From contig JAAYLX010000025.1 in assembly GCA_012521705.1 (NCBI GenBank), positions 1 to 64,000 on the forward strand: a stretch of 64,000 nt of DNA, written 5' to 3'. Below, piece by piece: positions 1 through 64,000 of the stretch (position 1 is its first letter; each line of letters begins with the position of its first letter). Under the pieces are notes generated by a model. It was not told the DNA's origin, did not search any database, and saw only the letters and a list, made by a program, of their open reading frames with translations. The translations under genes were made by a program, and so were the position numbers. This DNA is from Clostridiaceae bacterium. GTDB taxonomy: Bacteria; Bacillota; Clostridia; DSM-8532.

Positions 1-370
1 GTTTTTCAAATAAATCTCTGTTCGAATTTTGACCTTCTACGAATTTTACTTCAACATCCTTAAGTTTTACCTTCATTGTGCTATTGTTCACTATTCCAAA
101 ATCAAAGCCTGCCTTAGCACCAGGATATAAGTTATCTATTGTAATTCTAAGGGTCTTATTATTGCTTCCCGAAGGTATTGAAGCCTGAGCGCTCATATAT
201 GGATCGGGGTAAGCTTTAACGGCATTTTTCCTGTTAATAAATTGAACGTCTACCTTACCGGTATCAACTGTGCCTGATATATTAATAGCATCCTGCCACC
301 ATGCATATCCTGCACCAAGAAGCATTACTGCAACAGCAAGAACAATTGCAAGCATTTTTGTTTTTTTCAT
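1..370 (-). CDS. TasA/camelysin-like secreted protein with SipW-type signal peptide (partial, 3' end off window)
   Basis: This minus-strand frame is open from ATG at 370 to the window edge (123 codons). An AAGGAG ribosome site about 10 bases upstream selects this start over the ATG at 379. The protein starts with Lys-rich residues, a 15-20 residue hydrophobic segment and a GYAWWQD motif, followed by a beta-rich stretch (ISGTVDTGKVDVQF). That arrangement is typical of SipW-processed, TasA/CalY-type extracellular matrix or fibre subunits. The family name rests on the signal-peptide architecture and early strand pattern only, because the C-terminal part is missing. The divergent DUF5305 gene and LPKTG protein next door fit a surface-matrix locus. 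Confidence 0.6.
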   Translation of the reverse strand, partial: MKKTKMLAIVLAVAVMLLGAGYAWWQDAINISGTVDTGKVDVQFINRKNAVKAYPDPYMSAQASIPSGSNNKTLRITIDNLYPGAKAGFDFGIVNNSTMKVKLKDVEVKFVEGQNSNRDLFEK

Positions 371-702
371 AACTTTCATTCTCCTTACTTTTTGATTTTT
401 GAATTTAAATTGATGTACCAGGGGTAATCCTGCACAAATAAAAAACTTTAGCCGGCATAAGGTTTTTTATTCGTAACATCGATAACATTGTACCGTTAAG
501 CAGCAACAGTTAATGCCTTCCAAGGTATAATCTTGAATCCTTCTGTCGGGCTATTTTTAGGAAAGACCTCTGGTAGCCGTGATAGCGCTTTCGGATAATG
601 AATGTACTACTTTAGTACCATAACAATTATTCTTTAGCAGGAATATATCTGTAACCCTTATATGTAAAAATAGAATGAACAGACTTTGGTTGGGAGGTAC
701 AT
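371..702. promoter_or_regulatory. Divergent intergenic leader between the TasA-like and DUF5305 genes
   Basis: These 332 bases hold no convincing gene. On the minus strand, upstream of the TasA-like gene, the stretch about 480-600 contains several complementary blocks. GGCTA/TAGCC encloses an AGGTCTTTCC block, which can also pair with a later GGAAGG. This suggests a structured 5' leader, but I could not match it to a riboswitch class I know. The DUF5305 gene has a clear GGGAGG ribosome site at 692-697. Confidence 0.35.
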
Positions 703-1851
703 ATGAAGAAATCAATAAACAGAAAACAGAGGATTGCGCTGATTATCACGGGAATAATGTTTTTTCTGGCATTGGCTTTTACAGCGATAAACTCAATAAC
801 AAACCCTGGGTTTAAAGAAGAGAACGCTGTTCTGTTCACGGGTGAAAACAATGCTGAGGCCGGATACAATGTTTTTCTGAAAAGCAATCCATTATACGAT
901 ACATTGGTTCTGGATAAGGATAAATTTGTTATAAAAGAATTTGTGGATTATATTGATACCAGCTTTTCATACATGTATACCGGAACCGAAAAAGCACGGT
1001 TAACTGGGGATTACGAAATAATTGCAATGGTCGAATGCTATACAAGGGAAAATGAAGAGGAACTAATTATTTGGAGCAAGCCTTATATTCTGTCTCCCAG
1101 GGAAACTTTCGAAAAAGCAGATGCAGATCAGTATAATATCAATAAGAACGTATCAGTACATCTGGATGAATACAATAATTTCGCAACAACAATCAGTGAG
1201 GTATCAAAAATCAATGCCTCCACAAGGGTAACCGTATATATGAATATCAATATAAAAGCAGAAACGGAGGATGGCACTGTTGAAGAGCAGCTTTCACCCA
1301 AAATTGTAATACCTCTTGATACAAATTATTTCAGGATTAGAGTAATAAATGATGCAAAACCCATGACAATAGAGGAACCGGTCCAAACACAGCTTCCGGT
1401 AAACAATACACTTGTATATTCCTTAACAGGTGCGGCACTCTTATTCCTGCTCATGACTTTATCTTTACTTATTTTTACTGAAGGAACAGATCCTGATTCT
1501 CATGAAAAAATGCTGAACAAGATATTCAAGAATCATGGAGACAGGCTGGTTGCATTAAGAGGCGATGTATCAGCAGCATGGGAAAATGAATTTGAAGTAA
1601 GTTCTATAGAGGACCTGGTACGTATTTCAGATGATCTGGAAAAACCAATATTATATAAGTACAGTGAGAACAGATATGATATACAGAAATTTTATGTATT
1701 AAACGGTAAGGAAATGTATATTCTGGATATATCGGAAAATATAATGAAAGGGGAAAAAGACGAAAAAGAAGTTCATGAGTCAGATGCCCTAAAGCAAAAA
1801 GCAACTGAAGGCAGAACAATAGCCGTATCGGACACTGGAAAGGCCACATGA
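703..1851 (+). CDS. DUF5305 family membrane-anchored protein
   Basis: 382 residues. An N-terminal transmembrane segment (about 12-30) is followed by an extracellular beta-rich domain containing the NPLY tract typical of DUF5305 (about 62-65), a second membrane helix at about 235-255, and a cytoplasmic tail. The start is fixed by GGGAGG seven to ten bases upstream. DUF5305 proteins often sit beside SipW signal peptidases and TasA-like proteins, which fits the divergent neighbour at 1-370. Function is unknown; a role in export or assembly of the surface matrix is inference. The acidic/Lys-rich C-terminal tail has low complexity. Confidence 0.65.
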   Translation: MKKSINRKQRIALIITGIMFFLALAFTAINSITNPGFKEENAVLFTGENNAEAGYNVFLKSNPLYDTLVLDKDKFVIKEFVDYIDTSFSYMYTGTEKARLTGDYEIIAMVECYTRENEEELIIWSKPYILSPRETFEKADADQYNINKNVSVHLDEYNNFATTISEVSKINASTRVTVYMNINIKAETEDGTVEEQLSPKIVIPLDTNYFRIRVINDAKPMTIEEPVQTQLPVNNTLVYSLTGAALLFLLMTLSLLIFTEGTDPDSHEKMLNKIFKNHGDRLVALRGDVSAAWENEFEVSSIEDLVRISDDLEKPILYKYSENRYDIQKFYVLNGKEMYILDISENIMKGEKDEKEVHESDALKQKATEGRTIAVSDTGKAT

Positions 1852-1871
1852 TAGGTATACTTTTTGATTAT

Positions 1872-1896
1872 ATATACTGTCACTAAAGCAGTATAT
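1872..1896. repeat. Inverted repeat in the DUF5305-LPKTG gene gap
   Basis: ATATACTG and CAGTATAT form a perfect 8-bp inverted repeat with a 9-base loop, 20 bases after the DUF5305 stop. It has no T-tract, so it is not a classical terminator. It could be an operator or an mRNA-processing hairpin. Confidence 0.35.
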
Positions 1897-1981
1897 AAAC
1901 TTAATCCAAGGAAGGTAGCTGACAAAGTTGCGAAAAGTTAAAATATGACTCATGATACCCACATTGTAATAAGAAAGGGGT

Positions 1982-2830
1982 ATGAATCTTGCGATGAATA
2001 CAAGAAGAGGAATTTCTCTTTTATGTTTCTTTATCGGACTGTTTTTCATAGTTAGTGTATCATTTGCCAAGTCTAACCCTGAACTTGTAAGTACTAATAA
2101 ATGTTTGGACATGGCGCTGTATGATGCCGACGGAAATGAACTGCCGAAAGATGAATTCTCAAATTTCAGGCTTTTTCATGAGGACAATGCCTACCCCGGT
2201 TGGGGAAATTCATATAAATTGAATATCAAAAACACCGGTTCAGGTGCTATTAATTACAATATTAAACTGCATTATGATACACCTGAGCAAGGGCCTGATC
2301 TTGCGGAAGTATTGACAATGACTGTAGAAGGAAACAACCATAAAACTTCAGGCAAAATATCCGAACTGAATGACAAAGTCCTGCAAGAGGCTGTTACACT
2401 TTTTGCACAGGAAACTCATACATTTGATATTACTCTGGCAATGGATGAAGAAGCGGGAAATGAATATCAGAATCTTTCACTTGATGTATTATTACAGATT
2501 GCAGCGGAACAAGGTGGTGAACACCACGATCCCGAACCTCCCCATGATGACAACGATGACCATGATCCTCCTATAAGGGTAAAACCGGATCCTGATCCCA
2601 AGCCTAAGCCCGAACCTGAAGAAGTACCTGAAGAGCCTGAGATTATTCCTGATATTCCTCTTCCTGACAGAGGAGATGAGCCCGGACCGGATGCGGAAAT
2701 ACAGGAAACTCCCGTAATAGAAGTACTGCCAAAGACCGGCGGTGTGCCATATCAACTGATGCTGGCAATAGGAATAGTATTTATTGCTGTAGGGTTCTGG
2801 CTGAGAAAAAGCAAGCATGCAGCCGACTAA
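1982..2830 (+). CDS. Secreted LPXTG (LPKTG) sortase-anchored surface protein
   Basis: 282 residues. An N-terminal signal peptide (ISLLCFFIGLFFIVSVSFA) is followed by a folded domain (about 35-175), then a strongly acidic Pro/Asp/Glu/His-rich spacer (about 176-240). The end is a standard cell-wall sorting signal: LPKTG near residue 249, a hydrophobic helix and a basic tail (RKSKH). A class-C/A-type sortase should cleave T|G and link it to peptidoglycan. No sortase gene is in the window. The start could be ATG 1982 or ATG 1994; neither has ideal spacing from AAAGGGG at 1974-1980. It shares its locus with the DUF5305 and TasA-like genes. Confidence 0.7.
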   Translation: MNLAMNTRRGISLLCFFIGLFFIVSVSFAKSNPELVSTNKCLDMALYDADGNELPKDEFSNFRLFHEDNAYPGWGNSYKLNIKNTGSGAINYNIKLHYDTPEQGPDLAEVLTMTVEGNNHKTSGKISELNDKVLQEAVTLFAQETHTFDITLAMDEEAGNEYQNLSLDVLLQIAAEQGGEHHDPEPPHDDNDDHDPPIRVKPDPDPKPKPEPEEVPEEPEIIPDIPLPDRGDEPGPDAEIQETPVIEVLPKTGGVPYQLMLAIGIVFIAVGFWLRKSKHAAD

Positions 2831-2882
2831 ACGCAGGGATTCTGGTTCAGAAATTTGAAAGTTGAAAATCCGGATACCTGAT

Positions 2883-2920
2883 AAAGAGCCTTAGAACTTA
2901 ATTAAGTTCAAGGCTCTTTT
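2883..2920. terminator. Bidirectional hairpin terminator
   Basis: AAAGAGCCTT pairs with AAGGCTCTTT around an inner AACTT/AAGTT stem, followed by T residues. It ends the LPKTG gene and could also serve the opposing tRNA-Ser transcript. Confidence 0.85.
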
Positions 2921-3016
2921 GTATGTACAAAATTTAGCAGAACACCTTATTAAGCAATAAATAATGGGAAGCAGATTCGTAAGAATCATACTGCCCTTTA
3001 TGTTGAAAAAAATAAC

Positions 3017-3106
3017 TGGCGGAGAGTCAGGGATTTGAACCCTGGGTACACTTACGTGTACACTGGTTTTCGAGACCAGCTCCTTCAACCACTCGGACAA
3101 CTCTCC
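3017..3106 (-). tRNA. tRNA-Ser (CGA)
   Basis: Read on the minus strand, the 90-nt sequence folds as a type II tRNA. It has a GGAGAGT/ACTCTCC acceptor stem, a long GTACACGTAAGTGTAC variable arm, a GGTTCAAATCC T-arm and an encoded CCA. The anticodon loop CTCGAAA gives anticodon CGA, reading UCG (Ser). A T-rich run directly follows the CCA. Confidence 0.95.
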
Positions 3107-3177
3107 GTTTACATGCGCTACTTATTATAAGGTATTTCGATAGTTTTGTAAACACGGTAATATTTGCGGTTTTAATC

Positions 3178-3621
3178 TTATCTTAGCCTTTTAAAAAAGT
3201 CTTTCAGAACCTTTTCACATTCTTCTTCCATGATACCCGCATACAAAACCGGAGTGTGGTTAAAAGAACTTCCCCGAAACAGGTCAATCACCGAGCCACA
3301 GGCTCCGCCTTTGGGGTCAAAGGCTCCGAAATATACAGAACGAATCCTTGCGTTTATTATGGCGCCGGCGCACATGGGGCAAGGTTCAAGGGTGACGTAA
3401 AGATCACAGTCGTCAAGCCGCCAGGTCCCAAGCTTGTTGCAGGCTTCCTGGATGCACAGAATCTCGGCATGGTATGTAGCCTGGTTTTCGGTCTCCCTTA
3501 AATTATGTGCCCGGGCAATAATTTTATCGTCTTTAACTATTACTGCCCCTACGGGAACCTCATCTTTTTTCAGAGCCTTTTTTGCTTCTTCAATGGCCTC
3601 TGCCATAAAAGGATTTATCAT
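3178..3621 (-). CDS. tadA: tRNA-specific adenosine deaminase
   Basis: 147 residues, the usual length. TadA converts A34 to inosine in tRNA-Arg(ACG). The cytidine-deaminase-fold zinc site is present: His51-Ala-Glu53 and the PCPMC motif with Cys81 and Cys84. It lies just upstream (in transcription direction) of tRNA-Ser on the same strand. The gene and spoIID diverge from a 225-bp AT-rich region. Confidence 0.95.
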   Translation of the reverse strand: MINPFMAEAIEEAKKALKKDEVPVGAVIVKDDKIIARAHNLRETENQATYHAEILCIQEACNKLGTWRLDDCDLYVTLEPCPMCAGAIINARIRSVYFGAFDPKGGACGSVIDLFRGSSFNHTPVLYAGIMEEECEKVLKDFFKRLR

Positions 3622-3846
3622 TGGAACATCAACCTTTTGAATTTGACTATATATTATAAGTAATTTATTTACTATCCTTAATAATATCTGTCTGTTATAT
3701 CTATTTTCATCTTTTAATTATATCTACGGTTATATCAATGCTATATTATCTGTCCATTATCAATGTTCTTTAGCCATGTTCTTATTTTACCAGATAACAG
3801 GAATAATTTTCTGCATGTTACCCGGTTTATCCACATAAAATTTACT

Positions 3847-4914
3847 ATGTTGAAGAGAATATACACTATAAACCTTCGAAACTATTTTAACAGGCCATAC
3901 AGGATAGGCAGGTTCAGCAGGTACAGAGGGATAAGTCCGATGGATCTTGTCCTGTATTTGCTGCCTCTTTTTTTCCTGATGATAATACTGCCCCCCATTG
4001 AAAGAGTAGAGCCGGTGGCATCTTCAATCGATATGGTTGAAATTGTAACCGACCCGGACATCCGCATCACGGTATATAATCCGGAAAAGTCTGTAATAGA
4101 AGAATTTGAACTTGAGGACTATGTAACGGGAGTAGTGGCGGCTGAAATGCCTGCGTCCTTCCATGAAGAGGCGTTAAAGGCACAGGCCGTAGCTGCAAGG
4201 ACATTTGCCCTTAGCCGGATGCATGGCCTTTACGGGTCAACCGAAAACCATTTTGGTGCGCATGTCTGTACCAATTATAAACACTGCCAGGCCTGGATTT
4301 CAAAAGAGCGGTACTTAAGTGCATACGGGGACGAAGAAGCCTACGAGAAAATTAAAAGGGCAGTAAATGACACAAAAAATGTGGTAATGACCTACGATGG
4401 AATACTGATTAATCCCCTGTACCACTCAAACAGCGGAGGTGTAACCGAGGATGTTGAAGCGGTATGGGCAGTTTCCGGGCAAGTACCTTACCTTAAAAGC
4501 GTATACAGTGTGGATGAGAGCAATTACAACCAGTACGAGACAATGGTGGTCTTTACCTGGGAAGATATAAAAAACAGACTATTAACGAAGTACTCACAAG
4601 CTGAAGTCCAGTCAGGATTCAATAAAGAGATTGAAATTATGTCTTACAGCGCAAGCGGCAGGGTCCAGACCATTAGAATCGGAAATATTGAAATGACAGG
4701 CCCTGAGTTCAGAGAGCTTCTTGATTTAAGGTCTACCAATCTGGAAATAAGTTTTCCTGATTCCGAGACTGTTGAAATAGTCACAAAGGGCTTCGGACAT
4801 GGCGTCGGAATGAGCCAGTGCGGGGCGGATGCGCTGGGAAACAGCGGATATAATTTCAAGGAGATTTTGGAATATTATTACACTGGAATCCGCGTGGAAG
4901 AAATAAAACAATAA
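3847..4914 (+). CDS. spoIID: Stage II sporulation protein D (lytic transglycosylase)
   Basis: About 356 residues from ATG 3847. A basic N-terminus and one membrane helix (about 32-48) are followed by the SpoIID/LytB domain, with the hallmark motifs YVTGVVAAEMPASF, EALKAQAVAARTFA, YHSNSGG and the C-terminal GHGVGMSQCGA. In the DMP complex SpoIID cleaves denuded glycan strands during engulfment. The frame is open to 3763, and ATG 3940 directly before the helix is an alternative start with AGAGGG upstream. It is followed 49 bp later by a SpoIIQ-like gene, as in other Clostridia. Confidence 0.93.
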   Translation: MLKRIYTINLRNYFNRPYRIGRFSRYRGISPMDLVLYLLPLFFLMIILPPIERVEPVASSIDMVEIVTDPDIRITVYNPEKSVIEEFELEDYVTGVVAAEMPASFHEEALKAQAVAARTFALSRMHGLYGSTENHFGAHVCTNYKHCQAWISKERYLSAYGDEEAYEKIKRAVNDTKNVVMTYDGILINPLYHSNSGGVTEDVEAVWAVSGQVPYLKSVYSVDESNYNQYETMVVFTWEDIKNRLLTKYSQAEVQSGFNKEIEIMSYSASGRVQTIRIGNIEMTGPEFRELLDLRSTNLEISFPDSETVEIVTKGFGHGVGMSQCGADALGNSGYNFKEILEYYYTGIRVEEIKQ

Positions 4915-4963
4915 AGTATAAATCACCTCCTGATGGCAATAATACAAAACGGAGGTGGAAACT

Positions 4964-5899
4964 GTGAACAACAAGGGAAGTTTTCGAGATGATGAAACTT
5001 TTGGAACCAAGATAAAGGGGTTCTTTAAGGAGAGCGGATTCTATATTGCAATAGTAGCAGGGTTATGTGTACTGGCTGCCGGAGCTGTTTATTTTTCTAC
5101 CAATCAGATACTTACTGACCCCGAACCTAACAAGGCACAGGAAGACGGACTGGTTCAGGAAGAAGATAATGGCAGGATAGGGTTTAATGTACCGGATGAG
5201 TATAACAACCCTGACCAAAGTTCAATTATTGACGGCAACGGTTCAGAGTTTGCTGATGAAGGTCCGTATGTAGGACTGGATGAAGAGCCGATATCTGAGG
5301 AAATTGTTGAAGATGGTCCTGCCGAAGAGCAGGCAGTCCAGCCTAAGGGCGCGGATAATGAAACCGGAGCACAGCCCGGCCAGGTATCGGGCAGCAATGA
5401 ACAGGCACAGGCAACATCGGGCAACGCCAGTGTGGACATCAAAGACAATGCAGCTACCGAAGATGTGGTTCTTGCAATTGTAAGACCGGGATTTATCTCC
5501 CCTGTAAACGGATCTGTTCAGAACGGGTATTCAATGGACAAACTTGTTTTCTCACCAACATTCAATGAATGGCGTACCCACAGCGGAGTGGACATTTCCG
5601 CGCCCCGTGGGGAAGTGGTCCGCAGTGTTGGTGACGGTGTGGTTCTGGAAATCAAGAATGACCCACGCTTCGGATTTACTGTTGTAATAGATCACGGGAA
5701 CGGCTACAAATCACTGTATGCAAACCTTGCAAGTGATAAGACCCTTCAGGTTGGCCAGAACGTTAAACAGGGAGATCCGATTGGTTCAGTGGGAGCAACC
5801 GCAATCTTCGAGAGCGCAGAACCAACCCATTTGCATTTTGAGCTTTACAAGGAAAACAAACTTGTAGATCCTGCAGATTATATCGATCTGGCGAAATAA
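4964..5899 (+). CDS. SpoIIQ-like M23 metallopeptidase
   Basis: About 311 residues from GTG 4964, chosen because GGAGGTGG (4951-4958) sits six bases upstream. A short cytoplasmic region is followed by one membrane helix (about 25-45), a long acidic Pro/Glu/Gln-rich linker and a C-terminal LytM/M23 domain (about 195-305). The zinc-site motifs HSGVD and HLHFE are both intact, so unlike B. subtilis SpoIIQ it may be an active endopeptidase. Position after spoIID supports the forespore SpoIIQ role in the SpoIIQ-SpoIIIAH channel. A strong terminator follows. Confidence 0.88.
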   Translation: MNNKGSFRDDETFGTKIKGFFKESGFYIAIVAGLCVLAAGAVYFSTNQILTDPEPNKAQEDGLVQEEDNGRIGFNVPDEYNNPDQSSIIDGNGSEFADEGPYVGLDEEPISEEIVEDGPAEEQAVQPKGADNETGAQPGQVSGSNEQAQATSGNASVDIKDNAATEDVVLAIVRPGFISPVNGSVQNGYSMDKLVFSPTFNEWRTHSGVDISAPRGEVVRSVGDGVVLEIKNDPRFGFTVVIDHGNGYKSLYANLASDKTLQVGQNVKQGDPIGSVGATAIFESAEPTHLHFELYKENKLVDPADYIDLAK

Positions 5900-5923
5900 A
5901 CAATGCGTAATTCCTTCCCAATT

Positions 5924-5949
5924 GAGAGGTATCCCACCTCTCTTTTTTT
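5924..5949 (+). terminator. Rho-independent terminator of the spoIID-M23 pair
   Basis: GAGAGGT and ACCTCTC form a 7-bp stem with a 5-base loop, followed by seven T residues. It is the last recognisable element of the sporulation cluster before the accessory locus. Confidence 0.9.
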
Positions 5950-6075
5950 CTGCCCGAAATATTCCCTGAGGAAGTCCAATAGTCCCAATTCAAAAAACTT
6001 ATTAGCGGAAAAACAGCCGCAGGGCCAATAAAATCAAGGCTTTGAGTACAATTGCGTGTTAGTAAAAATGCATAA

Positions 6076-7119
6076 GTGAAATCCCGCACAAAGGGCGAAC
6101 TTATGGAAATCGCCGTCGCAGGATCCAGAAAGCTTATCCCGATGTTATATAAGGAAGGGCTTTTTGACGGTGTGATTTCAATGGGCGGAGTTCAAAACAC
6201 GTTTGTAGCCGTAAGCGGCATGAAAGAATTGCCCATAGGAGTTCCCAAAGTAATGCTTTCAACAGTTGCAAGCGGTAACAGAGTTTTTGACACCATAGTC
6301 GGAACCAGTGACATTGTGGTTATTCCATCCATCGCAGACCTGGCAGGGGTAAATACCATCACCAAAAGCGTTATAAGCAGCGCTGCGTCATGTGTTATAG
6401 GTATGGTTGAACATGCCGGCAGGACATTGACAAAAAGCGATCACGTTATTGTAGGAACCACGCTGATGGGCATAACCAATGACGGCGTTTGCAGCGCCAT
6501 TAACCACCTTGTGTCCCTGGGCGTTGAAACAATCGGATTCCATTCCACAGGTACCGGCGGAAAGGCAATGGAAGAGCTTGTGGCAAAGGGAACTATAAAT
6601 GCAGTGATGGATCTGACAATTCATGAAATCACCTCGGAATATTTTGGCGGTGGCTTTTCTTATTCACCTTACAGTCGACTTGGAAATCTGTGCAAATCGG
6701 GGATACCCCTCCTGGTTTCTCCCGGAGGACTGGACTTTGTGGACTTTCCGTTAAACAATATGCCAAAAGACATAGATAAAAGAAAATATATTGCCCACAA
6801 TAATGAACTCGCTCATATAAAAATCCTTAAACACGAGGCCATTGATGTAGCAAAGATTACGGCCGAAAGATTAAATCTCAGTGTCAATGAAGTAACTCTC
6901 CTTATTCCTACAAACGGGTTCAGAAAAAACACAAGGCCGGGAGAAGCCCTTTATGACAGGGAAGTAGACGACGCAATAATAGATACGCTTCTTAAGTACA
7001 TCACAAATCCCAATGTAAAAATTAAATATGTTGATTGCAACCTTAATGAAAAAGAATTCGGTATAGCCGCAGCAAATGAAATGTTTGAGATTTTGAAACG
7101 CTTTAATATGATTCCTTGA
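6076..7119 (+). CDS. Tm-1-like ATP-binding (UPF0261) protein, N-terminally truncated
   Basis: 347 residues from GTG 6076, or 338 from ATG 6103, which has AAAGGG at suitable spacing. The sequence aligns from memory with UPF0261/Tm-1 proteins (motifs STVASG, GTSDI, IGMVEHAG, GTTLMG, GFHSTGTGG, SPGG, NGF). The family normally has about 75 more N-terminal residues, beginning with the first Rossmann strand (GTLDTKG motif). Upstream of 6076 the frame has stops at 6043 and 6073, so that part is missing. Biochemical function in bacteria is poorly defined; plant Tm-1 binds ATP. It is first in the RLP operon (28 bp before the RLP), so a sugar-acid role is inferred. It may be non-functional. Confidence 0.75.
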   Translation: MKSRTKGELMEIAVAGSRKLIPMLYKEGLFDGVISMGGVQNTFVAVSGMKELPIGVPKVMLSTVASGNRVFDTIVGTSDIVVIPSIADLAGVNTITKSVISSAASCVIGMVEHAGRTLTKSDHVIVGTTLMGITNDGVCSAINHLVSLGVETIGFHSTGTGGKAMEELVAKGTINAVMDLTIHEITSEYFGGGFSYSPYSRLGNLCKSGIPLLVSPGGLDFVDFPLNNMPKDIDKRKYIAHNNELAHIKILKHEAIDVAKITAERLNLSVNEVTLLIPTNGFRKNTRPGEALYDREVDDAIIDTLLKYITNPNVKIKYVDCNLNEKEFGIAAANEMFEILKRFNMIP

Positions 7120-7147
7120 CTTATGCTTCATACAGGGAAGTGATTTA

Positions 7148-8398
7148 ATGCTCAATTTTTTGAATTATCCATACAGCCGTCCTGAAGAATTGGATGGGGA
7201 CCATTTAATTGCTACATATCTTGTCTACGGCACTGACTTTGGCAATATCTTTAAAAAAGCAGGCAATTTCGCCATCGGACAGACAATAGGAACATGGGTT
7301 AAGATTCCCGGTGTAACACAGCACATGATAGAGAGTTACCAGGGGCGCGTAGTATCACTCAATCTGATTCAATCAGGTGAAGAGAATGTAGCAGTTTTGA
7401 GGCTCGCATTCCCCATGGCCAATTTCGCAGGCAACTTCGCGATAATGATGACAGCTCTGGTAGGGAATGATGTATCAACAGCCCTAAGAACCAAATTAAT
7501 TGATATAGAGTTTTCAGGCAACGCGATAAAATCCTTTAAAGGACCTTCAAAATCAATAGAGGATTTAAGAAAACTAACAGGTGCATATAACCGTCCGATT
7601 ATACTCAATATGATAAAACCATGCACGGGATTCAGCCCCGAAGAGGGAGCAAAACTCTTTTATGAAGTGGCTCTGGGCGGTGTGGATGTCATAAAGGACG
7701 ATGAGCTTTTTGGAAACACTGATTACAGCCATGTGGCAGACCGTGTAAGGTGTTACACCGAAGCAGCGAAAAAGGCAAGTGAAATTACAGGTAAAGAGAC
7801 ATTGTACCTTGTAAATATAACCGACAGTCCGGCGAAGATGAAAGATAACGCAAAAGCTGCAATAGAGGCAGGAGCAAAGGGATGTCTCATAAACTTTGTG
7901 GCGACCGGAATAGACGCTCTTAAAGAGATTTGCGAAGAATTTGGGGACAAGCTTTTCATTATGGCACACTATGCCGGTGTAGGTATATTGAACTGGCAAA
8001 AGGGCGGTATCGCAAATCCGGTTTACATAGGAATACTTCCGAGACTTGCAGGAGCCCATGCCATAATGACAATGTTCTCAGACGGAAGAGATGCGGAATT
8101 AAAGTATGACTTTATAAAAACAGTGCAGGCACAAAGAATGCCGATGGGGCATATTAAGCCTGTTGTGACAACAGTGGGAGGGGGAATAACACCTCTTCAC
8201 CTGCCGGGAATATTTGAAGACTTAGGCCCCGGTGTAATAGTGGGTATAGGAGGCGCCATCCAGGGTCATCCCGGGGGCACCACCTCAGGAGCAAGGGCGG
8301 TCATGTGTGCGGTCGATGCTGTGTCAAAGGGTATCTCCCTTGACGATGCGGCACAGAACTGCGCAGATTTAAAAACAGCCATAGATTGTTGGAGATAA
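7148..8398 (+). CDS. RuBisCO-like protein (RLP, OiaX-type decarboxylase candidate)
   Basis: 416 residues, full length for the family. The large-subunit TIM barrel is recognisable by IKPCTGFSPEE (Lys157, equivalent to RuBisCO Lys175) and GGVDVIKDDE (Lys183, Asp185, Glu186, the carbamylation and Mg site). AHYAG follows (His274), then the C-terminal phosphate-binding glycines (GGGI, GIGGAIQGHPGG). It lacks other features of true RuBisCO and is not expected to fix CO2. Characterised RLPs with this kind of neighbourhood decarboxylate 3-oxo-isoapionate-4-phosphate to L-erythrulose-1-phosphate. The next two genes encode exactly the isomerase families that consume that product. The substrate assignment is inference. 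AGGGAAGTGA precedes ATG 7148. Confidence 0.87.
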   Translation: MLNFLNYPYSRPEELDGDHLIATYLVYGTDFGNIFKKAGNFAIGQTIGTWVKIPGVTQHMIESYQGRVVSLNLIQSGEENVAVLRLAFPMANFAGNFAIMMTALVGNDVSTALRTKLIDIEFSGNAIKSFKGPSKSIEDLRKLTGAYNRPIILNMIKPCTGFSPEEGAKLFYEVALGGVDVIKDDELFGNTDYSHVADRVRCYTEAAKKASEITGKETLYLVNITDSPAKMKDNAKAAIEAGAKGCLINFVATGIDALKEICEEFGDKLFIMAHYAGVGILNWQKGGIANPVYIGILPRLAGAHAIMTMFSDGRDAELKYDFIKTVQAQRMPMGHIKPVVTTVGGGITPLHLPGIFEDLGPGVIVGIGGAIQGHPGGTTSGARAVMCAVDAVSKGISLDDAAQNCADLKTAIDCWR

Positions 8399-8425
8399 GA
8401 AAGATATATTAGGGGGGTATCAAAT

Positions 8426-8890
8426 ATGAGAGGAAAACCAATTGTAATAGGCTGTGACAATGCAGCGGTAACTTTGAAAAAAACCATTATTGACTTTCTG
8501 AGATCAAAAGGGGTTACCGTGGAGGATGTCGGAGTAGACAGTGAAGATGATAAAACCGATTATCCTTATGTGGCAGCCAGGGTCTGCGAGGAGATTATTG
8601 CCTCGGACTACAAAAAAGACGGAATCCTGCTCTGCGGTACAGGTATTGGTATGGCGATGACCGCCAATAAGTTCAAAGGAATAAGGGCTGCGGTATGCCA
8701 TGACAGTTTCTCTGCTGAGCGTTCAATCCTCAGTAATGACGGAAACGTTCTGTGTATGGGCGCCCGCGTCATAGGACCGGAGTTGGCTAAAAAAATCGTC
8801 GGTGAATGGATCAACCTCGAGTTTGTAGATGGCAGGTCCACACCCAAAGTAAATGCCATGAAAAGTATAGAAGCGCAAAATCTTCGGTAA
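8426..8890 (+). CDS. RpiB/LacAB-family sugar-phosphate isomerase (DerI-like)
   Basis: 154 residues, typical of RpiB/LacAB. The catalytic Cys70 lies in the CGTGIGM motif, and CHD (His92) and NVLCMGARVIG are present. The canonical SDHAG motif near the N-terminus reads CDNAA (Asp11-Asn12), so the usual His is Asn. That argues against ordinary ribose-5-phosphate isomerase. Homologues called DerI/EryI interconvert D-erythrulose-4-phosphate and D-erythrose-4-phosphate, and pairing with the TIM homologue next door fits that. It lies 27 bp after the RLP with a strong AGGGGGG-type ribosome site. Confidence 0.83.
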   Translation: MRGKPIVIGCDNAAVTLKKTIIDFLRSKGVTVEDVGVDSEDDKTDYPYVAARVCEEIIASDYKKDGILLCGTGIGMAMTANKFKGIRAAVCHDSFSAERSILSNDGNVLCMGARVIGPELAKKIVGEWINLEFVDGRSTPKVNAMKSIEAQNLR

Positions 8891-8900
8891 GCGGGGCGGG

Positions 8901-9701
8901 ATGGATATGATCAGCAAGCTTTACATAGGTACCAATACCAAAATGTACAAAACCATTGCAGACACAGTATCTTATCTTGAAGAACTAAAAAAATTGACAG
9001 CGGATATTGACCGCAATCTTATAGAGCTTTTTGTAATCCCATCTTTTACTTCGTTGAGCAGGGCTAAAGAACTTGTCTCAGACGGTAGTATAAAGTTAGG
9101 CGCGCAAAATATGTGCTGGGAGGACCAGGGCCAGTTTACAGGGGAAATCTCCCCGGTCATGTTGAAGGAAATCGGCATTGACATAATTGAACTCGGCCAT
9201 TCCGAACGGAGGCATATCTTTGGAGAAACCGATGAACAACTCAACAAAAAAGTAATTGCAGCCCTGAAACATGGCTTTACACCTCTTCTTTGCATAGGGG
9301 AAACGTTGGAACAAAAACAGCTTAGAATAAGTGACGAATGTCTTTCAATTCAGTTAAAAGCAGGTCTTAATGGAATTTCAGAGTCAGATGCAAGAAAAAT
9401 CTGGGTGGCCTACGAACCCGTATGGGCAATAGGCGTAAACGGCATTCCCGCATCCCCTGAGTACGCAGATGAAAAACAGGGAGTCATTAAAAAGGTTCTT
9501 TATGATCTGTTCGGTGAAACAGGCAGTGATATTCCTGTTTTGTACGGAGGAAGCGTAAATCCCGGAAATGCATGCGAATTAATCAAGCAGCCAAACATTG
9601 ACGGATTATTTATCGGAAGAAGCGCCTGGGATGCAGGCAATTTCAACAGCATCATCAGAGACGTTCTGCCATTATTCCTAAGTAAGAAAAACTTGAATTG
9701 A
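8901..9701 (+). CDS. Triosephosphate-isomerase homologue (LerI-like tetrulose-phosphate isomerase)
   Basis: 266 residues with TIM-barrel catalytic residues conserved: Asn12/Lys14 in GTNTKMYK, His100 in ELGHSERR, Glu172 in AYEPVWAIG, and the phosphate-binding YGGSVNPGN. The first motif differs from the glycolytic GNWKMN. The gene sits inside a sugar-uptake operon, so it is probably not the housekeeping enzyme. LerI/EryH homologues convert L-erythrulose-1-phosphate to D-erythrulose-4-phosphate, which bridges the RLP and the RpiB-like enzyme here. It begins 10 bp after the preceding stop. Confidence 0.85.
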   Translation: MDMISKLYIGTNTKMYKTIADTVSYLEELKKLTADIDRNLIELFVIPSFTSLSRAKELVSDGSIKLGAQNMCWEDQGQFTGEISPVMLKEIGIDIIELGHSERRHIFGETDEQLNKKVIAALKHGFTPLLCIGETLEQKQLRISDECLSIQLKAGLNGISESDARKIWVAYEPVWAIGVNGIPASPEYADEKQGVIKKVLYDLFGETGSDIPVLYGGSVNPGNACELIKQPNIDGLFIGRSAWDAGNFNSIIRDVLPLFLSKKNLN

Positions 9702-9766
9702 AAACAGCCCGGATTTGAGGGTGAGTGCAGAAAAAAGCTGAAGAGGCTGTAGAACAGGAGATTAAT

Positions 9767-10366
9767 ATGGTTGATGTTAAAAAAATTAAAGATGAGATGC
9801 TATTAGCTGCAAAAAGAGCATATACAAGGGGCATACAGACAGGTAACGGGGGAAACTTCAGCGCCCGTATTCCCGGCAAGGACCTTATGCTGGTAAAATC
9901 CAGCGGTGGCTCTTTCATAGACGCCGACCATAACAGCTTGCTGGTAACAGATTTTGACGGAAAACTGGTGGAGGGGGAAGGAAAGCCCACCCGCGAAGCT
10001 CTTCTCCACGGATTTATCTATAAAATTGCACCCCAGGTCAACGGAATAATGCATTGCCATTCTCCCTGGTCCATTGGCTGGGCCTCCACAAGAAAGAATC
10101 TGGAGAATGTAACCCATCATCTTAAGCTCAAGTTTGATTGTCCTATAGTGACATTGGATATTAATGCAGGCGTAGTGCCTGAAGAAGAGTTCTACAAAGT
10201 TGAGGAGATTTTCAAAAAATATCCCAAACTGCCGGCATTTCTGCTTGTCGATCACGGTGTTGTGGCAGTCGGGAAGGACATCATCGATGCCGAACATAAC
10301 GCAGAATTGATTGAAGAATCTGCTCAGGTCGCCTTTCTGAAAGCATTGGCTTCAAGTTTCCGCTAA
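9767..10366 (+). CDS. Class II aldolase/adducin-family protein
   Basis: 199 residues from ATG 9767, placed six bases after CAGGAG; the frame is open to 9725. The Zn ligands of the fuculose-1-phosphate aldolase/OtnC fold are intact: Glu77, His96-Cys-His98 and His163 (VDHGVV). Members cleave sugar-1-phosphates or decarboxylate 3-oxo-tetronate-4-phosphate (OtnC). In this operon it could give a second exit from a 3-oxo-sugar-acid phosphate, or yield dihydroxyacetone phosphate plus glycolaldehyde from a tetrulose or pentulose phosphate. I cannot choose between these from sequence. Confidence 0.83.
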   Translation: MVDVKKIKDEMLLAAKRAYTRGIQTGNGGNFSARIPGKDLMLVKSSGGSFIDADHNSLLVTDFDGKLVEGEGKPTREALLHGFIYKIAPQVNGIMHCHSPWSIGWASTRKNLENVTHHLKLKFDCPIVTLDINAGVVPEEEFYKVEEIFKKYPKLPAFLLVDHGVVAVGKDIIDAEHNAELIEESAQVAFLKALASSFR

Positions 10367-10402
10367 TGGAAAGTGGATTTCAGAAAAGTAAATAATACGG
10401 TT

Positions 10403-10431
10403 TTGGTTCCTATATTTATTCCTTTTATATA
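10403..10431 (+). promoter_or_regulatory. Putative sigma-A promoter for the first sugar transporter
   Basis: TTGGTT (10403-10408) and TATATA (10426-10431) are separated by 17 bases in the 207-bp gap between the aldolase and the solute-binding protein. This suggests the transporter genes have their own promoter in addition to read-through. Confidence 0.45.
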
Positions 10432-10524
10432 TAGGGTTTAGTAAATTATTTTCTTCAAGGAAGAGCACAGGACTAATAATCGGTGCCAATATAAATCGAA
10501 AATGTGTTGGTCCGGTTTTAGATA

Positions 10525-10545
10525 GATATTTGTAAATCAAATATC
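10525..10545. repeat. Inverted repeat upstream of the solute-binding protein gene
   Basis: GATATTTG and CAAATATC form a perfect 8-bp inverted repeat with loop TAAAT, 28 bases before the ATG. It is a candidate operator for the GntR protein encoded at 16349, or an mRNA-stabilising hairpin. Confidence 0.4.
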
Positions 10546-10573
10546 AAAAATCAAAATTAATGGAGGGAATGAA

Positions 10574-11737
10574 ATGAAAAAAGTATTCCTAATGGCCATC
10601 TCTTTGATACTGGTAGTTGCAGTGCTGGTTGGTTGCGGACAATCCGCGACAAATAAGCCAAGCGAATCCACTGCTCCTTCGACATCATCAGAGCCTGCAA
10701 AATCTGAGGAACCAAAACCATCTGAAAAACCTTTGGCAAACTCTTATTGGGGAGATGCTCCGGCATCTGAAGCAGACTCAGCTCCGGTTCCCATCGACAA
10801 TCTGCCGACAGAAGGAATAGGAATTCAGATTTCTACAAACGTAAAAGCAAACGAGAAATATAAGATTGCTATTATCGTTAAGAACACAACCAACCCATTC
10901 CTCCTCAAATCCATAGCAGGTACAGAAAAAGCTGCTAAAGACATGGGATTTGAATGCATTTCTCTTGCTCCTGCAAGACAGGACAGCCTTGAAGATCAGG
11001 TTAAGATTATTGAAGATGCTATTCAGCAGGGCGTAGACGGAATCATCCTCCATCCGATCGATTCAAACGGAATCATGCCTGCAATCAGAAAAGCAGAAGA
11101 AGCAAATATTCCTGTTGCATGTATCGGAACTCCTGCAGCAAAGCAGACCTTCTTAAGAACAGGTGTTGACTACAAAGCAACCGGCTTACTCATTACACAT
11201 CATGTTGCTGAACAGATAGGTAAAAAAGGTAAGATCATAATTCTTGAAGGACCTCCGGCTGCACAGAACGCACAGGAAAGACTTGCTGGTATTAAGGAAG
11301 CACTTCAGAGCTATCCTGAAATCGAAGTAGTTGCATCACAGACAACCAACTTCAAGAGAACAGAAGGTATGCAGGTAACAGAAAACCTCCTGCAGAAATA
11401 CAAAGATATCGATGCTATTATCGCATGTAACGACGAGAGCGCATTGGGTGCTATCCAGGCTCTTAAGGCAGCAGGCCTTGCAGGAAAAGTTGTAATAGGA
11501 AGCTTCGACGGTAACGAAGACGGAAGCTCAGCTATAAAGAATGGTGATATGCATGTTACTTACAACACCGACCCATTCGGTTCAACATATCTTGCTGCAG
11601 CTTACATAGTACAGTACCTGAATGAAGGAACAATGCCTCCCAAATACTTTGTTCCCTTCCCTTCAGAACTCCAGAATCCGCTTATCACAGGCGCAAACAT
11701 CGACCAATACATGAGTGATATTGCATGGTGGAGATAA
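10574..11737 (+). CDS. Sugar ABC transporter solute-binding lipoprotein (RbsB type)
   Basis: 387 residues. A lipoprotein signal ends in LVGC (lipobox Cys near 21), followed by a Ser/Pro/Glu-rich linker (about 25-60) and a Peripla_BP_4 fold. Typical motifs are IAIIVKNTTNPFL, GVDGIILHPIDS, CNDESALGAIQALKAAG and GSFDG. It captures a monosaccharide-like ligand at the cell surface and passes it to the 11822-15286 proteins. GGAGGG precedes the ATG. The ligand is not deducible; linkage to the RLP operon suggests a branched sugar, sugar acid or lactone. Position first in the transporter operon fits the usual excess of binding protein. Confidence 0.9.
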   Translation: MKKVFLMAISLILVVAVLVGCGQSATNKPSESTAPSTSSEPAKSEEPKPSEKPLANSYWGDAPASEADSAPVPIDNLPTEGIGIQISTNVKANEKYKIAIIVKNTTNPFLLKSIAGTEKAAKDMGFECISLAPARQDSLEDQVKIIEDAIQQGVDGIILHPIDSNGIMPAIRKAEEANIPVACIGTPAAKQTFLRTGVDYKATGLLITHHVAEQIGKKGKIIILEGPPAAQNAQERLAGIKEALQSYPEIEVVASQTTNFKRTEGMQVTENLLQKYKDIDAIIACNDESALGAIQALKAAGLAGKVVIGSFDGNEDGSSAIKNGDMHVTYNTDPFGSTYLAAAYIVQYLNEGTMPPKYFVPFPSELQNPLITGANIDQYMSDIAWWR

Positions 11738-11821
11738 TCTGTTGTTCATAGTCCCTGGGGGGAAATAGTTCGAGACAGCAGAAATCTTTAAGGGACACAA
11801 GTTAGCATAGAGGTGAGAAAA

Positions 11822-13336
11822 ATGGATAATGTTATTCTGACAACGCGTGCAATAACCAAAGAGTTTCCGGGCGTTAAGGCGTTGGACAGCGTAGACTTTG
11901 ATTTAAGAAGCGGTGAAGTACATATTTTGGTCGGTGAAAACGGGGCCGGAAAAAGTACTTTGTCCAAGGTCATCTTAGGTGCGTATATTCCCGAGGGCGG
12001 AGAAATATATCTCGGCGATGAGAAAGTATCTTTCAAATCAACAAGGGATGCGCTTCAAAGAGGTATAGCCGCTGTGTATCAGGAATTCACGCTGATTCCA
12101 TACCTGAATGTCGCGCAGAACATCTTTTTCAACAGGGAACCCAGAAACAAATACGGGCTTATTGACCATAAAAAAATGGAAAGGGACGCAAAAAAGCTTC
12201 TTGAGTCACTGAACTGTGATTACATTAATGTCAAGCTCCCCACCAAGTTTCTGAGTGTTGCAGAGCAGCAAATGGTCGAGATAGCCAAAGCTCTGTCATT
12301 CAATCCGCGCATCATGGTATTTGATGAGCCTACGGCGACGCTGTCCGAACGTGAAGTGGAATCTTTGTTCAGGCGCATTAAGAAACTCAAGGAATCAGGA
12401 ATAGGAATTATTTATGTTTCTCACCGTATGCAGGAATTCAAACATATTGGAGATCGCATTACCGTGCTGAGAGACGGTAAGAAGATTGCCACCGTCAATA
12501 TTGATGAAGTGAACGACATGGAACTTGTCAATATGATGGTAGGACGAGATATTTCACAGGTCTATCACAGATCTGAAAACCACTTTACCGGGGAAGTGTT
12601 AAGAACCGAAAAGCTCTCTGACAAAAAAGGAAGAGTTAAAGAAGTGGACATTACTCTTAACAAGGGTGAAATAGTTGGTATTGCCGGGCTGGTCGGTGCC
12701 GGAAGAACAGAACTCGCAAGACTCATATTCGGCATCGACCCCATTGGCGGGGGGAAACTGTTTATCAAGGGAAAAGAGATCAAAGACAATTCCCCGGTAA
12801 AGATTGTAAAGGAAGGAGTCGGCATGGTTTGTGAAGACCGTAAACGTATGGGTCTCGCATTGAACCATTCTGTAATGTGGAACACAGTTGCGGTCAGCCT
12901 TAAATCATTCTTCCCGAAACTACTGATTTCTCATAAAAAGATTGTTGAGATAGTTACTGATTATGTAAAACAGTTGCGCGTAGCCACACCGGATATCTAC
13001 AGAGCTTGCAAGAACCTTAGCGGGGGTAATCAGCAAAAAGTTGTATTGGCAAAATGGCTTAGTGCAAACACCGACATTATGATTTTTGACGAACCTACAA
13101 GAGGTATTGACGTAGGCGCGAAAATGGAAATTTACGCTATGATGGACAAGTTGGCGACTGAAGGGAAGTCGATCCTGATGATTTCATCCGAGCTACCGGA
13201 AGTAATAGGAATGAGTGACAGAATATACATCATGAACAATGGAAGAATTGTTGGCGAGTGCAAGAGAGGCGAACTTAGCGCCGATCAGATAGGCGCGCTG
13301 ATGCTCGGGGTAGGGGGTGATTCATGTGCAAGCTAA
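11822..13336 (+). CDS. Sugar ABC transporter ATP-binding protein (RbsA type)
   Basis: 504 residues from ATG 11822 with GAGGTGAGA upstream. Two tandem ABC domains are present: the N-terminal one has Walker A GENGAGKST, and the C-terminal one has the usual degenerate GLVGAGRTE. LSGGNQQKVVLAKWL and FDEPTRGIDVG mark the second signature and Walker B. It energises the permeases at 13326 and 14306. The stop codon overlaps the following permease start, indicating translational coupling. Confidence 0.93.
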   Translation: MDNVILTTRAITKEFPGVKALDSVDFDLRSGEVHILVGENGAGKSTLSKVILGAYIPEGGEIYLGDEKVSFKSTRDALQRGIAAVYQEFTLIPYLNVAQNIFFNREPRNKYGLIDHKKMERDAKKLLESLNCDYINVKLPTKFLSVAEQQMVEIAKALSFNPRIMVFDEPTATLSEREVESLFRRIKKLKESGIGIIYVSHRMQEFKHIGDRITVLRDGKKIATVNIDEVNDMELVNMMVGRDISQVYHRSENHFTGEVLRTEKLSDKKGRVKEVDITLNKGEIVGIAGLVGAGRTELARLIFGIDPIGGGKLFIKGKEIKDNSPVKIVKEGVGMVCEDRKRMGLALNHSVMWNTVAVSLKSFFPKLLISHKKIVEIVTDYVKQLRVATPDIYRACKNLSGGNQQKVVLAKWLSANTDIMIFDEPTRGIDVGAKMEIYAMMDKLATEGKSILMISSELPEVIGMSDRIYIMNNGRIVGECKRGELSADQIGALMLGVGGDSCAS

Positions 13337-14309
13337 TACCAGAGCCAAGAGTTTTATTACTGATTTTGTGAGAAAAATTCCTCCAGTACTTTGGATCACC
13401 CTTTTACTCATTACGATATTCAGCATGGCATCGGACCAATATCTAAAGTTCAGCAATTTCACAAACATCCTTGTTCAATCGGTGCCTCTGATGCTGGTGG
13501 CATTTGCTCAAACTTTGATAGTACTGACACAGGGTACGGATCTGTCGCTGGGAGCCCAGGTAAGTTTTGTAACGGTACTGTGGATATACCTGACGAAAGC
13601 AGGCTTACCTATTTACATTGCAGCAATTATTTCAGTTGTGGCATCTATGTTTGTCGGTTCCATCAACGGATTGATTGTATCAAAGGGTAAAATTCCACCC
13701 TTTATCGCGACCCTTGGCATGCAGAATATTTTAAACAGTATATCAATGTTATTGACAGCAGGAGCTTCCATTTATATCTATCATCCGCTCTTCTACGATG
13801 TAACCAAAGCCAAAATAATCGGAATACCTCTTGTTGTATGGATTACAGCGTTCATGTTCATGGTGACATGGGTAGTGCTTTACAAGACTAAATTGGGAGC
13901 GCAGATATTTGGTCTGGGTGGTAACCAGGAAGCTCTGACACTTGCAGGTATTAACCTGGTAAAACCATCAATAAAGATTTACGCATTTGCCGGTTTATTA
14001 ACCAGTGTCAGCGGACTTATTACAACATGCAGACTTGAGTCCGGCCAGCCTGTTGTGGGAGCTGGATGGGAATTTGAAGCCGTTGCTGCCACACTTCTTG
14101 GAGGTACTTCCCTCCGTGAAGGAAAGGGAGGTATTGGAGGAACTATCTTTGGGGTGCTTCTGATTACGATACTCAAAAATGGTCTTAATATCTCTGGTGT
14201 ACCGTCACTTTATCAAAATGCAATTATAGGTTTGATCATACTTATGTCCATTGTTATTGATGCATTGGCACGACGCATGAAAAGTTATGAGGAGGGAGCG
14301 AAACTATGA
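13326..14309 (+). CDS. Sugar ABC transporter permease 1 (RbsC type)
   Basis: About 327 residues from GTG 13326 (GGGGGTGA upstream); the frame also allows GTG 13317. Eight to ten hydrophobic helices are visible, with the BPD_transp_2 family motifs TQGTDLSLGAQ, FIATLGMQN and GGTSLREGKGGIGGT. It overlaps the ATPase gene upstream and the second permease downstream (ATGA at 14306). It forms part of a heteromeric membrane channel. Confidence 0.9.
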   Translation: MQANTRAKSFITDFVRKIPPVLWITLLLITIFSMASDQYLKFSNFTNILVQSVPLMLVAFAQTLIVLTQGTDLSLGAQVSFVTVLWIYLTKAGLPIYIAAIISVVASMFVGSINGLIVSKGKIPPFIATLGMQNILNSISMLLTAGASIYIYHPLFYDVTKAKIIGIPLVVWITAFMFMVTWVVLYKTKLGAQIFGLGGNQEALTLAGINLVKPSIKIYAFAGLLTSVSGLITTCRLESGQPVVGAGWEFEAVAATLLGGTSLREGKGGIGGTIFGVLLITILKNGLNISGVPSLYQNAIIGLIILMSIVIDALARRMKSYEEGAKL

Positions 14310-15286
14310 AAAAATATATGGAAACACTCAGGCGCTCCCAATCATTCTACAGTTATATTGGACTGGCGCTTGTATTCATTATCGCCTCGGTTATCGTAAA
14401 AGAGTTTCTTACATTTGACAATATTATCACGGTACTGCGGCAGGGTAGCATACTCTTAATTCTGAGCACCGGACTGACAGCGGTTATATTGACCGGAAAC
14501 ATGGATCTTTCTGTTGGTGCCTCCTCCGGCCTTGTCGGATGTATATGTGCCCAGCTTTTGAGGGCAGGACTTCCGATTCCACTGGTATTTTTGATTGGCT
14601 TGCTTGCAGGCGCTCTGGTTGGAGTCTTCAACGGATTTTTGGTGGGCATTGTAAAATTGCCGTCATTTGTCGCTACATACGGTACAAACTGGGTGGTTGC
14701 AGGATTGTCAATCATCATAATGCACGGGGACATCATATATGGACTTCCGAAAGGGTTCACCTGGTTCGGGACAGGATATGTTGGCCCAATACCTTTTATA
14801 ATAATATTCGCGCTCGTAATTGTAATTATCGCTTATATACTGCTCCAGAAGACAACTTTAGGAAGGGATATTTACGCTTACGGCTCAAATAAGGATGCGG
14901 CTCTTTTCTCGGCCGTGCCCATAAAGAAAACCCTGTTTTCAGCCTTTATCATGTCGGGTCTGACAGCTGCCATCGCTGGAATGTTAATGACAGCGCGCTT
15001 AAATGCCGCGGATGCAACCATGGGTGATACATACGGACTCCAAACCGTTGCGGCGGTTGTGGTCGGCGGAACATCAATGCTCGGCGGTGAAGGCGGAATT
15101 ACAGGTACTGTAATCGGAGCCATGCTTCTGACGATTATTGTAAATGTTATGAATCTTTTGGGAATCTCATCATTTGCGCAGCCCATGGTAGTCGGATTTG
15201 TAATAGTCGTTATGGTTCTGTTCGACTCGTATTCAAGAAGAAAACAGAACACTGTCGTCAGGAGAAAGCAGCCCCAAACAAACTAA
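14306..15286 (+). CDS. Sugar ABC transporter permease 2 (RbsC type)
   Basis: 326 residues, BPD_transp_2 family. The motifs TGNMDLSVGASSG, LPSFVATYGTNW and GGTSMLGGEGGITGT mark the periplasmic loop and EAA-like region. Together with 13326-14309 it makes a two-permease system, whereas the second transporter in this window has only one permease gene. The start overlaps the preceding stop by four bases. Confidence 0.9.
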   Translation: MKKYMETLRRSQSFYSYIGLALVFIIASVIVKEFLTFDNIITVLRQGSILLILSTGLTAVILTGNMDLSVGASSGLVGCICAQLLRAGLPIPLVFLIGLLAGALVGVFNGFLVGIVKLPSFVATYGTNWVVAGLSIIIMHGDIIYGLPKGFTWFGTGYVGPIPFIIIFALVIVIIAYILLQKTTLGRDIYAYGSNKDAALFSAVPIKKTLFSAFIMSGLTAAIAGMLMTARLNAADATMGDTYGLQTVAAVVVGGTSMLGGEGGITGTVIGAMLLTIIVNVMNLLGISSFAQPMVVGFVIVVMVLFDSYSRRKQNTVVRRKQPQTN

Positions 15287-15377
15287 TCCGGTAATTCAAT
15301 TTATATAAAATTATTTAATCTATTTGCATAATTAAGTTTTTAAAGCACAACAAATTAACATAAAAGGAGACATGCTT

Positions 15378-16181
15378 ATGAAAAACCTTACAGTAAGACC
15401 TATCAACACAGGGTATGTGCCAACTCATCCTTTGCAGTATCATTACCACTTCTCCTGTGCGCCTTACCTGAAGGATGTTCCCGATAAAAAAATTCCTCTT
15501 CCTGTCTTCACTTTCCTGGTAGAGGGCGGGGATAAGCTTCTTTTGGTAGACACAGGTATGTCATGGACTGAGAGGGCAAACAAATACCATCATCCCGGCT
15601 CATGGCAGGAACCGGGCCAGGCTATACATGAGCAACTTGAGAAATTAGGCTATAAGCCTGAGGATATTGACTTCGTGGTATTCACACATCTTCACTGGGA
15701 TCATATGTTCTATGTGGAGAAGTTCACAAATGCCACACTTATTGCTCATGAAAGAGAATGGGAATTTGCCAACAACCCGATTCCTCTGTATTACAAATCT
15801 TATGAACATCCTGCCCTCGGAATAACACGCCCCTTTGAGGGACTCAAATTCGAGACCGTCAGAGGCGAAACTGAGATTATGCCCGGCGTAAGAGTATTCG
15901 AGACCTTCGGTCACTCACCAGGACATATGTCAGTAGAAATTGACACCAAAGAAGGCAGCTATATTTGCGCAGGCGACTCAATCTTTGTAAAAGGCAATCT
16001 GAAGGAAATACCCGAGATCCACTATAATATTTCACCACCGGGACGATTCTACAATATCGTTGAGGCGTGGAGGAGCATAGAGATCCAGAAAGAAAGGGCA
16101 AAGAGTCCTGATTTCTTACTGCTGTGCCACGATGCCGACCTCTTGGAGCTTGTAAAGACCAAACCTGTATTCGGTGTGTAA
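15378..16181 (+). CDS. Metallo-beta-lactamase-fold hydrolase (lactonase-like)
   Basis: 267 residues from ATG 15378 (AAGGAGA at 15364-15370; ATG 15372 is also in frame). The dinuclear metal motif reads HLHWDH, followed by GHSPGHMS and a late CHD motif, as in AiiA/AttM-type N-acyl-homoserine lactonases. Within a sugar-acid operon a sugar lactonase role (opening an aldonolactone before oxidation) is more plausible than quorum quenching. That is inference. It lies 91 bp after the permeases in an AT-rich gap. Confidence 0.78.
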   Translation: MKNLTVRPINTGYVPTHPLQYHYHFSCAPYLKDVPDKKIPLPVFTFLVEGGDKLLLVDTGMSWTERANKYHHPGSWQEPGQAIHEQLEKLGYKPEDIDFVVFTHLHWDHMFYVEKFTNATLIAHEREWEFANNPIPLYYKSYEHPALGITRPFEGLKFETVRGETEIMPGVRVFETFGHSPGHMSVEIDTKEGSYICAGDSIFVKGNLKEIPEIHYNISPPGRFYNIVEAWRSIEIQKERAKSPDFLLLCHDADLLELVKTKPVFGV

Positions 16182-16287
16182 CCGCTGCTTGAGAAGTTTC
16201 CTTAAGGCAGATAAAAGCAGGTTCAAATAGAGTTTGCAGGCTGGTAAGCTAATGCTGTGGTAAGGGGTTTACATGCATAACGGGATA

Positions 16288-16316
16288 TTGTATCCTATTA
16301 ATGCTGATGCTATAAT
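16288..16316 (+). promoter_or_regulatory. Putative sigma-A promoter of the GntR gene
   Basis: TTGTAT (16288-16293), a 17-base spacer and a perfect TATAAT (16311-16316) lie 33 bases before the GntR ATG. Confidence 0.55.
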
Positions 16317-16348
16317 TAACATGGAAAAATTATACGGAGTTGATAAGG

Positions 16349-17056
16349 ATGGTTAATTCAGGTCAGGCACCTGCAAAAATTAAATATAAACGTATGCCGG
16401 AACTTGTCATGGACCAGTTGATGGACTGGATAATGGACGGCACAATTTCCATGGGGGATAAGCTTGTTGCGGAAGATCTGGCCTCGAAAATGGGTGTCAG
16501 CAGAATGCCTGTACGTGAAGCATTAAAAAATATGGAGAAATCCGGTATAGTTGAATCCATCCCTTATGTAGGCACACGTGTAGTTGAGCTTACCATGGCA
16601 GATGTAAAGCAGATTTACATCATGAGAAAAGCCCTTGAGCCTATAGCAGCTTACTATGCCTGCAAAAACATTACCGATGAGAGAATTGAAACTCTTATTG
16701 CAGTCCAGGAACAGCTTGAGAGGGTTCTCTTTGAAGAGAATCCCGACGGAAAGGAAATTTTCGTCCTTAACAGGGAGTTCCATTTCACAATCTATGAGAC
16801 ATCGCAGATGAGACACCTTGTAAATTCAATATCCAACCTGTGGGACCATCTTGCGTTCTTTAAGCTCATCTATGGACGTAAATATGTCACAGACAAGGAT
16901 AGCGCCAAGAGAGTTGTAAGAGACCACAGGTCATTTATTGAGCTCCTCAAAAACAGGGATTGCAAAGGGCTTCAGGATGCTGTCCACGAATCTCTGGACA
17001 GACTTGTTTCGGGATTGAACGAAAGTATCGAGGATTATATTCACCCTAACAAATAA
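16349..17056 (+). CDS. GntR/FadR-family transcriptional regulator
   Basis: 235 residues from ATG 16349 (GGAG nine bases upstream; the frame continues to TTG 16340). The N-terminal winged helix (about 10-75, with the MGVSRMPVREALKNME recognition region) is joined to a C-terminal all-helical FCD domain (about 85-225). FCD domains often bind sugar-acid ligands with a metal held by Asp/His residues. It probably represses this catabolic locus and is released by a pathway intermediate. The inverted repeat at 10525-10545 is one possible operator. Confidence 0.87.
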   Translation: MVNSGQAPAKIKYKRMPELVMDQLMDWIMDGTISMGDKLVAEDLASKMGVSRMPVREALKNMEKSGIVESIPYVGTRVVELTMADVKQIYIMRKALEPIAAYYACKNITDERIETLIAVQEQLERVLFEENPDGKEIFVLNREFHFTIYETSQMRHLVNSISNLWDHLAFFKLIYGRKYVTDKDSAKRVVRDHRSFIELLKNRDCKGLQDAVHESLDRLVSGLNESIEDYIHPNK

Positions 17057-17099
17057 TAATTAGGGAAATTGGTGGGCTCGCCAAGAAAGGGATGAAACT

Positions 17100-17951
17100 A
17101 TGAAGGTTACAATTTTGCTGGAGAATACCAGCTTGTATAGCAAATACTACAACTCCGAACACGGTTTTTCCGCCTGGATAGAAGATGAAGATGTGAAGGT
17201 TCTTTTGGACTGCGGCTTTTCCGACAAATTCATTCAGAATGCCGAAGCTATGGGAATAGACCTCCGTCAGGCTGATTACGTTATTCTGTCCCATGGACAC
17301 TGGGACCATACAGGAGGGCTTAAATACCTTATCAAATACTACAAGGATAAAGCAATGGCCAGAAAGCCAATCCTTCTGTACACCAGTGATGATATTTTCC
17401 TGAAGAGATATGAGTTCAACTGGAATACCCAGGTCGGTCTTGATGTGGACAAGGAAGTCATGGAACAATATTTTGACGTAAGGGTTACCCCTGAACCACT
17501 TTGGCTTACAAAGAACCTGTGCTACATGGGTCTGACTGAAAGAACCAACGATTATGAGCATATCCATCCCCAGACTTCTCAGCAGCTTCGCAATGGCGTA
17601 TGGTGCGATGATGTTGTGGATGAAGATACCCAGCTTTGCTATCGCCATAAGAATGGAAAGGAAGTAAGCGTGGTTGCTACATGTGCTCACTACGGAATTT
17701 GCAATATTATGGAGTATGCAAAGAAACTTACCGGAGCACAGCAGATACATACATATCTTGGTGGTTCACATCTGCGTATTGATGAAGTGCCCCAGTCACA
17801 GGTCGATAAAACATGTGAGTATGTAAAAGCTCAGAATATCAAGAATTTCTATATCTGCCACGATACCGACCTGCACTGCAAGAAGGCACTGTGGAATGCA
17901 TGTCCCGGCAGCAAGGAAGCAGGTACCGGCCTTGTGCTTGAGTTAGACTAA
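17100..17951 (+). CDS. Metallo-beta-lactamase-fold protein, DHPPS-like subgroup
   Basis: 283 residues. The HGHWDH motif, TCAHYGICN, GGSHL and the terminal CHD motif match the MBL subgroup annotated as 7,8-dihydropterin-6-methyl-4-aminobenzene-phosphate synthase-like. That group has few tested functions in bacteria. It is co-oriented with and 43 bp after the GntR gene, so probably in its transcription unit. It differs in architecture from the lactonase-like enzyme at 15378, so the locus carries two unrelated MBL enzymes. The substrate is unknown. Confidence 0.75.
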   Translation: MKVTILLENTSLYSKYYNSEHGFSAWIEDEDVKVLLDCGFSDKFIQNAEAMGIDLRQADYVILSHGHWDHTGGLKYLIKYYKDKAMARKPILLYTSDDIFLKRYEFNWNTQVGLDVDKEVMEQYFDVRVTPEPLWLTKNLCYMGLTERTNDYEHIHPQTSQQLRNGVWCDDVVDEDTQLCYRHKNGKEVSVVATCAHYGICNIMEYAKKLTGAQQIHTYLGGSHLRIDEVPQSQVDKTCEYVKAQNIKNFYICHDTDLHCKKALWNACPGSKEAGTGLVLELD

Positions 17952-18002
17952 TAAATCTTTTTCAAAAGTTCCTGTTCACAATTAATCTAAAAATAAGATG
18001 TA

Positions 18003-18034
18003 AAATCTGCTCCTCATGCGGGAGCAGATTTTTT
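18003..18034 (+). terminator. Rho-independent terminator
   Basis: AAATCTGCTCC pairs with GGAGCAGATTT, followed by a T run. It ends the GntR-MBL transcription unit. Confidence 0.92.
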
Positions 18035-18300
18035 GTTGCAATGCGAAAGTGGAATCTGCATAGTTTTCACGTCCTCGGCATAGGGTAGCATTAATGTGCA
18101 AACGGCTCTGCCTTTGAACAAAACAATAGCTTTTCTAAGCAGGGGACGCGAAAAGATTTTGATGCTTGCACTTCTTTGCACTTTCTTAGACTTCTTCAGA
18201 CTTCTTTGGCAGCTGCTTATTAGGTGAGTTATTAACTCCATTCACATCAATGTCATGATTGCAAATTAGCTTCAGTGTTAAGGATCGGACGTCCAAATCC
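18035..18300. other. Intergenic region with inverted copies of a 16-bp motif
   Basis: There is no credible gene here. TTTTCACGTCCTCGGC at 18064-18079 is the exact reverse complement of GCCGAGGACGTGAAAA found at 34968-34983. A degenerate forward copy (AGGGGACGCGAAAAG) lies at 18141-18155. The two copies here could pair as a long-range hairpin. A GGACGTCC palindrome is near 18288-18295, just before the promoter of the response regulator. Confidence 0.5.
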
Positions 18301-18328
18301 TTTACAAGGAAGTTTTTTACTATATAAT
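18301..18328 (+). promoter_or_regulatory. Putative sigma-A promoter of the two-component operon
   Basis: TTTACA (18301-18306), a 16-base spacer and TATAAT (18323-18328) lie 40 bases before the response-regulator ATG. Confidence 0.55.
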
Positions 18329-18368
18329 AATAATGAGACAAACAAAACATCAGGCTTTGGGTGATAAT

Positions 18369-19988
18369 ATGGAAAAGGTCTTAATCGTAGATGACGAGCC
18401 GAAGGTATGCCAGCTTATATGTGAGCTTATAGACTGGAAAGCTTTTGACATGGAAATCGCAGGGACTGCCCACGATGGTTTCAATGCCCTGAACCTTGTC
18501 ATTGAACTCGAGCCTGACATTATTATCACCGACATCCGTATGCCTGGTTATGACGGCCTCGAGCTGATAAACAGGATAAAAGAATCCGGATCGGATGCTG
18601 AAATAATCATTATCAGCGGATACAGCCATTTCGAATATGCACAGAGAGCGATAAAATACGGTATTGAGGAGTATTTATTAAAGCCCATTAAAAAAGACGA
18701 ACTTGAAAGAACACTTCTGAAACTCCACGACAAGATAAAGCTGAAAAAAGAGAAACTGTCAAGGGAAGAGCAGATTAATCTCAGACTTCAAAAGGACATG
18801 AAAAAACTCAGGTCCAGTTTCATTACCGAGATAAGATCGGGAGAAATAACTTTTGAAAGTGATGACGAGGAAGCCAACATAGAGTATATCAACGAAAACT
18901 ACCACTTCGATCTTAAGCCGGGCAGCTTTCAGGTAGCCGCGGTGAAAATTGATTGCGATGAGGGATATGAAAGAAGCATCAATATTCTGATGCCCAAATG
19001 CATAGAGGTACTGGAAACCAGAATGAAACCTCTTTGCTATGATATGGAGATTTTCACCGAAGACAGAACCATCTATTGTCTTCTCAACTTCGACAGAAAG
19101 TCTTCAAAACCTATCAGAAAGAGTTTAAAGTCGGCTCTGGATGAGCTGTTAATTCAGAGCGCCCCCTTTGAATGCGTACATATCACTCTCTGCGTGGGAA
19201 GTGTCATAAATGACATCAAAGATCTCAGAGATTGTTTCAAAACCACTGATTTCGCCGTAAAAGAAAGGCTTTTGACCGGGACCGGAAAACTCATTGAGGA
19301 TGTACCCTACCGGGAAAATCCGGTATTGATGAATTCACTTCTTTCACAAATAAACAAATCCATGTCGTCTGCGTTGGAAATACTGGACGCTGACGCTGTC
19401 TCAGATATTATTGACTCGGTAAAGCTTAAGATTATATCAGGACAGACCTTTACAGGCAATGAAATATTCCAGCTTGCAGAGCAGATCGTAAACATCTATC
19501 TTATGTCCATGCGAAACAACAATATCGATGTTCCGGGGAACGACCAACTGATAAATGATTTCAAAAGCTACGCTGACAGATGCGCTACCATACACGAGCT
19601 TTTCGGAACGCTTAACAGGACAATCAGCGCATCTTTGCAGGCCATTATTGAAAAAAAGAGACAGGACGATACCCGGCCAATACGCCTGGCAAAGAATTAT
19701 ATCCAGCAGAACTACATGAATCCGGTTACTCTTGAAGAGGTAAGTGAGCTTGTGGGATTTAATTCTTCCTATTTCAGCACTTTGTTTAAAAAAGAGACAG
19801 GTATAAACTTTGTCCAGTACCTCTCTGAAATCCGGATGGAAAAGGCCAAGGAGCTGTTGAAGGAAACCAACCTAAGCGTGGCCGCCATCTGTGAGAAAGT
19901 AGGGTACTCGGATCTCAAACATTTTACCAAGTCATTCAAAAAGGCTACCGGGATTAAGCCCAATGAATACAGGAAACTATATTCTTAA
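18369..19988 (+). CDS. YesN-type response regulator with AraC DNA-binding domain
   Basis: About 539 residues from ATG 18369; ATG 18333 is in frame but has no ribosome site. The receiver domain (1-125) has Asp9/Asp8-type acidic residues and phospho-acceptor Asp55 (TDIRMPGYDG). A long helical linker region with a GGDEF-like-sized insert of unknown fold (about 150-420) follows. The AraC tandem helix-turn-helix domain is at the C-terminus (LEEVSELVGFNSSYFS and AAICEKVGYSDLKHFTKSF). It is the partner of the kinase 15 bp downstream and probably activates the second transporter through the phased repeats at 21041-21097. Confidence 0.9.
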   Translation: MEKVLIVDDEPKVCQLICELIDWKAFDMEIAGTAHDGFNALNLVIELEPDIIITDIRMPGYDGLELINRIKESGSDAEIIIISGYSHFEYAQRAIKYGIEEYLLKPIKKDELERTLLKLHDKIKLKKEKLSREEQINLRLQKDMKKLRSSFITEIRSGEITFESDDEEANIEYINENYHFDLKPGSFQVAAVKIDCDEGYERSINILMPKCIEVLETRMKPLCYDMEIFTEDRTIYCLLNFDRKSSKPIRKSLKSALDELLIQSAPFECVHITLCVGSVINDIKDLRDCFKTTDFAVKERLLTGTGKLIEDVPYRENPVLMNSLLSQINKSMSSALEILDADAVSDIIDSVKLKIISGQTFTGNEIFQLAEQIVNIYLMSMRNNNIDVPGNDQLINDFKSYADRCATIHELFGTLNRTISASLQAIIEKKRQDDTRPIRLAKNYIQQNYMNPVTLEEVSELVGFNSSYFSTLFKKETGINFVQYLSEIRMEKAKELLKETNLSVAAICEKVGYSDLKHFTKSFKKATGIKPNEYRKLYS

Positions 19989-20003
19989 CACAGGAGCAGG
20001 AAG

Positions 20004-21014
20004 ATGATACGCAGGGGCAAGGACTATATTTCATACAGAATAATGTTGATGACAATAATTCTATGTGTTTGCACATCTGTACTGCTCATCGTGCTCGGTA
20101 TTATCGCAATTGATACAAAAAAGTATGGTTTTGTTTTTCTGATTTTTTCCATTGTTTATGTCCTCATCGGGTATGCCTCATACAGATGGATTTACATACC
20201 GTATAAGGAAAACATGAAAGTGTACAGGCTCTTTATTGACGGTTATACTTTGAGCGGAATTTTCGAACAGCGCATGTTTCTGAGCCCTGAACAGGAACAG
20301 GTAATAAACCGTTTCAAAGAAGAAATGAATATTAATGCACTTATAAACACATCCAAAAAGCAGGCAGAGTACCTTGCCCTGCAAAATCAGATAAATCCCC
20401 ATTTCCTGTATAACACTTTGGAGGGCATAAGGGGTGAAGCCCTGCATGCCGGGCTTTTCAATGTCGCAAAGATGACCGAGGCCCTGGCAACCTTTTTCCG
20501 TTATACCATTTCCAATCTGGAACACCTTGTTACCCTTGAGGATGAACTCAACAATATTGAAAACTACTATATTATCCAGCAGTACCGCTTCGAGGACAGG
20601 CTCAATCTCAGGATCCTGTCGGACCCAGGGGACGAGAAAAAGATGCTGAAATACAAGCTTCCTAAACTTACGCTCCAGCCAATAGTTGAAAACGCCATCT
20701 ATCACGGTATTGAGCGGAAAATTGGGAAGGGGAATATACTTATTAAGCTGGAATCCACAAAAAGCAGGCTTATTATAACTGTTTCAGATGACGGGCTTGG
20801 AATGGAACCGGATAAAGTCAATGAACTGAACAGAAGGCTTAACAGCTTTTCCCTGGATTATATCCAGTCCAAAGAAAACAAGGGCGGTATTGCCCTTATC
20901 AATGTTAATCGAAGGATAAAACTATTATTTGGAGAAGAATACGGAATCAGCATATACAGTACCCTTAATGCAGGGACCGATGTGGAAATCACGCTTCCTA
21001 TCATTACAAAATAA
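20004..21014 (+). CDS. YesM/LytS-type sensor histidine kinase without an extracellular sensor domain
   Basis: 336 residues. Two closely spaced membrane helices (about 12-32 and 40-60) leave almost no external loop. A His_kinase domain follows with NPHFLYNTLEG (phospho-acceptor His), then an HATPase_c domain with PIVENAIYHG (N box) and SDDGLGM (G box). Typical YesM proteins have a 200-residue extracellular cache domain; its absence suggests that sensing occurs in the membrane or through a partner such as a solute-binding protein. GGAGCAGGAAG upstream supports the start. Confidence 0.9.
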   Translation: MIRRGKDYISYRIMLMTIILCVCTSVLLIVLGIIAIDTKKYGFVFLIFSIVYVLIGYASYRWIYIPYKENMKVYRLFIDGYTLSGIFEQRMFLSPEQEQVINRFKEEMNINALINTSKKQAEYLALQNQINPHFLYNTLEGIRGEALHAGLFNVAKMTEALATFFRYTISNLEHLVTLEDELNNIENYYIIQQYRFEDRLNLRILSDPGDEKKMLKYKLPKLTLQPIVENAIYHGIERKIGKGNILIKLESTKSRLIITVSDDGLGMEPDKVNELNRRLNSFSLDYIQSKENKGGIALINVNRRIKLLFGEEYGISIYSTLNAGTDVEITLPIITK

Positions 21015-21040
21015 TTGTCCACATCACACAACCAGTTCAT

Positions 21041-21135
21041 CCAAAAAGAGCCCCTCTTTTACCAAAACATCCAAAAATATTCCCCATAACTCCAAAACCG
21101 CTCCCCTTAAAACCCGGTTGATCCGGTCATATAAT
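21041..21135 (+). promoter_or_regulatory. Second-transporter promoter with helically phased CCAAAA repeats
   Basis: CCAAAA occurs at 21041, 21062, 21071 and 21092, i.e. spacings of 21, 9 and 21 bp. Three copies are followed by CCCC about ten bases on (21051, 21082, 21103). The array ends next to a weak -35 (TTAAAA, 21107-21112) that is 17 bp from a perfect TATAAT (21130-21135). This is the geometry expected for an activator of the AraC type binding direct repeats on one DNA face. The adjacent response regulator is the obvious candidate. Confidence 0.6.
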
Positions 21136-21185
21136 GGTACTGTAAGCATAAACTGATTTTGAGCATATGGGTAAGGGTTAGAGCT

Positions 21186-22703
21186 ATGAGTGAGTATGTT
21201 GTTGAGGCAAAACACGTATGCAAAAGTTTCCGTGGGATAAAGGCGCTGGATGATGTCTACTTCAACCTGAAATCCGGTGAAGTAATGGCGCTTTTAGGAG
21301 AAAACGGAGCAGGAAAATCAACACTTGTTAAAATCCTGAGCGGGGTATACACAAGGGATGCCGGTGAGATTTATTACTACGGCAAACAAGTCGGACACAT
21401 TGATCCCCAGGTGGCTCAGGAATTGGGGGTTGCGATTATTCACCAGGAGCTGAATCTGTGTCCGCATCTGACTGTGGCTGAGAATATTTTCTTAGGCAGG
21501 GAACTGACAAGTTCGGGGTTGTTGTCAGACAAAGAAATGAACAGGCAGACAGCGGAACTCCTGGAAAAAATGGATCTTGATTTGAGACCGGACACTATTG
21601 TGGGTGATTTGTCTGTCTCAAAACAGCAAATGGTGGAGATAGCCAAGGCAATATCCACCAACGCCAGAATCCTTATTATGGATGAGCCCACATCAGCATT
21701 GACTTCAAAGGAAATCGACTTTTTGTTCGCTACAATCAACAAACTTAGAAACGAAGGCTGCGGAATCATTTACATATCACATCGTCTTGAAGAATTAAAA
21801 CATATCGCAGACCGCGTCACCATAATGAGGGACGGTAAATATATCTTGACTTCTGAGTTTTCCGATATTTCCATGGACGAAATAATTGCAAATATGGTCG
21901 GCCGCGAAATAAAGGAAAAGTTCCCAAGAATCGAACTTAACAGGGGCAAAAAAATATTTGAGGTTAAAAATCTGAACGCCGGCCGAATGGTCAGGGATAT
22001 CAACCTTGAGTTATATGAAGGCGAGATAGTAGGGATAGCAGGTCTGGTAGGCTCAGGGCGAACAGAAACCACCAGAGCTATTTTCGGAGCTGACCCCAAA
22101 GAATCCGGGGAGATTATTTTAGATGGTAAAAAGGTTACAATCAATAATCCGAGAGATGCCATTAACGCAGGAATTGTTCTGGTACCCGAGGACAGAAAAA
22201 AAGACGGCCTTTGCACAAGGCTTAGCATCAGCGAAAACATTTCATTGCCCAATCTGGATTTCCTCTGTGATAAATTAGGTATTTTGAGCAGCAAAAAAGA
22301 AGAGCGGTTAGTTAATAAAGCAGTGGAGGAGCTGCAAATTAAACTGGCTGATGTTCAGGCCGATGCTGCAAGTCTTTCGGGCGGTAACCAGCAGAAAATA
22401 GTTGTGGCTAAATGGCTCGCCCGCAATTCACGGGTGGTTATGTTCGACGAGCCTACCAGAGGTATTGACGTTGCTGTCAAGGTTGAGATCTATAATATTA
22501 TGAATGACCTCAAGAGGCAGGGAATCGGTGTACTTTTCGTTTCATCCGAGTTGCCCGAGATATTGGGAATCAGCGACAGGATCATTGTCATGTGTGATGG
22601 AAGGATAACTGCCGAACTGGACAGGAATGAAGCCACACAGGATATTATTCTGAAATACGCAACCATGTTTGAAAATAAAATCCAGTCAACAAAGGAGGCC
22701 TAA
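21186..22703 (+). CDS. Sugar ABC transporter ATP-binding protein 2 (RbsA/MglA type)
   Basis: 505 residues from ATG 21186; the frame is open to 21159 but that start lacks a ribosome site. Two ABC domains: first Walker A GENGAGKST, Walker B LIMDEPTSALT, then the second-half motifs GLVGSGRTE, LSGGNQQKIVVAKWL and FDEPTRGIDVA. It is a paralogue of 11822-13336. It forms an operon with the permease (six bases downstream) and probably the binding protein. Confidence 0.93.
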   Translation: MSEYVVEAKHVCKSFRGIKALDDVYFNLKSGEVMALLGENGAGKSTLVKILSGVYTRDAGEIYYYGKQVGHIDPQVAQELGVAIIHQELNLCPHLTVAENIFLGRELTSSGLLSDKEMNRQTAELLEKMDLDLRPDTIVGDLSVSKQQMVEIAKAISTNARILIMDEPTSALTSKEIDFLFATINKLRNEGCGIIYISHRLEELKHIADRVTIMRDGKYILTSEFSDISMDEIIANMVGREIKEKFPRIELNRGKKIFEVKNLNAGRMVRDINLELYEGEIVGIAGLVGSGRTETTRAIFGADPKESGEIILDGKKVTINNPRDAINAGIVLVPEDRKKDGLCTRLSISENISLPNLDFLCDKLGILSSKKEERLVNKAVEELQIKLADVQADAASLSGGNQQKIVVAKWLARNSRVVMFDEPTRGIDVAVKVEIYNIMNDLKRQGIGVLFVSSELPEILGISDRIIVMCDGRITAELDRNEATQDIILKYATMFENKIQSTKEA

Positions 22704-22709
22704 TAGTAT

Positions 22710-23747
22710 ATGGACCTGGAAAGAAAAAACTTCTGGAAGAGAGTTATTACTAAAAGAGGTATGGGACAGGTAATCACGGTTACCTTTGGGTTAATCATTC
22801 TCTGTGCAGTTTTCGGAGTTATAAATCCAATATTCTTCTCGCAAAAAAACGTAGGAAACCTGCTTCGTCAGATTGCACCCATACTTATTATCGGTATCGG
22901 CCAGTCCTATGTACTCATTACCGGTAACATTGACTTGTCCATAGGTTCGGTTGTGGGAATGAGCTGTATGCTTTCAGCCACTCTTATGACCAAGGGAACA
23001 AATCCCTGGACGGCTGTGTTTATAACCGTTGTATGCTGTCTTCTCATTGGCTTCGTCAACGGTGTTCTGGTGGCAAAGTTCAAACTGCCTCCCTTTATCG
23101 CAACCCTGGGTACCATGACAATGGCAAGAGGTATTGCCCAGATTGTAAACAACAACTATAACACCGACTCCATAGGGGACGCGGCAAGGGGATTTCGCAA
23201 TTTCTTCTACTACGGTTCAACTCTGGGCCTTTACAATGCAGTCTGGATCGCGTTTGTAATATGGTTCATATTCAACTTCATATTGGGCAAGACCCGGACA
23301 GGTCGCCATATTTATGCTGTGGGCAGCAATATTGACGCGGCTAAATTATCAGGAGTAAACATCTTTTCCACAACAACCAAAGCATACCTTGTAAGTTCTT
23401 TCTGCTCATGCATAGTAGGCCTGATTATATGCGCCACAAGCGGTATGGGCACCATGGACGCAGGTAACTCGTATGAAATGTACGCAGTTGCGGCATCCGT
23501 TATAGGAGGGGTAAGTACCCTTGGTGGCCGCGGAATACTGCTGGGAACTGTAATAGGCGCTTCCATCTGGGGTGTTCTGCAGAACGGTCTTCAGTTTGCA
23601 GGAGCTCCGGTGGCTATAAGAAATATTGTAATCGGTATCATTGTTATCGTATCAGTTCTTCTGGACATCGTAGTTCGCAATGACAAGCTGATTAGAAGAA
23701 AAGGACTTATGGCATCTGCAAAACAAAAAGGCGCTGAAAACGCTTAG
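22710..23747 (+). CDS. Sugar ABC transporter permease (RbsC/MglC type)
   Basis: 345 residues with about ten hydrophobic segments. BPD_transp_2 motifs TGNIDLSIGSVVG, LPPFIATLGTMTMARG and GGVSTLGGRGILLGT are present. AAAGGAGG precedes the start. It is the only permease of this second system, presumably a homodimer. Confidence 0.92.
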   Translation: MDLERKNFWKRVITKRGMGQVITVTFGLIILCAVFGVINPIFFSQKNVGNLLRQIAPILIIGIGQSYVLITGNIDLSIGSVVGMSCMLSATLMTKGTNPWTAVFITVVCCLLIGFVNGVLVAKFKLPPFIATLGTMTMARGIAQIVNNNYNTDSIGDAARGFRNFFYYGSTLGLYNAVWIAFVIWFIFNFILGKTRTGRHIYAVGSNIDAAKLSGVNIFSTTTKAYLVSSFCSCIVGLIICATSGMGTMDAGNSYEMYAVAASVIGGVSTLGGRGILLGTVIGASIWGVLQNGLQFAGAPVAIRNIVIGIIVIVSVLLDIVVRNDKLIRRKGLMASAKQKGAENA

Positions 23748-23759
23748 ACTTCCGGTAGT

Positions 23760-23786
23760 TAATAATCAATTAAACATTGATTATTA
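23760..23786. repeat. Perfect 11-bp inverted repeat between permease and binding-protein genes
   Basis: TAATAATCAAT and ATTGATTATTA flank loop TAAAC. There is no T run, so it is not a terminator. Such hairpins often protect the 5' end of a highly expressed binding-protein mRNA or mark a processing site. Confidence 0.5.
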
Positions 23787-23818
23787 TCAATACAAAATTA
23801 ATTTAAGGAGGATGTTAA

Positions 23819-24808
23819 ATGAAGCGTAGAATTTTTGCCATGATTTTAGCTCTTGTGGTATTCACAATGATGGTGGCAGGTTGTGGCGCAAATCAGACAC
23901 CGGCTACAGGCAACGAAGAAACTCCGGCTAACACAACAAACAATGAACCTGCAGGTGGCGACAACAAGGCAGCTGACGAAAAAAGCATTTTCTTAATTAC
24001 AATGGACCAGATGGACCAGCACTGGGTTAACGTGGACGCTGGATGTAAAAAAGCTGTTCAGGAACTGGGCAATGTAAAATACACATGGCTTGCTCCTGAC
24101 GTAAAAGACGATGCTAAACAGATTGAATGTATCAACAATGCCGTAGCAGGCGGAGCAGATGCTATTCTTCTTGCAGCCAACGGTCCGAGTGCAGTTACCG
24201 CAGCTTTGGAAGAAGCACAAAAAGCAGGTGTTAAGATAATTTATGTTGACTCTGCTGCAGATTTCCCTGGTGAACAGACTCTTGCAACAGATAACACCGC
24301 AGCTGGTAAGACCGCCGGTGAGGAAATGCGCAAAGCTCTGGAAGCCAAGGGCATAACCGAAGGAAAGATCGGTATTGTCAATGTAAATGCGGCAACAGCT
24401 TCTGTTGTAGCCCGTGAAACAGGTTTCCGCCAGGCTTTTGAAGGAACAAAGTTCCAAATCCTCGAAACACAGTACAGTGAAGGCGACGCTGCTAAATCAA
24501 AGGATATTGCTGCCAACTACATAACACAGGGCTGCGTAGGTATCTTCGGAGCTAACGAAGGATGTACAGTTGGTGTGGGCAACGCTATCCAGGAAGCTGG
24601 AGATGACGTAATCGGAGTTGGATTCGATAAATCCGATACAATCCTTGAACTTATCAAGAACGGTTACCTTTTGTGCACAATGGCTCAGAACCCGGACGTA
24701 ATGGGATACGAAGGCCTTAAATCCGCAGTTAAGGTATTGAATGGCGAGACAGTAAGCCCAAACTATGTAGATACCGGTGTTACAGTAATAACCAAGGATA
24801 AGCTATAA
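23819..24808 (+). CDS. Sugar ABC transporter solute-binding lipoprotein 2
   Basis: 329 residues. A lipoprotein signal with VAGCG lipobox (Cys about 22) and a Thr/Asn/Glu-rich linker lead into the Peripla_BP_4 fold (motifs GGADAILLAANGPSA, ATDNTAAGKTAGEEM, GIFGANEG, GVGFDKSD). AAGGAGG lies before the ATG. It comes last in its operon, opposite to the first transporter. The ligand is unknown; sequence divergence from 10574-11737 suggests a different sugar. Two terminator-like hairpins follow. Confidence 0.92.
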   Translation: MKRRIFAMILALVVFTMMVAGCGANQTPATGNEETPANTTNNEPAGGDNKAADEKSIFLITMDQMDQHWVNVDAGCKKAVQELGNVKYTWLAPDVKDDAKQIECINNAVAGGADAILLAANGPSAVTAALEEAQKAGVKIIYVDSAADFPGEQTLATDNTAAGKTAGEEMRKALEAKGITEGKIGIVNVNAATASVVARETGFRQAFEGTKFQILETQYSEGDAAKSKDIAANYITQGCVGIFGANEGCTVGVGNAIQEAGDDVIGVGFDKSDTILELIKNGYLLCTMAQNPDVMGYEGLKSAVKVLNGETVSPNYVDTGVTVITKDKL

Positions 24809-24820
24809 TACCGTCAATTT

Positions 24821-24923
24821 CCGGGAGCAGCTGTATGCTCCCGGCAAATCAAATACCAGCCTTTTATTTGACAGAAAGCGGGGCTTGAGCTCATACAATG
24901 GGTTTTAAGGCCCCCGTTTTTTT
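24821..24923 (+). terminator. Hairpin plus Rho-independent terminator after the second transporter
   Basis: CCGGGAGC/GCTCCCGG (24821-24844) is a stable hairpin without T's. GCGGGGCTT/AAGGCCCCCG (24878-24916) is followed by seven T's and is the terminator. Confidence 0.8.
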
Positions 24924-24992
24924 GGATTTTTTACTCCAAGGTGCAAAATTCGACTAATACTATCATTATACCATAAAAACAACAGGTAAACT

Positions 24993-25022
24993 TTGACACT
25001 ACTCCGTACTATCTTGTATAAT
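24993..25022 (+). promoter_or_regulatory. Strong sigma-A promoter of the chemoreceptor gene
   Basis: A consensus TTGACA (24993-24998) and a consensus TATAAT (25017-25022) are separated by 18 bases. The receptor is therefore a separate transcription unit rather than part of the transporter operon. Confidence 0.75.
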
Positions 25023-25091
25023 TAATAACATAGTAATTAACATATGCAACAAAAAAAATAAAGTATCACCATCAAGGTGGAGGGTAGGACT

Positions 25092-27284
25092 ATGAAACTG
25101 TTTCGAAGGGGAAAAAGCACTAATGTAACAGGCATAACCCCAAAAAAACGTTCATTTTTGAAAGGCAAGGAAAAGGTCAAAAAACCCGTAAACCCGGATA
25201 AAAAAAGGTTAAGCCGGTTTAAGACCATCGGAGCAAAGCTGAACATCGCCTTTGTATGCACAATAATCCCTATGATGCTGCTTGGATATTTCTCGTACAG
25301 GAACGCTGCAGCAAACATTTCTCAAACAGCGGCAGAGGCATCATTAGGGACAATGAAACAAGTCAACAAATTTCTTATTGCATCTTTAAAGAACATCGAA
25401 GACACGTCATCCCAGTTTATCAATGAAAACGACTATCGTACCTATACTTTTTCAGTAGACCGCGAATATAACGACTCAGTACTTACAGCATCAAGTTCAC
25501 TCACCAACAGCTTCTCAAATATTCTTTTCAGGAATAATCACATAGAAGGAATCCATCTGTTGCTTGATAACAACAGGACTATTTCAACCTCAAAAAATAA
25601 TGCATTTGGCGCGGATGCTTTCAAGGAGATAAAGAAAACCGGTATATATGCTGAAGCCGAGGCGAAGAACGGAGTGGCTTTTTGGGTCGGAAGCCATGCT
25701 GAAATCGACCAGTTCAGCCAAACTCCCATGAAGTATGCTTTGTCTTTGATTAGAGCAGCAAAAAACCCGTTCAATAACACCGTTATTGGGTTATTGCTTA
25801 TAGATGTAAACCATGAACTTATAAAAGACGCAATTGAAGGAGTTAATCTCGGAGCCGGAAGCCAGCTTCATGTTATAACTCCTGACAAACAGGAAATCGC
25901 GTTCACTTTGGATGAAGGAAAAGCGGAGCTAATGGATTTAACCGGCACAGATTCCGCGATAGTTGACAGTGAGCATTTCCAGAAAATAGCTGAGAGCCAG
26001 GAAGCTGAAGGTTCCTTCAATGGCAGTTTTAATGGCCAGGACCACCTGATACTGCATTCAAAAGTAGGAGACACCGGAATTACTTTGGTAGCTCTTATCC
26101 CGACTGTCAACTTTACTTCCAGAGCTGATGGAATTAAAAGCTTTACCCTGGTCTTCACTATAGCTACAGCAATTACTGCATTATTTGTAGGCATTTTCAT
26201 ATCAAGGGGCATGAGCAATGCCATAAAGAATTTTGTTGCAATATCACGTAAAGCTGCAGAGGGGGACTTTACTGTCAGCCTTGAAACCAGGCGGAAAGAT
26301 GAGTTCGGCATGCTGGCTGCGACCTTCAATATGATGATATCCAATATGAGGGAGCTTATCCAGGGAGCAAAACAAACCGCTGAAACCGTAATTCAATCCG
26401 CGAGGACTATTGCTTTCAACTCCAAAGAAGTTGCCGTTGTTTCACAGGAAGTGGCAAGGGCGGTTGAGGAGATATCCAAGGGCGCTCAGGCTCAGGCCTC
26501 AGACTCAGAGCAGAGTTCAGCCAAGATGGGTGGTCTTGCTGATAAAATCCAGCTGGTGTCCGATTCTGTGGAGGCCATTAAATCATATTCAAGTGATACA
26601 ATGAACCATACGCAGGAAGGACTTTCCTCAGTGGTTGACCTTGAGAACAAGGCAAAAGAGACCACAGAGATTACCCGTGCTATAATAGAGGATATTCAAC
26701 TTCTTGATCAGAACTCCAAAGACATCGGCAAGATAGTTGAAGTTATTGACGGAATTTCAGACCAGACCAATCTCCTCGCTCTTAACGCTGCCATAGAGGC
26801 TGCAAGGGCAGGAGAATCGGGAAGAGGTTTCGCGGTTGTTGCCGAGGAGATCAGAAAACTTGCCGAGCAGGCTGCTACAGCTACCAAGGAAATCTCCAAG
26901 ATAATTGAAAACAACCAGCAGCAGACTACGGTTACAACCAAACGCGCAAAGGCCACCGATGAAATATTGAAGTCCCAGAACCTTGCTGTTTCCAATACAA
27001 TGACAGTGTTCAACACTATCGCAAATTCTATGAAGTCCCTTGTTGAGCATGTTGAGAACGTAATTTCAGGCGTGAACGAGATTAACAGCTACAAAGAAGA
27101 CACGCTTATGTCCATCCAGAACATATCATCAGTTTCTGAGGAGATAGCGGCTTCCACCGAAGAGGTGACGGCGTCCACCCAGGAACAGCTGTCCAGTATA
27201 GAAGAGCTGTCTTCATACGCTCAGCAGCTTGATGAAGCCGCTGCCAAACTGCAGGAAGCCATAAAGAAATTCAAAATAGAATAA
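25092..27284 (+). CDS. Methyl-accepting chemotaxis protein
   Basis: About 730 residues from ATG 25092 (GGTGGAGGG upstream). It has an unusually long, basic cytoplasmic N-terminus (about 50 residues), a membrane helix (about 53-72), a 270-residue extracellular cache-like sensor, a second helix (about 345-368), HAMP, and the MCP signalling domain. That domain carries the conserved hairpin tip [20 protein letters not shown]-like motif and flanking Gln/Glu methylation sites. It carries no C-terminal CheR-binding pentapeptide that I can see. Its location suggests attraction to the sugar imported by the locus, directly or via the binding protein. Confidence 0.93.
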
Positions 27285-27522
27285 TTATTAAACAAGCATA
27301 CCTTTCCGTACAGCTGTACAGAGTTTTGGGATTGGTTTAAGTACAATCCAACCAATATTTTGACAATGGTATGTAAGTTAACTGCAAAACATGATTGATA
27401 TAAAGAGCCCTATAAGGGCTCTTTTTCTTTTGTCTTGAGGTCAGCAAAATCTGACCGAACTTGCCGGCGAAAAACTTTCCCGGCAACCTTAAAGGGGCCG
27501 GGTAGAGTAATGATCATATATA
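27285..27522. other. Gap with terminator and two further hairpins
   Basis: AAAGAGCCC/AGGGCTCTTT (27402-27424) with trailing T's is the MCP terminator. Directly after it come GGTCAG/CTGACC (27439-27456) and TTGCCGG/CCGGCAA (27461-27486), two consecutive hairpins without T runs. They precede the broken isomerase gene and may be the remains of its leader. No gene is seen. Confidence 0.6.
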
Positions 27523-27923
27523 AATGAGAAAAAAATCACAATAGATTCAAAATTAAACGATTCGACAAGGTACGTGAAGCAGGCTTTGATTATGTGGAGT
27601 TTGGTTCCTGGGGACAACATGATGTTACCAAAATTAAGGAAGCTGTTACAAAAAACAATTTGAAAGTTGGCTGCTTTTCAGGGGACAAGGATTATAATCT
27701 GATAGATCCTGCCCACAGAAAAGAATTTATTGAATATCTTGCAAAATCTATAGATGTAGCCCATTACCTGAACTGCAAAAATCTTGTTCTTCATTCCAAT
27801 GCGCTGGGAGAAAACGGAAAGCATGTTTTAATTGAAGAGCTGAAATATGATGGTATTTTTGCTTTTGAATTAAGCCCAAAAACTACAATGGAAAAATGTA
27901 TAGAGGCACTAAAGGCATTTTAA
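27523..27923 (+). pseudogene. Hydroxypyruvate-isomerase-like gene, frameshifted and internally deleted
   Basis: The frame ending at 27923 encodes RFDKVREAGFDYVEF, then a typical Hyi/OtnI-like N-terminal third of a TIM barrel up to NLVLHSNALGENGK. It jumps directly to a C-terminal motif (LKYDGIFAFELSPK) near 27840. About half of a normal 260-residue protein is absent, in frame. The start is also damaged: ATG at 27523 followed by a run of A's reads into a TAG, and removing one A restores a frame continuous with the barrel. OtnI-type isomerases act on 2-oxo-tetronates, so this was probably part of the same sugar-acid pathway. Confidence 0.7.
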
Positions 27924-27941
27924 TTGTATATGGAGGCTGCC

Positions 27942-29192
27942 ATGAGATTTGGAATACGTACAATAGATGAGTTTGAATTAGAAGGCAAAACCGTTTTGTG
28001 CAGGGTTGACATTAACCAGCCCGTGGACCGAAAAAACAATACTTTAAAAGATATTACAAGAATTAAAGCCAGTGTGCCTACCATAAAGGAACTTTCCGAC
28101 AAAGGAGCAAAAGTTGTGCTCCTTGCTCACCAGGGAAGCGACATAGAGTATAAAAACTTTTATACAACACAGCCTCATTCGGTTGTCCTCTCCCAACTAC
28201 TTGGCCGTGAGGTCCAGTTCATTGACGATGTATGCGGTCCGGCAGCCCGTGAAAAGATCAGGTCTCTGAAAAATGGCGAAATATTATTGCTGGATAACGT
28301 ACGTTTTGTGTCAGAAGAACAGACATTGTTCGAATTGAAACTTTGCCTGACCCATGAGCAGCAGGCGCAAACCCAGCTTGTGCAAAAACTGGCGCCTCTG
28401 GCAGACCTCTATGTTTGTGACGCCTTCGCGGCTGCTCACAGGGACCAGCCGTCATTATGCGGATTTGAACAGGTGCTTCCTTCTGCAATGGGAAGGCTGT
28501 TTGAAAAAGAGTACTGTGTCATTTCTGAACTGATGGAGAATCCTGCCCATCCATGTACCTTTGTGCTTGGCGGAGCCAAGATTTCAGATGCATTTATGAT
28601 GATGGAAACCGTTATGTCAAAAGGTGTTGCAGATACGGTACTCACAGGGGGACTGGTGGCAAATATTATGCTTGCTGCAATGAATGAGGAAATTGGTTCA
28701 GGCAGCATGGAATTTATCCTGAAGTCCAACTACGGTGAGTATATTGAAAAAGCAAAGGAATTGTATCTTAAGTATCCCGGAATAATTAAGGTTCCTAATG
28801 ATCTTGCCTATGTGAAAGACGGAAAAAGATGCGAAGCTGTAGTAGGCAATGTTCCGGAGGATATTACTGCCACCGATATAGGAAGCGCTACTGCAAAACT
28901 ATATTCAAATATTATAAAAGAATCCAGGACCGTGTTTATCAATGGCCCCATGGGTATCTTTGAGGCTGAGGAAACTGAATTGGGAACAAAAACTGTATGG
29001 AATGCTCTCGGTGAAACCGAAGCCTATACAGTTGTAGGCGGAGGAGACAGTATCACTGCCACAAATAAATACGGACTGACAGAAAAAATGTCATACATCT
29101 GCACAGGCGGAGGAGCTTTAATACGATTCCTTACCGGTGAGGAACTGCCTGTTGTCAAGGCGCTCAGACACGCAGCAGAGAAGTTTAAATAA
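27942..29192 (+). CDS. Phosphoglycerate kinase paralogue of archaeal type
   Basis: About 416 residues from ATG 27942, with GGAGG eight bases upstream. The PGK fold is clear: CRVDINQPVD, DITRIKASVPTIKEL, LLAHQG, DNVRF, CDAFAAAHRDQPSLCGF, LGGAKISD, NGPMGIFE and the nucleotide-binding VVGGGDS. These details (DINQP, LLAHQ, DAFAAAHR.QPSL) resemble archaeal PGKs rather than the bacterial glycolytic enzyme (DFNVP, SHLGRP). No gapdh or enolase gene is adjacent. It may act on 3-phosphoglycerate released by the locus, or on another phospho-acid. The substrate is undetermined. It starts 18 bp after the broken isomerase. Confidence 0.8.
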   Translation: MRFGIRTIDEFELEGKTVLCRVDINQPVDRKNNTLKDITRIKASVPTIKELSDKGAKVVLLAHQGSDIEYKNFYTTQPHSVVLSQLLGREVQFIDDVCGPAAREKIRSLKNGEILLLDNVRFVSEEQTLFELKLCLTHEQQAQTQLVQKLAPLADLYVCDAFAAAHRDQPSLCGFEQVLPSAMGRLFEKEYCVISELMENPAHPCTFVLGGAKISDAFMMMETVMSKGVADTVLTGGLVANIMLAAMNEEIGSGSMEFILKSNYGEYIEKAKELYLKYPGIIKVPNDLAYVKDGKRCEAVVGNVPEDITATDIGSATAKLYSNIIKESRTVFINGPMGIFEAEETELGTKTVWNALGETEAYTVVGGGDSITATNKYGLTEKMSYICTGGGALIRFLTGEELPVVKALRHAAEKFK

Positions 29193-29300
29193 TGCAGCGG
29201 CAGCCTTTTACCAAGAATCGGAAAGACAGTTGCCGAGGCAGTTTCCGAAGCTGCCAGAAAGAGCATGGGTAACGCATATTTAACATATATGATTTGAGGT
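29193..29300 (+). pseudogene. Short C-terminal gene remnant, family unresolved
   Basis: Right after the PGK stop, one frame reads about 28 codons (LPRIGKTVAEAVSEAARKS...) to a TGA at 29294. No start or upstream domain exists. The composition resembles the amphipathic C-terminal helix of a dehydrogenase such as malic enzyme, but this is a guess. It lies between two clearly broken genes, so it is probably a deletion scar. Confidence 0.35.
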
Positions 29301-29308
29301 AAGAAACA

Positions 29309-29583
29309 GTGAACATACAACTTGGCTATGGATATGAAAAATTAAATGTTTTTCTGCCGGAAGAACAGGTTATAGCCGTATTGAAGCCCAATAGTGTCCA
29401 GGTGGAATTAACGGGTGAAGAGTTTTCTTTGTTTCAGAATTTCCTGCAGACTTTGTAAGGAAAATGCATCTTGAGCCGTTTGAAAGGATTGAGAATGCAA
29501 TAGATGCGGCCTTAAAAGAAAAAGGCGCCAATGCATCAATTATTGCTATGCCTTATGGCGGCTCTACACTGCCTGTAATGTGT
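29309..29583 (+). pseudogene. Lactate racemase (LarA/DUF2088)-like gene with large internal deletion
   Basis: GTG 29309 with GAGGTAAG upstream begins a LarA-like N-terminus (QLGYGYEKLNVFLPEEQ, AVLKPN). After about 40 codons this frame stops at 29458. A second frame carries a LarA-like C-terminus (ERIENAIDAALKEKGANASI, ending PYGGSTLPV) to TAA at 29583. About 300 central residues, including the Ni-pincer binding His residues, are missing. LarA homologues epimerise 2-hydroxyacids, including aldonates, which would suit this locus before decay. Confidence 0.65.
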
Positions 29584-29700
29584 TAAATGATTACTGTAAC
29601 AATTCTCAGGCGTATGAGACACATCCTCTTGTAATAAATAGAGTCCAACTTACTCCCCAGGTACTGTGTGATTATTTATCATACAGACCATGCGGAAAGC

Positions 29701-29738
29701 AACCGTCCCCTGTATTTGTTACAGGGGATGGTTTTTTC
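29701..29738 (+). terminator. Rho-independent terminator at the right end of the accessory locus
   Basis: AACCGTCCCCTGT pairs with ACAGGGGATGGTT, followed by six T's. It separates the decayed genes from spoIIID. Confidence 0.9.
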
Positions 29739-29794
29739 CGGGATATTGACAACAGAATAATTATAAAGTACAAGCATAACTTTAATAATAAGGG

Positions 29795-29823
29795 GTATAG
29801 CCTTCCGTTTTACGACATATAGT
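29795..29823 (+). promoter_or_regulatory. Possible sigma-E promoter of spoIIID
   Basis: GTATA (29795-29799) and CATATAGT (29816-29823) are spaced about 16 bases apart and resemble the sigma-E pattern (ATA / CATACAAT). spoIIID is a sigma-E gene in B. subtilis. The match is by eye only. Confidence 0.4.
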
Positions 29824-29870
29824 AGTATCGGGACATCAAGCCGTAAAGGCGCTGTGCGGGAGGCATGCGC

Positions 29871-30143
29871 ATGAGACATTACATAGAAGAGCGCGCCTTG
29901 GAGCTTGGCAGCTTCATTATTGAAAACAGGTCTACAGTCCGGGCGGCTGCACAGAGTTTTGGGATTAGTAAAAGTACAGTCCATAAGGATGTTACAGAAA
30001 GACTCCCTAAGCTGGACCCGTTGATGGCAGGGCAGGTAAAGAGGATACTTGACGAAAACAAAGCGGAGCGTCATATCCGCGGGGGCGAAGCAACGAAGAT
30101 GAAATATAGCAGAGATGGCAGAAATAGCAGAAAAGTCGGTTAA
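29871..30143 (+). CDS. spoIIID: Mother-cell transcription factor SpoIIID
   Basis: 90 residues from ATG 29871 (GGGAGG at 29858-29863; ATG 29865 is too close to it). The helix-turn-helix STVRAAAQSFGISKSTVHKDV and the basic C-terminal helix are characteristic. SpoIIID switches the mother-cell programme from sigma-E to sigma-K. It is followed by mbl as in most endospore formers. The terminator hairpin overlaps its last codons. Confidence 0.96.
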   Translation: MRHYIEERALELGSFIIENRSTVRAAAQSFGISKSTVHKDVTERLPKLDPLMAGQVKRILDENKAERHIRGGEATKMKYSRDGRNSRKVG

Positions 30144-30157
30144 AAAACCGGCTTTTT
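30132..30157 (+). terminator. Terminator overlapping the spoIIID stop codon
   Basis: AAAGTCGGTT and AACCGGCTTTT form a stem around an A-rich loop, ending in T's. The TAA stop lies inside it. Confidence 0.8.
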
Positions 30158-30266
30158 GCATATTTTGATAAAATTGCTGAATAATTCTTATTGCCTATTG
30201 AAACAAGGGAAATATATTGGTAAGATTAAAATTGTGTACAATAGTTAAAAAAAGGAGTTGTAGGAT

Positions 30267-31298
30267 TTGGGTCTCGGATTGGATATTGGCATTGATTTGG
30301 GAACAGCATCAGTCCTTGTTTATGTTAAGGGCAAGGGCATAGTCCTCAGGGAACCCTCTGTTGTGGCTATAGACAAAAATACCGACAAAATTCTCGCTGT
30401 TGGCGAAGAGGCCCGCAAGATGCTGGGTAGGACTCCGGGCAATATAGTTTCTATCAGACCTCTGCGTGACGGAGTAATTTCGGATTATCATGTAACAGAA
30501 AAAATGCTCAGGCATTTTTTGAATAAAGTATATGCAAAAAGCTTTTTCAGACTCTTTAAACCCCGTGTGATGATTTGCGTTCCTTCCGGTGTTACCGAGG
30601 TTGAAAAAAGAGCGGTTGAAGATGCCGCAATTCAGGCTGGAGCCAGAAAAACTTACCTTATAGAAGAGCCCATTGCTGCGGCAATCGGGGCCGGAATAGA
30701 TATTACCAAAGCCTGCGGAAGCATGGTTGTAGATATCGGAGGCGGAACTACCGATATTGCTGTAATATCACTGGGAGGTACAGTTGTAAGCTCTTCAATA
30801 AAAGTTGCCGGCGATAAATTTGACGAAGCCATCATTCGCTACATGAGGAAAAAGCATAATGTGATGATAGGTGAGAGAACTGCCGAAGACCTTAAAATAA
30901 ATATAGGTACCGTTTTCCCCAGACCTGCTGAAGTGAGTATGGAAGTAAGGGGAAGAAATCTGGTTTCCGGTCTTCCCAAGACAATTACCATAACTTCCAC
31001 CGAATGCATGGAAGCTCTGGAAGAACCGGTGTCAAGCATTATTGAAGCTGTCCATTCTGTTCTTGAGAGAACACCGCCGGAACTTGCCGCTGATATTAGT
31101 GACAGAGGCATTGTTATGACAGGCGGAGGAAGTCTTGTCTACGGTATGGACAAGCTCATTCAGCAAAAAACAGGAATTAATGTAATAATTGCTGATGACG
31201 CAATTTCCTGTGTTGCTATTGGAACCGGCAAAACCCTGGACCATCTTGATTTGCTGAAAGGTTCCAAAATGAACGAAGACCCAAGATATGTAATTTAA
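30267..31298 (+). CDS. mbl: Cell-shape protein Mbl (MreB paralogue)
   Basis: 343 residues from TTG 30267 (AGGAG ten bases upstream). The actin-fold ATP-binding motifs are [29 protein letters not shown] and MTGGGSLVYGMD. Mbl filaments guide lateral wall synthesis. The spoIIID-mbl-rod gene order identifies it as Mbl rather than MreB, which is encoded at 39387. Confidence 0.93.
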   Translation: MGLGLDIGIDLGTASVLVYVKGKGIVLREPSVVAIDKNTDKILAVGEEARKMLGRTPGNIVSIRPLRDGVISDYHVTEKMLRHFLNKVYAKSFFRLFKPRVMICVPSGVTEVEKRAVEDAAIQAGARKTYLIEEPIAAAIGAGIDITKACGSMVVDIGGGTTDIAVISLGGTVVSSSIKVAGDKFDEAIIRYMRKKHNVMIGERTAEDLKINIGTVFPRPAEVSMEVRGRNLVSGLPKTITITSTECMEALEEPVSSIIEAVHSVLERTPPELAADISDRGIVMTGGGSLVYGMDKLIQQKTGINVIIADDAISCVAIGTGKTLDHLDLLKGSKMNEDPRYVI

Positions 31299-31622
31299 TA
31301 ATTGAATATTGGGAACTCCTGACAATAGATCTTGGTTTTTGCCTGGGTATTAACAGTTCGGTTACTGTTAATATGCCTGCGCTGAGAGATAGCAGGCAGG
31401 GGGGGAAAAGGGACTGTCTCAGTCGAGGCAGTCTCTTTTTTGTGTTTTTGCTTTCTTCGGAACTGCCGGATGATATAACGCTATCGCATGCTTTTTCGCG
31501 GCTTAATCCTGAATATGTAGTGGAACCGCTTTCTGCTGAAATAAAATCTCTTTTTGCTAATGTATTGCGAATTTAAAGCCGATATATAAGTTTGAGAAAT
31601 AAGTTTAAAAGGAGCCGGTTCA
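31299..31622. other. Intergenic region after mbl with hairpin and terminator
   Basis: A perfect 9-bp inverted repeat (ATTAACAGT/ACTGTTAAT, 31349-31372) is followed by the terminator GGGACTGTCTC/GAGGCAGTCTC plus T's (31410-31441). The rest up to the flagellar gene is featureless and codes for nothing I can support. AAAGGAGCCGG marks the ribosome site at about 31608. Confidence 0.65.
31410..31441 (+). terminator. Rho-independent terminator of mbl
   Basis: GGGACTGTCTC and GAGGCAGTCTC form a near-perfect 11-bp stem with loop AGTC and a trailing T6 run. Confidence 0.9.
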
Positions 31623-32402
31623 ATGATAAGAGGTCTTTATACATCCGGATACAGTATGTTGACACTCAACAGAAAAATGGATACAGTGGCCAATAATATA
31701 GCAAATGTCAATACGTACGGTTTCAAGAAGGATGTCGTAGTATTTGAAGAGTTTTCGGATGTGTTGGCAAGCCGCTTTTTTGATACTGGGAACATACCTT
31801 CCGGAAGACCAGCTCCAATAGGTAATATGGCACTTTACAATGATATTGCTGAAATACACACCGATTACACTCAGGGCACCCTTGAGCAGACCGGCCTTAA
31901 CACTGATGTGGCAATTAACGGGGATGACGGGGCGTTTTTCTGTGTAGCTGTACCCGACGGTAACGGCAATTTCCGTGAATATTACACCCGGGACGGATCT
32001 TTCAAACTGGATGCAGAGGGAAGACTTGTCACCAGAGACGGATACATGGTTATGGGAAACAACGGTGCCATTGTACTGGAAGGCTCAAACTTCATAATTA
32101 GCGAAACCGGTGCGATAATTCAAAACGATGTTACAGTTGATACATTGAGAATCAGAAAATTCGAGAACCCCGAATCTTTGCGTAAATACGGCATGAATTT
32201 ACTCACTGCCACCGACGAGAGTACCGACGGGGAATTTGAAGGCACTTTGCAGAACGGATTTCTTGAATGCTCAAATGTCAATACGGTAAGTGAAATGGTG
32301 GATATGATAACAGTAATCAGAGCCTATGAATCCAACCAGAAAATGATTCAATATCAGGATTCAACTTTGGAGAAAGCAGTAAACGATATTGGCAGATTAT
32401 AA
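31623..32402 (+). CDS. flhO: Flagellar basal-body rod protein (FlhO/FlgF type)
   Basis: 259 residues. The N-terminal MIRGLYTSGYSM and ANNIANVNTYGFKKD motif, the central beta domain and the C-terminal EMVDMITVIRAYESNQKMIQ helix define a FlgF/FlgG-family rod/hook protein exported by the flagellar type III system. In B. subtilis flhO and flhP follow mbl in the same order. Confidence 0.88.
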   Translation: MIRGLYTSGYSMLTLNRKMDTVANNIANVNTYGFKKDVVVFEEFSDVLASRFFDTGNIPSGRPAPIGNMALYNDIAEIHTDYTQGTLEQTGLNTDVAINGDDGAFFCVAVPDGNGNFREYYTRDGSFKLDAEGRLVTRDGYMVMGNNGAIVLEGSNFIISETGAIIQNDVTVDTLRIRKFENPESLRKYGMNLLTATDESTDGEFEGTLQNGFLECSNVNTVSEMVDMITVIRAYESNQKMIQYQDSTLEKAVNDIGRL

Positions 32403-32479
32403 ACCAATAAAAAATAACAGGATTAGAACAGGGACGTAAAAATCAGGACAGGATGTCGGATAAAAGAGGTAGAAAACTT

Positions 32480-33283
32480 ATGATGAGATCTTTATGGACA
32501 GCCGCATCTGGAATGAAAGCAATGCAATTCAATGTTGACACAATTGCGAACAATCTCGCAAATGTAACTACAACCGCATTTAAAAAGGAAAAGGCTGAAT
32601 TTGAGGATCTTTTATACGTCACCATGCAAAATGCATATATGGCAGAAAATGACCAAAGACCTGTTAACCTGCAGGTAGGTCACGGTGTTGTGGCAAGGGC
32701 TACTTCAAGGGACTTCAGTGCGGGAAATCTGGAGCAGACAGACAATAAATTTGATATGGCTATTATCGGAGAAGGCTTTTTCTCAATAAGAGGAGCCGAC
32801 GGCAATACATACTATACAAGGGACGGAAGCTTTAAGATTTCCATGACTGAAAACGGAAAAATGCTGGCTAATTCAAAAGGTTATCCTGTTCTTGACCAGG
32901 ACGGGCTGGAGATTTACCTGGACCAGGATGCGGCCAACTATGCAATCCAGCCTACCGGAGAAATTACATACAAGGATCCTGAAACAGGGGTATCCTTACC
33001 AACCGGACAATTTATTGGTATATTCAAATTTGAAAATCCAATGGCTCTGGAAGCTGTAGGCGGAAACATGTACAGAAGCAACGCAGCTACCGGAGAGCCT
33101 CTTATGAACATTGATTCTGAGGAACCAAGCACTATCAGAACCGGGTTTCTGGAAGCTTCCAATGTACAGGTGGTTGAAGAAATGGTCAAGCTCATAACCG
33201 CCCAGAGAGCTTATGAACTTAACTCAAAAGCCATTACCACCTCAGACGAAATGCTTCAGACAGCAAATAATATTAGAAGATAA
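32480..33283 (+). CDS. flhP: Flagellar distal rod protein (FlhP/FlgG type)
   Basis: About 267 residues from ATG 32480, eight bases after AGAGGTAG; the frame is open to 32453. It has the typical N-terminus (MRSLWTAASGMKAMQFNVDTIANNLANV), the GEGFF motif and a C-terminal coiled segment (VEEMVKLITAQRAYELNSKAI). It is tandem and homologous to the preceding gene; together they form the rod. Confidence 0.9.
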   Translation: MMRSLWTAASGMKAMQFNVDTIANNLANVTTTAFKKEKAEFEDLLYVTMQNAYMAENDQRPVNLQVGHGVVARATSRDFSAGNLEQTDNKFDMAIIGEGFFSIRGADGNTYYTRDGSFKISMTENGKMLANSKGYPVLDQDGLEIYLDQDAANYAIQPTGEITYKDPETGVSLPTGQFIGIFKFENPMALEAVGGNMYRSNAATGEPLMNIDSEEPSTIRTGFLEASNVQVVEEMVKLITAQRAYELNSKAITTSDEMLQTANNIRR

Positions 33284-33311
33284 GGTTTAGGATTATATCC
33301 GGGGAATTAGT

Positions 33312-33734
33312 ATGAAAATAGATGGTTTTGGACAGGTTAATCCTGTAGATACCCTGAAAACTTCAAAAATGGGGTCAGAAGCAACTGAATTTGAGAATAT
33401 ACTTAAAAAGGCCTATGACGACGGAGACAAGAAAAAGCTGAAAGAAGCCTGTGACCAGTTTGAATCCATTATGCTGCAAATGATGTACAAGCAAATGAAG
33501 GCCACTGTCCCGGAAGGTGGTTTCATTGAAAAAAGCAGCGCCCGGAGCATCTTCGAGGACATGCTGGATGAAACCATGATGGAGCAGGCCAGCAAAAGAG
33601 GAATGGGTCTTTCCGATATGTTGTATAAACAACTTAGCGCAAAACTTGACAGGATTTATAAAACCCAGACCGATGAAGATGGCTCAGACACTCCGGTGAC
33701 TGAAACTGATGGAGCGGAACCCAGTGAAGAATAA
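33312..33734 (+). CDS. FlgJ-like rod-binding protein without muramidase domain
   Basis: 140 residues. The rod-binding domain is recognisable from CDQFESIMLQMMYKQMKATV and DMLDETMMEQASKRGMGLSDMLYKQL. The peptidoglycan hydrolase domain of proteobacterial FlgJ is absent, as is usual in Firmicutes. It probably caps or guides rod assembly. The 3' end overlaps the following gene by eleven bases. Confidence 0.85.
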   Translation: MKIDGFGQVNPVDTLKTSKMGSEATEFENILKKAYDDGDKKKLKEACDQFESIMLQMMYKQMKATVPEGGFIEKSSARSIFEDMLDETMMEQASKRGMGLSDMLYKQLSAKLDRIYKTQTDEDGSDTPVTETDGAEPSEE

Positions 33735-34881
33735 ATGGATAATATTATTCTTTATTATACTTTCTGTATCAATTCTATGGATATTTGGCCCTGATGCGGA
33801 TGAAAATACTGCGGACGGGCATTTGTCTTTTAATGGGCAGAATACCGCTGTACCTGCCCCTTCATCTTTGGCACCTTCCGAAAAACCTCTCTATAATTAT
33901 TTTAAGGTAGAGGAACATGAGTCAGGTTTTGATCTTATTATGCATGTTATAGAACTTGACCTTTCCAATCCCCTGCTTGAAATAAGGCCGGTGAGTTCCC
34001 ACACAACACTGTTTGGATATGAGTATCTGAGTAAGATAAATGAAAAATGGGATGCCAGGGTTTCTATAAATGGCGGATTCTCGCATACTGACGGGCTTTT
34101 GGGTGGAATGTATGCCATAGAAAATGAATTATATGTTCCCGCTACAGGAATGTATCCTGTTCTGTTCAAGGAAAATGACAAAGTTTTTATCAAAGACGCA
34201 TCAACCAGGGTATGGATTGAAGGTTCTGTGAAACTTGAGAATTTCCATTTTAACAAATATCCCGATAGAGAAGGACTGTATGTTTTTACTCCGGCCTATG
34301 GTTCACAGAACAGGGTAAGACAACCTCATCTTAATATTGTTGTCTCAGGGGGAGAGGTCAGAGGAAGCTTAATTAGTCATGACTCCTGTGAAATACCCAG
34401 GGATGGTTTTTTGATAAGTGCTATCGGGGAGAATTATAAAAAGAAATTGAAAGATATTGAAGCGGGAATGAATCTTAAAATTGTTTTTGAGACTAATTCC
34501 GATTCGGGCAAAATTGCCGGTTTCGACTGGGCATACGAATGCGGGAGCTGGATTTTGAAAGATGGAGAGACAGTGGTTCCGGACTTTGACACCTGGGTTG
34601 GTACACTTAATGTCCGGACCCCCAGAACTGCTGTTGGATTAAAGGACGACGGAAAAATGGTCTTTGTGGTGGCAGACGGCCGCCAGAAAGGCTTGAGTGA
34701 TGGCCTTACGGGTCGTGAACTTGCCGAGAGGCTTCAAAAGATGGATGTAAAAGACGCGGTATTTCTGGATGGAGGGGCTTCCTCCGAGCTGATTATAGAC
34801 GGGGAAATTATAAACAGCCCGTCAGCCGGCCGGGAGAGAATGTTGGCATCGGCTTTCATCATCAGGGAAAAGACCCAGTGA
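33724..34881 (+). CDS. Phosphodiester glycosidase family (NAGPA/DUF2233) exoprotein
   Basis: About 385 residues from GTG 33724, nine bases after GGAG and overlapping the FlgJ-like gene. The signal/anchor helix KWIILFFIILSVSILWIFG is followed by a NAGPA domain with INGGFSH, RTAVGLKDDGKMVFVVADGR and the C-terminal VFLDGGASSEL motif. Family members cleave N-acetylglucosamine or other sugars from phosphodiesters, and in bacteria probably act on wall or exopolymer linkages. Coupling to rod genes is notable: it may clear wall material around the basal body. That role is inferred. Confidence 0.82.
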   Translation: MKNKWIILFFIILSVSILWIFGPDADENTADGHLSFNGQNTAVPAPSSLAPSEKPLYNYFKVEEHESGFDLIMHVIELDLSNPLLEIRPVSSHTTLFGYEYLSKINEKWDARVSINGGFSHTDGLLGGMYAIENELYVPATGMYPVLFKENDKVFIKDASTRVWIEGSVKLENFHFNKYPDREGLYVFTPAYGSQNRVRQPHLNIVVSGGEVRGSLISHDSCEIPRDGFLISAIGENYKKKLKDIEAGMNLKIVFETNSDSGKIAGFDWAYECGSWILKDGETVVPDFDTWVGTLNVRTPRTAVGLKDDGKMVFVVADGRQKGLSDGLTGRELAERLQKMDVKDAVFLDGGASSELIIDGEIINSPSAGRERMLASAFIIREKTQ

Positions 34882-35043
34882 GAAGTGTAAAGTTTAAATG
34901 TCCATGTTGCTACTTTTATCTGGGGCAATAGCAGACAATCAGACTTTGAGACTTACAGCTTTCCTGAGCCGAGGACGTGAAAAGGCTAATTGTCTGAAAC
35001 AGCTGTTGATGTACCGTCATATAGCACAATTTTCCGATACACG
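34882..35043. other. Intergenic stretch carrying the repeated GCCGAGGACGTGAAAA motif
   Basis: The motif at 34968-34983 lies inside a longer element beginning GCTTTCCTGAGCC. The 27-bp element agrees at 22 positions with 18130-18155. AGACAAT (about 34933) and ATTGTCT (about 34988) could close a stem around it. It may be a small structured RNA or a protein site. It does not match the SRP RNA core sometimes found near recR. Confidence 0.45.
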
Positions 35044-35073
35044 TTGAATAGTATAAGTTAAATGATTTATAAT
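35044..35073 (+). promoter_or_regulatory. Putative sigma-A promoter of ybaB-recR
   Basis: TTGAAT (35044-35049) and TATAAT (35068-35073) are separated by 18 bases, 43 bases before the ybaB ATG. Confidence 0.6.
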
Positions 35074-35115
35074 GATATACAATAGCTCGAAAAACAGAAG
35101 GAGAGATAAACTTTT

Positions 35116-35466
35116 ATGGCAAAGCACGGATTTCCCAGAGGTATGGGGATGGGCGGAAATTTAAACAACCTTATGAAGCAGGCCCAGAAAATGCAGGAGC
35201 AAATGCTGAAGGCTCAGGAAGAGCTTGCTGAAAAGACAGTGGAAGCCACAGTCGGTGGCGGGGCTGTAACAGTAGTAGCCACCGGTGCAAAAGAAATAAA
35301 AGAAATTCGTATTTCCAAAGAAGCAGTTGATCCCGATGATGTGGAGACATTGCAGGATCTTGTTCTTGCGGCTGTTAATGAGGCTTTGAGACAGGCCGAT
35401 GAACTTGCTAAAAATATGATGGGTGGCCTTACCGGAGGCTTAGGCAATATCCCGGGACTATTCTAA
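35116..35466 (+). CDS. YbaB/EbfC nucleoid-associated protein
   Basis: 116 residues. The typical N-terminus [16 protein letters not shown] and the [27 protein letters not shown] core are present, with a Gly-rich C-terminus. It binds DNA as a dimer and is nearly always next to recR, as here (3-bp gap). dnaX, the common third partner, is not in the window. Confidence 0.93.
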
Positions 35467-35469
35467 GTT

Positions 35470-36069
35470 ATGGATCAATTTGCATTACCAGTACAAAAAC
35501 TAATTGAAGAATTTGAAAAGCTGCCGGGCATTGGTCGAAAGACAGCCCAGCGGCTTGCTTTTCATGTCCTGAATTTACCTGAAGAAAGGGTTACGGGGTT
35601 TGCAAAAGCACTTGTAGAGGCCAAGCGGAAGACAACCTCATGTTCTGTCTGCGGGAATCTTACCGATGTTGATCCATGCCGTATTTGCTCGTCAGCAAAA
35701 CGTGACCACAGCGTTATCTGCGTTGTCCAGAGCGCGAGGGATGTGGCTGCAATGGAGAGAATCCGGGAGTTCAGAGGAGTGTACCATGTCCTTAACGGGC
35801 TCATTTCTCCACTGGATGGCACAGGGCCTGATGATATTAACATAAAGTCGCTTATAAAGCGTGTGGCTCATGAAAAAATAAAGGAAGTAATTCTTGCCAC
35901 AAGCCCCACTGTAGAAGGGGAAGCAACCGCGGTATATATTTCAAAAATACTCAAGCCCATGGGCGTCAGAACCACAAGAATAGCCCAGGGGATTGCGGTC
36001 GGCGGTGACCTTGAATACGCAGACGAGATAACACTGTACAAATCCCTGGAAGGCAGAAGGGAAATATAG
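35470..36069 (+). CDS. recR: Recombination mediator RecR
   Basis: 199 residues, standard length. The helix-hairpin-helix [17 protein letters not shown] is followed by a CxxC...CxxC zinc finger ([16 protein letters not shown]) and the Toprim domain ([35 protein letters not shown]). It acts with RecF/RecO to load RecA on gaps. Confidence 0.97.
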
Positions 36070-36233
36070 TTTTGTTATGTAATCTGTCTGTTTACACATC
36101 TTTCAATCATAGGATTTAGCAGGAAACCACAGGGAAAAGGAAAAAGAATTGCCTTGGAACTATGGTTTTTTATTATATTACCGATGTTATTTACGTATGT
36201 TAATGTGATAATTGAAATTAAGGAGCTGATTCT

Positions 36234-36605
36234 ATGGCAAAAAGAATAAGGGTTAAACCGAGTAAGCCGATGTCACTAATGGGCATGATTGTTGGTATTA
36301 TTTTTGTGCTGATTGGATTAATCGCAGTGATTCCCAATTTCGGCATATTCGGTATATTCTGGACCACTATAGCCATTGGTGTCACAGGATATCAAGCCTA
36401 CAACTTTTTTGGTGAAAAAGGCATTTCCTCATGGGAGATAGACATAGACAACGGTTACAATGAAGAGAAGAATATTACGACAACAACTGCAAACAGTGAT
36501 TTTGAATCAAGGCTTAGAAAACTGAACAGACTTAAGGAAGATGGTTTGATAACTGAAGAAGAATTCCTGAAAAAGCGTGAGGAAATTATGCGGGAAAAGT
36601 GGTAG
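36234..36605 (+). CDS. Small membrane protein with C-terminal SHOCT domain
   Basis: 123 residues. Two hydrophobic segments (about 15-33 and 38-57) are followed by a linker and a SHOCT helix motif (LRKLNRLKEDGLITEEEFLKKREEI). SHOCT domains mediate oligomerisation or binding. AAGGAGCTG lies before the ATG. Function unknown. Confidence 0.75.
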   Translation: MAKRIRVKPSKPMSLMGMIVGIIFVLIGLIAVIPNFGIFGIFWTTIAIGVTGYQAYNFFGEKGISSWEIDIDNGYNEEKNITTTTANSDFESRLRKLNRLKEDGLITEEEFLKKREEIMREKW

Positions 36606-36690
36606 AAAGAGACAAAATCAGAGTTATAATGGGCATACCGGCACTGAAACGTGATATAATGAAACTAAAATAAATAATGAGGTTTTTTCT

Positions 36691-37563
36691 ATGAAAGTCA
36701 GAAAGGCAATTATTCCGGCAGCCGGATTAGGCACACGTTTTCTTCCTGCGACCAAGGCACAGCCAAAAGAAATGCTGCCCATAGTTGATAAACCCACAAT
36801 TCAGTACATTATAGAAGAGGCAATCGCCTCGGGCATTGAGAGCATACTTATTATTACAGGACGCGGAAAGCGCGCCATTGAAGACCATTTTGACAGATCC
36901 CTCGAACTTGAGGATGAATTGAGGAAAAAGAATAAAGAAGAGCTTCTGTCTCAAATCCAACAGATCGCTGACCTTGCAGACATCCATTACATCCGCCAGA
37001 AAGAAGCAAAGGGTCTTGGACACGCGATTTACTGTGCCCGCAACTTTATCGGCAACGAACCGTTTGCTATTCTTCTTGGTGACGACATCGTAGATTCTGA
37101 AAAACCCTGTCTCAAACAGATGATGGAGGTCTATTCCGAGTACAAAACATCCATTTTGGGCGTGCAACATGTAAGTATGGAAGATGTGGAAAAGTACGGG
37201 ATTGTCGCAGGCAGACAAGTTGACGACCGTGTTTTCAAGGTAAACACCCTTGTTGAGAAGCCCGAAAAAGACAAGGCTCCTTCCAATCTTGCCATACTGG
37301 GAAGGTATATTGTTACTCCGAGGCTGTTTGATTTCCTTGAAAAAGCGACACCCGGAGTAAACGGAGAGATTCAGTTGACCGATTCACTATGCGATCTGGC
37401 AAAAGTGGAACCCATGTATGCCTATGATTTCATTGGCAAAAGGTATGACGTGGGCAACAAAATCGGTTTTTTGCAGGCGACAGTAGAATTCGCACTAAAG
37501 AGAGAAGACCTTAAATCTGAATTTCAGGAATATCTTAAAGACATAGTCAGGAGCTTTGAATAA
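36691..37563 (+). CDS. galU: UTP-glucose-1-phosphate uridylyltransferase
   Basis: 290 residues. The nucleotidyltransferase motif AAGLGTRFLPATKAQPKEMLPI and the central GDDIVD, VEKP and GEIQLTDSL are intact. It makes UDP-glucose for wall polymers and exopolysaccharide. A bidirectional terminator follows. Confidence 0.95.
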   Translation: MKVRKAIIPAAGLGTRFLPATKAQPKEMLPIVDKPTIQYIIEEAIASGIESILIITGRGKRAIEDHFDRSLELEDELRKKNKEELLSQIQQIADLADIHYIRQKEAKGLGHAIYCARNFIGNEPFAILLGDDIVDSEKPCLKQMMEVYSEYKTSILGVQHVSMEDVEKYGIVAGRQVDDRVFKVNTLVEKPEKDKAPSNLAILGRYIVTPRLFDFLEKATPGVNGEIQLTDSLCDLAKVEPMYAYDFIGKRYDVGNKIGFLQATVEFALKREDLKSEFQEYLKDIVRSFE

Positions 37564-37691
37564 CAAAGGGTTTATAAAGATAAAAGACAAGGACAAAAAC
37601 GAGGTTCAGATAAAAAAGAAAGCAAAGAAAAAGTGCTCCGGATAAATAATGACTTTGAAAAAAAGTACTTTTATAAAGAAAATTATAAATT

Positions 37692-37728
37692 AAAAAAGGC
37701 AACGCCAAACTAAGCGTTGCCTTTTATT
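37692..37728. terminator. Bidirectional terminator between galU and mecA
   Basis: AAAAAGGCAACGC and GCGTTGCCTTTT form a strong stem with A's on one side and T's on the other, serving both converging genes. Confidence 0.92.
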
Positions 37729-37778
37729 ATCTGTCACAATTTTAATCCAGGAGTTTGAGTCCTTCTGATTTAAAGCCC

Positions 37779-38402
37779 TCAGAATCTTGCAAAGAACTCA
37801 ACTGCGTTTTCTTTAACTATAAGTTTCCCGTACTCGTTAAGGTAGCCTTCAAAGAAGTCCACATTCTGCATCCTGTCTGCATATTCGCTCATTATTCCAT
37901 AGAAGCGGCTTTCATTTTTGATGTTGCCTTCTATGGAGGAGAGTATAAGGTAATAGGTACCTTCATGGTTTATGACCCTGCTTCTGCCCGTGTAAAGAGG
38001 CGCTATCTGAGCGCAAAGCGCACACAGCTCATCGAAGCCCTCGATGGCGTATATAAGCATTGTGGAGCAGATTGATGCAGTCTTTTTCTTTGAAACAAGC
38101 TCCTTTCTCCTGTATCTGTTTTTGATGAACTTATGGATGGATTCAAAATCGTTCTCTTCGTCAACCCGGGTGATGGTGATAACAAAACCATGATCCACAT
38201 CAGAAACAGCTTCTATGCAAAGCTGGGACTCATGTGCATCAAAACCCAGCTCGAGTTCGGCCTGCTCCATAAGATCCCAAAACAGTTCCTGGGTCTCAGG
38301 GGAATTATAGTTAAAGGTATCCAGATCTATGTCACGCTCTTCAAGATCGTCATAGGATACGAATATTCTTATTTTATTTTCGCCCACTCTTTCAATTCTC
38401 AT
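37779..38402 (-). CDS. mecA: MecA-family adaptor protein
   Basis: 207 residues. The N-terminal domain (MRIERVGENKIRIFVSYDDLEERDID, ETQELFWDLMEQAELELGF) binds substrates, an acidic-to-basic linker follows, and the C-terminal domain (about 115-200) would dock to ClpC. In B. subtilis MecA delivers ComK and sporulation regulators to ClpCP. It is a lone minus-strand gene between galU and maf. Confidence 0.88.
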   Translation of the reverse strand: MRIERVGENKIRIFVSYDDLEERDIDLDTFNYNSPETQELFWDLMEQAELELGFDAHESQLCIEAVSDVDHGFVITITRVDEENDFESIHKFIKNRYRRKELVSKKKTASICSTMLIYAIEGFDELCALCAQIAPLYTGRSRVINHEGTYYLILSSIEGNIKNESRFYGIMSEYADRMQNVDFFEGYLNEYGKLIVKENAVEFFARF

Positions 38403-38718
38403 TTTTATAGTCCCTTTTCTTTAAATTCCGTGTAAACGGATGAAAATCAAGTTATTGGCTTAATTACCAGTCTTAACTGGACAATCTGCCATTATCTTGA
38501 TATATATTATACTTATAGTATCGTCAAAAGAGAAGTAACAAATTATGCATTTATATTATATTCATGTACCAAAATAAGTTGTATGATTATAAAGTTATAA
38601 ACTTTATATATTCCATACCGACTTTTGTAAGTGTATAATTTAATTGTATTTTTATTTTTATATTACATATTATATTTACCCAATTTCCCGACGGAAATAA
38701 TTTACGTTTGAGGTTGCT
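38403..38718. promoter_or_regulatory. AT-rich divergent promoter region of mecA and maf
   Basis: 316 bases with very low GC and no gene. ATAAAGTT/AACTTTAT forms an inverted repeat near 38590-38611. A TATAAT at about 38633-38638 is 80 bases before maf. Exact -35 elements are not clear. Confidence 0.4.
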
Positions 38719-39333
38719 ATGTTAAAACTTGTATTGGCATCGGAATCACCGCGCAGAATAGAGTTGCTGAAACAGATAGGGATTGATTTTGACATAATAC
38801 CGGCAAACATAGACGAAAGCCCGAAAGAATTTGCTGAAGCCGGGAAATACGCAATGGAGATGTCCCGGAGAAAAGCTCTGTCTGTTGCAGAAGATATTCG
38901 CACGAAAGTTTCCGGCGGGACATTGGTGCTCGGCGCAGATACGATAGTAGCCGTGGATGGCCTAATTCTTGGCAAGCCGGCTGATAGCGCTGATGCAGAA
39001 CATATGTTAAAATTACTTGAAAACAAATGGCATGAGGTAATAACGGGAATTACCCTGGTTCAGACTTCAAATTTGGAAATAATATCGGATATGGAAGTAA
39101 CCCGGGTAAAATTCTCAGCCTATCCCGAAGGGTTTCTTGCCCGCTATATAGCATCAGGGGAGCCTTTTGACAAAGCAGGGGGATATGGGATCCAGGGCCT
39201 GGGAAGCCTCATGGTGGAACGGATTGAAGGATGCTACTTCAATGTAATGGGGCTGCCACTTTTCAGGCTCTCAAGAATACTGGAGAGACAGGGACATGAG
39301 GTTTTATCCTGGATGAAAGCATTAGATATATAA
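38719..39333 (+). CDS. maf: Maf nucleoside triphosphate pyrophosphatase
   Basis: 204 residues. [16 protein letters not shown] at the N-terminus, [10 protein letters not shown], and the C-terminal GGYGIQG are the family active-site motifs. Maf/YhdE hydrolyses dTTP, UTP and modified nucleotides. It precedes mreBCD as in many Firmicutes. Confidence 0.95.
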
Positions 39334-39386
39334 TTTTTGACATAATACAGAACGAAAGAAAACTTGATAAGGAGAGAAATAAAAAC

Positions 39387-40406
39387 ATGGCACTTTTTTC
39401 AAAAGAAATTGGAATTGATCTTGGTACAGCAAATACACTGGTTTATCTTAAGGGGAAGGGTATAATACTGCGTGAGCCATCAGTTGTGGCTGTCAATAAC
39501 AGTACCGGACAGATTTTGGCGGTAGGTCTTGAAGCAAAGGAAATGATCGGCAGGACCCCGGGCAACATTACTGCAATTCGCCCGTTGAAAGATGGTGTTA
39601 TTGCCGATTTCGAGACAACTCAGGGTATGCTTAAATACTTTATTAAGAAGGCCATCGGCAACAATCCTTTTGTTCGCCCAAGGGTTATTATATGTGTTCC
39701 TTCAGGGGTCACTGAAGTTGAAAAAAGAGCTGTTGTGGATTCTGCAATATCTGCCGGAGCAAAAGAAGCATATCTCATTGAAGAGCCCATGGCCTCTGCA
39801 ATAGGCGGCGGCCTTCCTGTTGCTGAGCCTTCAGGAAGCATGGTGGTTGATATAGGCGGCGGAACAAGCGAAGTTGCCGTTATTTCACTGGGCGGTATTG
39901 TTGTAAGCCGCTCTCTCAGAATTGGCGGAGACGAATTCGACGAAGCAATAATTTCATATATTAAAAAAGAATACAATTTGATGATAGGTGAAAGAACTGC
40001 CGAAGCCATCAAGCTCAAGATAGGTTCCGCATACCCGCTTGAGGAGGAGGAAACCTACAATGTAAGCGGTCGTGACCTTGTCACAGGGCTTCCGAAGGAA
40101 CTTGCAATTTCCAGCATGGAAATTCGCGAAGCATTAAAGGAACCTGTATGCGCAGTAATTGACTCCATAAAGCTCACCCTTGAGAAGACGCCACCTGAAC
40201 TTGCGTCAGATATTATGGAACGCGGAATTATGCTGGCAGGCGGCGGTGCTTTCTTAAAGGGACTGGACAAACTTATCAGTGAGGAGACCGGAATACCTGT
40301 ATTTATGGCGGAACATCCCCTGGACTGTGTCGCATTGGGCACAGGTAAAGTGCTGGAGGAGCTCGACACTTTAAGTACAGTGCTTCTGACTTCAAGAAGA
40401 AAGTAA
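39387..40406 (+). CDS. mreB: Rod-shape protein MreB
   Basis: 339 residues; actin-fold motifs [30 protein letters not shown] and [13 protein letters not shown]. It heads the mre operon, which distinguishes it from the Mbl paralogue at 30267. AAGGAGAG precedes the ATG. Confidence 0.96.
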
Positions 40407-40422
40407 GAGGAGGATTCTTTTT

Positions 40423-41247
40423 TTGAGAAGGATCTTTACCAACAAGATTTTTGTGTTTTCATTGATCGTTGTACTTCTTCTTACTCTGGCTGCTGTGTCC
40501 TACAATGAAAAGAATGGTGTCAACGTCATTAGCAATATAATAAGCATACCGGCTGTTCCTTTCCAGAAGGCAGTTACTTTCATGGATGAAAAAATCAGCG
40601 ATTTCTTTGGCTATTTTGAAGATATCAAAAAGACCAAGGCTGAGAATGAAGAACTCAGACAGAGAATAAACGAGCTTGAACAGGAAATTCTGGATATAGA
40701 AAAACTTAAAAAGGAAAACAGGGAACTCAGGGATGTATTAAACTATAAGAATCAATATGAAGAATACGAGTTCCTGGGTTCAAGCATTATTGCCAAAGAC
40801 CCGGGCAACTGGTTTGATGTATTTACAATCGACAGGGGAAGCAAGGACCAAATAACAGTGGACTCCCCTGTTGTTACTGCTTATGGACTTGTTGGAAGAA
40901 TATCAAAAATTGACGCCTTTTCTTCCAAAGTCGTATCTATTATTGACATGGACAGTACTGTAAGTGCCCGTCTCTCTAAATCCAGGGATCTGATTGTTGT
41001 CAGAGGTGACTTGGAACTTAGAAACCAGGGACAATGCAGGGCCGATTACATACCACCCGATGCTGATGTGCAGCCGGGGGATACGGTTGAGACTTCAGGC
41101 ATTGGAGGCATTTTCCCGAAAGGCATAGTCATCGGCAAAGTAGTAAAAGTTGTCAAGAATGAAGGACAGTACGATTCATATGCTATTATTGAACCGGTGG
41201 TAGACTTTAAGAGGCTGGAGGAAGTTATAGTACTGAAAAAGAAATAA
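40423..41247 (+). CDS. mreC: Rod-shape protein MreC
   Basis: 274 residues from TTG 40423 (AGAGGAGG upstream). One N-terminal membrane helix, a coiled coil (about 65-105) and two beta-barrel domains (GLVGRISKIDAFSSKV, GDTVETSGIGGIFPKGIVIGKV) are present. It links MreB to the elongasome PBP2. Confidence 0.95.
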   Translation: MRRIFTNKIFVFSLIVVLLLTLAAVSYNEKNGVNVISNIISIPAVPFQKAVTFMDEKISDFFGYFEDIKKTKAENEELRQRINELEQEILDIEKLKKENRELRDVLNYKNQYEEYEFLGSSIIAKDPGNWFDVFTIDRGSKDQITVDSPVVTAYGLVGRISKIDAFSSKVVSIIDMDSTVSARLSKSRDLIVVRGDLELRNQGQCRADYIPPDADVQPGDTVETSGIGGIFPKGIVIGKVVKVVKNEGQYDSYAIIEPVVDFKRLEEVIVLKKK

Positions 41248-41257
41248 GAGAGGAAAA

Positions 41258-41779
41258 ATGAAGTACCGAATATTAGCAACTTCTGTCCTGGTACTGGTGG
41301 TTGCGTTTTTACAAAGCACTATTTGCGAATACATAGAATTTTTGTCCATAAGGCCCAATCTTTTTATTGTAATGTTGGTTATTGTCGCTTTGCTGCGAAA
41401 TCCGGTTGAAAGTGCCGTAATGGGCGTCCTGTTAGGTCTTTCGTTTGACATTCTTATGGGTAAATCGCTGGGCTGGTATGGGCTTTTGTTTTTTTTGATA
41501 TCAATCCCCATTTCATCGGTGAATGAAAAAATATACAGGGAAAAGTTTTTGGTTTTATTTGCCTTTACTTTTTTAAGTACATTAATTATTGAACTTATGT
41601 TTTATTTGATTATCTTTTTGTTTAAAGACTACGGCAACCTGCCCTATGTTTTTTCAAGGATTGTACTGCCGGAATCAATATATAACAGCATACTTGTATT
41701 GCCGCTGTTTGGGCCTATCTCCAAAGCATATACCTTAATTGACAGTTTCGACAGAAGGAGGAACAGGTTATCAGCATGA
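41258..41779 (+). CDS. mreD: Rod-shape protein MreD
   Basis: 173 residues with five or six hydrophobic helices. It has typical MreD length and position between mreC and PBP2, with motifs RPNLFIVMLVIVALLR and GLSFDILMGKSLG. The stop overlaps the PBP2 start by four bases. Confidence 0.92.
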   Translation: MKYRILATSVLVLVVAFLQSTICEYIEFLSIRPNLFIVMLVIVALLRNPVESAVMGVLLGLSFDILMGKSLGWYGLLFFLISIPISSVNEKIYREKFLVLFAFTFLSTLIIELMFYLIIFLFKDYGNLPYVFSRIVLPESIYNSILVLPLFGPISKAYTLIDSFDRRRNRLSA

Positions 41780-43893
41780 ATCACAATCGCGAAGAAAAAA
41801 AACATGAAGGCCTGGACCGCTTTATTATTCTGGCGATATTCATAATTATTGTTACTGTTACATTAATCTATAATCTTGCGAAAATTCAGATTGTAAACGG
41901 ACAAAAGTACAAAGAAGAGTCTGTCTACAGACTTTCTGCCACCGGTAATATCTACCCCAAGAGAGGGGATATTTACGACAGAAATGGCGTGCCCATAGCA
42001 GGAAGCCGTATGGGTTTCTGTGCCCAGTATGTTGATATTAAAATGCCTTCAGAGGAAAAGAACCGTATGCTTCTGGAAATCATCAAGGTTCTTGAGAAGG
42101 ATAACAAGACTGTAAAAAGCAGACTGGACAATTATCTGAGCTTTGATCCCATACGCTTCAAGGTTGAAGACAGGACGGATTTTATTAATTCCATAGTTAA
42201 GACAAAAGAAGACGCAAAATATATCATTACTGCCGAACAGGCTTTTAAGTACCTCAGGGAAAAAACATACGAGATTGCTTCTACATATACCGATGAAGAA
42301 GCATATAAAATCATGAGGCTCCGCTATGAAATACAGATTAGCCAGCCTCGGATCAACAATCCCCTGACATTGGCCGAGGATATTTCGGTAGAAATCATGT
42401 CCGAGCTTGAAGAGAGAAGCAGCGAACTAAAAGGGGTATCAACTTTTGTTAAGCCTTACAGGGAATATTATGAGGCAGCCAGATACCTGCCCCATGTTTT
42501 GGGGTATGTCGGCTCCATAACTGCTGAAGAGCTTGAAAGTTTCAATGCGGAACTTGAAAAAGAGGAAGGCTCGGTTCCTTATTCCCCCCATGACATAGTG
42601 GGCAAAATGGGTATTGAACGCGCGGCTGAAAGACTTTTAAGAGGTGTTCCGGGCAAGACCTTCCTGGAAGTCGATGAAAACGGAAAGACTACCAAATCCT
42701 ATCTGGAACGGCCTGCGTCACCTGGTCAGGATATTTACCTCACTATTGACCTTGAACTCCAGAAAGTCGCACTCAAAGCTCTTAAAGATAATATTGAACT
42801 TATCAGAAAAAATCCCAACAAGAACAAGAAAAACTTCGGTGATGCCGATGCAGGCGCTGTTGTTGTCCAGAATGTAAATACCGGCGAAATACTGGCAATG
42901 GTTAGTTACCCGGATTTTGACCCCTTTGTGTTCCTGGAGAATGATTATGAGAAAATCATGTCCCTATGGAATGATGCAAAGGCTCCCATGGTAAACCGTG
43001 CGACCTCGGGAAGATATGCGCCGGGTTCAACTTACAAGCCCCTTGTCGCCGTGGCGGCGCTGGAAAGCGGTAAAATAACTCCCAATACAAGAATAAACTG
43101 CCCTTATAAAGAGGAAATAGGAAACATGATGTTTACCAATCTGGAAGGGAACCAGGGGAGAATCAATCTTGAAAAAGCCCTCGAAACCTCCAGTAATATG
43201 TACTTCTATAAAGTTGGCGTTCAGACGGGTATAGACAATATCGTAAAATGGGCGAAAATTTTCGGATTCGGAAAACACACAGGAATAGAGATTGGGGAGG
43301 CCGAAGGGTCTATTGCCTCCAAGGAATATAAAAAGAAATATATTGGTGAGGACTGGTATCCGGCAAATACGGCAATGGCTTCCATCGGGCAGCTGTATAA
43401 TGCGTTCACACCCATTCAGTTATCTAACTATATAAGTATAATCGCCAATGATGGAAAGAAGTATACCCCGCATCTTATCAAGATGGCCATTGACGACAAC
43501 GGCACAATCTCTTATGAGCCGTCAACTGAATTTGAACAAATACCTGCAAGTAAATCAACCTTTGCGGCCGTAAAACGCGGTATGCAGGCCGTTGTCAATG
43601 CAACTGACGGTACCGCCGCCAATGTTTTCAAGGATTTTCCCTTTAAGGTTGCCGGTAAGACCGGAACTTCCGAAACAGGATATGAGGCAACATCCTCATC
43701 CAACGGATTGTTTGTGTGCTATGCGCCCTATGACAAGCCGGAAATCGCGGTTGTTGTTGTGGTTGAGCACGGAGTATGGGGATCCTATACCGCACCTATA
43801 GCCAGGGAAATCATGCTTGAATATTTCAGGCTGAATGAAAAGAGAGAAAACAAGCAGGCTACTGACAAAGAAGCTGTTGAAATTATATGGTAA
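41776..43893 (+). CDS. mrdA: Penicillin-binding protein 2 (elongasome transpeptidase)
   Basis: 705 residues. An N-terminal membrane helix is followed by the PBP dimerisation/pedestal domain (about 50-310) and a transpeptidase domain with GSTYKPL (Ser418, Lys421), a TSSN (SxN) motif near 472 and KTGTSE at 628-633. It cross-links lateral-wall peptidoglycan with RodA and MreCD. RodA itself is not in the window. Confidence 0.95.
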   Translation: MNHNREEKKHEGLDRFIILAIFIIIVTVTLIYNLAKIQIVNGQKYKEESVYRLSATGNIYPKRGDIYDRNGVPIAGSRMGFCAQYVDIKMPSEEKNRMLLEIIKVLEKDNKTVKSRLDNYLSFDPIRFKVEDRTDFINSIVKTKEDAKYIITAEQAFKYLREKTYEIASTYTDEEAYKIMRLRYEIQISQPRINNPLTLAEDISVEIMSELEERSSELKGVSTFVKPYREYYEAARYLPHVLGYVGSITAEELESFNAELEKEEGSVPYSPHDIVGKMGIERAAERLLRGVPGKTFLEVDENGKTTKSYLERPASPGQDIYLTIDLELQKVALKALKDNIELIRKNPNKNKKNFGDADAGAVVVQNVNTGEILAMVSYPDFDPFVFLENDYEKIMSLWNDAKAPMVNRATSGRYAPGSTYKPLVAVAALESGKITPNTRINCPYKEEIGNMMFTNLEGNQGRINLEKALETSSNMYFYKVGVQTGIDNIVKWAKIFGFGKHTGIEIGEAEGSIASKEYKKKYIGEDWYPANTAMASIGQLYNAFTPIQLSNYISIIANDGKKYTPHLIKMAIDDNGTISYEPSTEFEQIPASKSTFAAVKRGMQAVVNATDGTAANVFKDFPFKVAGKTGTSETGYEATSSSNGLFVCYAPYDKPEIAVVVVVEHGVWGSYTAPIAREIMLEYFRLNEKRENKQATDKEAVEIIW

Positions 43894-43912
43894 TCGGAGG
43901 GGAGTTATCTCA

Positions 43913-44584
43913 ATGGAACAGGAGATAAAAGGAATTGTCTTTAAAGGCAATTCGGAAGGACTCATAATAGTTATTCCTGAAAATTACGATTTTGAACAGG
44001 CACTCGAAGAAATTGAGCGCAAAGTAACAAGTGCATCAAGATTTTTCAAAGGCGCAAGAATGAAAGTCGCCTACAGGGGCCAAAAACTCACCCCTGAACA
44101 GGAAGAGGCTGTGAAAGCCATATTGGATGAGAAAAGCGGAGCCATTATTGAGAGCTTTGCAAGGGATGAAGAACCTGTAAGGGAGCACATCTCCCACCAG
44201 AACAATAATACCCACAAAGTGCCTGTCAGAGGCCCGTTTTTTACCGGGATCGATGAAGGAAGCTGCAAATTCATCCGAAGCACGGTCAGAAATGGGGTCC
44301 GGATTGAATATAACGGCAATGTTGTAGTCCTTGGAGATGTAAACCCCGGAGCTGAAATAGTAGCTTCCGGAAATGTTATCGTGCTCGGAATCTTAAGGGG
44401 TATGGTCCATGCGGGTGCGGACGGAAATAAAGATGCTTTTATATACGCCCTTAACCTGAAACCTACCCAGATTCGTATTGCTGAGGCCATTGCCCGTATG
44501 CCTGAAGATGAAGAATCGGCCCATGGCATCTGTCCCGAGATGGCAACCGTAAAAGATGGGGTTATTATTGTGGAACAGATGTAA
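43913..44584 (+). CDS. minC: Septum-site protein MinC
   Basis: About 223 residues from ATG 43913 (GGAGGGGAG upstream); the open frame extends back into the PBP2 gene but without a ribosome site. The N-terminal FtsZ-inhibiting domain and the C-terminal beta-helix (NGVRIEYNGNVVVLGDVNPGAEIVASGNVIVLG) are complete. Confidence 0.94.
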   Translation: MEQEIKGIVFKGNSEGLIIVIPENYDFEQALEEIERKVTSASRFFKGARMKVAYRGQKLTPEQEEAVKAILDEKSGAIIESFARDEEPVREHISHQNNNTHKVPVRGPFFTGIDEGSCKFIRSTVRNGVRIEYNGNVVVLGDVNPGAEIVASGNVIVLGILRGMVHAGADGNKDAFIYALNLKPTQIRIAEAIARMPEDEESAHGICPEMATVKDGVIIVEQM

Positions 44585-44697
44585 ATGGAGGCGCTGGATA
44601 AATTAACCCAAACGGGCTATTTTATACTGTCACGTTGACTTTTAGCATGAAAAAAGATATATTTACATTAAGACAGAGTATCGGAGGAACGTTGTAT

Positions 44698-45498
44698 ATG
44701 GGAGAGGTTATTGTAATCACATCCGGTAAGGGTGGAGTGGGTAAAACCACTACAACTGCCAATATCGGTACAGGTCTGGCTGTTTCAGGCAAAAAGGTAG
44801 TTTTGGTAGATACAGATATTGGATTGCGCAATCTGGATGTTGTAATGGGTCTTGAAAACAGGATTGTATATGACCTTGTTGACGTTGTTGAAAAGACATG
44901 CAGATTAAAGCAAGCTTTAATCAAGGACAAGCGTTATGATGGATTATATCTTCTTCCTGCCGCACAGACAAGGGATAAGAATTCGGTAAAACCCGAACAG
45001 ATGATTGAACTTTGTGATGAGTTAAGGCAGGAATTTGATTACATAATTATAGATTGCCCGGCAGGTATTGAACAGGGCTTTAAAAACGCCATAGCAGGCG
45101 CCGACAGGGCAATTGTTGTAACCACTCCTGAAGTATCAGCTGTTCGTGATGCTGACAGAATTATCGGACTTTTGGAGTCCCAGGAGATCAGAAATCCTCG
45201 CCTTATAGTCAACCGTGTAAGAGCGGATATGGTTAAACGCGGGGATATGATGAGCATTGAGGATATTGTTGACATCCTGGCAATCGGACTTATCGGTGTA
45301 GTACCCGATGATGAGCAGATTATTATTTCCACCAACAAAGGTGAACCGGCTGTAACAGATAACAAGAGTATGGCCGGACAAGCATACAGAAATATAACCA
45401 AGAGGATTATGGGTGAGGACGTTCCCCTTATGGACTTAAACACTTCAGACGGGTTCCTATCAAAAATGAAGAGATTATTCGGAATTAAACCGGCTTAA
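44698..45498 (+). CDS. minD: Septum-site ATPase MinD
   Basis: 266 residues from ATG 44698 (CGGAGG upstream; the frame is open to 44635). The deviant Walker A SGKGGVGKTTTT, DTDIGLRNLDVVMG and IDCPAGIEQGF are conserved, and the C-terminal amphipathic membrane-targeting helix (FLSKMKRLFG) is present. Confidence 0.97.
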   Translation: MGEVIVITSGKGGVGKTTTTANIGTGLAVSGKKVVLVDTDIGLRNLDVVMGLENRIVYDLVDVVEKTCRLKQALIKDKRYDGLYLLPAAQTRDKNSVKPEQMIELCDELRQEFDYIIIDCPAGIEQGFKNAIAGADRAIVVTTPEVSAVRDADRIIGLLESQEIRNPRLIVNRVRADMVKRGDMMSIEDIVDILAIGLIGVVPDDEQIIISTNKGEPAVTDNKSMAGQAYRNITKRIMGEDVPLMDLNTSDGFLSKMKRLFGIKPA

Positions 45499-45510
45499 GG
45501 AGGAATTATA

Positions 45511-45795
45511 ATGATTGATTTGTTTAAACTGTTACTGGGAAAAAAAGAATCCTCCAAAGATGTGGCAAAAGAACGTCTGAAATTAGTGCTTATACATGAC
45601 AGATCAAATGTGTCACCCCAGTTCCTTGAAATGGTTAAGAGCGAAATTATTAAAGTCATCCAAAACTACATGGAAATTGATGAAGATTCACTTGATATAC
45701 AACTTACCCGAACAAGCAGCGAAGATGGAGAACGCGTAGTTCCTGCCTTGGTTGCAAACATACCTATCAAAGGTATGAAGAATGCCGGCAGATGA
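45511..45795 (+). CDS. minE: Topological specificity factor MinE
   Basis: 94 residues. The N-terminal membrane/MinD-binding region (ASKDVAKERLKLVLIHDR) is followed by the dimerisation domain. Its presence implies Min oscillation rather than the DivIVA/MinJ system of B. subtilis. AAGGAGG lies ahead of the ATG. Confidence 0.95.
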   Translation: MIDLFKLLLGKKESSKDVAKERLKLVLIHDRSNVSPQFLEMVKSEIIKVIQNYMEIDEDSLDIQLTRTSSEDGERVVPALVANIPIKGMKNAGR

Positions 45796-45814
45796 TCAGG
45801 TGCGGAGGATATTT

Positions 45815-46210
45815 ATGAACATAGCTCTTATTGCCCACGACAGAAAAAAAGAACTTATGGAGGCCTTTTGCATAGCCTACAAGTTTATTCTGTCCAAACA
45901 CAAACTCTATGCTACGGGGGCTACCGGCGCAATTGTATCTGAAGCGACTAATCTGGACGTATTCACTCTGGATTACGGGAAATTGGGCGAAGAACAGATT
46001 ATTGCGCGGACAGCATACAATGAAATGGATCTGGTTATTTACTTTGCCGATCCGGACGAACTGCATAGATGTGGGTTGAATGAGCTTCTTGCCTTGTGCG
46101 ACAATAACAATATTCCTATTGCAACCAACCTGGCTACTGCTGAAATCTTGATCAACGGCTTGCAGAGAGGAGATTTCGACTGGCGCGAGCTTTTGACAAA
46201 CAGAATATGA
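45815..46210 (+). CDS. mgsA: Methylglyoxal synthase
   Basis: 131 residues from ATG 45815 (GCGGAGG upstream). Family motifs ALIAHDRKKEL, TGATGAIV and a late DP.V-like loop (FADPDELH) are visible, along with the phosphate-binding TGATG. It converts dihydroxyacetone phosphate to methylglyoxal. It lies between minE and the SpoIVFA-position gene. Confidence 0.92.
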   Translation: MNIALIAHDRKKELMEAFCIAYKFILSKHKLYATGATGAIVSEATNLDVFTLDYGKLGEEQIIARTAYNEMDLVIYFADPDELHRCGLNELLALCDNNNIPIATNLATAEILINGLQRGDFDWRELLTNRI

Positions 46211-46237
46211 AATTAAATAACAATACTGATATTACAG

Positions 46238-46269
46238 ACTGCCGTACAAATCACTGTACGGCAGTTTTT
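46238..46269 (+). terminator. Rho-independent terminator after mgsA
   Basis: ACTGCCGTACA pairs with TGTACGGCAGT, followed by T's. It separates the min-mgsA unit from the spoIVF genes. Confidence 0.92.
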
Positions 46270-46345
46270 GTTTTATATTTATACATATCGGCCCCTGTCT
46301 GTCTCATATTATTCTAAGAGAAGAATATACAGGGAGATGAGCACC

Positions 46346-47080
46346 ATGGGAGTAGCAGATGCTGAAAACATGGCAATGTATAAAAGCTACATACAAAGAC
46401 GCAGGGTAGGCCAGAGTTCCCCGGAACAGGTATATGAATCAAAGAGTGTTATTGAAAGTTCAGGTAATACTGAGGACAAAGGGGACGGCAAAAAGAGCAG
46501 CTTAATCAGCGATGTTGATTTGAGCAATATAGATGAGTATTTCAGACAAAATGATGAAAGAGACAAATCCGGGAGCACTTTTAATGTCTTCGGAGATGGT
46601 ATGGTAAGCCCGGTAAACGAAACAGACAGTGAAACTTCAATCAGCGACCTGTTGAAAGAAGACAGCAGCTCATCCTGGTATGCCGGAACAAATACATATA
46701 ATACAGGAAGACAACTTACATCGGAGGGAAGGCCATATTTGCCCCCATACCGGAAGCTGTACGGGGACAAAAAAAGATCCACAAAAAACTCAAGGCCGAT
46801 ATTTGCCGGATTCTCCACCTTCCGCAATCCATCGGGATACTCAGCTCAAACCGAGACCAACGGAGCCGAGCTTATTGCCATCAAGGTCATTAAACAGTGC
46901 CTGGCATGCTTCGCAATACTGGGGCTGGTGGTACTCCTGCAGCAGTTCAGCAGTATGGAAGGCGTACTTGAATTTATGAGGAGGCATATTGTAGATTCGC
47001 ATATCGAACCTCGGACAGTTTTTGAAGGCGTAGAGAGCATAGTTGAGGCTTGCTCAAAACTTGTGGGGGGATCTCCCTGA
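46346..47080 (+). CDS. SpoIVFA-position single-pass membrane protein
   Basis: About 244 residues from ATG 46346 (AGGGAG nine bases upstream; earlier in-frame ATG 46337 touches the ribosome site). A long polar, Ser/Asp-rich cytoplasmic region (1-180) is followed by one membrane helix (about 190-208) and a short 35-residue tail. It occupies the spoIVFA place before spoIVFB, but the M23/LytM domain of B. subtilis SpoIVFA is missing. It may hold or inhibit SpoIVFB. I recognise no other domain. Confidence 0.6.
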   Translation: MGVADAENMAMYKSYIQRRRVGQSSPEQVYESKSVIESSGNTEDKGDGKKSSLISDVDLSNIDEYFRQNDERDKSGSTFNVFGDGMVSPVNETDSETSISDLLKEDSSSSWYAGTNTYNTGRQLTSEGRPYLPPYRKLYGDKKRSTKNSRPIFAGFSTFRNPSGYSAQTETNGAELIAIKVIKQCLACFAILGLVVLLQQFSSMEGVLEFMRRHIVDSHIEPRTVFEGVESIVEACSKLVGGSP

Positions 47081-47844
47081 TAGAGATTATTGCAGCTTGC
47101 ATTCCCGCCATAATCTGGCATGAGTGTTGCCATATTATTGCGGCACGGATTTTCAGGACCGACCTGTATTCTTTCAGACCTACACCCATAGGCATAAAAG
47201 CTCGACTTAAGAAGCTGCCCATGAGTTTCAAAAAGCAGGCGGTAATCTTTTTGGCAGGCCCGCTGGGGAATTTCCTGCTTGCCATTGTGCTTTATAATAC
47301 CGACGGTTTTCTCCACAGACTTTTTGAAGCCAACCTGGCGATAGGATTGTATAATTTGTTACCTGTATACCCCCTGGACGGGAGCCAGGTTTTTATTATT
47401 ACTTTTTATAAGCTTATCGGGAGCGCCCGTACCTTTAAAATAGCCAAAAAACTTTCAGTAATTATGAAAATTTGTCTTGTTGTAGCAGGCATTATCCAGA
47501 TATTTGTCTTCTTCAATCCAAGTTTACTGATAGCCGCTTTGCTGCTTCCTACAACCAAACTTCTTGAGGAGACGGTGAGAATGATGAAGCTCGAGAATTT
47601 ATTCAACAGAAAACAGAGAATACTAAAAAAACGTATTTACAATGTCAGGCATCTGGTAGCTCTGGATGAATGCACTCTTGGTGAAATCATGCAAAAACTC
47701 GACTACGACAGATTCCATATTATATATGTAATCGACAAGGAAATGAACCTTATAGGCCAGATAAGCGAGCATCAGATAATAAAGGCGGTACAGTCATGCG
47801 GGTCAACCGATAAAATATGCGATGTTTTTTTTCTGGGAAACTGA
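47077..47844 (+). CDS. spoIVFB: SpoIVFB-type M50 intramembrane metalloprotease
   Basis: About 255 residues. HECCH supplies the HExxH zinc site, and NLLPVYPLDGSQ is the second M50 motif (NPLPxxPLDGG). Several membrane helices and a C-terminal CBS-like segment (about 190-250) are present. SpoIVFB cleaves pro-sigma-K in the outer forespore membrane. The start is unusual: the frame offers TTG at 47050 with no good ribosome site, or CTG at 47077 directly after GGGGGG and overlapping the upstream TGA. I favour coupled initiation at or near 47077. Confidence 0.85.
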   Translation: MIEIIAACIPAIIWHECCHIIAARIFRTDLYSFRPTPIGIKARLKKLPMSFKKQAVIFLAGPLGNFLLAIVLYNTDGFLHRLFEANLAIGLYNLLPVYPLDGSQVFIITFYKLIGSARTFKIAKKLSVIMKICLVVAGIIQIFVFFNPSLLIAALLLPTTKLLEETVRMMKLENLFNRKQRILKKRIYNVRHLVALDECTLGEIMQKLDYDRFHIIYVIDKEMNLIGQISEHQIIKAVQSCGSTDKICDVFFLGN

Positions 47845-47874
47845 CGGATTGGCTCACAATTACGGCAGATAAAG

Positions 47875-47904
47875 TTGTCACAGTGTTAAAGGGTATGATA
47901 CAAT
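47875..47904 (+). promoter_or_regulatory. Putative sigma-A promoter
   Basis: TTGTCA (47875-47880) and TACAAT (47899-47904) with an 18-base spacer, 38 bases before the next ATG. Confidence 0.5.
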
Positions 47905-47941
47905 CAAATCATACCTTAAGAAGAGGTGAGATTGATATACG

Positions 47942-48439
47942 ATGGATATGTTCATTGAGAAAATAGTAAAAAGAAAAAAGAGTGCCGCAGATATTCTTCT
48001 TATTGCTCTTATTATTCTTGTATGCGTTGTAGCAAGCTATTTTCTGTTTCTCTATATACCGACATTTTCTTCATTATTTGTGGTATTATTGATTTATGCA
48101 GGCTACTATCTTATATCAATCAGAAATGTCGAGTTTGAATATGCTGTTACAAACGGGGACATTGATATTGACACTATAATAAACCAGAGAAAACGCAAGC
48201 GCCTGTTTAGCGGCAATGTCAAAGATTTTGAAGTAATGGCAAGGGTAAAATCAGATAAATATACAACCCATATCAGGGAATGCAAGAATGTAAAAGATTT
48301 CACTTCTCATGATGAAAAAGCAGATGTATGGTTTATTTATCTGAACCAGGGAGAACCTTCGGTGATACTCTTTGAACCTGATTCAAAAATGGTGGATACC
48401 TTATTCACCTTCGCTCCGAGGGTAGTCCATAGAAATTGA
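47942..48439 (+). CDS. Small two-helix membrane protein (DUF6106-like)
   Basis: 165 residues. Two adjacent hydrophobic helices (about 20-40 and 45-62) are followed by a cytoplasmic alpha/beta domain (VEFEYAVTNGDIDIDTIINQRKRKRLF). Proteins of this layout occur in many Clostridia; I recall the family as DUF6106, without certainty. Function unknown. Confidence 0.6.
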   Translation: MDMFIEKIVKRKKSAADILLIALIILVCVVASYFLFLYIPTFSSLFVVLLIYAGYYLISIRNVEFEYAVTNGDIDIDTIINQRKRKRLFSGNVKDFEVMARVKSDKYTTHIRECKNVKDFTSHDEKADVWFIYLNQGEPSVILFEPDSKMVDTLFTFAPRVVHRN

Positions 48440-48457
48440 TTTGGTTAGTAGTTTGAG

Positions 48458-48491
48458 AGGCGGCATCGGTGCGTTTGATGTTGCCTTTTTT
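48458..48491 (+). terminator. Rho-independent terminator
   Basis: AGGCGGCATC and GATGTTGCCT pair with two G-T wobbles, followed by T6. The remaining 200 bases to the GH18 gene are AT-rich with no gene seen. Confidence 0.8.
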
Positions 48492-48699
48492 GCATTTTCG
48501 ATTAAAGTTTTTCATAAGAATATCGTATAGAAAGTAATTTCAGATACGTTTATAAAGTACAAACCAATTGACCAAACTGACAGATTCATTCTTTTCAAAA
48601 TTTATCCAAAGTATGTTTCAGGCCATGGACGGGTATAGAGGTTAATCAATTGACAAATATGCCCGGATAAAGAGAAAGGTATTTCGTGAAGGGAGCAGC

Positions 48700-50466
48700 A
48701 TGATCAGCAGGAAGTCTTACATACTGGCCATATTTCTTTTTTCATTATTGGTTGTTACGGGGGCTTACGTAATATACAAAGCAGAATTTGCGCCTAACAA
48801 CAAAGTTGTTTCACCTTTTGACACTCCCGGTACCAGGCTGGTTATCGGCGAGTCCGAAATTGTCGCATCCAACCCGCCCATTTTTGAAGACGGGCAGATT
48901 TTCTTGCCTTTTGAAACAATCAAAGAATACATAGACCCGTATATCTGGTTTGATGAAGCCCTTCAGAAGGTTACCATAACCACAAAGGACCGGGTTATAA
49001 GAATGAAAACCGGAAGCCTTGAAGCTCTGGTCAACGAAAAACCGATGGACTTGAAATTTCCCGCTTCCGACAGAAATGGCGTCTTGTATCTTCCCATAGG
49101 TTTTTTACTGGATCTTTATAACCTAAACGCCCGCTATTCAGCGGTAAATGACGTTGTTATCCTGGATTTCCGCGATCGGGTCTATGAGATTGCTTTCCCG
49201 GTGGATTCCAGGACGGTGGTAAGAAAGGGCATGAGCATCAGAGAGCCCATTGTTAAAAAATATTATCCCGTTTCCGAAGAGAGTACTGAAGTTGAGAGAA
49301 ATGCGGTTAACACACTTTTTGTTTTTGACGAGACTGAAGAATGGTACAGGGTGCGGGCCTATGACGGAGCCCTGGGCTACGTCAAAAAAGAGGAAGTAAT
49401 TGTTACCGGTACCCACAAAGCCATTGAGACTCCTGATAAAGATGATCCCCCTGTTCTTACTGACCGGAAAATAAATCTTGTATGGGACATGACTTATTCA
49501 AAACACAATATTGAATTGTCAAAAGACACTACCCCGGGGATTGACGTAATATCCCCCACATGGTTTGAAATTGTGGACAGGGCGGGGACCATCAAAAACC
49601 GGGCTACTCCCGAGTACCTCAAACATGCCCATGATAACGGATGGCAGGTATGGGCATTATTTTCCAACAATTTTGGAGATATTGAGGGTACCAGCATAAT
49701 CCTGAATAATTCCGACACCCGTCAGGAAATCATACGGAATATCCTGGCCTATGCGTCTTTATACAATCTTGATGGTATAAATATTGATTTTGAAAATATG
49801 TATAAAAAGGATAAGGATGCCTTCACCCAGTTTGTAAGGGAATTCTATCCCCTGGCAAAGGAGCAGGGGCTGATTGTATCGGTTGATGTTACCGTGCCTG
49901 ACGGCAGCGATACCTGGTCCAAATGTTTCGACCGGAAGGCTCTTGGAGAAAGTGTGGATTTTGTATGCCTCATGACTTATGACCAGCACTGGGCGTCAAG
50001 CCCCAAGGCCGGCTCAACTGCCGAGCTTGTATGGGTGGAGGAGAACCTTCAGAAAACACTTACGGAAGTACCGGCAAACAAGCTGCTTTTGGGGGTGCCC
50101 CTTTATACGAGGCTGTGGACTTTTAACCCTGCGGAGAACAAGCTACAGTCCAGAGCCCTTAATATTACAAGCGCCTGGAAAACCGTAGAGGAGAGCGGTG
50201 CGGTTGTGGCCTGGAACGATATTTCAGGGCAATACCATGCCACATTTGAAAAGGACGGAATGAGCCACCAGCTGTGGATAGAAGATGCAAACGCCGTGAA
50301 CATGAAGACCTCACTTATTCATAAATACAACCTGGCAGGAGCCTGTGTATGGGCAGCCAACTTTGCCGATGAGGATGTTTTCAGGATTTTTGAAAGAAAC
50401 CTCAAAGAGGTTCGCAGCTTCGAGGAGTGGCAGCTTTACTACAGCCAGCCAGAGGCGAACAAGTAG
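48700..50466 (+). CDS. GH18-family glycosidase with copper-amine-oxidase-like and SH3 domains
   Basis: 588 residues. A signal/anchor helix (about 6-26) is followed by a copper-amine-oxidase N-terminal-like domain (about 45-165), an SH3-like segment (about 170-245) and a GH18 barrel (about 258-570). The DGINIDFE motif, with catalytic Glu365, is intact, as is MTYDQHW. The combination resembles spore or wall N-acetylglucosaminidases (YaaH/SleL type). It probably trims peptidoglycan during sporulation or germination. GAAGGGAG precedes the ATG. Confidence 0.88.
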   Translation: MISRKSYILAIFLFSLLVVTGAYVIYKAEFAPNNKVVSPFDTPGTRLVIGESEIVASNPPIFEDGQIFLPFETIKEYIDPYIWFDEALQKVTITTKDRVIRMKTGSLEALVNEKPMDLKFPASDRNGVLYLPIGFLLDLYNLNARYSAVNDVVILDFRDRVYEIAFPVDSRTVVRKGMSIREPIVKKYYPVSEESTEVERNAVNTLFVFDETEEWYRVRAYDGALGYVKKEEVIVTGTHKAIETPDKDDPPVLTDRKINLVWDMTYSKHNIELSKDTTPGIDVISPTWFEIVDRAGTIKNRATPEYLKHAHDNGWQVWALFSNNFGDIEGTSIILNNSDTRQEIIRNILAYASLYNLDGINIDFENMYKKDKDAFTQFVREFYPLAKEQGLIVSVDVTVPDGSDTWSKCFDRKALGESVDFVCLMTYDQHWASSPKAGSTAELVWVEENLQKTLTEVPANKLLLGVPLYTRLWTFNPAENKLQSRALNITSAWKTVEESGAVVAWNDISGQYHATFEKDGMSHQLWIEDANAVNMKTSLIHKYNLAGACVWAANFADEDVFRIFERNLKEVRSFEEWQLYYSQPEANK

Positions 50467-50488
50467 ATCGGGGAGTATTCAATTGCTA

Positions 50489-50517
50489 TTGTTTACAATA
50501 CTGTGATAGAATAATAT
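50489..50517 (+). promoter_or_regulatory. Putative promoter of the membrane-protein gene
   Basis: TTGTTT (50489-50494), 17 bases, TAATAT (50512-50517), 34 bases before ATG 50551. Confidence 0.4.
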
Positions 50518-50550
50518 AAGTTTGATTAATGGACAAAAAAGGACTGAACT

Positions 50551-51207
50551 ATGGAAAAAATAAATAACATACCATCCAGCCCCTGGGATTTTTTCTTTTT
50601 GCCTGTCTGGGTTCACAGAAAGTTATCTGTCAGGTTTATGGGCTTAATACCTGCCATCTTTTTTGTTGGTTTTTTTGATATGGTTTTCTATGACAACATT
50701 TTGGAGATGGGGTATTTTACCGGTGAACCTTCTAAAATAATTTTCAGGTTTATTGTATTTTTGTTGTGCTCTTTTATTCTTGGGGCCGTTGATGTTATCT
50801 GCACAATGGTTCCCATAGCAGAGTTTGCAATCATGATAGGAAAAAGAAGTGAAAAATACGTCAGCAAGGCCATGCCTGTAATTCTGATGAAGTCATATGC
50901 TTTGTCCCATATTTTATTCATTGTTCCTACTGCGCTGTATGTATATTCGGGGATTGACTGGACAAGTGTGAGCCCGGCTTCTTCCTATGAGGTCAGAGTG
51001 CTGTTTTCAGTGGTGGTTACTCTGATGCTTTTGGTGCCCTATCTTCAGTTCGGAATTCTGTACAGAACCCTTAGCGTTAGGACCAAGCTTGAAAAGTTCT
51101 CAAAAGCTGTTCTTGTGCTCTCAGCATACTTCTGGATGCAGATAACCAGAGAAGTGACCTATTTTATCGGCGGAAATATGCATTCATTTATAAAAAGCCT
51201 TATATAA
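50551..51207 (+). CDS. Polytopic membrane protein of unknown function
   Basis: 218 residues with about five hydrophobic helices (about 28-48, 65-88, 110-132, 148-172, 190-205). The N-terminal SSPWDFFFLPVWVHRKLS and overall shape recall YIP1-family bacterial proteins, but I see no decisive motif. It is a single-gene unit followed by tRNA-Arg. Confidence 0.55.
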   Translation: MEKINNIPSSPWDFFFLPVWVHRKLSVRFMGLIPAIFFVGFFDMVFYDNILEMGYFTGEPSKIIFRFIVFLLCSFILGAVDVICTMVPIAEFAIMIGKRSEKYVSKAMPVILMKSYALSHILFIVPTALYVYSGIDWTSVSPASSYEVRVLFSVVVTLMLLVPYLQFGILYRTLSVRTKLEKFSKAVLVLSAYFWMQITREVTYFIGGNMHSFIKSLI

Positions 51208-51309
51208 TTTCCTTATTGTTTATATCTCCTGCTACTTCCTTTCCTTACTCTTGATATCCTTATGCAAAGCGGATATAATAAGATATGCCATCATTGGGAG
51301 CTATAATTT

Positions 51310-51384
51310 GTCCCGTTGGTCTAATGGATAAGACAATGGATTCCGGTTCCATTAATGTGGGTTCGATTCCTGCACGGGACGCCA
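51310..51384 (+). tRNA. tRNA-Arg (CCG)
   Basis: 75 nt. Acceptor GTCCCGT/ACGGGAC, D-arm GTCTAATGGATAAGAC, anticodon stem ATGGA/TCCAT with loop TTCCGGT (anticodon CCG, reads CGG), T-arm with GGTTCGATTCC and encoded CCA. Confidence 0.95.
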
Positions 51385-51439
51385 CTTGGAGTACAGGCTT
51401 AAGTTTGGCCTGTGCTTTTTACTATTCGGAGGTTTTCTG

Positions 51440-51820
51440 ATGAACATTCGCTGCGGTATGGATATTATCGAAATTGACAGGGTCAATAAAGCACTTCTGA
51501 GGCACGGTAACAGTTTTATTGAAAGAGTTTTTACTCCGGAGGAGATATCTTTCTGCCAATCAAGGGGGAAAGCATCCCTCCAAAGTTTTGCCGCAAGATT
51601 CTGCGCAAAGGAGGCGGTTTCCAAAGCCCTTGGTACCGGCATAACCAAAGGAGTTTCCTTTAAGGATATAGAAATAGTTAATGATGAGAATGGAAAACCA
51701 ATAGTCATACTCCATAACGAGGCTAAAGCCTGCTTTGAGAAAATGGGCGCCAGGTCCATCGATGTGAGCCTTACCCACTGCCGGCAATACGCTGCTGCCC
51801 AGGCAGTTATTCTTGTATAG
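51440..51820 (+). CDS. acpS: Holo-acyl-carrier-protein synthase
   Basis: 126 residues from ATG 51440, after CGGAGG; the open frame back to 51386 runs into the tRNA and is not used. GMDIIEIDRV (Mg-binding Asp) and FCAKEAVSKALGTGI are the family motifs. It adds phosphopantetheine to ACP. Confidence 0.94.
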   Translation: MNIRCGMDIIEIDRVNKALLRHGNSFIERVFTPEEISFCQSRGKASLQSFAARFCAKEAVSKALGTGITKGVSFKDIEIVNDENGKPIVILHNEAKACFEKMGARSIDVSLTHCRQYAAAQAVILV

Positions 51821-51834
51821 AGGGGTGGAAATCC

Positions 51835-53001
51835 ATGAGGGAACTTAAATTCATACACTGTGCAGATATTCACCTGAACGCCCCGTTTAAGGAAAACCGG
51901 AACGAAAACTATGCGGAGACAAGGCGCGGGGATATAAAAAATTCTTTTTTAAAAATCCTAAATAGAGTAAAAGACACTAATTCCGACCTTCTTCTTATCT
52001 CCGGGGATTTGTATGAACATCATTTCATTACAAGAAAAACCATGGATTGGCTTAATGCGGTTCTTTCACAGGTAAAAGTCCCTGTAATAATAATTCCCGG
52101 GAACCATGACCCGTATATTCAGAATTCCTGGTACAGGGCATGGGAATGGCCTGACAATGTACATATCCTTTCACCCGACAAACCTCATATTTTGCTTGAG
52201 GAATTGAAGGTGTCCATATATGGTATTGGTTTTTCTGCTTTCAGGGAGGACAAGCCTGATTTGTCAGTGGTTCCTGCTCCCCTGAAAGGATATTTCAATA
52301 TTCTAATGCTGCACGGTACCCTTGACATGGATTTTACCGAACAGGCATATAAACCTGTTACCACCCAGGAACTTAAAGCTTTGAACTATGACTATTATGC
52401 CCTGGGGCACTTCCATAAAACCAAGATTATTGACAATATCGCAAACCCCGGAAGCCCTGAACCGCTGGGATTTGATGAGAAGGGTTCCCATGGCGCTTTC
52501 CTGGTAAGACTTTCAGAATCACAGGGAGAAGTAAAGGTGGAGTCCCATTTCTTTGAAACCGCATGCCGTGAATATTGCGAGAAAACCATTGATGTTTCGG
52601 GATGCAGAACTCTGGAAGAAATAAAGATAAGGATTTTAGAAGTTGTGGAAGGGCTAAACTACAATCGCCATCTTATTCGCGTTACATTGAAAGGCAGAAC
52701 GGAGCTGTCCATTGATACAGAGTATCTTAAGGATATGTTTTCAGACTGGCTCTATTTTGATATACGAAATGAAAGTACAAAGGCTTTTGATATTGATTCG
52801 CTGTTAAAAAATCCTTCACTGAAGGGTGCCTTTGCAAGAGAGATGCTCATTAGGCTTGAAAGCCTTGAAAAGCTGCTTAAAAATGACCCTGAAAATGAGA
52901 ACCTCAAGCGGGAAAAAGAGGTCTTGGATCTTGCGCTTACTTTCGGCCTTGAGGCCCTTGAGAACGGAAAGCTTGAAATATGGGGGGATTTCGGGCAATG
53001 A
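51835..53001 (+). CDS. SbcD/YhaO-like DNA repair exonuclease
   Basis: 388 residues. Metallophosphoesterase motifs are intact: CADIHLN, SGDLYEH, PGNHD, LHGTLD and GHFH. A C-terminal capping region follows. The four-base overlap with the next gene indicates a complex of Mre11/Rad50 type. Paralogous to B. subtilis YhaO more than to full SbcD in my judgement. Confidence 0.87.
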   Translation: MRELKFIHCADIHLNAPFKENRNENYAETRRGDIKNSFLKILNRVKDTNSDLLLISGDLYEHHFITRKTMDWLNAVLSQVKVPVIIIPGNHDPYIQNSWYRAWEWPDNVHILSPDKPHILLEELKVSIYGIGFSAFREDKPDLSVVPAPLKGYFNILMLHGTLDMDFTEQAYKPVTTQELKALNYDYYALGHFHKTKIIDNIANPGSPEPLGFDEKGSHGAFLVRLSESQGEVKVESHFFETACREYCEKTIDVSGCRTLEEIKIRILEVVEGLNYNRHLIRVTLKGRTELSIDTEYLKDMFSDWLYFDIRNESTKAFDIDSLLKNPSLKGAFAREMLIRLESLEKLLKNDPENENLKREKEVLDLALTFGLEALENGKLEIWGDFGQ

Positions 53002-55436
53002 AGATAACCTTGCTGGATATTAAAGGGTTTGGAAAATTCAATAACCTCAACATAAAGCCATCAGAGGGATTCAATATTGTTTATGAAGATAACGAAGCCG
53101 GGAAAACCACTTTGCAGGCTTTTATCCGGGCTATGCTCTATGGGCTGAAGGGCGGAAGGAAGAGCAGGGACGGAAGTCTTCCTCCGCTTAAGCAATATAA
53201 ACCCTGGAACGGAGACCAGTATTCCGGAATTCTTGAATACAGGCTTGATGATGGCTCGGGTTTCAGAATAGGCAGGAACTTTGACAAGGGGTCTGCCCAT
53301 ATATATGATGACCGTGCCAACGACATAACCAATGAGTTCCCCCACTGCAAGGAAACAGGGCCCAGATTTGCAGAGGAGCATCTGGGTGTTGACGAGGAAT
53401 CTTTTGAACACAGTGTTTTCATACGGCAGATGCAATGCGCCATAGATAACGACGGGAGAAAAGTCCTGGTTGAGAAGTTGTCCAACCTGACAGCCACCGG
53501 AAGTGAGGACCTGTCACTTACCCGGGCGGTCGGGGGGCTTGAGGACGCCCTTTTGGAATATGTCGGAACTGAAAGAAGCACGACAAGGCCATTAGACCTC
53601 GTAAACGCACGACTGGATGATCTGGCAAGCAGAAAGAAGGAGCTTATTGAGCTCAATGAAAAATATCTGGACATTGCGCTGAAACTGCGGGAGAAAAAAG
53701 AACTGGTCAGAAAGTTAAACGAGGAACTTGAAAAGAAAAAGATATTTAGGGGAATAATCAGGCTTAATATCCTGAAATCCAAAAAAACCGAATATGAAGA
53801 GCTTCATGGAAAATTGGAGGCTTTAAGGCATAAGCTGGATGAATGTTCAAGGAAGGCAGAAGAAAACAGGTGCTTTGAAAATATCAGCGATTCCCAGATT
53901 TCAAGAGCCTCAATCCTGCTATATGATTTGAAGAAAACTGAAGAGGACTTGTCGGCTTTAGAGGAGTCCATTAAGGAACTCCGCGAAAAAATCTCCGGGT
54001 TGGAAATTAATCTGGATCCGGAAGAAACTTTCAGGCAGAAAACCGAACTTATTGAGGCAAAGCTAAAGGAGCAGGAACAAGTCCGGCAGCAAACCGAAGA
54101 GAAGTCAAAACGCGCACACAACAAGAAAAAGATTGCGATACCGGCATTAATGGCTACCATCGTATTTTTGACAGCATTTTTTGCCACTTCCTCGCCTGTC
54201 TTTGCAGTATTGGCGGTTGTTTCGGCCATAGGTGCTGCTGTCCTGTTGTTAACTGGTTCATCAAAAGCCGAAACAAGGCAGGACAATATTGCGCCGGATT
54301 TATCGCAGACGCTTAAGAAATGCGGCTTTGAAAACTTAAGCCAGTATATTGATTATAAAGAAGGCCAGGCAAAGGAAAGAAGCCTTCTCGAACATAGCAG
54401 GCAGAAGCTTTCGGAGAATGCGAAAAATTCAGAAAATCTTCGGACTAAACTGGAGCAAATTGACGCTGAACTTGGTGAGATATTCAGGGCGGCGGGATTA
54501 AGCCATATAACAGATAAAGACGAAGCATTAAAAATCCTGAAAGATGGAAGGGAATTACTCAATAACACCAAAATAACCCAAAAAGAGCTTTTGACAGAGA
54601 TTAACGGGATTGAAAACAACTTAAGAACCATCCTGCGAGAAGCAGGAACAATAATCGGAGAGCCTTCAGCAGACTATGAATCACTCTTACGTACCATAAA
54701 TGAACTGGAAGGTAAACTAAGTGCTGATGATAAAATAATTCATGAAGAAGTCTCCGGAAACCAGGATTTCTTAAATGGAACAACCGGTTTAAGCGGCATT
54801 AATAGAATTGAGGACGAAATAAAGGACCTCACAGATAGGATAAACGAAGCCAATCTCGAGACGGCAGCTCTGGAAGTTCATTTACAGCAGGCTCCATCCG
54901 AAGGAGAACTTGCAAGGGTAATGGAGGAAACTGAAATATTCATGGCCAGAAAAAATGAATTGGAGAAGATGGGTTCGGCCATGAAACTGGCAATACAGGT
55001 TTTGAAGGAAACTGCATTAAAAATGCAGCGTGATTTTATACCCGCCCTCAACAGCGAAATGGGCAGAATAATGGGCACTCTTACATCCGACAGGTATTCA
55101 AAGGTGTCTGCCAACGACAGGCTTCAACTGAATTTGGAGGTACCTGAAACCTATGAGCTGATTCCGGTCAACCTGTTAAGCGGAGGAACCATTGACCAGG
55201 TGTATTTTAGTATGCGCCTTGCTGCTGCAAGATTGTTGGAAAAAGGCAGGGAGACAATGCCGATATTCCTGGACGAGCCCTTTGCCCAGTACGATGAAAA
55301 CCGTACAAGAAAAGCCTTTGAACTGTTGAAAGAAATCTCGGAAGAAAGGCAAATCTTTTTCTTCACTTGCAGGGAAAGGGAGTATGAGCTTTCCAAAGAA
55401 ATCTTCGGCTCTGAAATAAACAGAATAAGACTTTAG
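52998..55436 (+). CDS. SbcC/YhaN-like AAA ATPase with mid-protein membrane segments
   Basis: About 812 residues from ATG 52998 (ATGA overlap with the nuclease gene; an in-frame GTG/ATG at 52980 is less likely). Walker A EDNEAGKTT near the N-terminus, long coiled coils (about 190-370 and 440-690), signature LLSGGTIDQVYFSMRLA and Walker B IFLDEPFAQYDE are present. Between the coils lies a hydrophobic hairpin (about 380-425) in place of the Zn hook. This is typical of YhaN rather than SbcC and suggests membrane tethering. Confidence 0.87.
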   Translation: MKITLLDIKGFGKFNNLNIKPSEGFNIVYEDNEAGKTTLQAFIRAMLYGLKGGRKSRDGSLPPLKQYKPWNGDQYSGILEYRLDDGSGFRIGRNFDKGSAHIYDDRANDITNEFPHCKETGPRFAEEHLGVDEESFEHSVFIRQMQCAIDNDGRKVLVEKLSNLTATGSEDLSLTRAVGGLEDALLEYVGTERSTTRPLDLVNARLDDLASRKKELIELNEKYLDIALKLREKKELVRKLNEELEKKKIFRGIIRLNILKSKKTEYEELHGKLEALRHKLDECSRKAEENRCFENISDSQISRASILLYDLKKTEEDLSALEESIKELREKISGLEINLDPEETFRQKTELIEAKLKEQEQVRQQTEEKSKRAHNKKKIAIPALMATIVFLTAFFATSSPVFAVLAVVSAIGAAVLLLTGSSKAETRQDNIAPDLSQTLKKCGFENLSQYIDYKEGQAKERSLLEHSRQKLSENAKNSENLRTKLEQIDAELGEIFRAAGLSHITDKDEALKILKDGRELLNNTKITQKELLTEINGIENNLRTILREAGTIIGEPSADYESLLRTINELEGKLSADDKIIHEEVSGNQDFLNGTTGLSGINRIEDEIKDLTDRINEANLETAALEVHLQQAPSEGELARVMEETEIFMARKNELEKMGSAMKLAIQVLKETALKMQRDFIPALNSEMGRIMGTLTSDRYSKVSANDRLQLNLEVPETYELIPVNLLSGGTIDQVYFSMRLAAARLLEKGRETMPIFLDEPFAQYDENRTRKAFELLKEISEERQIFFFTCREREYELSKEIFGSEINRIRL

Positions 55437-55580
55437 CCTTTCTGATATTTGACGAATAAAATTGATCTAATGAATTAAATCAAATGCTTTCAATTTTCGA
55501 ATATTCCAATTTTCATAAGTTTCTTTCTGCTGGCATAATCTGAAGCCCTTATTGAAAGAATATCACATGAGGTGAAGATT

Positions 55581-56039
55581 ATGAAAAAGTATGGAAGAAG
55601 CTTTCTTGCTTTTCTTGCACTTCTATTGATTTCTTCCTTTATATTTTTACCACAGAAAAGCATGGGCGCCGGTACCGGCAGAATCAGCGACGTACAGCTT
55701 CTGGCCAGAGCCATCAACGGGGAAGCCAGAGGCGAGCCTTATGAGGGCCAGGTGGCAGTGGGAGCGGTGATACTTAACCGCGTAAAATCGCCTAATTTCC
55801 CTAACAGCATTGCGGGTGTAATCTATCAGCCCGGCGCTTTTACCGCTGTTTCTGACGGTCAGATTAATGTTCCCATTGATCCTAATTCCACAGTTGTAAA
55901 GGCCGCCCAGGACGCATTAAACGGATGGGACCCTACTTACGGATGCCTTTATTACTGGAATCCTGCAACCGCCACAAGCAAATGGATATGGTCAAGAAAA
56001 ATCGTCGTTAAAATTGGAAAACATAACTTCGGCAAATAA
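55581..56039 (+). CDS. sleB: Spore cortex-lytic enzyme SleB (catalytic domain form)
   Basis: 152 residues from ATG 55581 (GAGGTGAAG upstream). A signal peptide (to about residue 30) is followed by a Hydrolase_2 domain, with ARAINGEARGEPYEGQVAVGAVILNRV containing the catalytic Glu. The N-terminal peptidoglycan-binding domain of B. subtilis SleB is missing. Next to ypeB, so SleB rather than CwlJ. Confidence 0.92.
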   Translation: MKKYGRSFLAFLALLLISSFIFLPQKSMGAGTGRISDVQLLARAINGEARGEPYEGQVAVGAVILNRVKSPNFPNSIAGVIYQPGAFTAVSDGQINVPIDPNSTVVKAAQDALNGWDPTYGCLYYWNPATATSKWIWSRKIVVKIGKHNFGK

Positions 56040-56112
56040 ATAAGAAGGACATAAGAGCAGAACAAATCTGATAATTCAATAAGTCAAATTAATCAGGAAA
56101 GGACCGAATGCC

Positions 56113-57531
56113 ATGGGTGAAAACAGAGTAATTGAAAATGACGGCAAAGTGTGCCAGGACAAAGAGACATATTACAGGACGATAAACTGGAATAAGGCGA
56201 AAAATGTCATTATAGCAATTCTCCTTCTGACAACCATATTCGGAGCTTACCAGTATGACAGAGCTAACAAGCTTAAGAACCATTTGAACAATACTTATAA
56301 CCGCGCGTTTTATGAACTGGTGGACTATGTGAGCAATGTTGAGATAATGCTTCTTAAAACAATGATGACTTCTTCACCGGAGCTTACAGTCACTACTTTG
56401 AGGGAATTATCCCAGGAAGCCTACAATGCCGCAAGCAATTTGTCGCAGCTTCCGGTTTCAGTAGGTGCACTTTCAAATACCGAAAAGTTTCTTTCACAGG
56501 TTGCAGATATGTCCCAAAGCATTGCAAGGCAGACAGTCAGGGGCGTGCCAATGTCTGATGAGCAGTACAATACTCTGGCAAGCCTTCATAAGTTCAGCCT
56601 TGAGCTGGAGAAAAGCTTAAACGAGCTTAAAAATGACCTCTCCAACGGAAATTTCAGTTGGGATAATGTCGCCAAAGAAGGAGAGGAAGATTTCAGCCAG
56701 ACCTCTGAAGAAATGCCCAAGACTTTTTCATCCATCGATCAGAGCTTTTCAGAAATGCCCACACTTATTTATGACGGACCTTTTTCAGAGCATATGCAAA
56801 ACCGCAATGCTTTAGGGCTTACAGGACAGCAGGTATCTGAAAACCAGGCAATAGAGAGTCTTGGAAAGTTTTTGGGAAAAGATAAGATAAACAATGTCAC
56901 AAAACTTTCTGACAACAAGAACGGCATAATTGACACTTATAATTTCAAAATAGAGCTTGCGGGAAAGAAAGAACACAGTGTGGTTGAAGCCGATGTGTCA
57001 ATGAAGGGCGGACATGTAATATGGTACCTCTATAACAGACCTGTAGGAGACACAACCATTGATATTGACAAGGCCAAGGCAATAGGATTGAAGTTCCTCG
57101 AGGACAGGGGCTACAAAAACATGAAGGATACCTATTACCTTGAGACCAACGGTATAGCAACCATCAACTATGCATACACCAAGGATGGAATAACATATTA
57201 TCCCGACCTTATAAAAGTCAAGGTAGCCCTGGACAATGGAGAGGTAGTGGGTTTTGAAGCGAAAGGATATTTTATGAATCATACGGAACGTAATCTGGCA
57301 GCTCCTAAGATATCCCAGCAAGAAGCCAGGGCAAAGGTTATAAGAGGTGAAAGTATCAAAGCCTCAGGATTGGCGCTTATACCAACCGACTATGGTACCG
57401 AGATCCTGTGCTATGAATTTATCGGAAAGCTTGAAGAAAAGGACTTTCTTGTTTATATTAACGCAGAAACCGGAGCAGAGGAAGAGGTACTGCTTATTCT
57501 CAATACCGATGACGGAGTTCTTACCATGTAA
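56113..57531 (+). CDS. ypeB: Germination protein YpeB
   Basis: 472 residues. One membrane helix near 34-52 is followed by a helical domain with the SleB-stabilising region and three C-terminal PepSY-like repeats (e.g. QAIESLGKFLG, KAKAIGLKFLEDRGY, ARAKVIRGESI). YpeB and SleB are co-produced in the forespore and each protects the other. AGGAAAGG precedes the ATG. Confidence 0.93.
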   Translation: MGENRVIENDGKVCQDKETYYRTINWNKAKNVIIAILLLTTIFGAYQYDRANKLKNHLNNTYNRAFYELVDYVSNVEIMLLKTMMTSSPELTVTTLRELSQEAYNAASNLSQLPVSVGALSNTEKFLSQVADMSQSIARQTVRGVPMSDEQYNTLASLHKFSLELEKSLNELKNDLSNGNFSWDNVAKEGEEDFSQTSEEMPKTFSSIDQSFSEMPTLIYDGPFSEHMQNRNALGLTGQQVSENQAIESLGKFLGKDKINNVTKLSDNKNGIIDTYNFKIELAGKKEHSVVEADVSMKGGHVIWYLYNRPVGDTTIDIDKAKAIGLKFLEDRGYKNMKDTYYLETNGIATINYAYTKDGITYYPDLIKVKVALDNGEVVGFEAKGYFMNHTERNLAAPKISQQEARAKVIRGESIKASGLALIPTDYGTEILCYEFIGKLEEKDFLVYINAETGAEEEVLLILNTDDGVLTM

Positions 57532-57660
57532 AAATGTAAAAAGTTATTGAATTAATTCCTGCAGACGGTTGTACTGTGCGGATATATGATATGGGGTCTT
57601 ACCTTTATTAAAGATCAAGGAAAAGTAATAAAAAATAAATAGCATAAAGGCAATTAGAAA

Positions 57661-57706
57661 AAGGACTGTCGCTGAATCAAAATATTTTTGATTCGGGGCA
57701 GTCCTT
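57661..57706 (-). terminator. Terminator for the minus-strand dnaD-dnaC unit
   Basis: AAGGACTG...CTGAATCAAAA pairs with TTTTGATTC...CAGTCCTT; on the minus strand the stem is followed by TTTTTC. It may also stop ypeB transcription. Confidence 0.8.
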
Positions 57707-57758
57707 CTAACTACATACACCAGTTCTTTGAATTTAAATCCGGACAATTAAGATTTAT

Positions 57759-58778
57759 TTATGAGATTTTACTTTTTATTCTTATATCATCACCAAAAAA
57801 GTGGAAGGTATCAAATTCGCCTACAATCCGGGATGCAATGCGCTCATTGTATTCCTGGAAAAGCCGTCTTATGTCAAGGTTGGATGAAATTATGGTCTTT
57901 GCAATATTAGTGGTATCCCTGTTTCTGCGTAGTTCTATAAGTGTCAAAAGTTCTGCGTACCGGGAATCGCTTGCCGGCTCTGTGCCAAGATCATCCAAAA
58001 TGAGCAGGTTTGCTGTAATAAGGTTTTTATACGCCTGTTCGGAATATGCATCATCATACCCGACATTGACACGGTGCCTGTGTATTATGGAAAACAATAA
58101 CGGGGCAGAAATATAAAGCACTGTATAGCCCTTCTTCATAAGCTCAATACCTGTGCTTTTTGCCATAAAGGTCTTGCCGGTTCCTGTTTCCCCGAAAAAG
58201 TACATGTTCCTTGTTTCTTTGTTGTTTATATTATCAACAAAATCAAGGCATTTCTTCTTTATTGAGAGAATCTGATCCCTGGGTGAGACATCCGTCCCGT
58301 ATTTTTTCCGGTCCGCTTTATCTGAAAAATAGGATTCTTTGAAGAACTCAAAACCTGTTTTCCTGTCGCCCAGGATATTCGAAAACTCGTAGAGGCGCTC
58401 AAGATAAAGTTTGTTATAACAGGAGCATGGAGTAAGAGTTCCCGATTCATGGGCGATATAGCCTCTGTCCTCGCAGACGGGGCATACGAAAACCGGCTCC
58501 AGATAGTTGGCTGGATAATTATTTGCCATAAGCAGTTCTTCTTTACGTTTGTTAAGCGAATTTATCCGCTCTTCCAAATCGTTGTCATCAAGTGCAGGAG
58601 AATTGCCTGCTACTTTCCCTCTTGCAAATTGCAGGCCGATAAGGGTTATCCGGGAATCTATTGAAGCTATTTCGGGGATTTTGTCATAGACTTCCTGTTT
58701 CCGTCTCTCTGCTTCCCAGATCGCTTTATCCCTGCGTAAGGCAAATTCGTTATCAAGATTGCGCCTGATACTTGACAT
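57759..58778 (-). CDS. DnaC-type helicase loader ATPase
   Basis: 339 residues. An N-terminal helical region is followed by a C-rich CPVCEDRGYI...CSCYN zinc-like motif (about 112-135) and the AAA+ core with Walker A GETGTGKTFMAKS, Walker B LLILDDLGTEPASD and a C-terminal sensor region. It loads the replicative helicase (DnaI/DnaC role). It begins directly after the DnaD-like gene stop on the same strand. Confidence 0.88.
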   Translation of the reverse strand: MSSIRRNLDNEFALRRDKAIWEAERRKQEVYDKIPEIASIDSRITLIGLQFARGKVAGNSPALDDNDLEERINSLNKRKEELLMANNYPANYLEPVFVCPVCEDRGYIAHESGTLTPCSCYNKLYLERLYEFSNILGDRKTGFEFFKESYFSDKADRKKYGTDVSPRDQILSIKKKCLDFVDNINNKETRNMYFFGETGTGKTFMAKSTGIELMKKGYTVLYISAPLLFSIIHRHRVNVGYDDAYSEQAYKNLITANLLILDDLGTEPASDSRYAELLTLIELRRNRDTTNIAKTIISSNLDIRRLFQEYNERIASRIVGEFDTFHFFGDDIRIKSKIS

Positions 58779-59771
58779 TTAGTTACTTTCCTTTCGGATA
58801 ATGGTCGTTTCATTGAGCTTCTCAAAGAAATCATCATCGTATTGCCGCTGCTGGAAATTGTCCCTGCGGGGTACTTTGTCCGAGTCTTTGCCTTGCTTTG
58901 TGTTATTGCCTGCGGCAGCTTCCAGGTAGGCTTTAAGCTGGTCTATGGTTCTTATTCCTTCACTGTGCCATGCGCTTAATACGCTGTGGATATATTTAAA
59001 ATTAGGGTAGGTTTTTCCCGCAGTTTTCTTGAGGGCTTCTTCAATAATGGACATATCGTAATTAAATTCGTTTATCCAGGTTTCAATGTAATTTTCTTCG
59101 ATGGCTGTAATATTTCTTGCAAGCCTTAATACTCTCGCAATTTTGCTGCCGATCTTTTTTACTTTCTCCTGGTTCTCCATGTATTTTTCAAGTTCCCAAT
59201 GGCTGGTTATGCCCTTCTGGTGCCAGGTAGCCCCCACCTTTTCAATGTATTTTATATTAAGTGCATTATTGTCATAGCAGTATTTAAAGAGGCTTACCAT
59301 TACGTCCTCATCAAAATGGTAGTTGTTGAACCAGTTGTCTATTGCAGCATACCAGCTCGGAGCCATAAGCCCCTGGAAAAACATCCTGTTTATTGAGTCA
59401 ATGCACTGGTTCCTTTTTATATTCACCAACGTCTTTTCGTTGACATTGTCCAGCTCGGCGGTTGTTTTCTTTTTGTAGAGCTTTTCAAGCTCCATTTCCT
59501 TTATGTTTGTAATTGTAACAACTTTACCATTGCGTATAACAAGTTTTTCCTGTTCCAAAATTACAAAAGCAGCCTTCACCGCATCATAGGACAGATTCAG
59601 TTTGGCTGCCAGATCTTCAAGATTAACCTGCTTATTGTATTTGCACAAAAATATGCAGTATAGATAGACCTTCACTGCATCCGAAGGGAGGTGCGGCATT
59701 ATGTCACTTAAAAATAAGTCGGGAACAAGTGTATCGGACAACAAAATATCCTTGGCATATTCGAACTGCAT
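58779..59771 (-). CDS. DnaD/DnaB-domain replication initiation protein
   Basis: 330 residues. A winged-helix N-terminal region (about 20-75, SYDAVKAAFVILEQEKLVIR) is followed by two DnaD-like C-terminal domains (about 125-200 and 205-275, with the ...W...GI motifs twice) and a polar tail. It acts with the neighbouring loader in helicase loading at origins or restart forks. Its Pro/Gln-rich tail ends four bases before the next start. Confidence 0.85.
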   Translation of the reverse strand: MQFEYAKDILLSDTLVPDLFLSDIMPHLPSDAVKVYLYCIFLCKYNKQVNLEDLAAKLNLSYDAVKAAFVILEQEKLVIRNGKVVTITNIKEMELEKLYKKKTTAELDNVNEKTLVNIKRNQCIDSINRMFFQGLMAPSWYAAIDNWFNNYHFDEDVMVSLFKYCYDNNALNIKYIEKVGATWHQKGITSHWELEKYMENQEKVKKIGSKIARVLRLARNITAIEENYIETWINEFNYDMSIIEEALKKTAGKTYPNFKYIHSVLSAWHSEGIRTIDQLKAYLEAAAGNNTKQGKDSDKVPRRDNFQQRQYDDDFFEKLNETTIIRKESN

Positions 59772-60011
59772 TTATGTAACCTCTTTTTCTTTGTCCTGTC
59801 TTTTCCGGAATTCCTTGCACCTTTAAAGCATGAACAATTATAACATATTAAAGCCCCGGCATAAAGAGGGACAAAAATTGCGGGGGTTATGACACCTGCT
59901 AAGTTGAAATTATCAATGCTCCAAGGGGAGCCACCCCTTTTTATTTAATAAAAATACCTGTAATGAGAAAGAATAGTTTAGTGCTTATTATATATTATCC
60001 AGAGGTGAAAT
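59772..60011. promoter_or_regulatory. Divergent promoter region between dnaD-like and asparaginase genes
   Basis: 240 bases, AT-rich, no gene. GAGGTGAAATATG marks the asparaginase ribosome site. No strong -10/-35 pair is obvious; TATTATATATTATCC near 59985-60000 is a possible -10. Confidence 0.35.
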
Positions 60012-61073
60012 ATGCCGCAATTAGTTGTAAGGACCCGGTCGGGCAGGGTGGAAAGCATCCATCATGGATATATCTGTGTCACCGATTCAGACGGAAAGAT
60101 TCGTTACAGTATCGGAAACCCTCAGGCAAGGATTTTTTTGAGGTCATCGGGTAAACCCATCATTGCCAATGCATTCGTAAAATCCGGAGCAATGGAAAAA
60201 TACAATATATCCCTTAAAGAGCTTGCAGTAATATGTTCTTCCCACGAAGGCCTTTCCGTTCACAGACGGCTTGTTAAATCCATACTGAAAAAAGTGGGAG
60301 CCAGTGAAAAGGACCTCGAATGCGGACATAAATATCCTGAGAACCAAAAAGTCCACGATGCTCTCGTAAAACTTGGGAAAAGGCCTACTCCCATTTTCAG
60401 CAATTGTTCGGGAAAGCATGCGGGCTTGATAGCCCTATGCAAGTATTATGGTTTTCCAGTTGAAGGTTATTCAAAAATTGACCATCCTGTTCAGCAATTG
60501 ATAAGAGGCACATTTGCAGAGCTGCTGGACCTTTCCACTGAGGATATTATTCAGGGAACGGACGGCTGCACCTTGCCCTCATGTAACTTATCACTTTACC
60601 AGCATTCCTATCTCTATGCACTCCTCGCCCACGGCTATGGACATAAAGGAAGCTACAACGACAGCTTCGGCCTTATCCAAAAAGCAATGACAACTTATCC
60701 CGAAATCATTAGAGGCAAAGGAACTCTTGACAGTGACATGATATTTTTCTCCAAGGGAAAAGCCATTGGAAAGATCGGCGCTGAGGGCATCTATTGCCTT
60801 GCAATCCCGGAAAAGAAACTGGGCGTGTGCATAAAGATATTTGACGGACATCCCTGGGCGAGCTATCCTGTTGCGGTTAAGATTTTGCAGGAACTCGGGG
60901 TAATTGATGAATGGGTGGTAAAAAAACTTGAAAAATGGGCTTTACCGGCTGTAAAAGATGACAAAGGCAATGAAGTTGGCTACCTTCATCCTGTTTTCAG
61001 CATTGTAAATAACGAGACAGGAAGCTTTGAGCCGGGGGATGCTTTTCCGAAGGGAGGGGCTCCCGCATGGTGA
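60012..61073 (+). CDS. Asparaginase of the Rhizobium type II (AsnA/ReAV-like) family, copy 1
   Basis: 353 residues. The catalytic SSGKP, the NCSGKHAGL motif and the TDGC motif match the Ser-Lys/Zn-site residues of R. etli ReAIV/ReAV. This family is unrelated to E. coli AnsA/B. It converts asparagine (or a related amide) to aspartate and ammonia. The last seven bases overlap the start of copy 2. Confidence 0.85.
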   Translation: MPQLVVRTRSGRVESIHHGYICVTDSDGKIRYSIGNPQARIFLRSSGKPIIANAFVKSGAMEKYNISLKELAVICSSHEGLSVHRRLVKSILKKVGASEKDLECGHKYPENQKVHDALVKLGKRPTPIFSNCSGKHAGLIALCKYYGFPVEGYSKIDHPVQQLIRGTFAELLDLSTEDIIQGTDGCTLPSCNLSLYQHSYLYALLAHGYGHKGSYNDSFGLIQKAMTTYPEIIRGKGTLDSDMIFFSKGKAIGKIGAEGIYCLAIPEKKLGVCIKIFDGHPWASYPVAVKILQELGVIDEWVVKKLEKWALPAVKDDKGNEVGYLHPVFSIVNNETGSFEPGDAFPKGGAPAW

Positions 61074-62095
61074 CACTGGCTGCGGTAACAAGAAGCGGGT
61101 TTGTTGAAAGCATACATCAGGGATATATATGCGTTGTAGATGGTGACGGAAAGGTCGTATATCAGAAAGGTGATATCGATACGCGAATATTCTTCCGTTC
61201 TTCCGCAAAACCAATTCAGGTCATCCCTTTTATCCAGTCCGGGGGAGCAAAGGCCATGAACTACACATTAAAGGAACTGGCAATAGCCTGTGCTTCACAT
61301 ACGGGGGAAGCTCAGCACCAGGAAACTGTTCTGAAGATTCTGGAAAGATTAGGCTTAGATGCTGACCAACTTCACTGCGGTGTTATGAGCCCGTATAACC
61401 CCGAAGAAAACAAAAAGCTGATAGCAAAGAATGAAAAGCCCACCACCTTACATGCAAGCTGCTCCGGAAAACATACCGCCATGCTGGCATATTGCAAATA
61501 CAGAGGATATGACATTACAGATTATGAAAACCCGGATCATCCTTTGCAGAAGGAAATACTAAAAACATTGTGCGAGTTTACAGAGGAACCGGAAAAATCA
61601 ATATCCATAGGAGTTGACGGTTGCGGGCTTCCAATTTTTATGCTTCCGGTAAGAAAGATGGCCTTGTCCTATGCAAGAATAACAAAGTATTCACAGGATG
61701 AGAAAAACCAATATTATGATGCGTGCAGAACAATATTTGAAGCAATGAATGCACATCCTGAAATGGTTGCGGGAACAAAAGAATTTGATACGGAACTCAT
61801 GGAGGTAACCAAGGGCAAATTAATTGCCAAAATCGGAGCTGAAGCAGTGTACTGCCTGGGCATAAAAAACGGAAATCTGGGTATTTGCGTAAAAATAGCC
61901 GATGGGGGAGAGAGGGCGGTATACCCTGTTGTAATGCAGATTTTGCTGGAGCTCGGTGTACTGGACAAATCCGAATACAGTAAGTTGGAACACTGGCACA
62001 AGTTTGAGCTCAAAAACTACCGGGATGAGCACATAGGAGACATTATTCCGGTATTTCACCTGAAAGAAGAGGTGTATCCCGGCAAAAAAATCTGA
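61067..62095 (+). CDS. Asparaginase of the Rhizobium type II family, copy 2
   Basis: 342 residues. RSSAKPIQ, SCSGKHTAMLAYC and GVDGCGLP carry the same catalytic and zinc residues as copy 1, with clear but moderate similarity between the two along their length. Start ATG 61067 overlaps the preceding stop, so both are translated from one message. Divergence suggests different substrates or a heteromeric enzyme. Confidence 0.85.
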   Translation: MVTLAAVTRSGFVESIHQGYICVVDGDGKVVYQKGDIDTRIFFRSSAKPIQVIPFIQSGGAKAMNYTLKELAIACASHTGEAQHQETVLKILERLGLDADQLHCGVMSPYNPEENKKLIAKNEKPTTLHASCSGKHTAMLAYCKYRGYDITDYENPDHPLQKEILKTLCEFTEEPEKSISIGVDGCGLPIFMLPVRKMALSYARITKYSQDEKNQYYDACRTIFEAMNAHPEMVAGTKEFDTELMEVTKGKLIAKIGAEAVYCLGIKNGNLGICVKIADGGERAVYPVVMQILLELGVLDKSEYSKLEHWHKFELKNYRDEHIGDIIPVFHLKEEVYPGKKI

Positions 62096-62166
62096 AGCTC
62101 TTTCATGTAAAGAAAATGTAATGCAAAGGCATAAAAAAAGAACTCCGGAATGTCGATAAAATAATT

Positions 62167-62194
62167 GTAAAGTCTGCACTTTACCGATTTTTTT
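62167..62194 (+). terminator. Terminator after the asparaginase pair
   Basis: GTAAAGT and ACTTTAC enclose loop CTGC, followed by CGA and seven T's. Confidence 0.8.
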
Positions 62195-62215
62195 GTGCAA
62201 CCGGAGGAGTTATCC

Positions 62216-64000
62216 ATGAACAGAGCTTCAAGGAAGATTACTGCTTTTATTTTAATACTTGCCTTTGTTGTTACTGGTATTCCCTTGAATATTATAAGCC
62301 AGGCGGCTGCCGAGAATATAAATCTTACAGTGACATACAACACATCTAAAAATAAATATGATATAAGCTGTCCGGTGTCAGAGGAACCGGGAAGAATCGA
62401 GCTGTCATTTCATAATCCTGACGGAGACCTTATATCTATAACTTATACAGAATTCAATTACAGTAACTTCACCGCCACAGTGAGTACGGAGTTGCTTCCT
62501 GACCATATATATGATATTACTCTTGATGTTTTCCGGAACGTGACTGACACAGAACCTGCTTACAGTGGCAAGGTTTACTATCTTGCGGATATTACATTTA
62601 CAGGCGAGTCTTTTAATGTGATGGCAAAAATGGCCGATATTGAAGACCTGAGCCCTGTGCTTGACCCCAATGAACCAGGAAAAGCCGTTCTGGTCAAGAG
62701 CGGGGAAAACCCGAAGATAAGGCTTAGGTGGAAAATACCAACAATATATGTCGGAGGAGGAACAAAATCTCTGACAGACCCGGATGCTTTGAGTCTTTTG
62801 TCCGAACCTGATGTTCCCATTGCCAAAGCTAATTTCCAGATAGACATGACTGTTGGGCATGGTTCGACAAAGCACCTGGTGTTCAATACCGATTATGATA
62901 AAGATGGTAATATGATTGTCGTGGGTAAGGACTCGGAAAGCCATGTGACGGTTACCGGCCCTGACTCAAATGGTTTTGTTTCGGTAACTCTCGACAAAAA
63001 CCAGGAAATAGAGCCCGGAACAGAATATGAATTTACTAATATCGGCATTATATTTGAAAATGCAAGTTCCGAACAGATTACCCTGAGGAGGACAAAGCTT
63101 CAGACAGACAGCGGCAACCGCTTCCTTGTCAAAAATATTGACAATGCTTTTAGAGACGCAGGCCCAAATTTGAGCTCGATTTTTACACCCATGTGGATGC
63201 AGCTTTCAAAAGTCGACACTGACAAGGTGGAAGTAAAGTTCAAAAAGATTACCAATGGTGTGTATCCGGAACTCTATTACCAGGTCCAGTATGCGCCCCG
63301 TATAGACGATCTTTATACCGAGTCTCAGAAATGGGTGAAGATACCCGCCTCTGCTCTTCCCGAAAATGAATCTGTAGGTACTGAAATTGTTACCATTAAT
63401 TTAACAGATACAACTCATCCCGAGTATTATTTCAGGGTTGTATTTTATGACAGTTCTTCCCCGCTGCCGCGCAGTTCTTCCTTGTGTATCAATCTTCAGT
63501 ATCTGGGTGTTGAAACTGGCAAACCGCCCCTGCCCAAGGAGATTAAAGCCGAGGCGGTATATGTGGGCAAGAAAAAAGTTACTGTTCCTACCACCGATAT
63601 ATCCCAGGGAGAAGTGGAAATCGCACTGAGCGATCTAAGGCTTTCTTTTGAAAAACCCCTGGCATGGCAGAACATTAGTGATTGGGAGTTTTTTAAGAGC
63701 CAATCCTATACCGATGACGACTATGTTTTCCATATAATCCTTTCTACATATCTGCCCGATGCTAATTCCAATGAAGCAAGGACCAAGAACATAGGTCTGA
63801 CCGAAGATGTTTCTGTATATCTGCCCCTGAAACAGAAGAGGGTTCTTGTTGTCGGCAAAAAGAACCTGAAAGAGGAGAACGGGAGGCTGGTTGTTGATAT
63901 AACAGGAGAAGGAACAATTCCGGGCGACAACCTTTTCTATGATTATGTCTATAACAATGGTCTGGGCAGAAAATTAACCAACGAAAACAATGAGGACCCA
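62216..64000 (+). CDS. Large secreted protein with fibronectin-type-III-like repeats (partial, runs off the right edge)
   Basis: At least 595 codons without a stop, from ATG 62216 (GGAGGAG upstream). The signal peptide (ITAFILILAFVVTGIPLNIISQAAA) is cleaved near residue 31. The mature part is rich in beta strands and aromatic residues. A first segment (about 32-120) resembles a FnIII-like unit; a second ends near 315-400 with YYQVQYAP and a further YFRVVFYD. Domain names are tentative. No catalytic motif is visible so far. Likely a surface or cell-wall-associated protein. Confidence 0.7.
   Translation, partial: MNRASRKITAFILILAFVVTGIPLNIISQAAAENINLTVTYNTSKNKYDISCPVSEEPGRIELSFHNPDGDLISITYTEFNYSNFTATVSTELLPDHIYDITLDVFRNVTDTEPAYSGKVYYLADITFTGESFNVMAKMADIEDLSPVLDPNEPGKAVLVKSGENPKIRLRWKIPTIYVGGGTKSLTDPDALSLLSEPDVPIAKANFQIDMTVGHGSTKHLVFNTDYDKDGNMIVVGKDSESHVTVTGPDSNGFVSVTLDKNQEIEPGTEYEFTNIGIIFENASSEQITLRRTKLQTDSGNRFLVKNIDNAFRDAGPNLSSIFTPMWMQLSKVDTDKVEVKFKKITNGVYPELYYQVQYAPRIDDLYTESQKWVKIPASALPENESVGTEIVTINLTDTTHPEYYFRVVFYDSSSPLPRSSSLCINLQYLGVETGKPPLPKEIKAEAVYVGKKKVTVPTTDISQGEVEIALSDLRLSFEKPLAWQNISDWEFFKSQSYTDDDYVFHIILSTYLPDANSNEARTKNIGLTEDVSVYLPLKQKRVLVVGKKNLKEENGRLVVDITGEGTIPGDNLFYDYVYNNGLGRKLTNENNEDP

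Follow-up and report, generated by a model that had tools for sequence, protein, structure and literature searches.

A RuBisCO-like protein of an unnamed subfamily and a candidate UPF0261 kinase in a predicted sugar-acid cassette of a Clostridiaceae bacterium

D-Apionate catabolism in Rhizobium sp. N6212 is encoded by an operon (locus L146) comprising the RuBisCO-like protein (RLP) OiaX, the DUF1537 kinase OiaK, the TIM-family isomerase LerI, the RpiB-family isomerase DerI and ApnO; of the annotated RLP operons on the OiaX side, the five that were examined all had a DUF1537 kinase. Erythritol clusters such as that of Roseibium (L153) contain the isomerases EryH and EryI, which lead from L-erythrulose-1-phosphate to D-erythrose-4-phosphate. 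Another named RLP is MtnW, the 2,3-diketo-5-methylthiopentyl-1-P enolase. UPF0261 is a widespread family that is listed as ‘uncharacterised’ in Pfam and occurs in plants as Tm-1; it includes Saro_1862, the structure of which is available with acetovanillone (PDB entry 9mpy). The organism that carries Saro_1862 begins acetovanillone catabolism with a single-component kinase, MarK (PMC13101465), and we infer that Saro_1862 is probably this kinase.

The window, i.e. the whole stretch of DNA that was analysed, comprises 64 000 nucleotides (GenBank assembly GCA_012521705.1, contig JAAYLX010000025.1, positions 1 to 64 000, forward strand). A preliminary description had read three adjacent genes as an OiaX-type RLP, an RpiB-family isomerase and a TIM homologue on a route to D-erythrose-4-phosphate. 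All three were found at the positions claimed, separated by 27 bp (RLP–RpiB) and 10 bp (RpiB–TIM), with Pfam scores far above the cut-offs (RuBisCO_large, 152 bits; LacAB_rpiB, 173 bits; TIM, 261 bits), and the lactonase-like gene and two transporters that it mentioned were also present, the transporters being of the ABC type. The upstream UPF0261 gene and its 5' truncation, the downstream class II aldolase-family gene and the nature of the block as an insertion had been left out. The features are as follows.

5950–29790, no strand: insertion of ∼23.9 kb between spoIIQ (4955–5899) and spoIIID (29865–30143)–mbl (30267–31298)
6076–7119, + strand: UPF0261 (Tm-1-like) protein, 5'-truncated; PF06792 from profile position 65, PF23189 complete
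7148–8398, + strand: RLP assigned to an unnamed subfamily and predicted to decarboxylate a phosphorylated β-keto sugar acid (Pfam, NCBIfam, tree and alignment)
8426–8890, + strand: RpiB-family isomerase, DerI-like, with the motif GCDNAAV
8901–9701, + strand: TIM-family isomerase, LerI/EryH-like, with the motifs GLFIGRSAW and IGVNGIPA
9767–10366, + strand: class II aldolase-family protein (PF00596), start inferred from a homologue (L040)
10574–11737, + strand: substrate-binding lipoprotein, ribose-type (CUT2)
11813–13336, + strand: ABC transporter ATPase, CUT2 type
13317–14309, + strand: ABC permease
14306–15286, + strand: ABC permease, 83% identical to its counterpart in the cassette of the related genome G010
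15372–16181, + strand: lactonase-like hydrolase of the MBL fold (relatives of AiiA and 4-pyridoxolactonase), a conserved cassette member
16340–17056, + strand: GntR/FCD regulator, kept in several cassettes
17100–17951, + strand: another protein of the MBL fold, 92% identical to its positional counterpart in G010
18333–29192, + strand: remaining part of the insertion (response regulator/sensor kinase, second CUT2 ABC transporter, chemoreceptor, PGK paralogue)

The grouping goes beyond chance, since these genes are found together in other genomes as well. The class II aldolase-family protein combines an HxH zinc motif with a Glu at the FucA/OtnC position and reached no NCBIfam cut-off (best PRK06557, 105 versus 251); its top PDB match is a class II aldolase.

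The two isomerases carry the firmest part of the functional prediction. The first motif of the TIM homologue is GTNTKM, as previously described, with Thr replacing the canonical Trp12 and Asn11 kept; LerI and EryH have GTSFKM and GTSWKM. The protein is 50% identical to the TIM homologue of the Rhizobium OiaX operon and 49% identical to EryH, compared with 40% to the canonical TIM of the same genome, and shares GLFIGRSAW with LerI and EryH where canonical TIM has GGASL. A housekeeping role was rejected: the canonical TIM gene adjoins PGK on another contig (C19). The RpiB-family protein is 42% identical to DerI of an OiaX operon and 39% identical to EryI, and scored 146 bits against the DerI model NF051858, whose name points to rhizobial proteins (cut-off 240; known DerI and EryI, 256 and 252 bits). 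The Asn that had been singled out in it is indeed present in GCDNAAV and is common to most cassette RpiBs (others have GCDPN or GCDDA), but it is no DerI signature since known DerI and EryI carry Ser there (GADSAG, AGDSAG). The gene is paired with that of the LerI-type TIM in one operon, and the pair is conserved across loci. Together, the two proteins resemble the LerI/DerI pair as proposed, and it is probable from this resemblance that they would convert L-erythrulose-1-phosphate via D-erythrulose-4-phosphate to D-erythrose-4-phosphate.

The RLP belongs to form IV of the RuBisCO superfamily by its match to RuBisCO_large, its K201, D203 and E204 (RuBisCO numbering) and the loss of RuBisCO-specific residues. 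Its KDDE site (K183–E186) is intact, as had been noted, and K175, N123, H294, G381 and G403 are also kept. At the second phosphate site R295, H327 and K334 are changed or gone, and K177 is also changed or lost; the sequence shows a retained Mg/carbamate site and only one phosphate pocket. The assignment to the OiaX type did not hold: the protein scored 132 bits against the OiaX model NF042437 (cut-off 700; nine subfamily members, 147–213 bits; positive control from L146, 784.7 bits), and a common clade with OiaX was rejected by the AU test (p-AU 1.5e-47). In the tree the RLP lies nearer to MtnW than to OiaX, a placement that the preliminary description had itself counted against its proposal. 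The AU test did not reject a single clade with MtnW (p-AU 0.84), a better tree having been missed by the free search, and the two MtnW models gave the highest NCBIfam scores of the RLP (273 and 227 bits), below their cut-offs of 409 and 513.6; the column of the MtnW general base Lys98 holds Asn in the RLP and in every subfamily member. All TIM/RpiB-linked RLPs that were found fall within one clade of 32 rows (support 100). On this tree they and the RLP of the window belong to a subfamily that has no name and is mostly from Firmicutes, and we slightly favour the prediction that it is a decarboxylase forming a tetrulose phosphate. A subfamily without an NCBIfam name is thereby delimited and given a testable reaction.

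The UPF0261 gene ends 28 bp before the RLP gene. A UPF0261 gene lies directly 5' of the RLP gene in L040–L045, L049, L057, L065, L069 and L070, mostly with gaps of 1–14 bp; in about a dozen loci it thus stands where known OiaX operons have the DUF1537 kinase. As previously stated, OiaK is missing from the window; a DUF1537 kinase is also missing from the genome as a whole (no PF07005 match; 99.8% complete). Within 6 kb of the RLP, UPF0261 and a known kinase or PTS (FGGY, PTS and DUF1537 being the only ones scored) occurred together at one locus, UPF0261 alone at 32, a kinase or PTS alone at 36 and neither at 22. Among phylogenetically independent pairs none changed the same way against a mean of 5.4 opposed, a borderline result (median p 0.0625), and the L043 cassette carries both UPF0261 and an FGGY-phosphomutase protein. 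Because of this near mutual exclusion and the presence of Saro_1862 in the family, UPF0261 is a candidate for the ATP-dependent kinase of the cassette, a reading to which we give roughly even chances. The preliminary description, which had placed the upstream steps elsewhere or supposed them to be novel, was silent on this gene, now a candidate for a novel step.

The fold of the intact G010 protein matched tomato Tm-1 (PDB entry 3wrw; Z = 41.2, 385 residues, r.m.s.d. 4.9) and Saro_1862 (Z = 31.0, 387 residues, r.m.s.d. 8.7); beyond UPF0261 proteins, the best matches listed were UDP-GlcNAc 2-epimerase-like Rossmann domains. That no kinase fold was among the matches listed has no bearing either way on the kinase reading. 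Most UPF0261 genes in Clostridia adjoin PEP-hydrolase-like genes and no RLP gene, so the family may have more than one function. HpeHI and AcvAB were considered as UPF0261 kinases and rejected, since HpeHI is a two-component kinase resembling PEP synthase and AcvAB is homologous to it. The kinase reading gives the UPF0261 family a testable role as a stand-in for OiaK; if true, it would also account for what Tm-1, the plant virus-resistance protein, did ancestrally.

In six relatives from the genus the sequence immediately after spoIIQ is homologous to that of the window from ∼29780 onward. Since the two genes flanking the block are thus neighbours in these relatives, an assembly misjoin is an unlikely cause of the truncated UPF0261 gene. 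The block does not stand out as foreign by its GC content, and no direct repeats or tRNA were found at the junctions. The left junction cuts the UPF0261 gene; the protein lacks its first ∼68 residues and with them the invariant D11, K13 and D47. An in-frame TAA stands just 5' of the gene, and no other piece of UPF0261 was found anywhere in the genome. G010, a relative from the genus, has its cassette on contig DUNT01000112.1; the homologue there (L023), 414 residues long and 89% identical, is complete, with both Pfam domains and all three residues. The pathway may therefore be broken in this genome and intact in G010. It is possible, if doubtful, that the block is a decaying remnant in which the insertion removed both the promoter and the UPF0261 start, so that no working pathway is expressed. 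Besides the lost invariant residues, a terminator-like stem follows spoIIQ (5924–5942), and promoter-like sites on the + strand in 5700–7200 lie only inside coding sequence and are no more frequent than in shuffled sequences. Such decay would need to be recent, however, as all other genes are intact and 70–92% identical to those of G010, and a possible internal start exists (ATG at 6103 with a ribosome-site-like AAGGG). A remnant here is compatible with the preferred reading of the intact relatives.

According to that reading, to which we give slightly less than even chances, the block is an inserted catabolic cassette that degrades a sugar acid to D-erythrose-4-phosphate. The sequence itself shows the gene order and its conservation, the LerI-type features of the TIM homologue, the retained site of the RLP and the near mutual exclusion of UPF0261 and known kinases; every reaction, the substrate and any part for the class II aldolase-family protein are predicted. 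The ribose-type ABC transporter would import a sugar acid or its lactone, which the MBL-fold lactonase(s) would open, and UPF0261 would phosphorylate the acid with ATP. By analogy with the OiaX reaction, and given the genes that follow, the RLP would decarboxylate the β-keto acid phosphate to L-erythrulose-1-phosphate for the LerI-like and DerI-like isomerases in turn. The cassette holds no oxidoreductase to account for the origin of the β-keto acid. Of the earlier proposal, the route to D-erythrose-4-phosphate is thus supported at the two isomerases and loses its OiaX.

It is unlikely that the locus serves D-apionate catabolism with the upstream steps elsewhere. A module on another contig (C51) would then yield L-erythrulose, a DhaK-type kinase would phosphorylate it and the TIM and RpiB proteins of the window would follow, the RLP being an alternative or dispensable branch. 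The genome does have one DhaK, and the module contains an ApnO-family protein (PF16896, 145 bits; 39% identical to the ApnO-type protein of an OiaX operon) next to a contig-truncated fragment that matches the D-apionate lactonase ApnL (57 bits) and a xylose-isomerase-like TIM barrel of the AP_endonuc_2 family, to which OiaC presumably also belongs; a CUT2 ABC transporter follows. These genes agree with the suggested link to apionate, but ApnO is missing from G010, the closest relative with an intact cassette and 99% complete, whereas G009 has ApnO and no RLP, and the RLP is not OiaX. ApnO was rejected as a fixed cassette partner for want of co-occurrence.

An ascorbate-type lactone (e.g. erythroascorbate or another enediol lactone), with the RLP in the part of UlaD, is less probable again; it would name a substrate for the preferred reading, as lactone opening would yield a β-keto acid without a dehydrogenase, in keeping with a cassette devoid of oxidoreductases. 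UlaG, the L-ascorbate-6-phosphate lactonase, is encoded in the operon in five of five Erysipelotrichaceae cassettes (592 bits, cut-off 306), which suggests a lactone substrate, and the lactonase-like MBL gene is kept in most cassettes. However, UlaG is missing from Clostridia cassettes, neither the stereochemistry of the product nor the need for a TIM step follows simply, and the AraD and UlaF epimerases have Asp where the class II aldolase-family protein has Glu. We put forward tentatively that a UPF0261 sugar-acid kinase and a new subfamily of RLP decarboxylases may together form an anaerobic pathway, not described before, in which a lactone, perhaps an ascorbate-type one, is converted to D-erythrose-4-phosphate. 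Very improbable is an MtnW-like enolase in a methionine-salvage-like route with the class II aldolase-family protein as an MtnB-like dehydratase: MtnB belongs to that family, the MtnW models give the highest profile scores and a common clade is not rejected, but the unreached cut-offs, the Asn in place of Lys98 and the absence of methionine-salvage genes alongside speak against it, and the TIM/RpiB pair would be left unexplained.

The cassette thus resembles the D-apionate operon in combining an RLP with a LerI-like TIM, a DerI-like RpiB and a ribose-type ABC transporter, probably with the same end product; it differs in that the RLP comes from another subfamily, UPF0261 replaces the DUF1537 kinase, ApnO is absent, and lactonase(s) and a class II aldolase are added. 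With the erythritol clusters it shares the TIM and RpiB pair, but it has an RLP instead of an FGGY kinase and a polyol dehydrogenase. Of the named RLPs, MtnW comes closest in profile score and in its side of the tree, and is set apart by its catalytic Lys98 and its methionine-salvage context. Tm-1 and Saro_1862 share the whole-length fold and the invariant residues with the intact UPF0261 copy; the cassette protein differs from them in its linkage to an RLP, and is expected to act on a small polar acid rather than an aromatic ketone.

The adjacent RLP, RpiB and TIM genes reported in the preliminary description were confirmed, with Pfam scores far over the cut-off, and belong to a longer operon.

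6076-7119, + strand: UPF0261 (Tm-1-like family), first gene of the operon
7148-8398, + strand: RLP
8426-8890, + strand: RpiB
8901-9701, + strand: TIM
9767-10366: class II aldolase-family gene
10574-15286: ribose-type ABC transporter
15372-16181: lactonase-like gene of the metallo-beta-lactamase (MBL) fold

A GntR/FCD regulator and then a second MBL gene complete the operon downstream. The genome (G000; 2.25 Mb, 99.8% complete) shares its genus with G010, a clostridial digester MAG, and encodes one RLP, three TIM and three PGK proteins. The third TIM-family protein (L128, contig C56:434-1084) is strongly divergent, with 32% identity to the window TIM.

The RLP is not OiaX (3-oxo-isoapionate-4-P decarboxylase), the enzyme type cited in the preliminary description: it scored 132 bits against a cut-off of 700 (a genuine OiaX reached 785 in the same test) and a joint clade with OiaX was rejected (p-AU 1.5e-47). 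Nor is it MtnW (DK-MTP-1-P enolase): it also fell under that cut-off, and the MtnW base Lys98 is replaced by Asn; by descent it appears closer to MtnW, because a joint clade was not rejected in the AU test. In a tree of 95 RLPs (SH-aLRT support, short search) every locus with TIM/RpiB adjoining the RLP fell into one 32-row clade with support 100, separated from OiaX by a long, fully supported branch. The RLP retains K175, H294 and, together with D203/E204, the carbamate lysine K201; K177 of RuBisCO is replaced by a conserved Cys, and R295, H327 and K334 (second phosphate site) are lost, which would fit a substrate with one phosphate. The product of OiaX decarboxylation is L-erythrulose-1-P. 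As this decarboxylation is a known RLP reaction (Carter et al. 2018, as cited in PMC6302742), we infer that the window RLP would carry out the same type of reaction through a different subfamily.

In a known OiaX operon of Rhizobium sp. N6212, OiaX is followed in order by a four-carbon acid sugar kinase, TIM, RpiB, an ApnO-type dehydrogenase and a ribose-type ABC transporter. Identity of the window TIM is 50% to the TIM of this operon and 49% to EryH of an erythritol cluster, versus 40% to the canonical TIM of G000; it shares GLFIGRSAW with the former two, where canonical TIM has GGASL. LerI converts L-erythrulose-1-P to D-erythrulose-4-P and DerI converts the latter to D-erythrose-4-P (PMC10733421). 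The window TIM and RpiB are likely to catalyse these two steps, as previously proposed. RpiB scored below the cut-off of the DerI model, which is named after rhizobial proteins (146 versus 240 bits).

No DUF1537 kinase (the OiaK family) was found in G000, whereas one was present in 5/5 OiaX-side RLP operons (Rhizobium, Agrobacterium, Azospirillum, Streptomyces and Marivivens). When 84 980 species genomes were scanned and the RLP neighbourhoods inspected, roughly twelve loci (in G010, Oscillospiraceae, Christensenella, Aneurinibacillus, Erysipelotrichaceae, Solobacterium and others) had UPF0261 immediately upstream of the RLP, most of them separated by only 1-14 bp; other loci of the window's RLP subfamily have an FGGY kinase or PTS. 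Counting genes up to 6 kb from the RLP, UPF0261 alone was present at 32 loci, a kinase or PTS alone at 36, both at one and neither at 22 (Fisher p 6e-9, which ignores relatedness of the loci); in 13 phylogenetically independent pairs none agreed and a mean of 5.4 opposed (median p 0.0625). The sole cassette with UPF0261 plus FGGY kinase has, next to UPF0261-RLP-AldII-AldII (AldII, class II aldolase family), a 924-residue open frame (L043:12774-15545), FGGY-kinase-like in its N-terminal half and phosphomutase-like in its C-terminal half. The predicted structure of G010 UPF0261 (pLDDT 89) has the same fold as tomato Tm-1 and as Saro_1862, a Novosphingobium aromaticivorans protein whose structure was determined with acetovanillone. 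In that organism the single-component kinase MarK starts acetovanillone catabolism (PMC13101465), and Saro_1862 is presumably MarK. UPF0261 is a candidate for the missing kinase of the cassette. It may have other roles, because in Clostridia it mostly adjoins PEP-hydrolase-like genes and in Thermus its neighbour is a class II aldolase gene. A Thermus thermophilus plasmid (L149) carries creatininase, UPF0261, class II aldolase and a tripartite tricarboxylate transporter without any RLP.

Other RLP contexts were also seen. Syntrophomonas and other anaerobes (L088, L091, L092, L094, L100, L110, L113, L119) carry RLP, PEP-hydrolase-like, ComB (2-phosphosulfolactate phosphatase family), UPF0261 and PEP-hydrolase-like genes in that order, a putative second, distinct RLP/UPF0261 pathway. 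In Deltaproteobacteria (L075:1440-6720, L085:5957-11224) the RLP adjoins two PEP-hydrolase-like genes, a thiamine-diphosphate enzyme (acetolactate-synthase or ComDE-like) and TRAP transporter genes. Chloroflexota and Firmicutes loci (L026, L066, L080, L083) pair it with an FGGY kinase and class III aminotransferase, some also with a ferredoxin-nitroreductase-like gene. At L036:3-3081 and L037:8500-11734 a two-subunit transketolase directly precedes an RLP of another subfamily, a pairing also present in an Agrobacterium plasmid.

The cassette encodes lactonase-like enzymes, and no oxidoreductase was found among its genes. UlaG in the operon of five Erysipelotrichaceae cassettes (592 bits, cut-off 306) suggests an ascorbate-type lactone as a possible substrate. 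G000 could also handle D-apionate using the window TIM and RpiB, because it has one DhaK and, on contig C51 (1-2527, L177/L178), an apionate-type module of an ApnL-like fragment, an oxidoisomerase of the ApnO family and a TIM barrel resembling xylose isomerase, cut by the contig end and followed by a CUT2 ABC transporter. Among the relatives, the ApnO module and the cassette did not occur together: in G010 the cassette is present and ApnO absent, and in G009, another relative, the reverse holds.

In six same-genus relatives, homologues of the sequence that starts at window ~29780, with spoIIID (29865-30143) and mbl, begin no more than about 150-500 bp after spoIIQ; in the window about 23.9 kb separates them. 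The cassette block is an insertion between spoIIQ and the spoIIID-mbl region. One of the PGK paralogues (27924-29192) lies inside it near the right end. Its left junction cuts inside UPF0261: compared with the intact 414-residue protein of G010, the window copy is missing ~68 N-terminal residues, including D11, K13 and D47 (invariant in 17 homologues), as well as the promoter region, and no further UPF0261 piece was found elsewhere in G000. The pathway may be disabled in G000 because of this loss. In G010 the cassette is intact at a different genomic place, most genes being 79-92% identical to the window and the regulator 71%. In G014, a further truncated relative, the RLP (L024:8920-9705) starts only at the MIKPC motif, with no cassette genes nearby. 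Most likely, the insertion brought the cassette into G000 and truncated UPF0261 there.

Overall, the trio is confirmed and its preliminary interpretation partly supported: the TIM/RpiB steps are likely, and the RLP is not OiaX. The cassette most likely represents a modified form of the established sugar-acid route to D-erythrose-4-phosphate, in which the RLP belongs to an unnamed subfamily and UPF0261 replaces the kinase.
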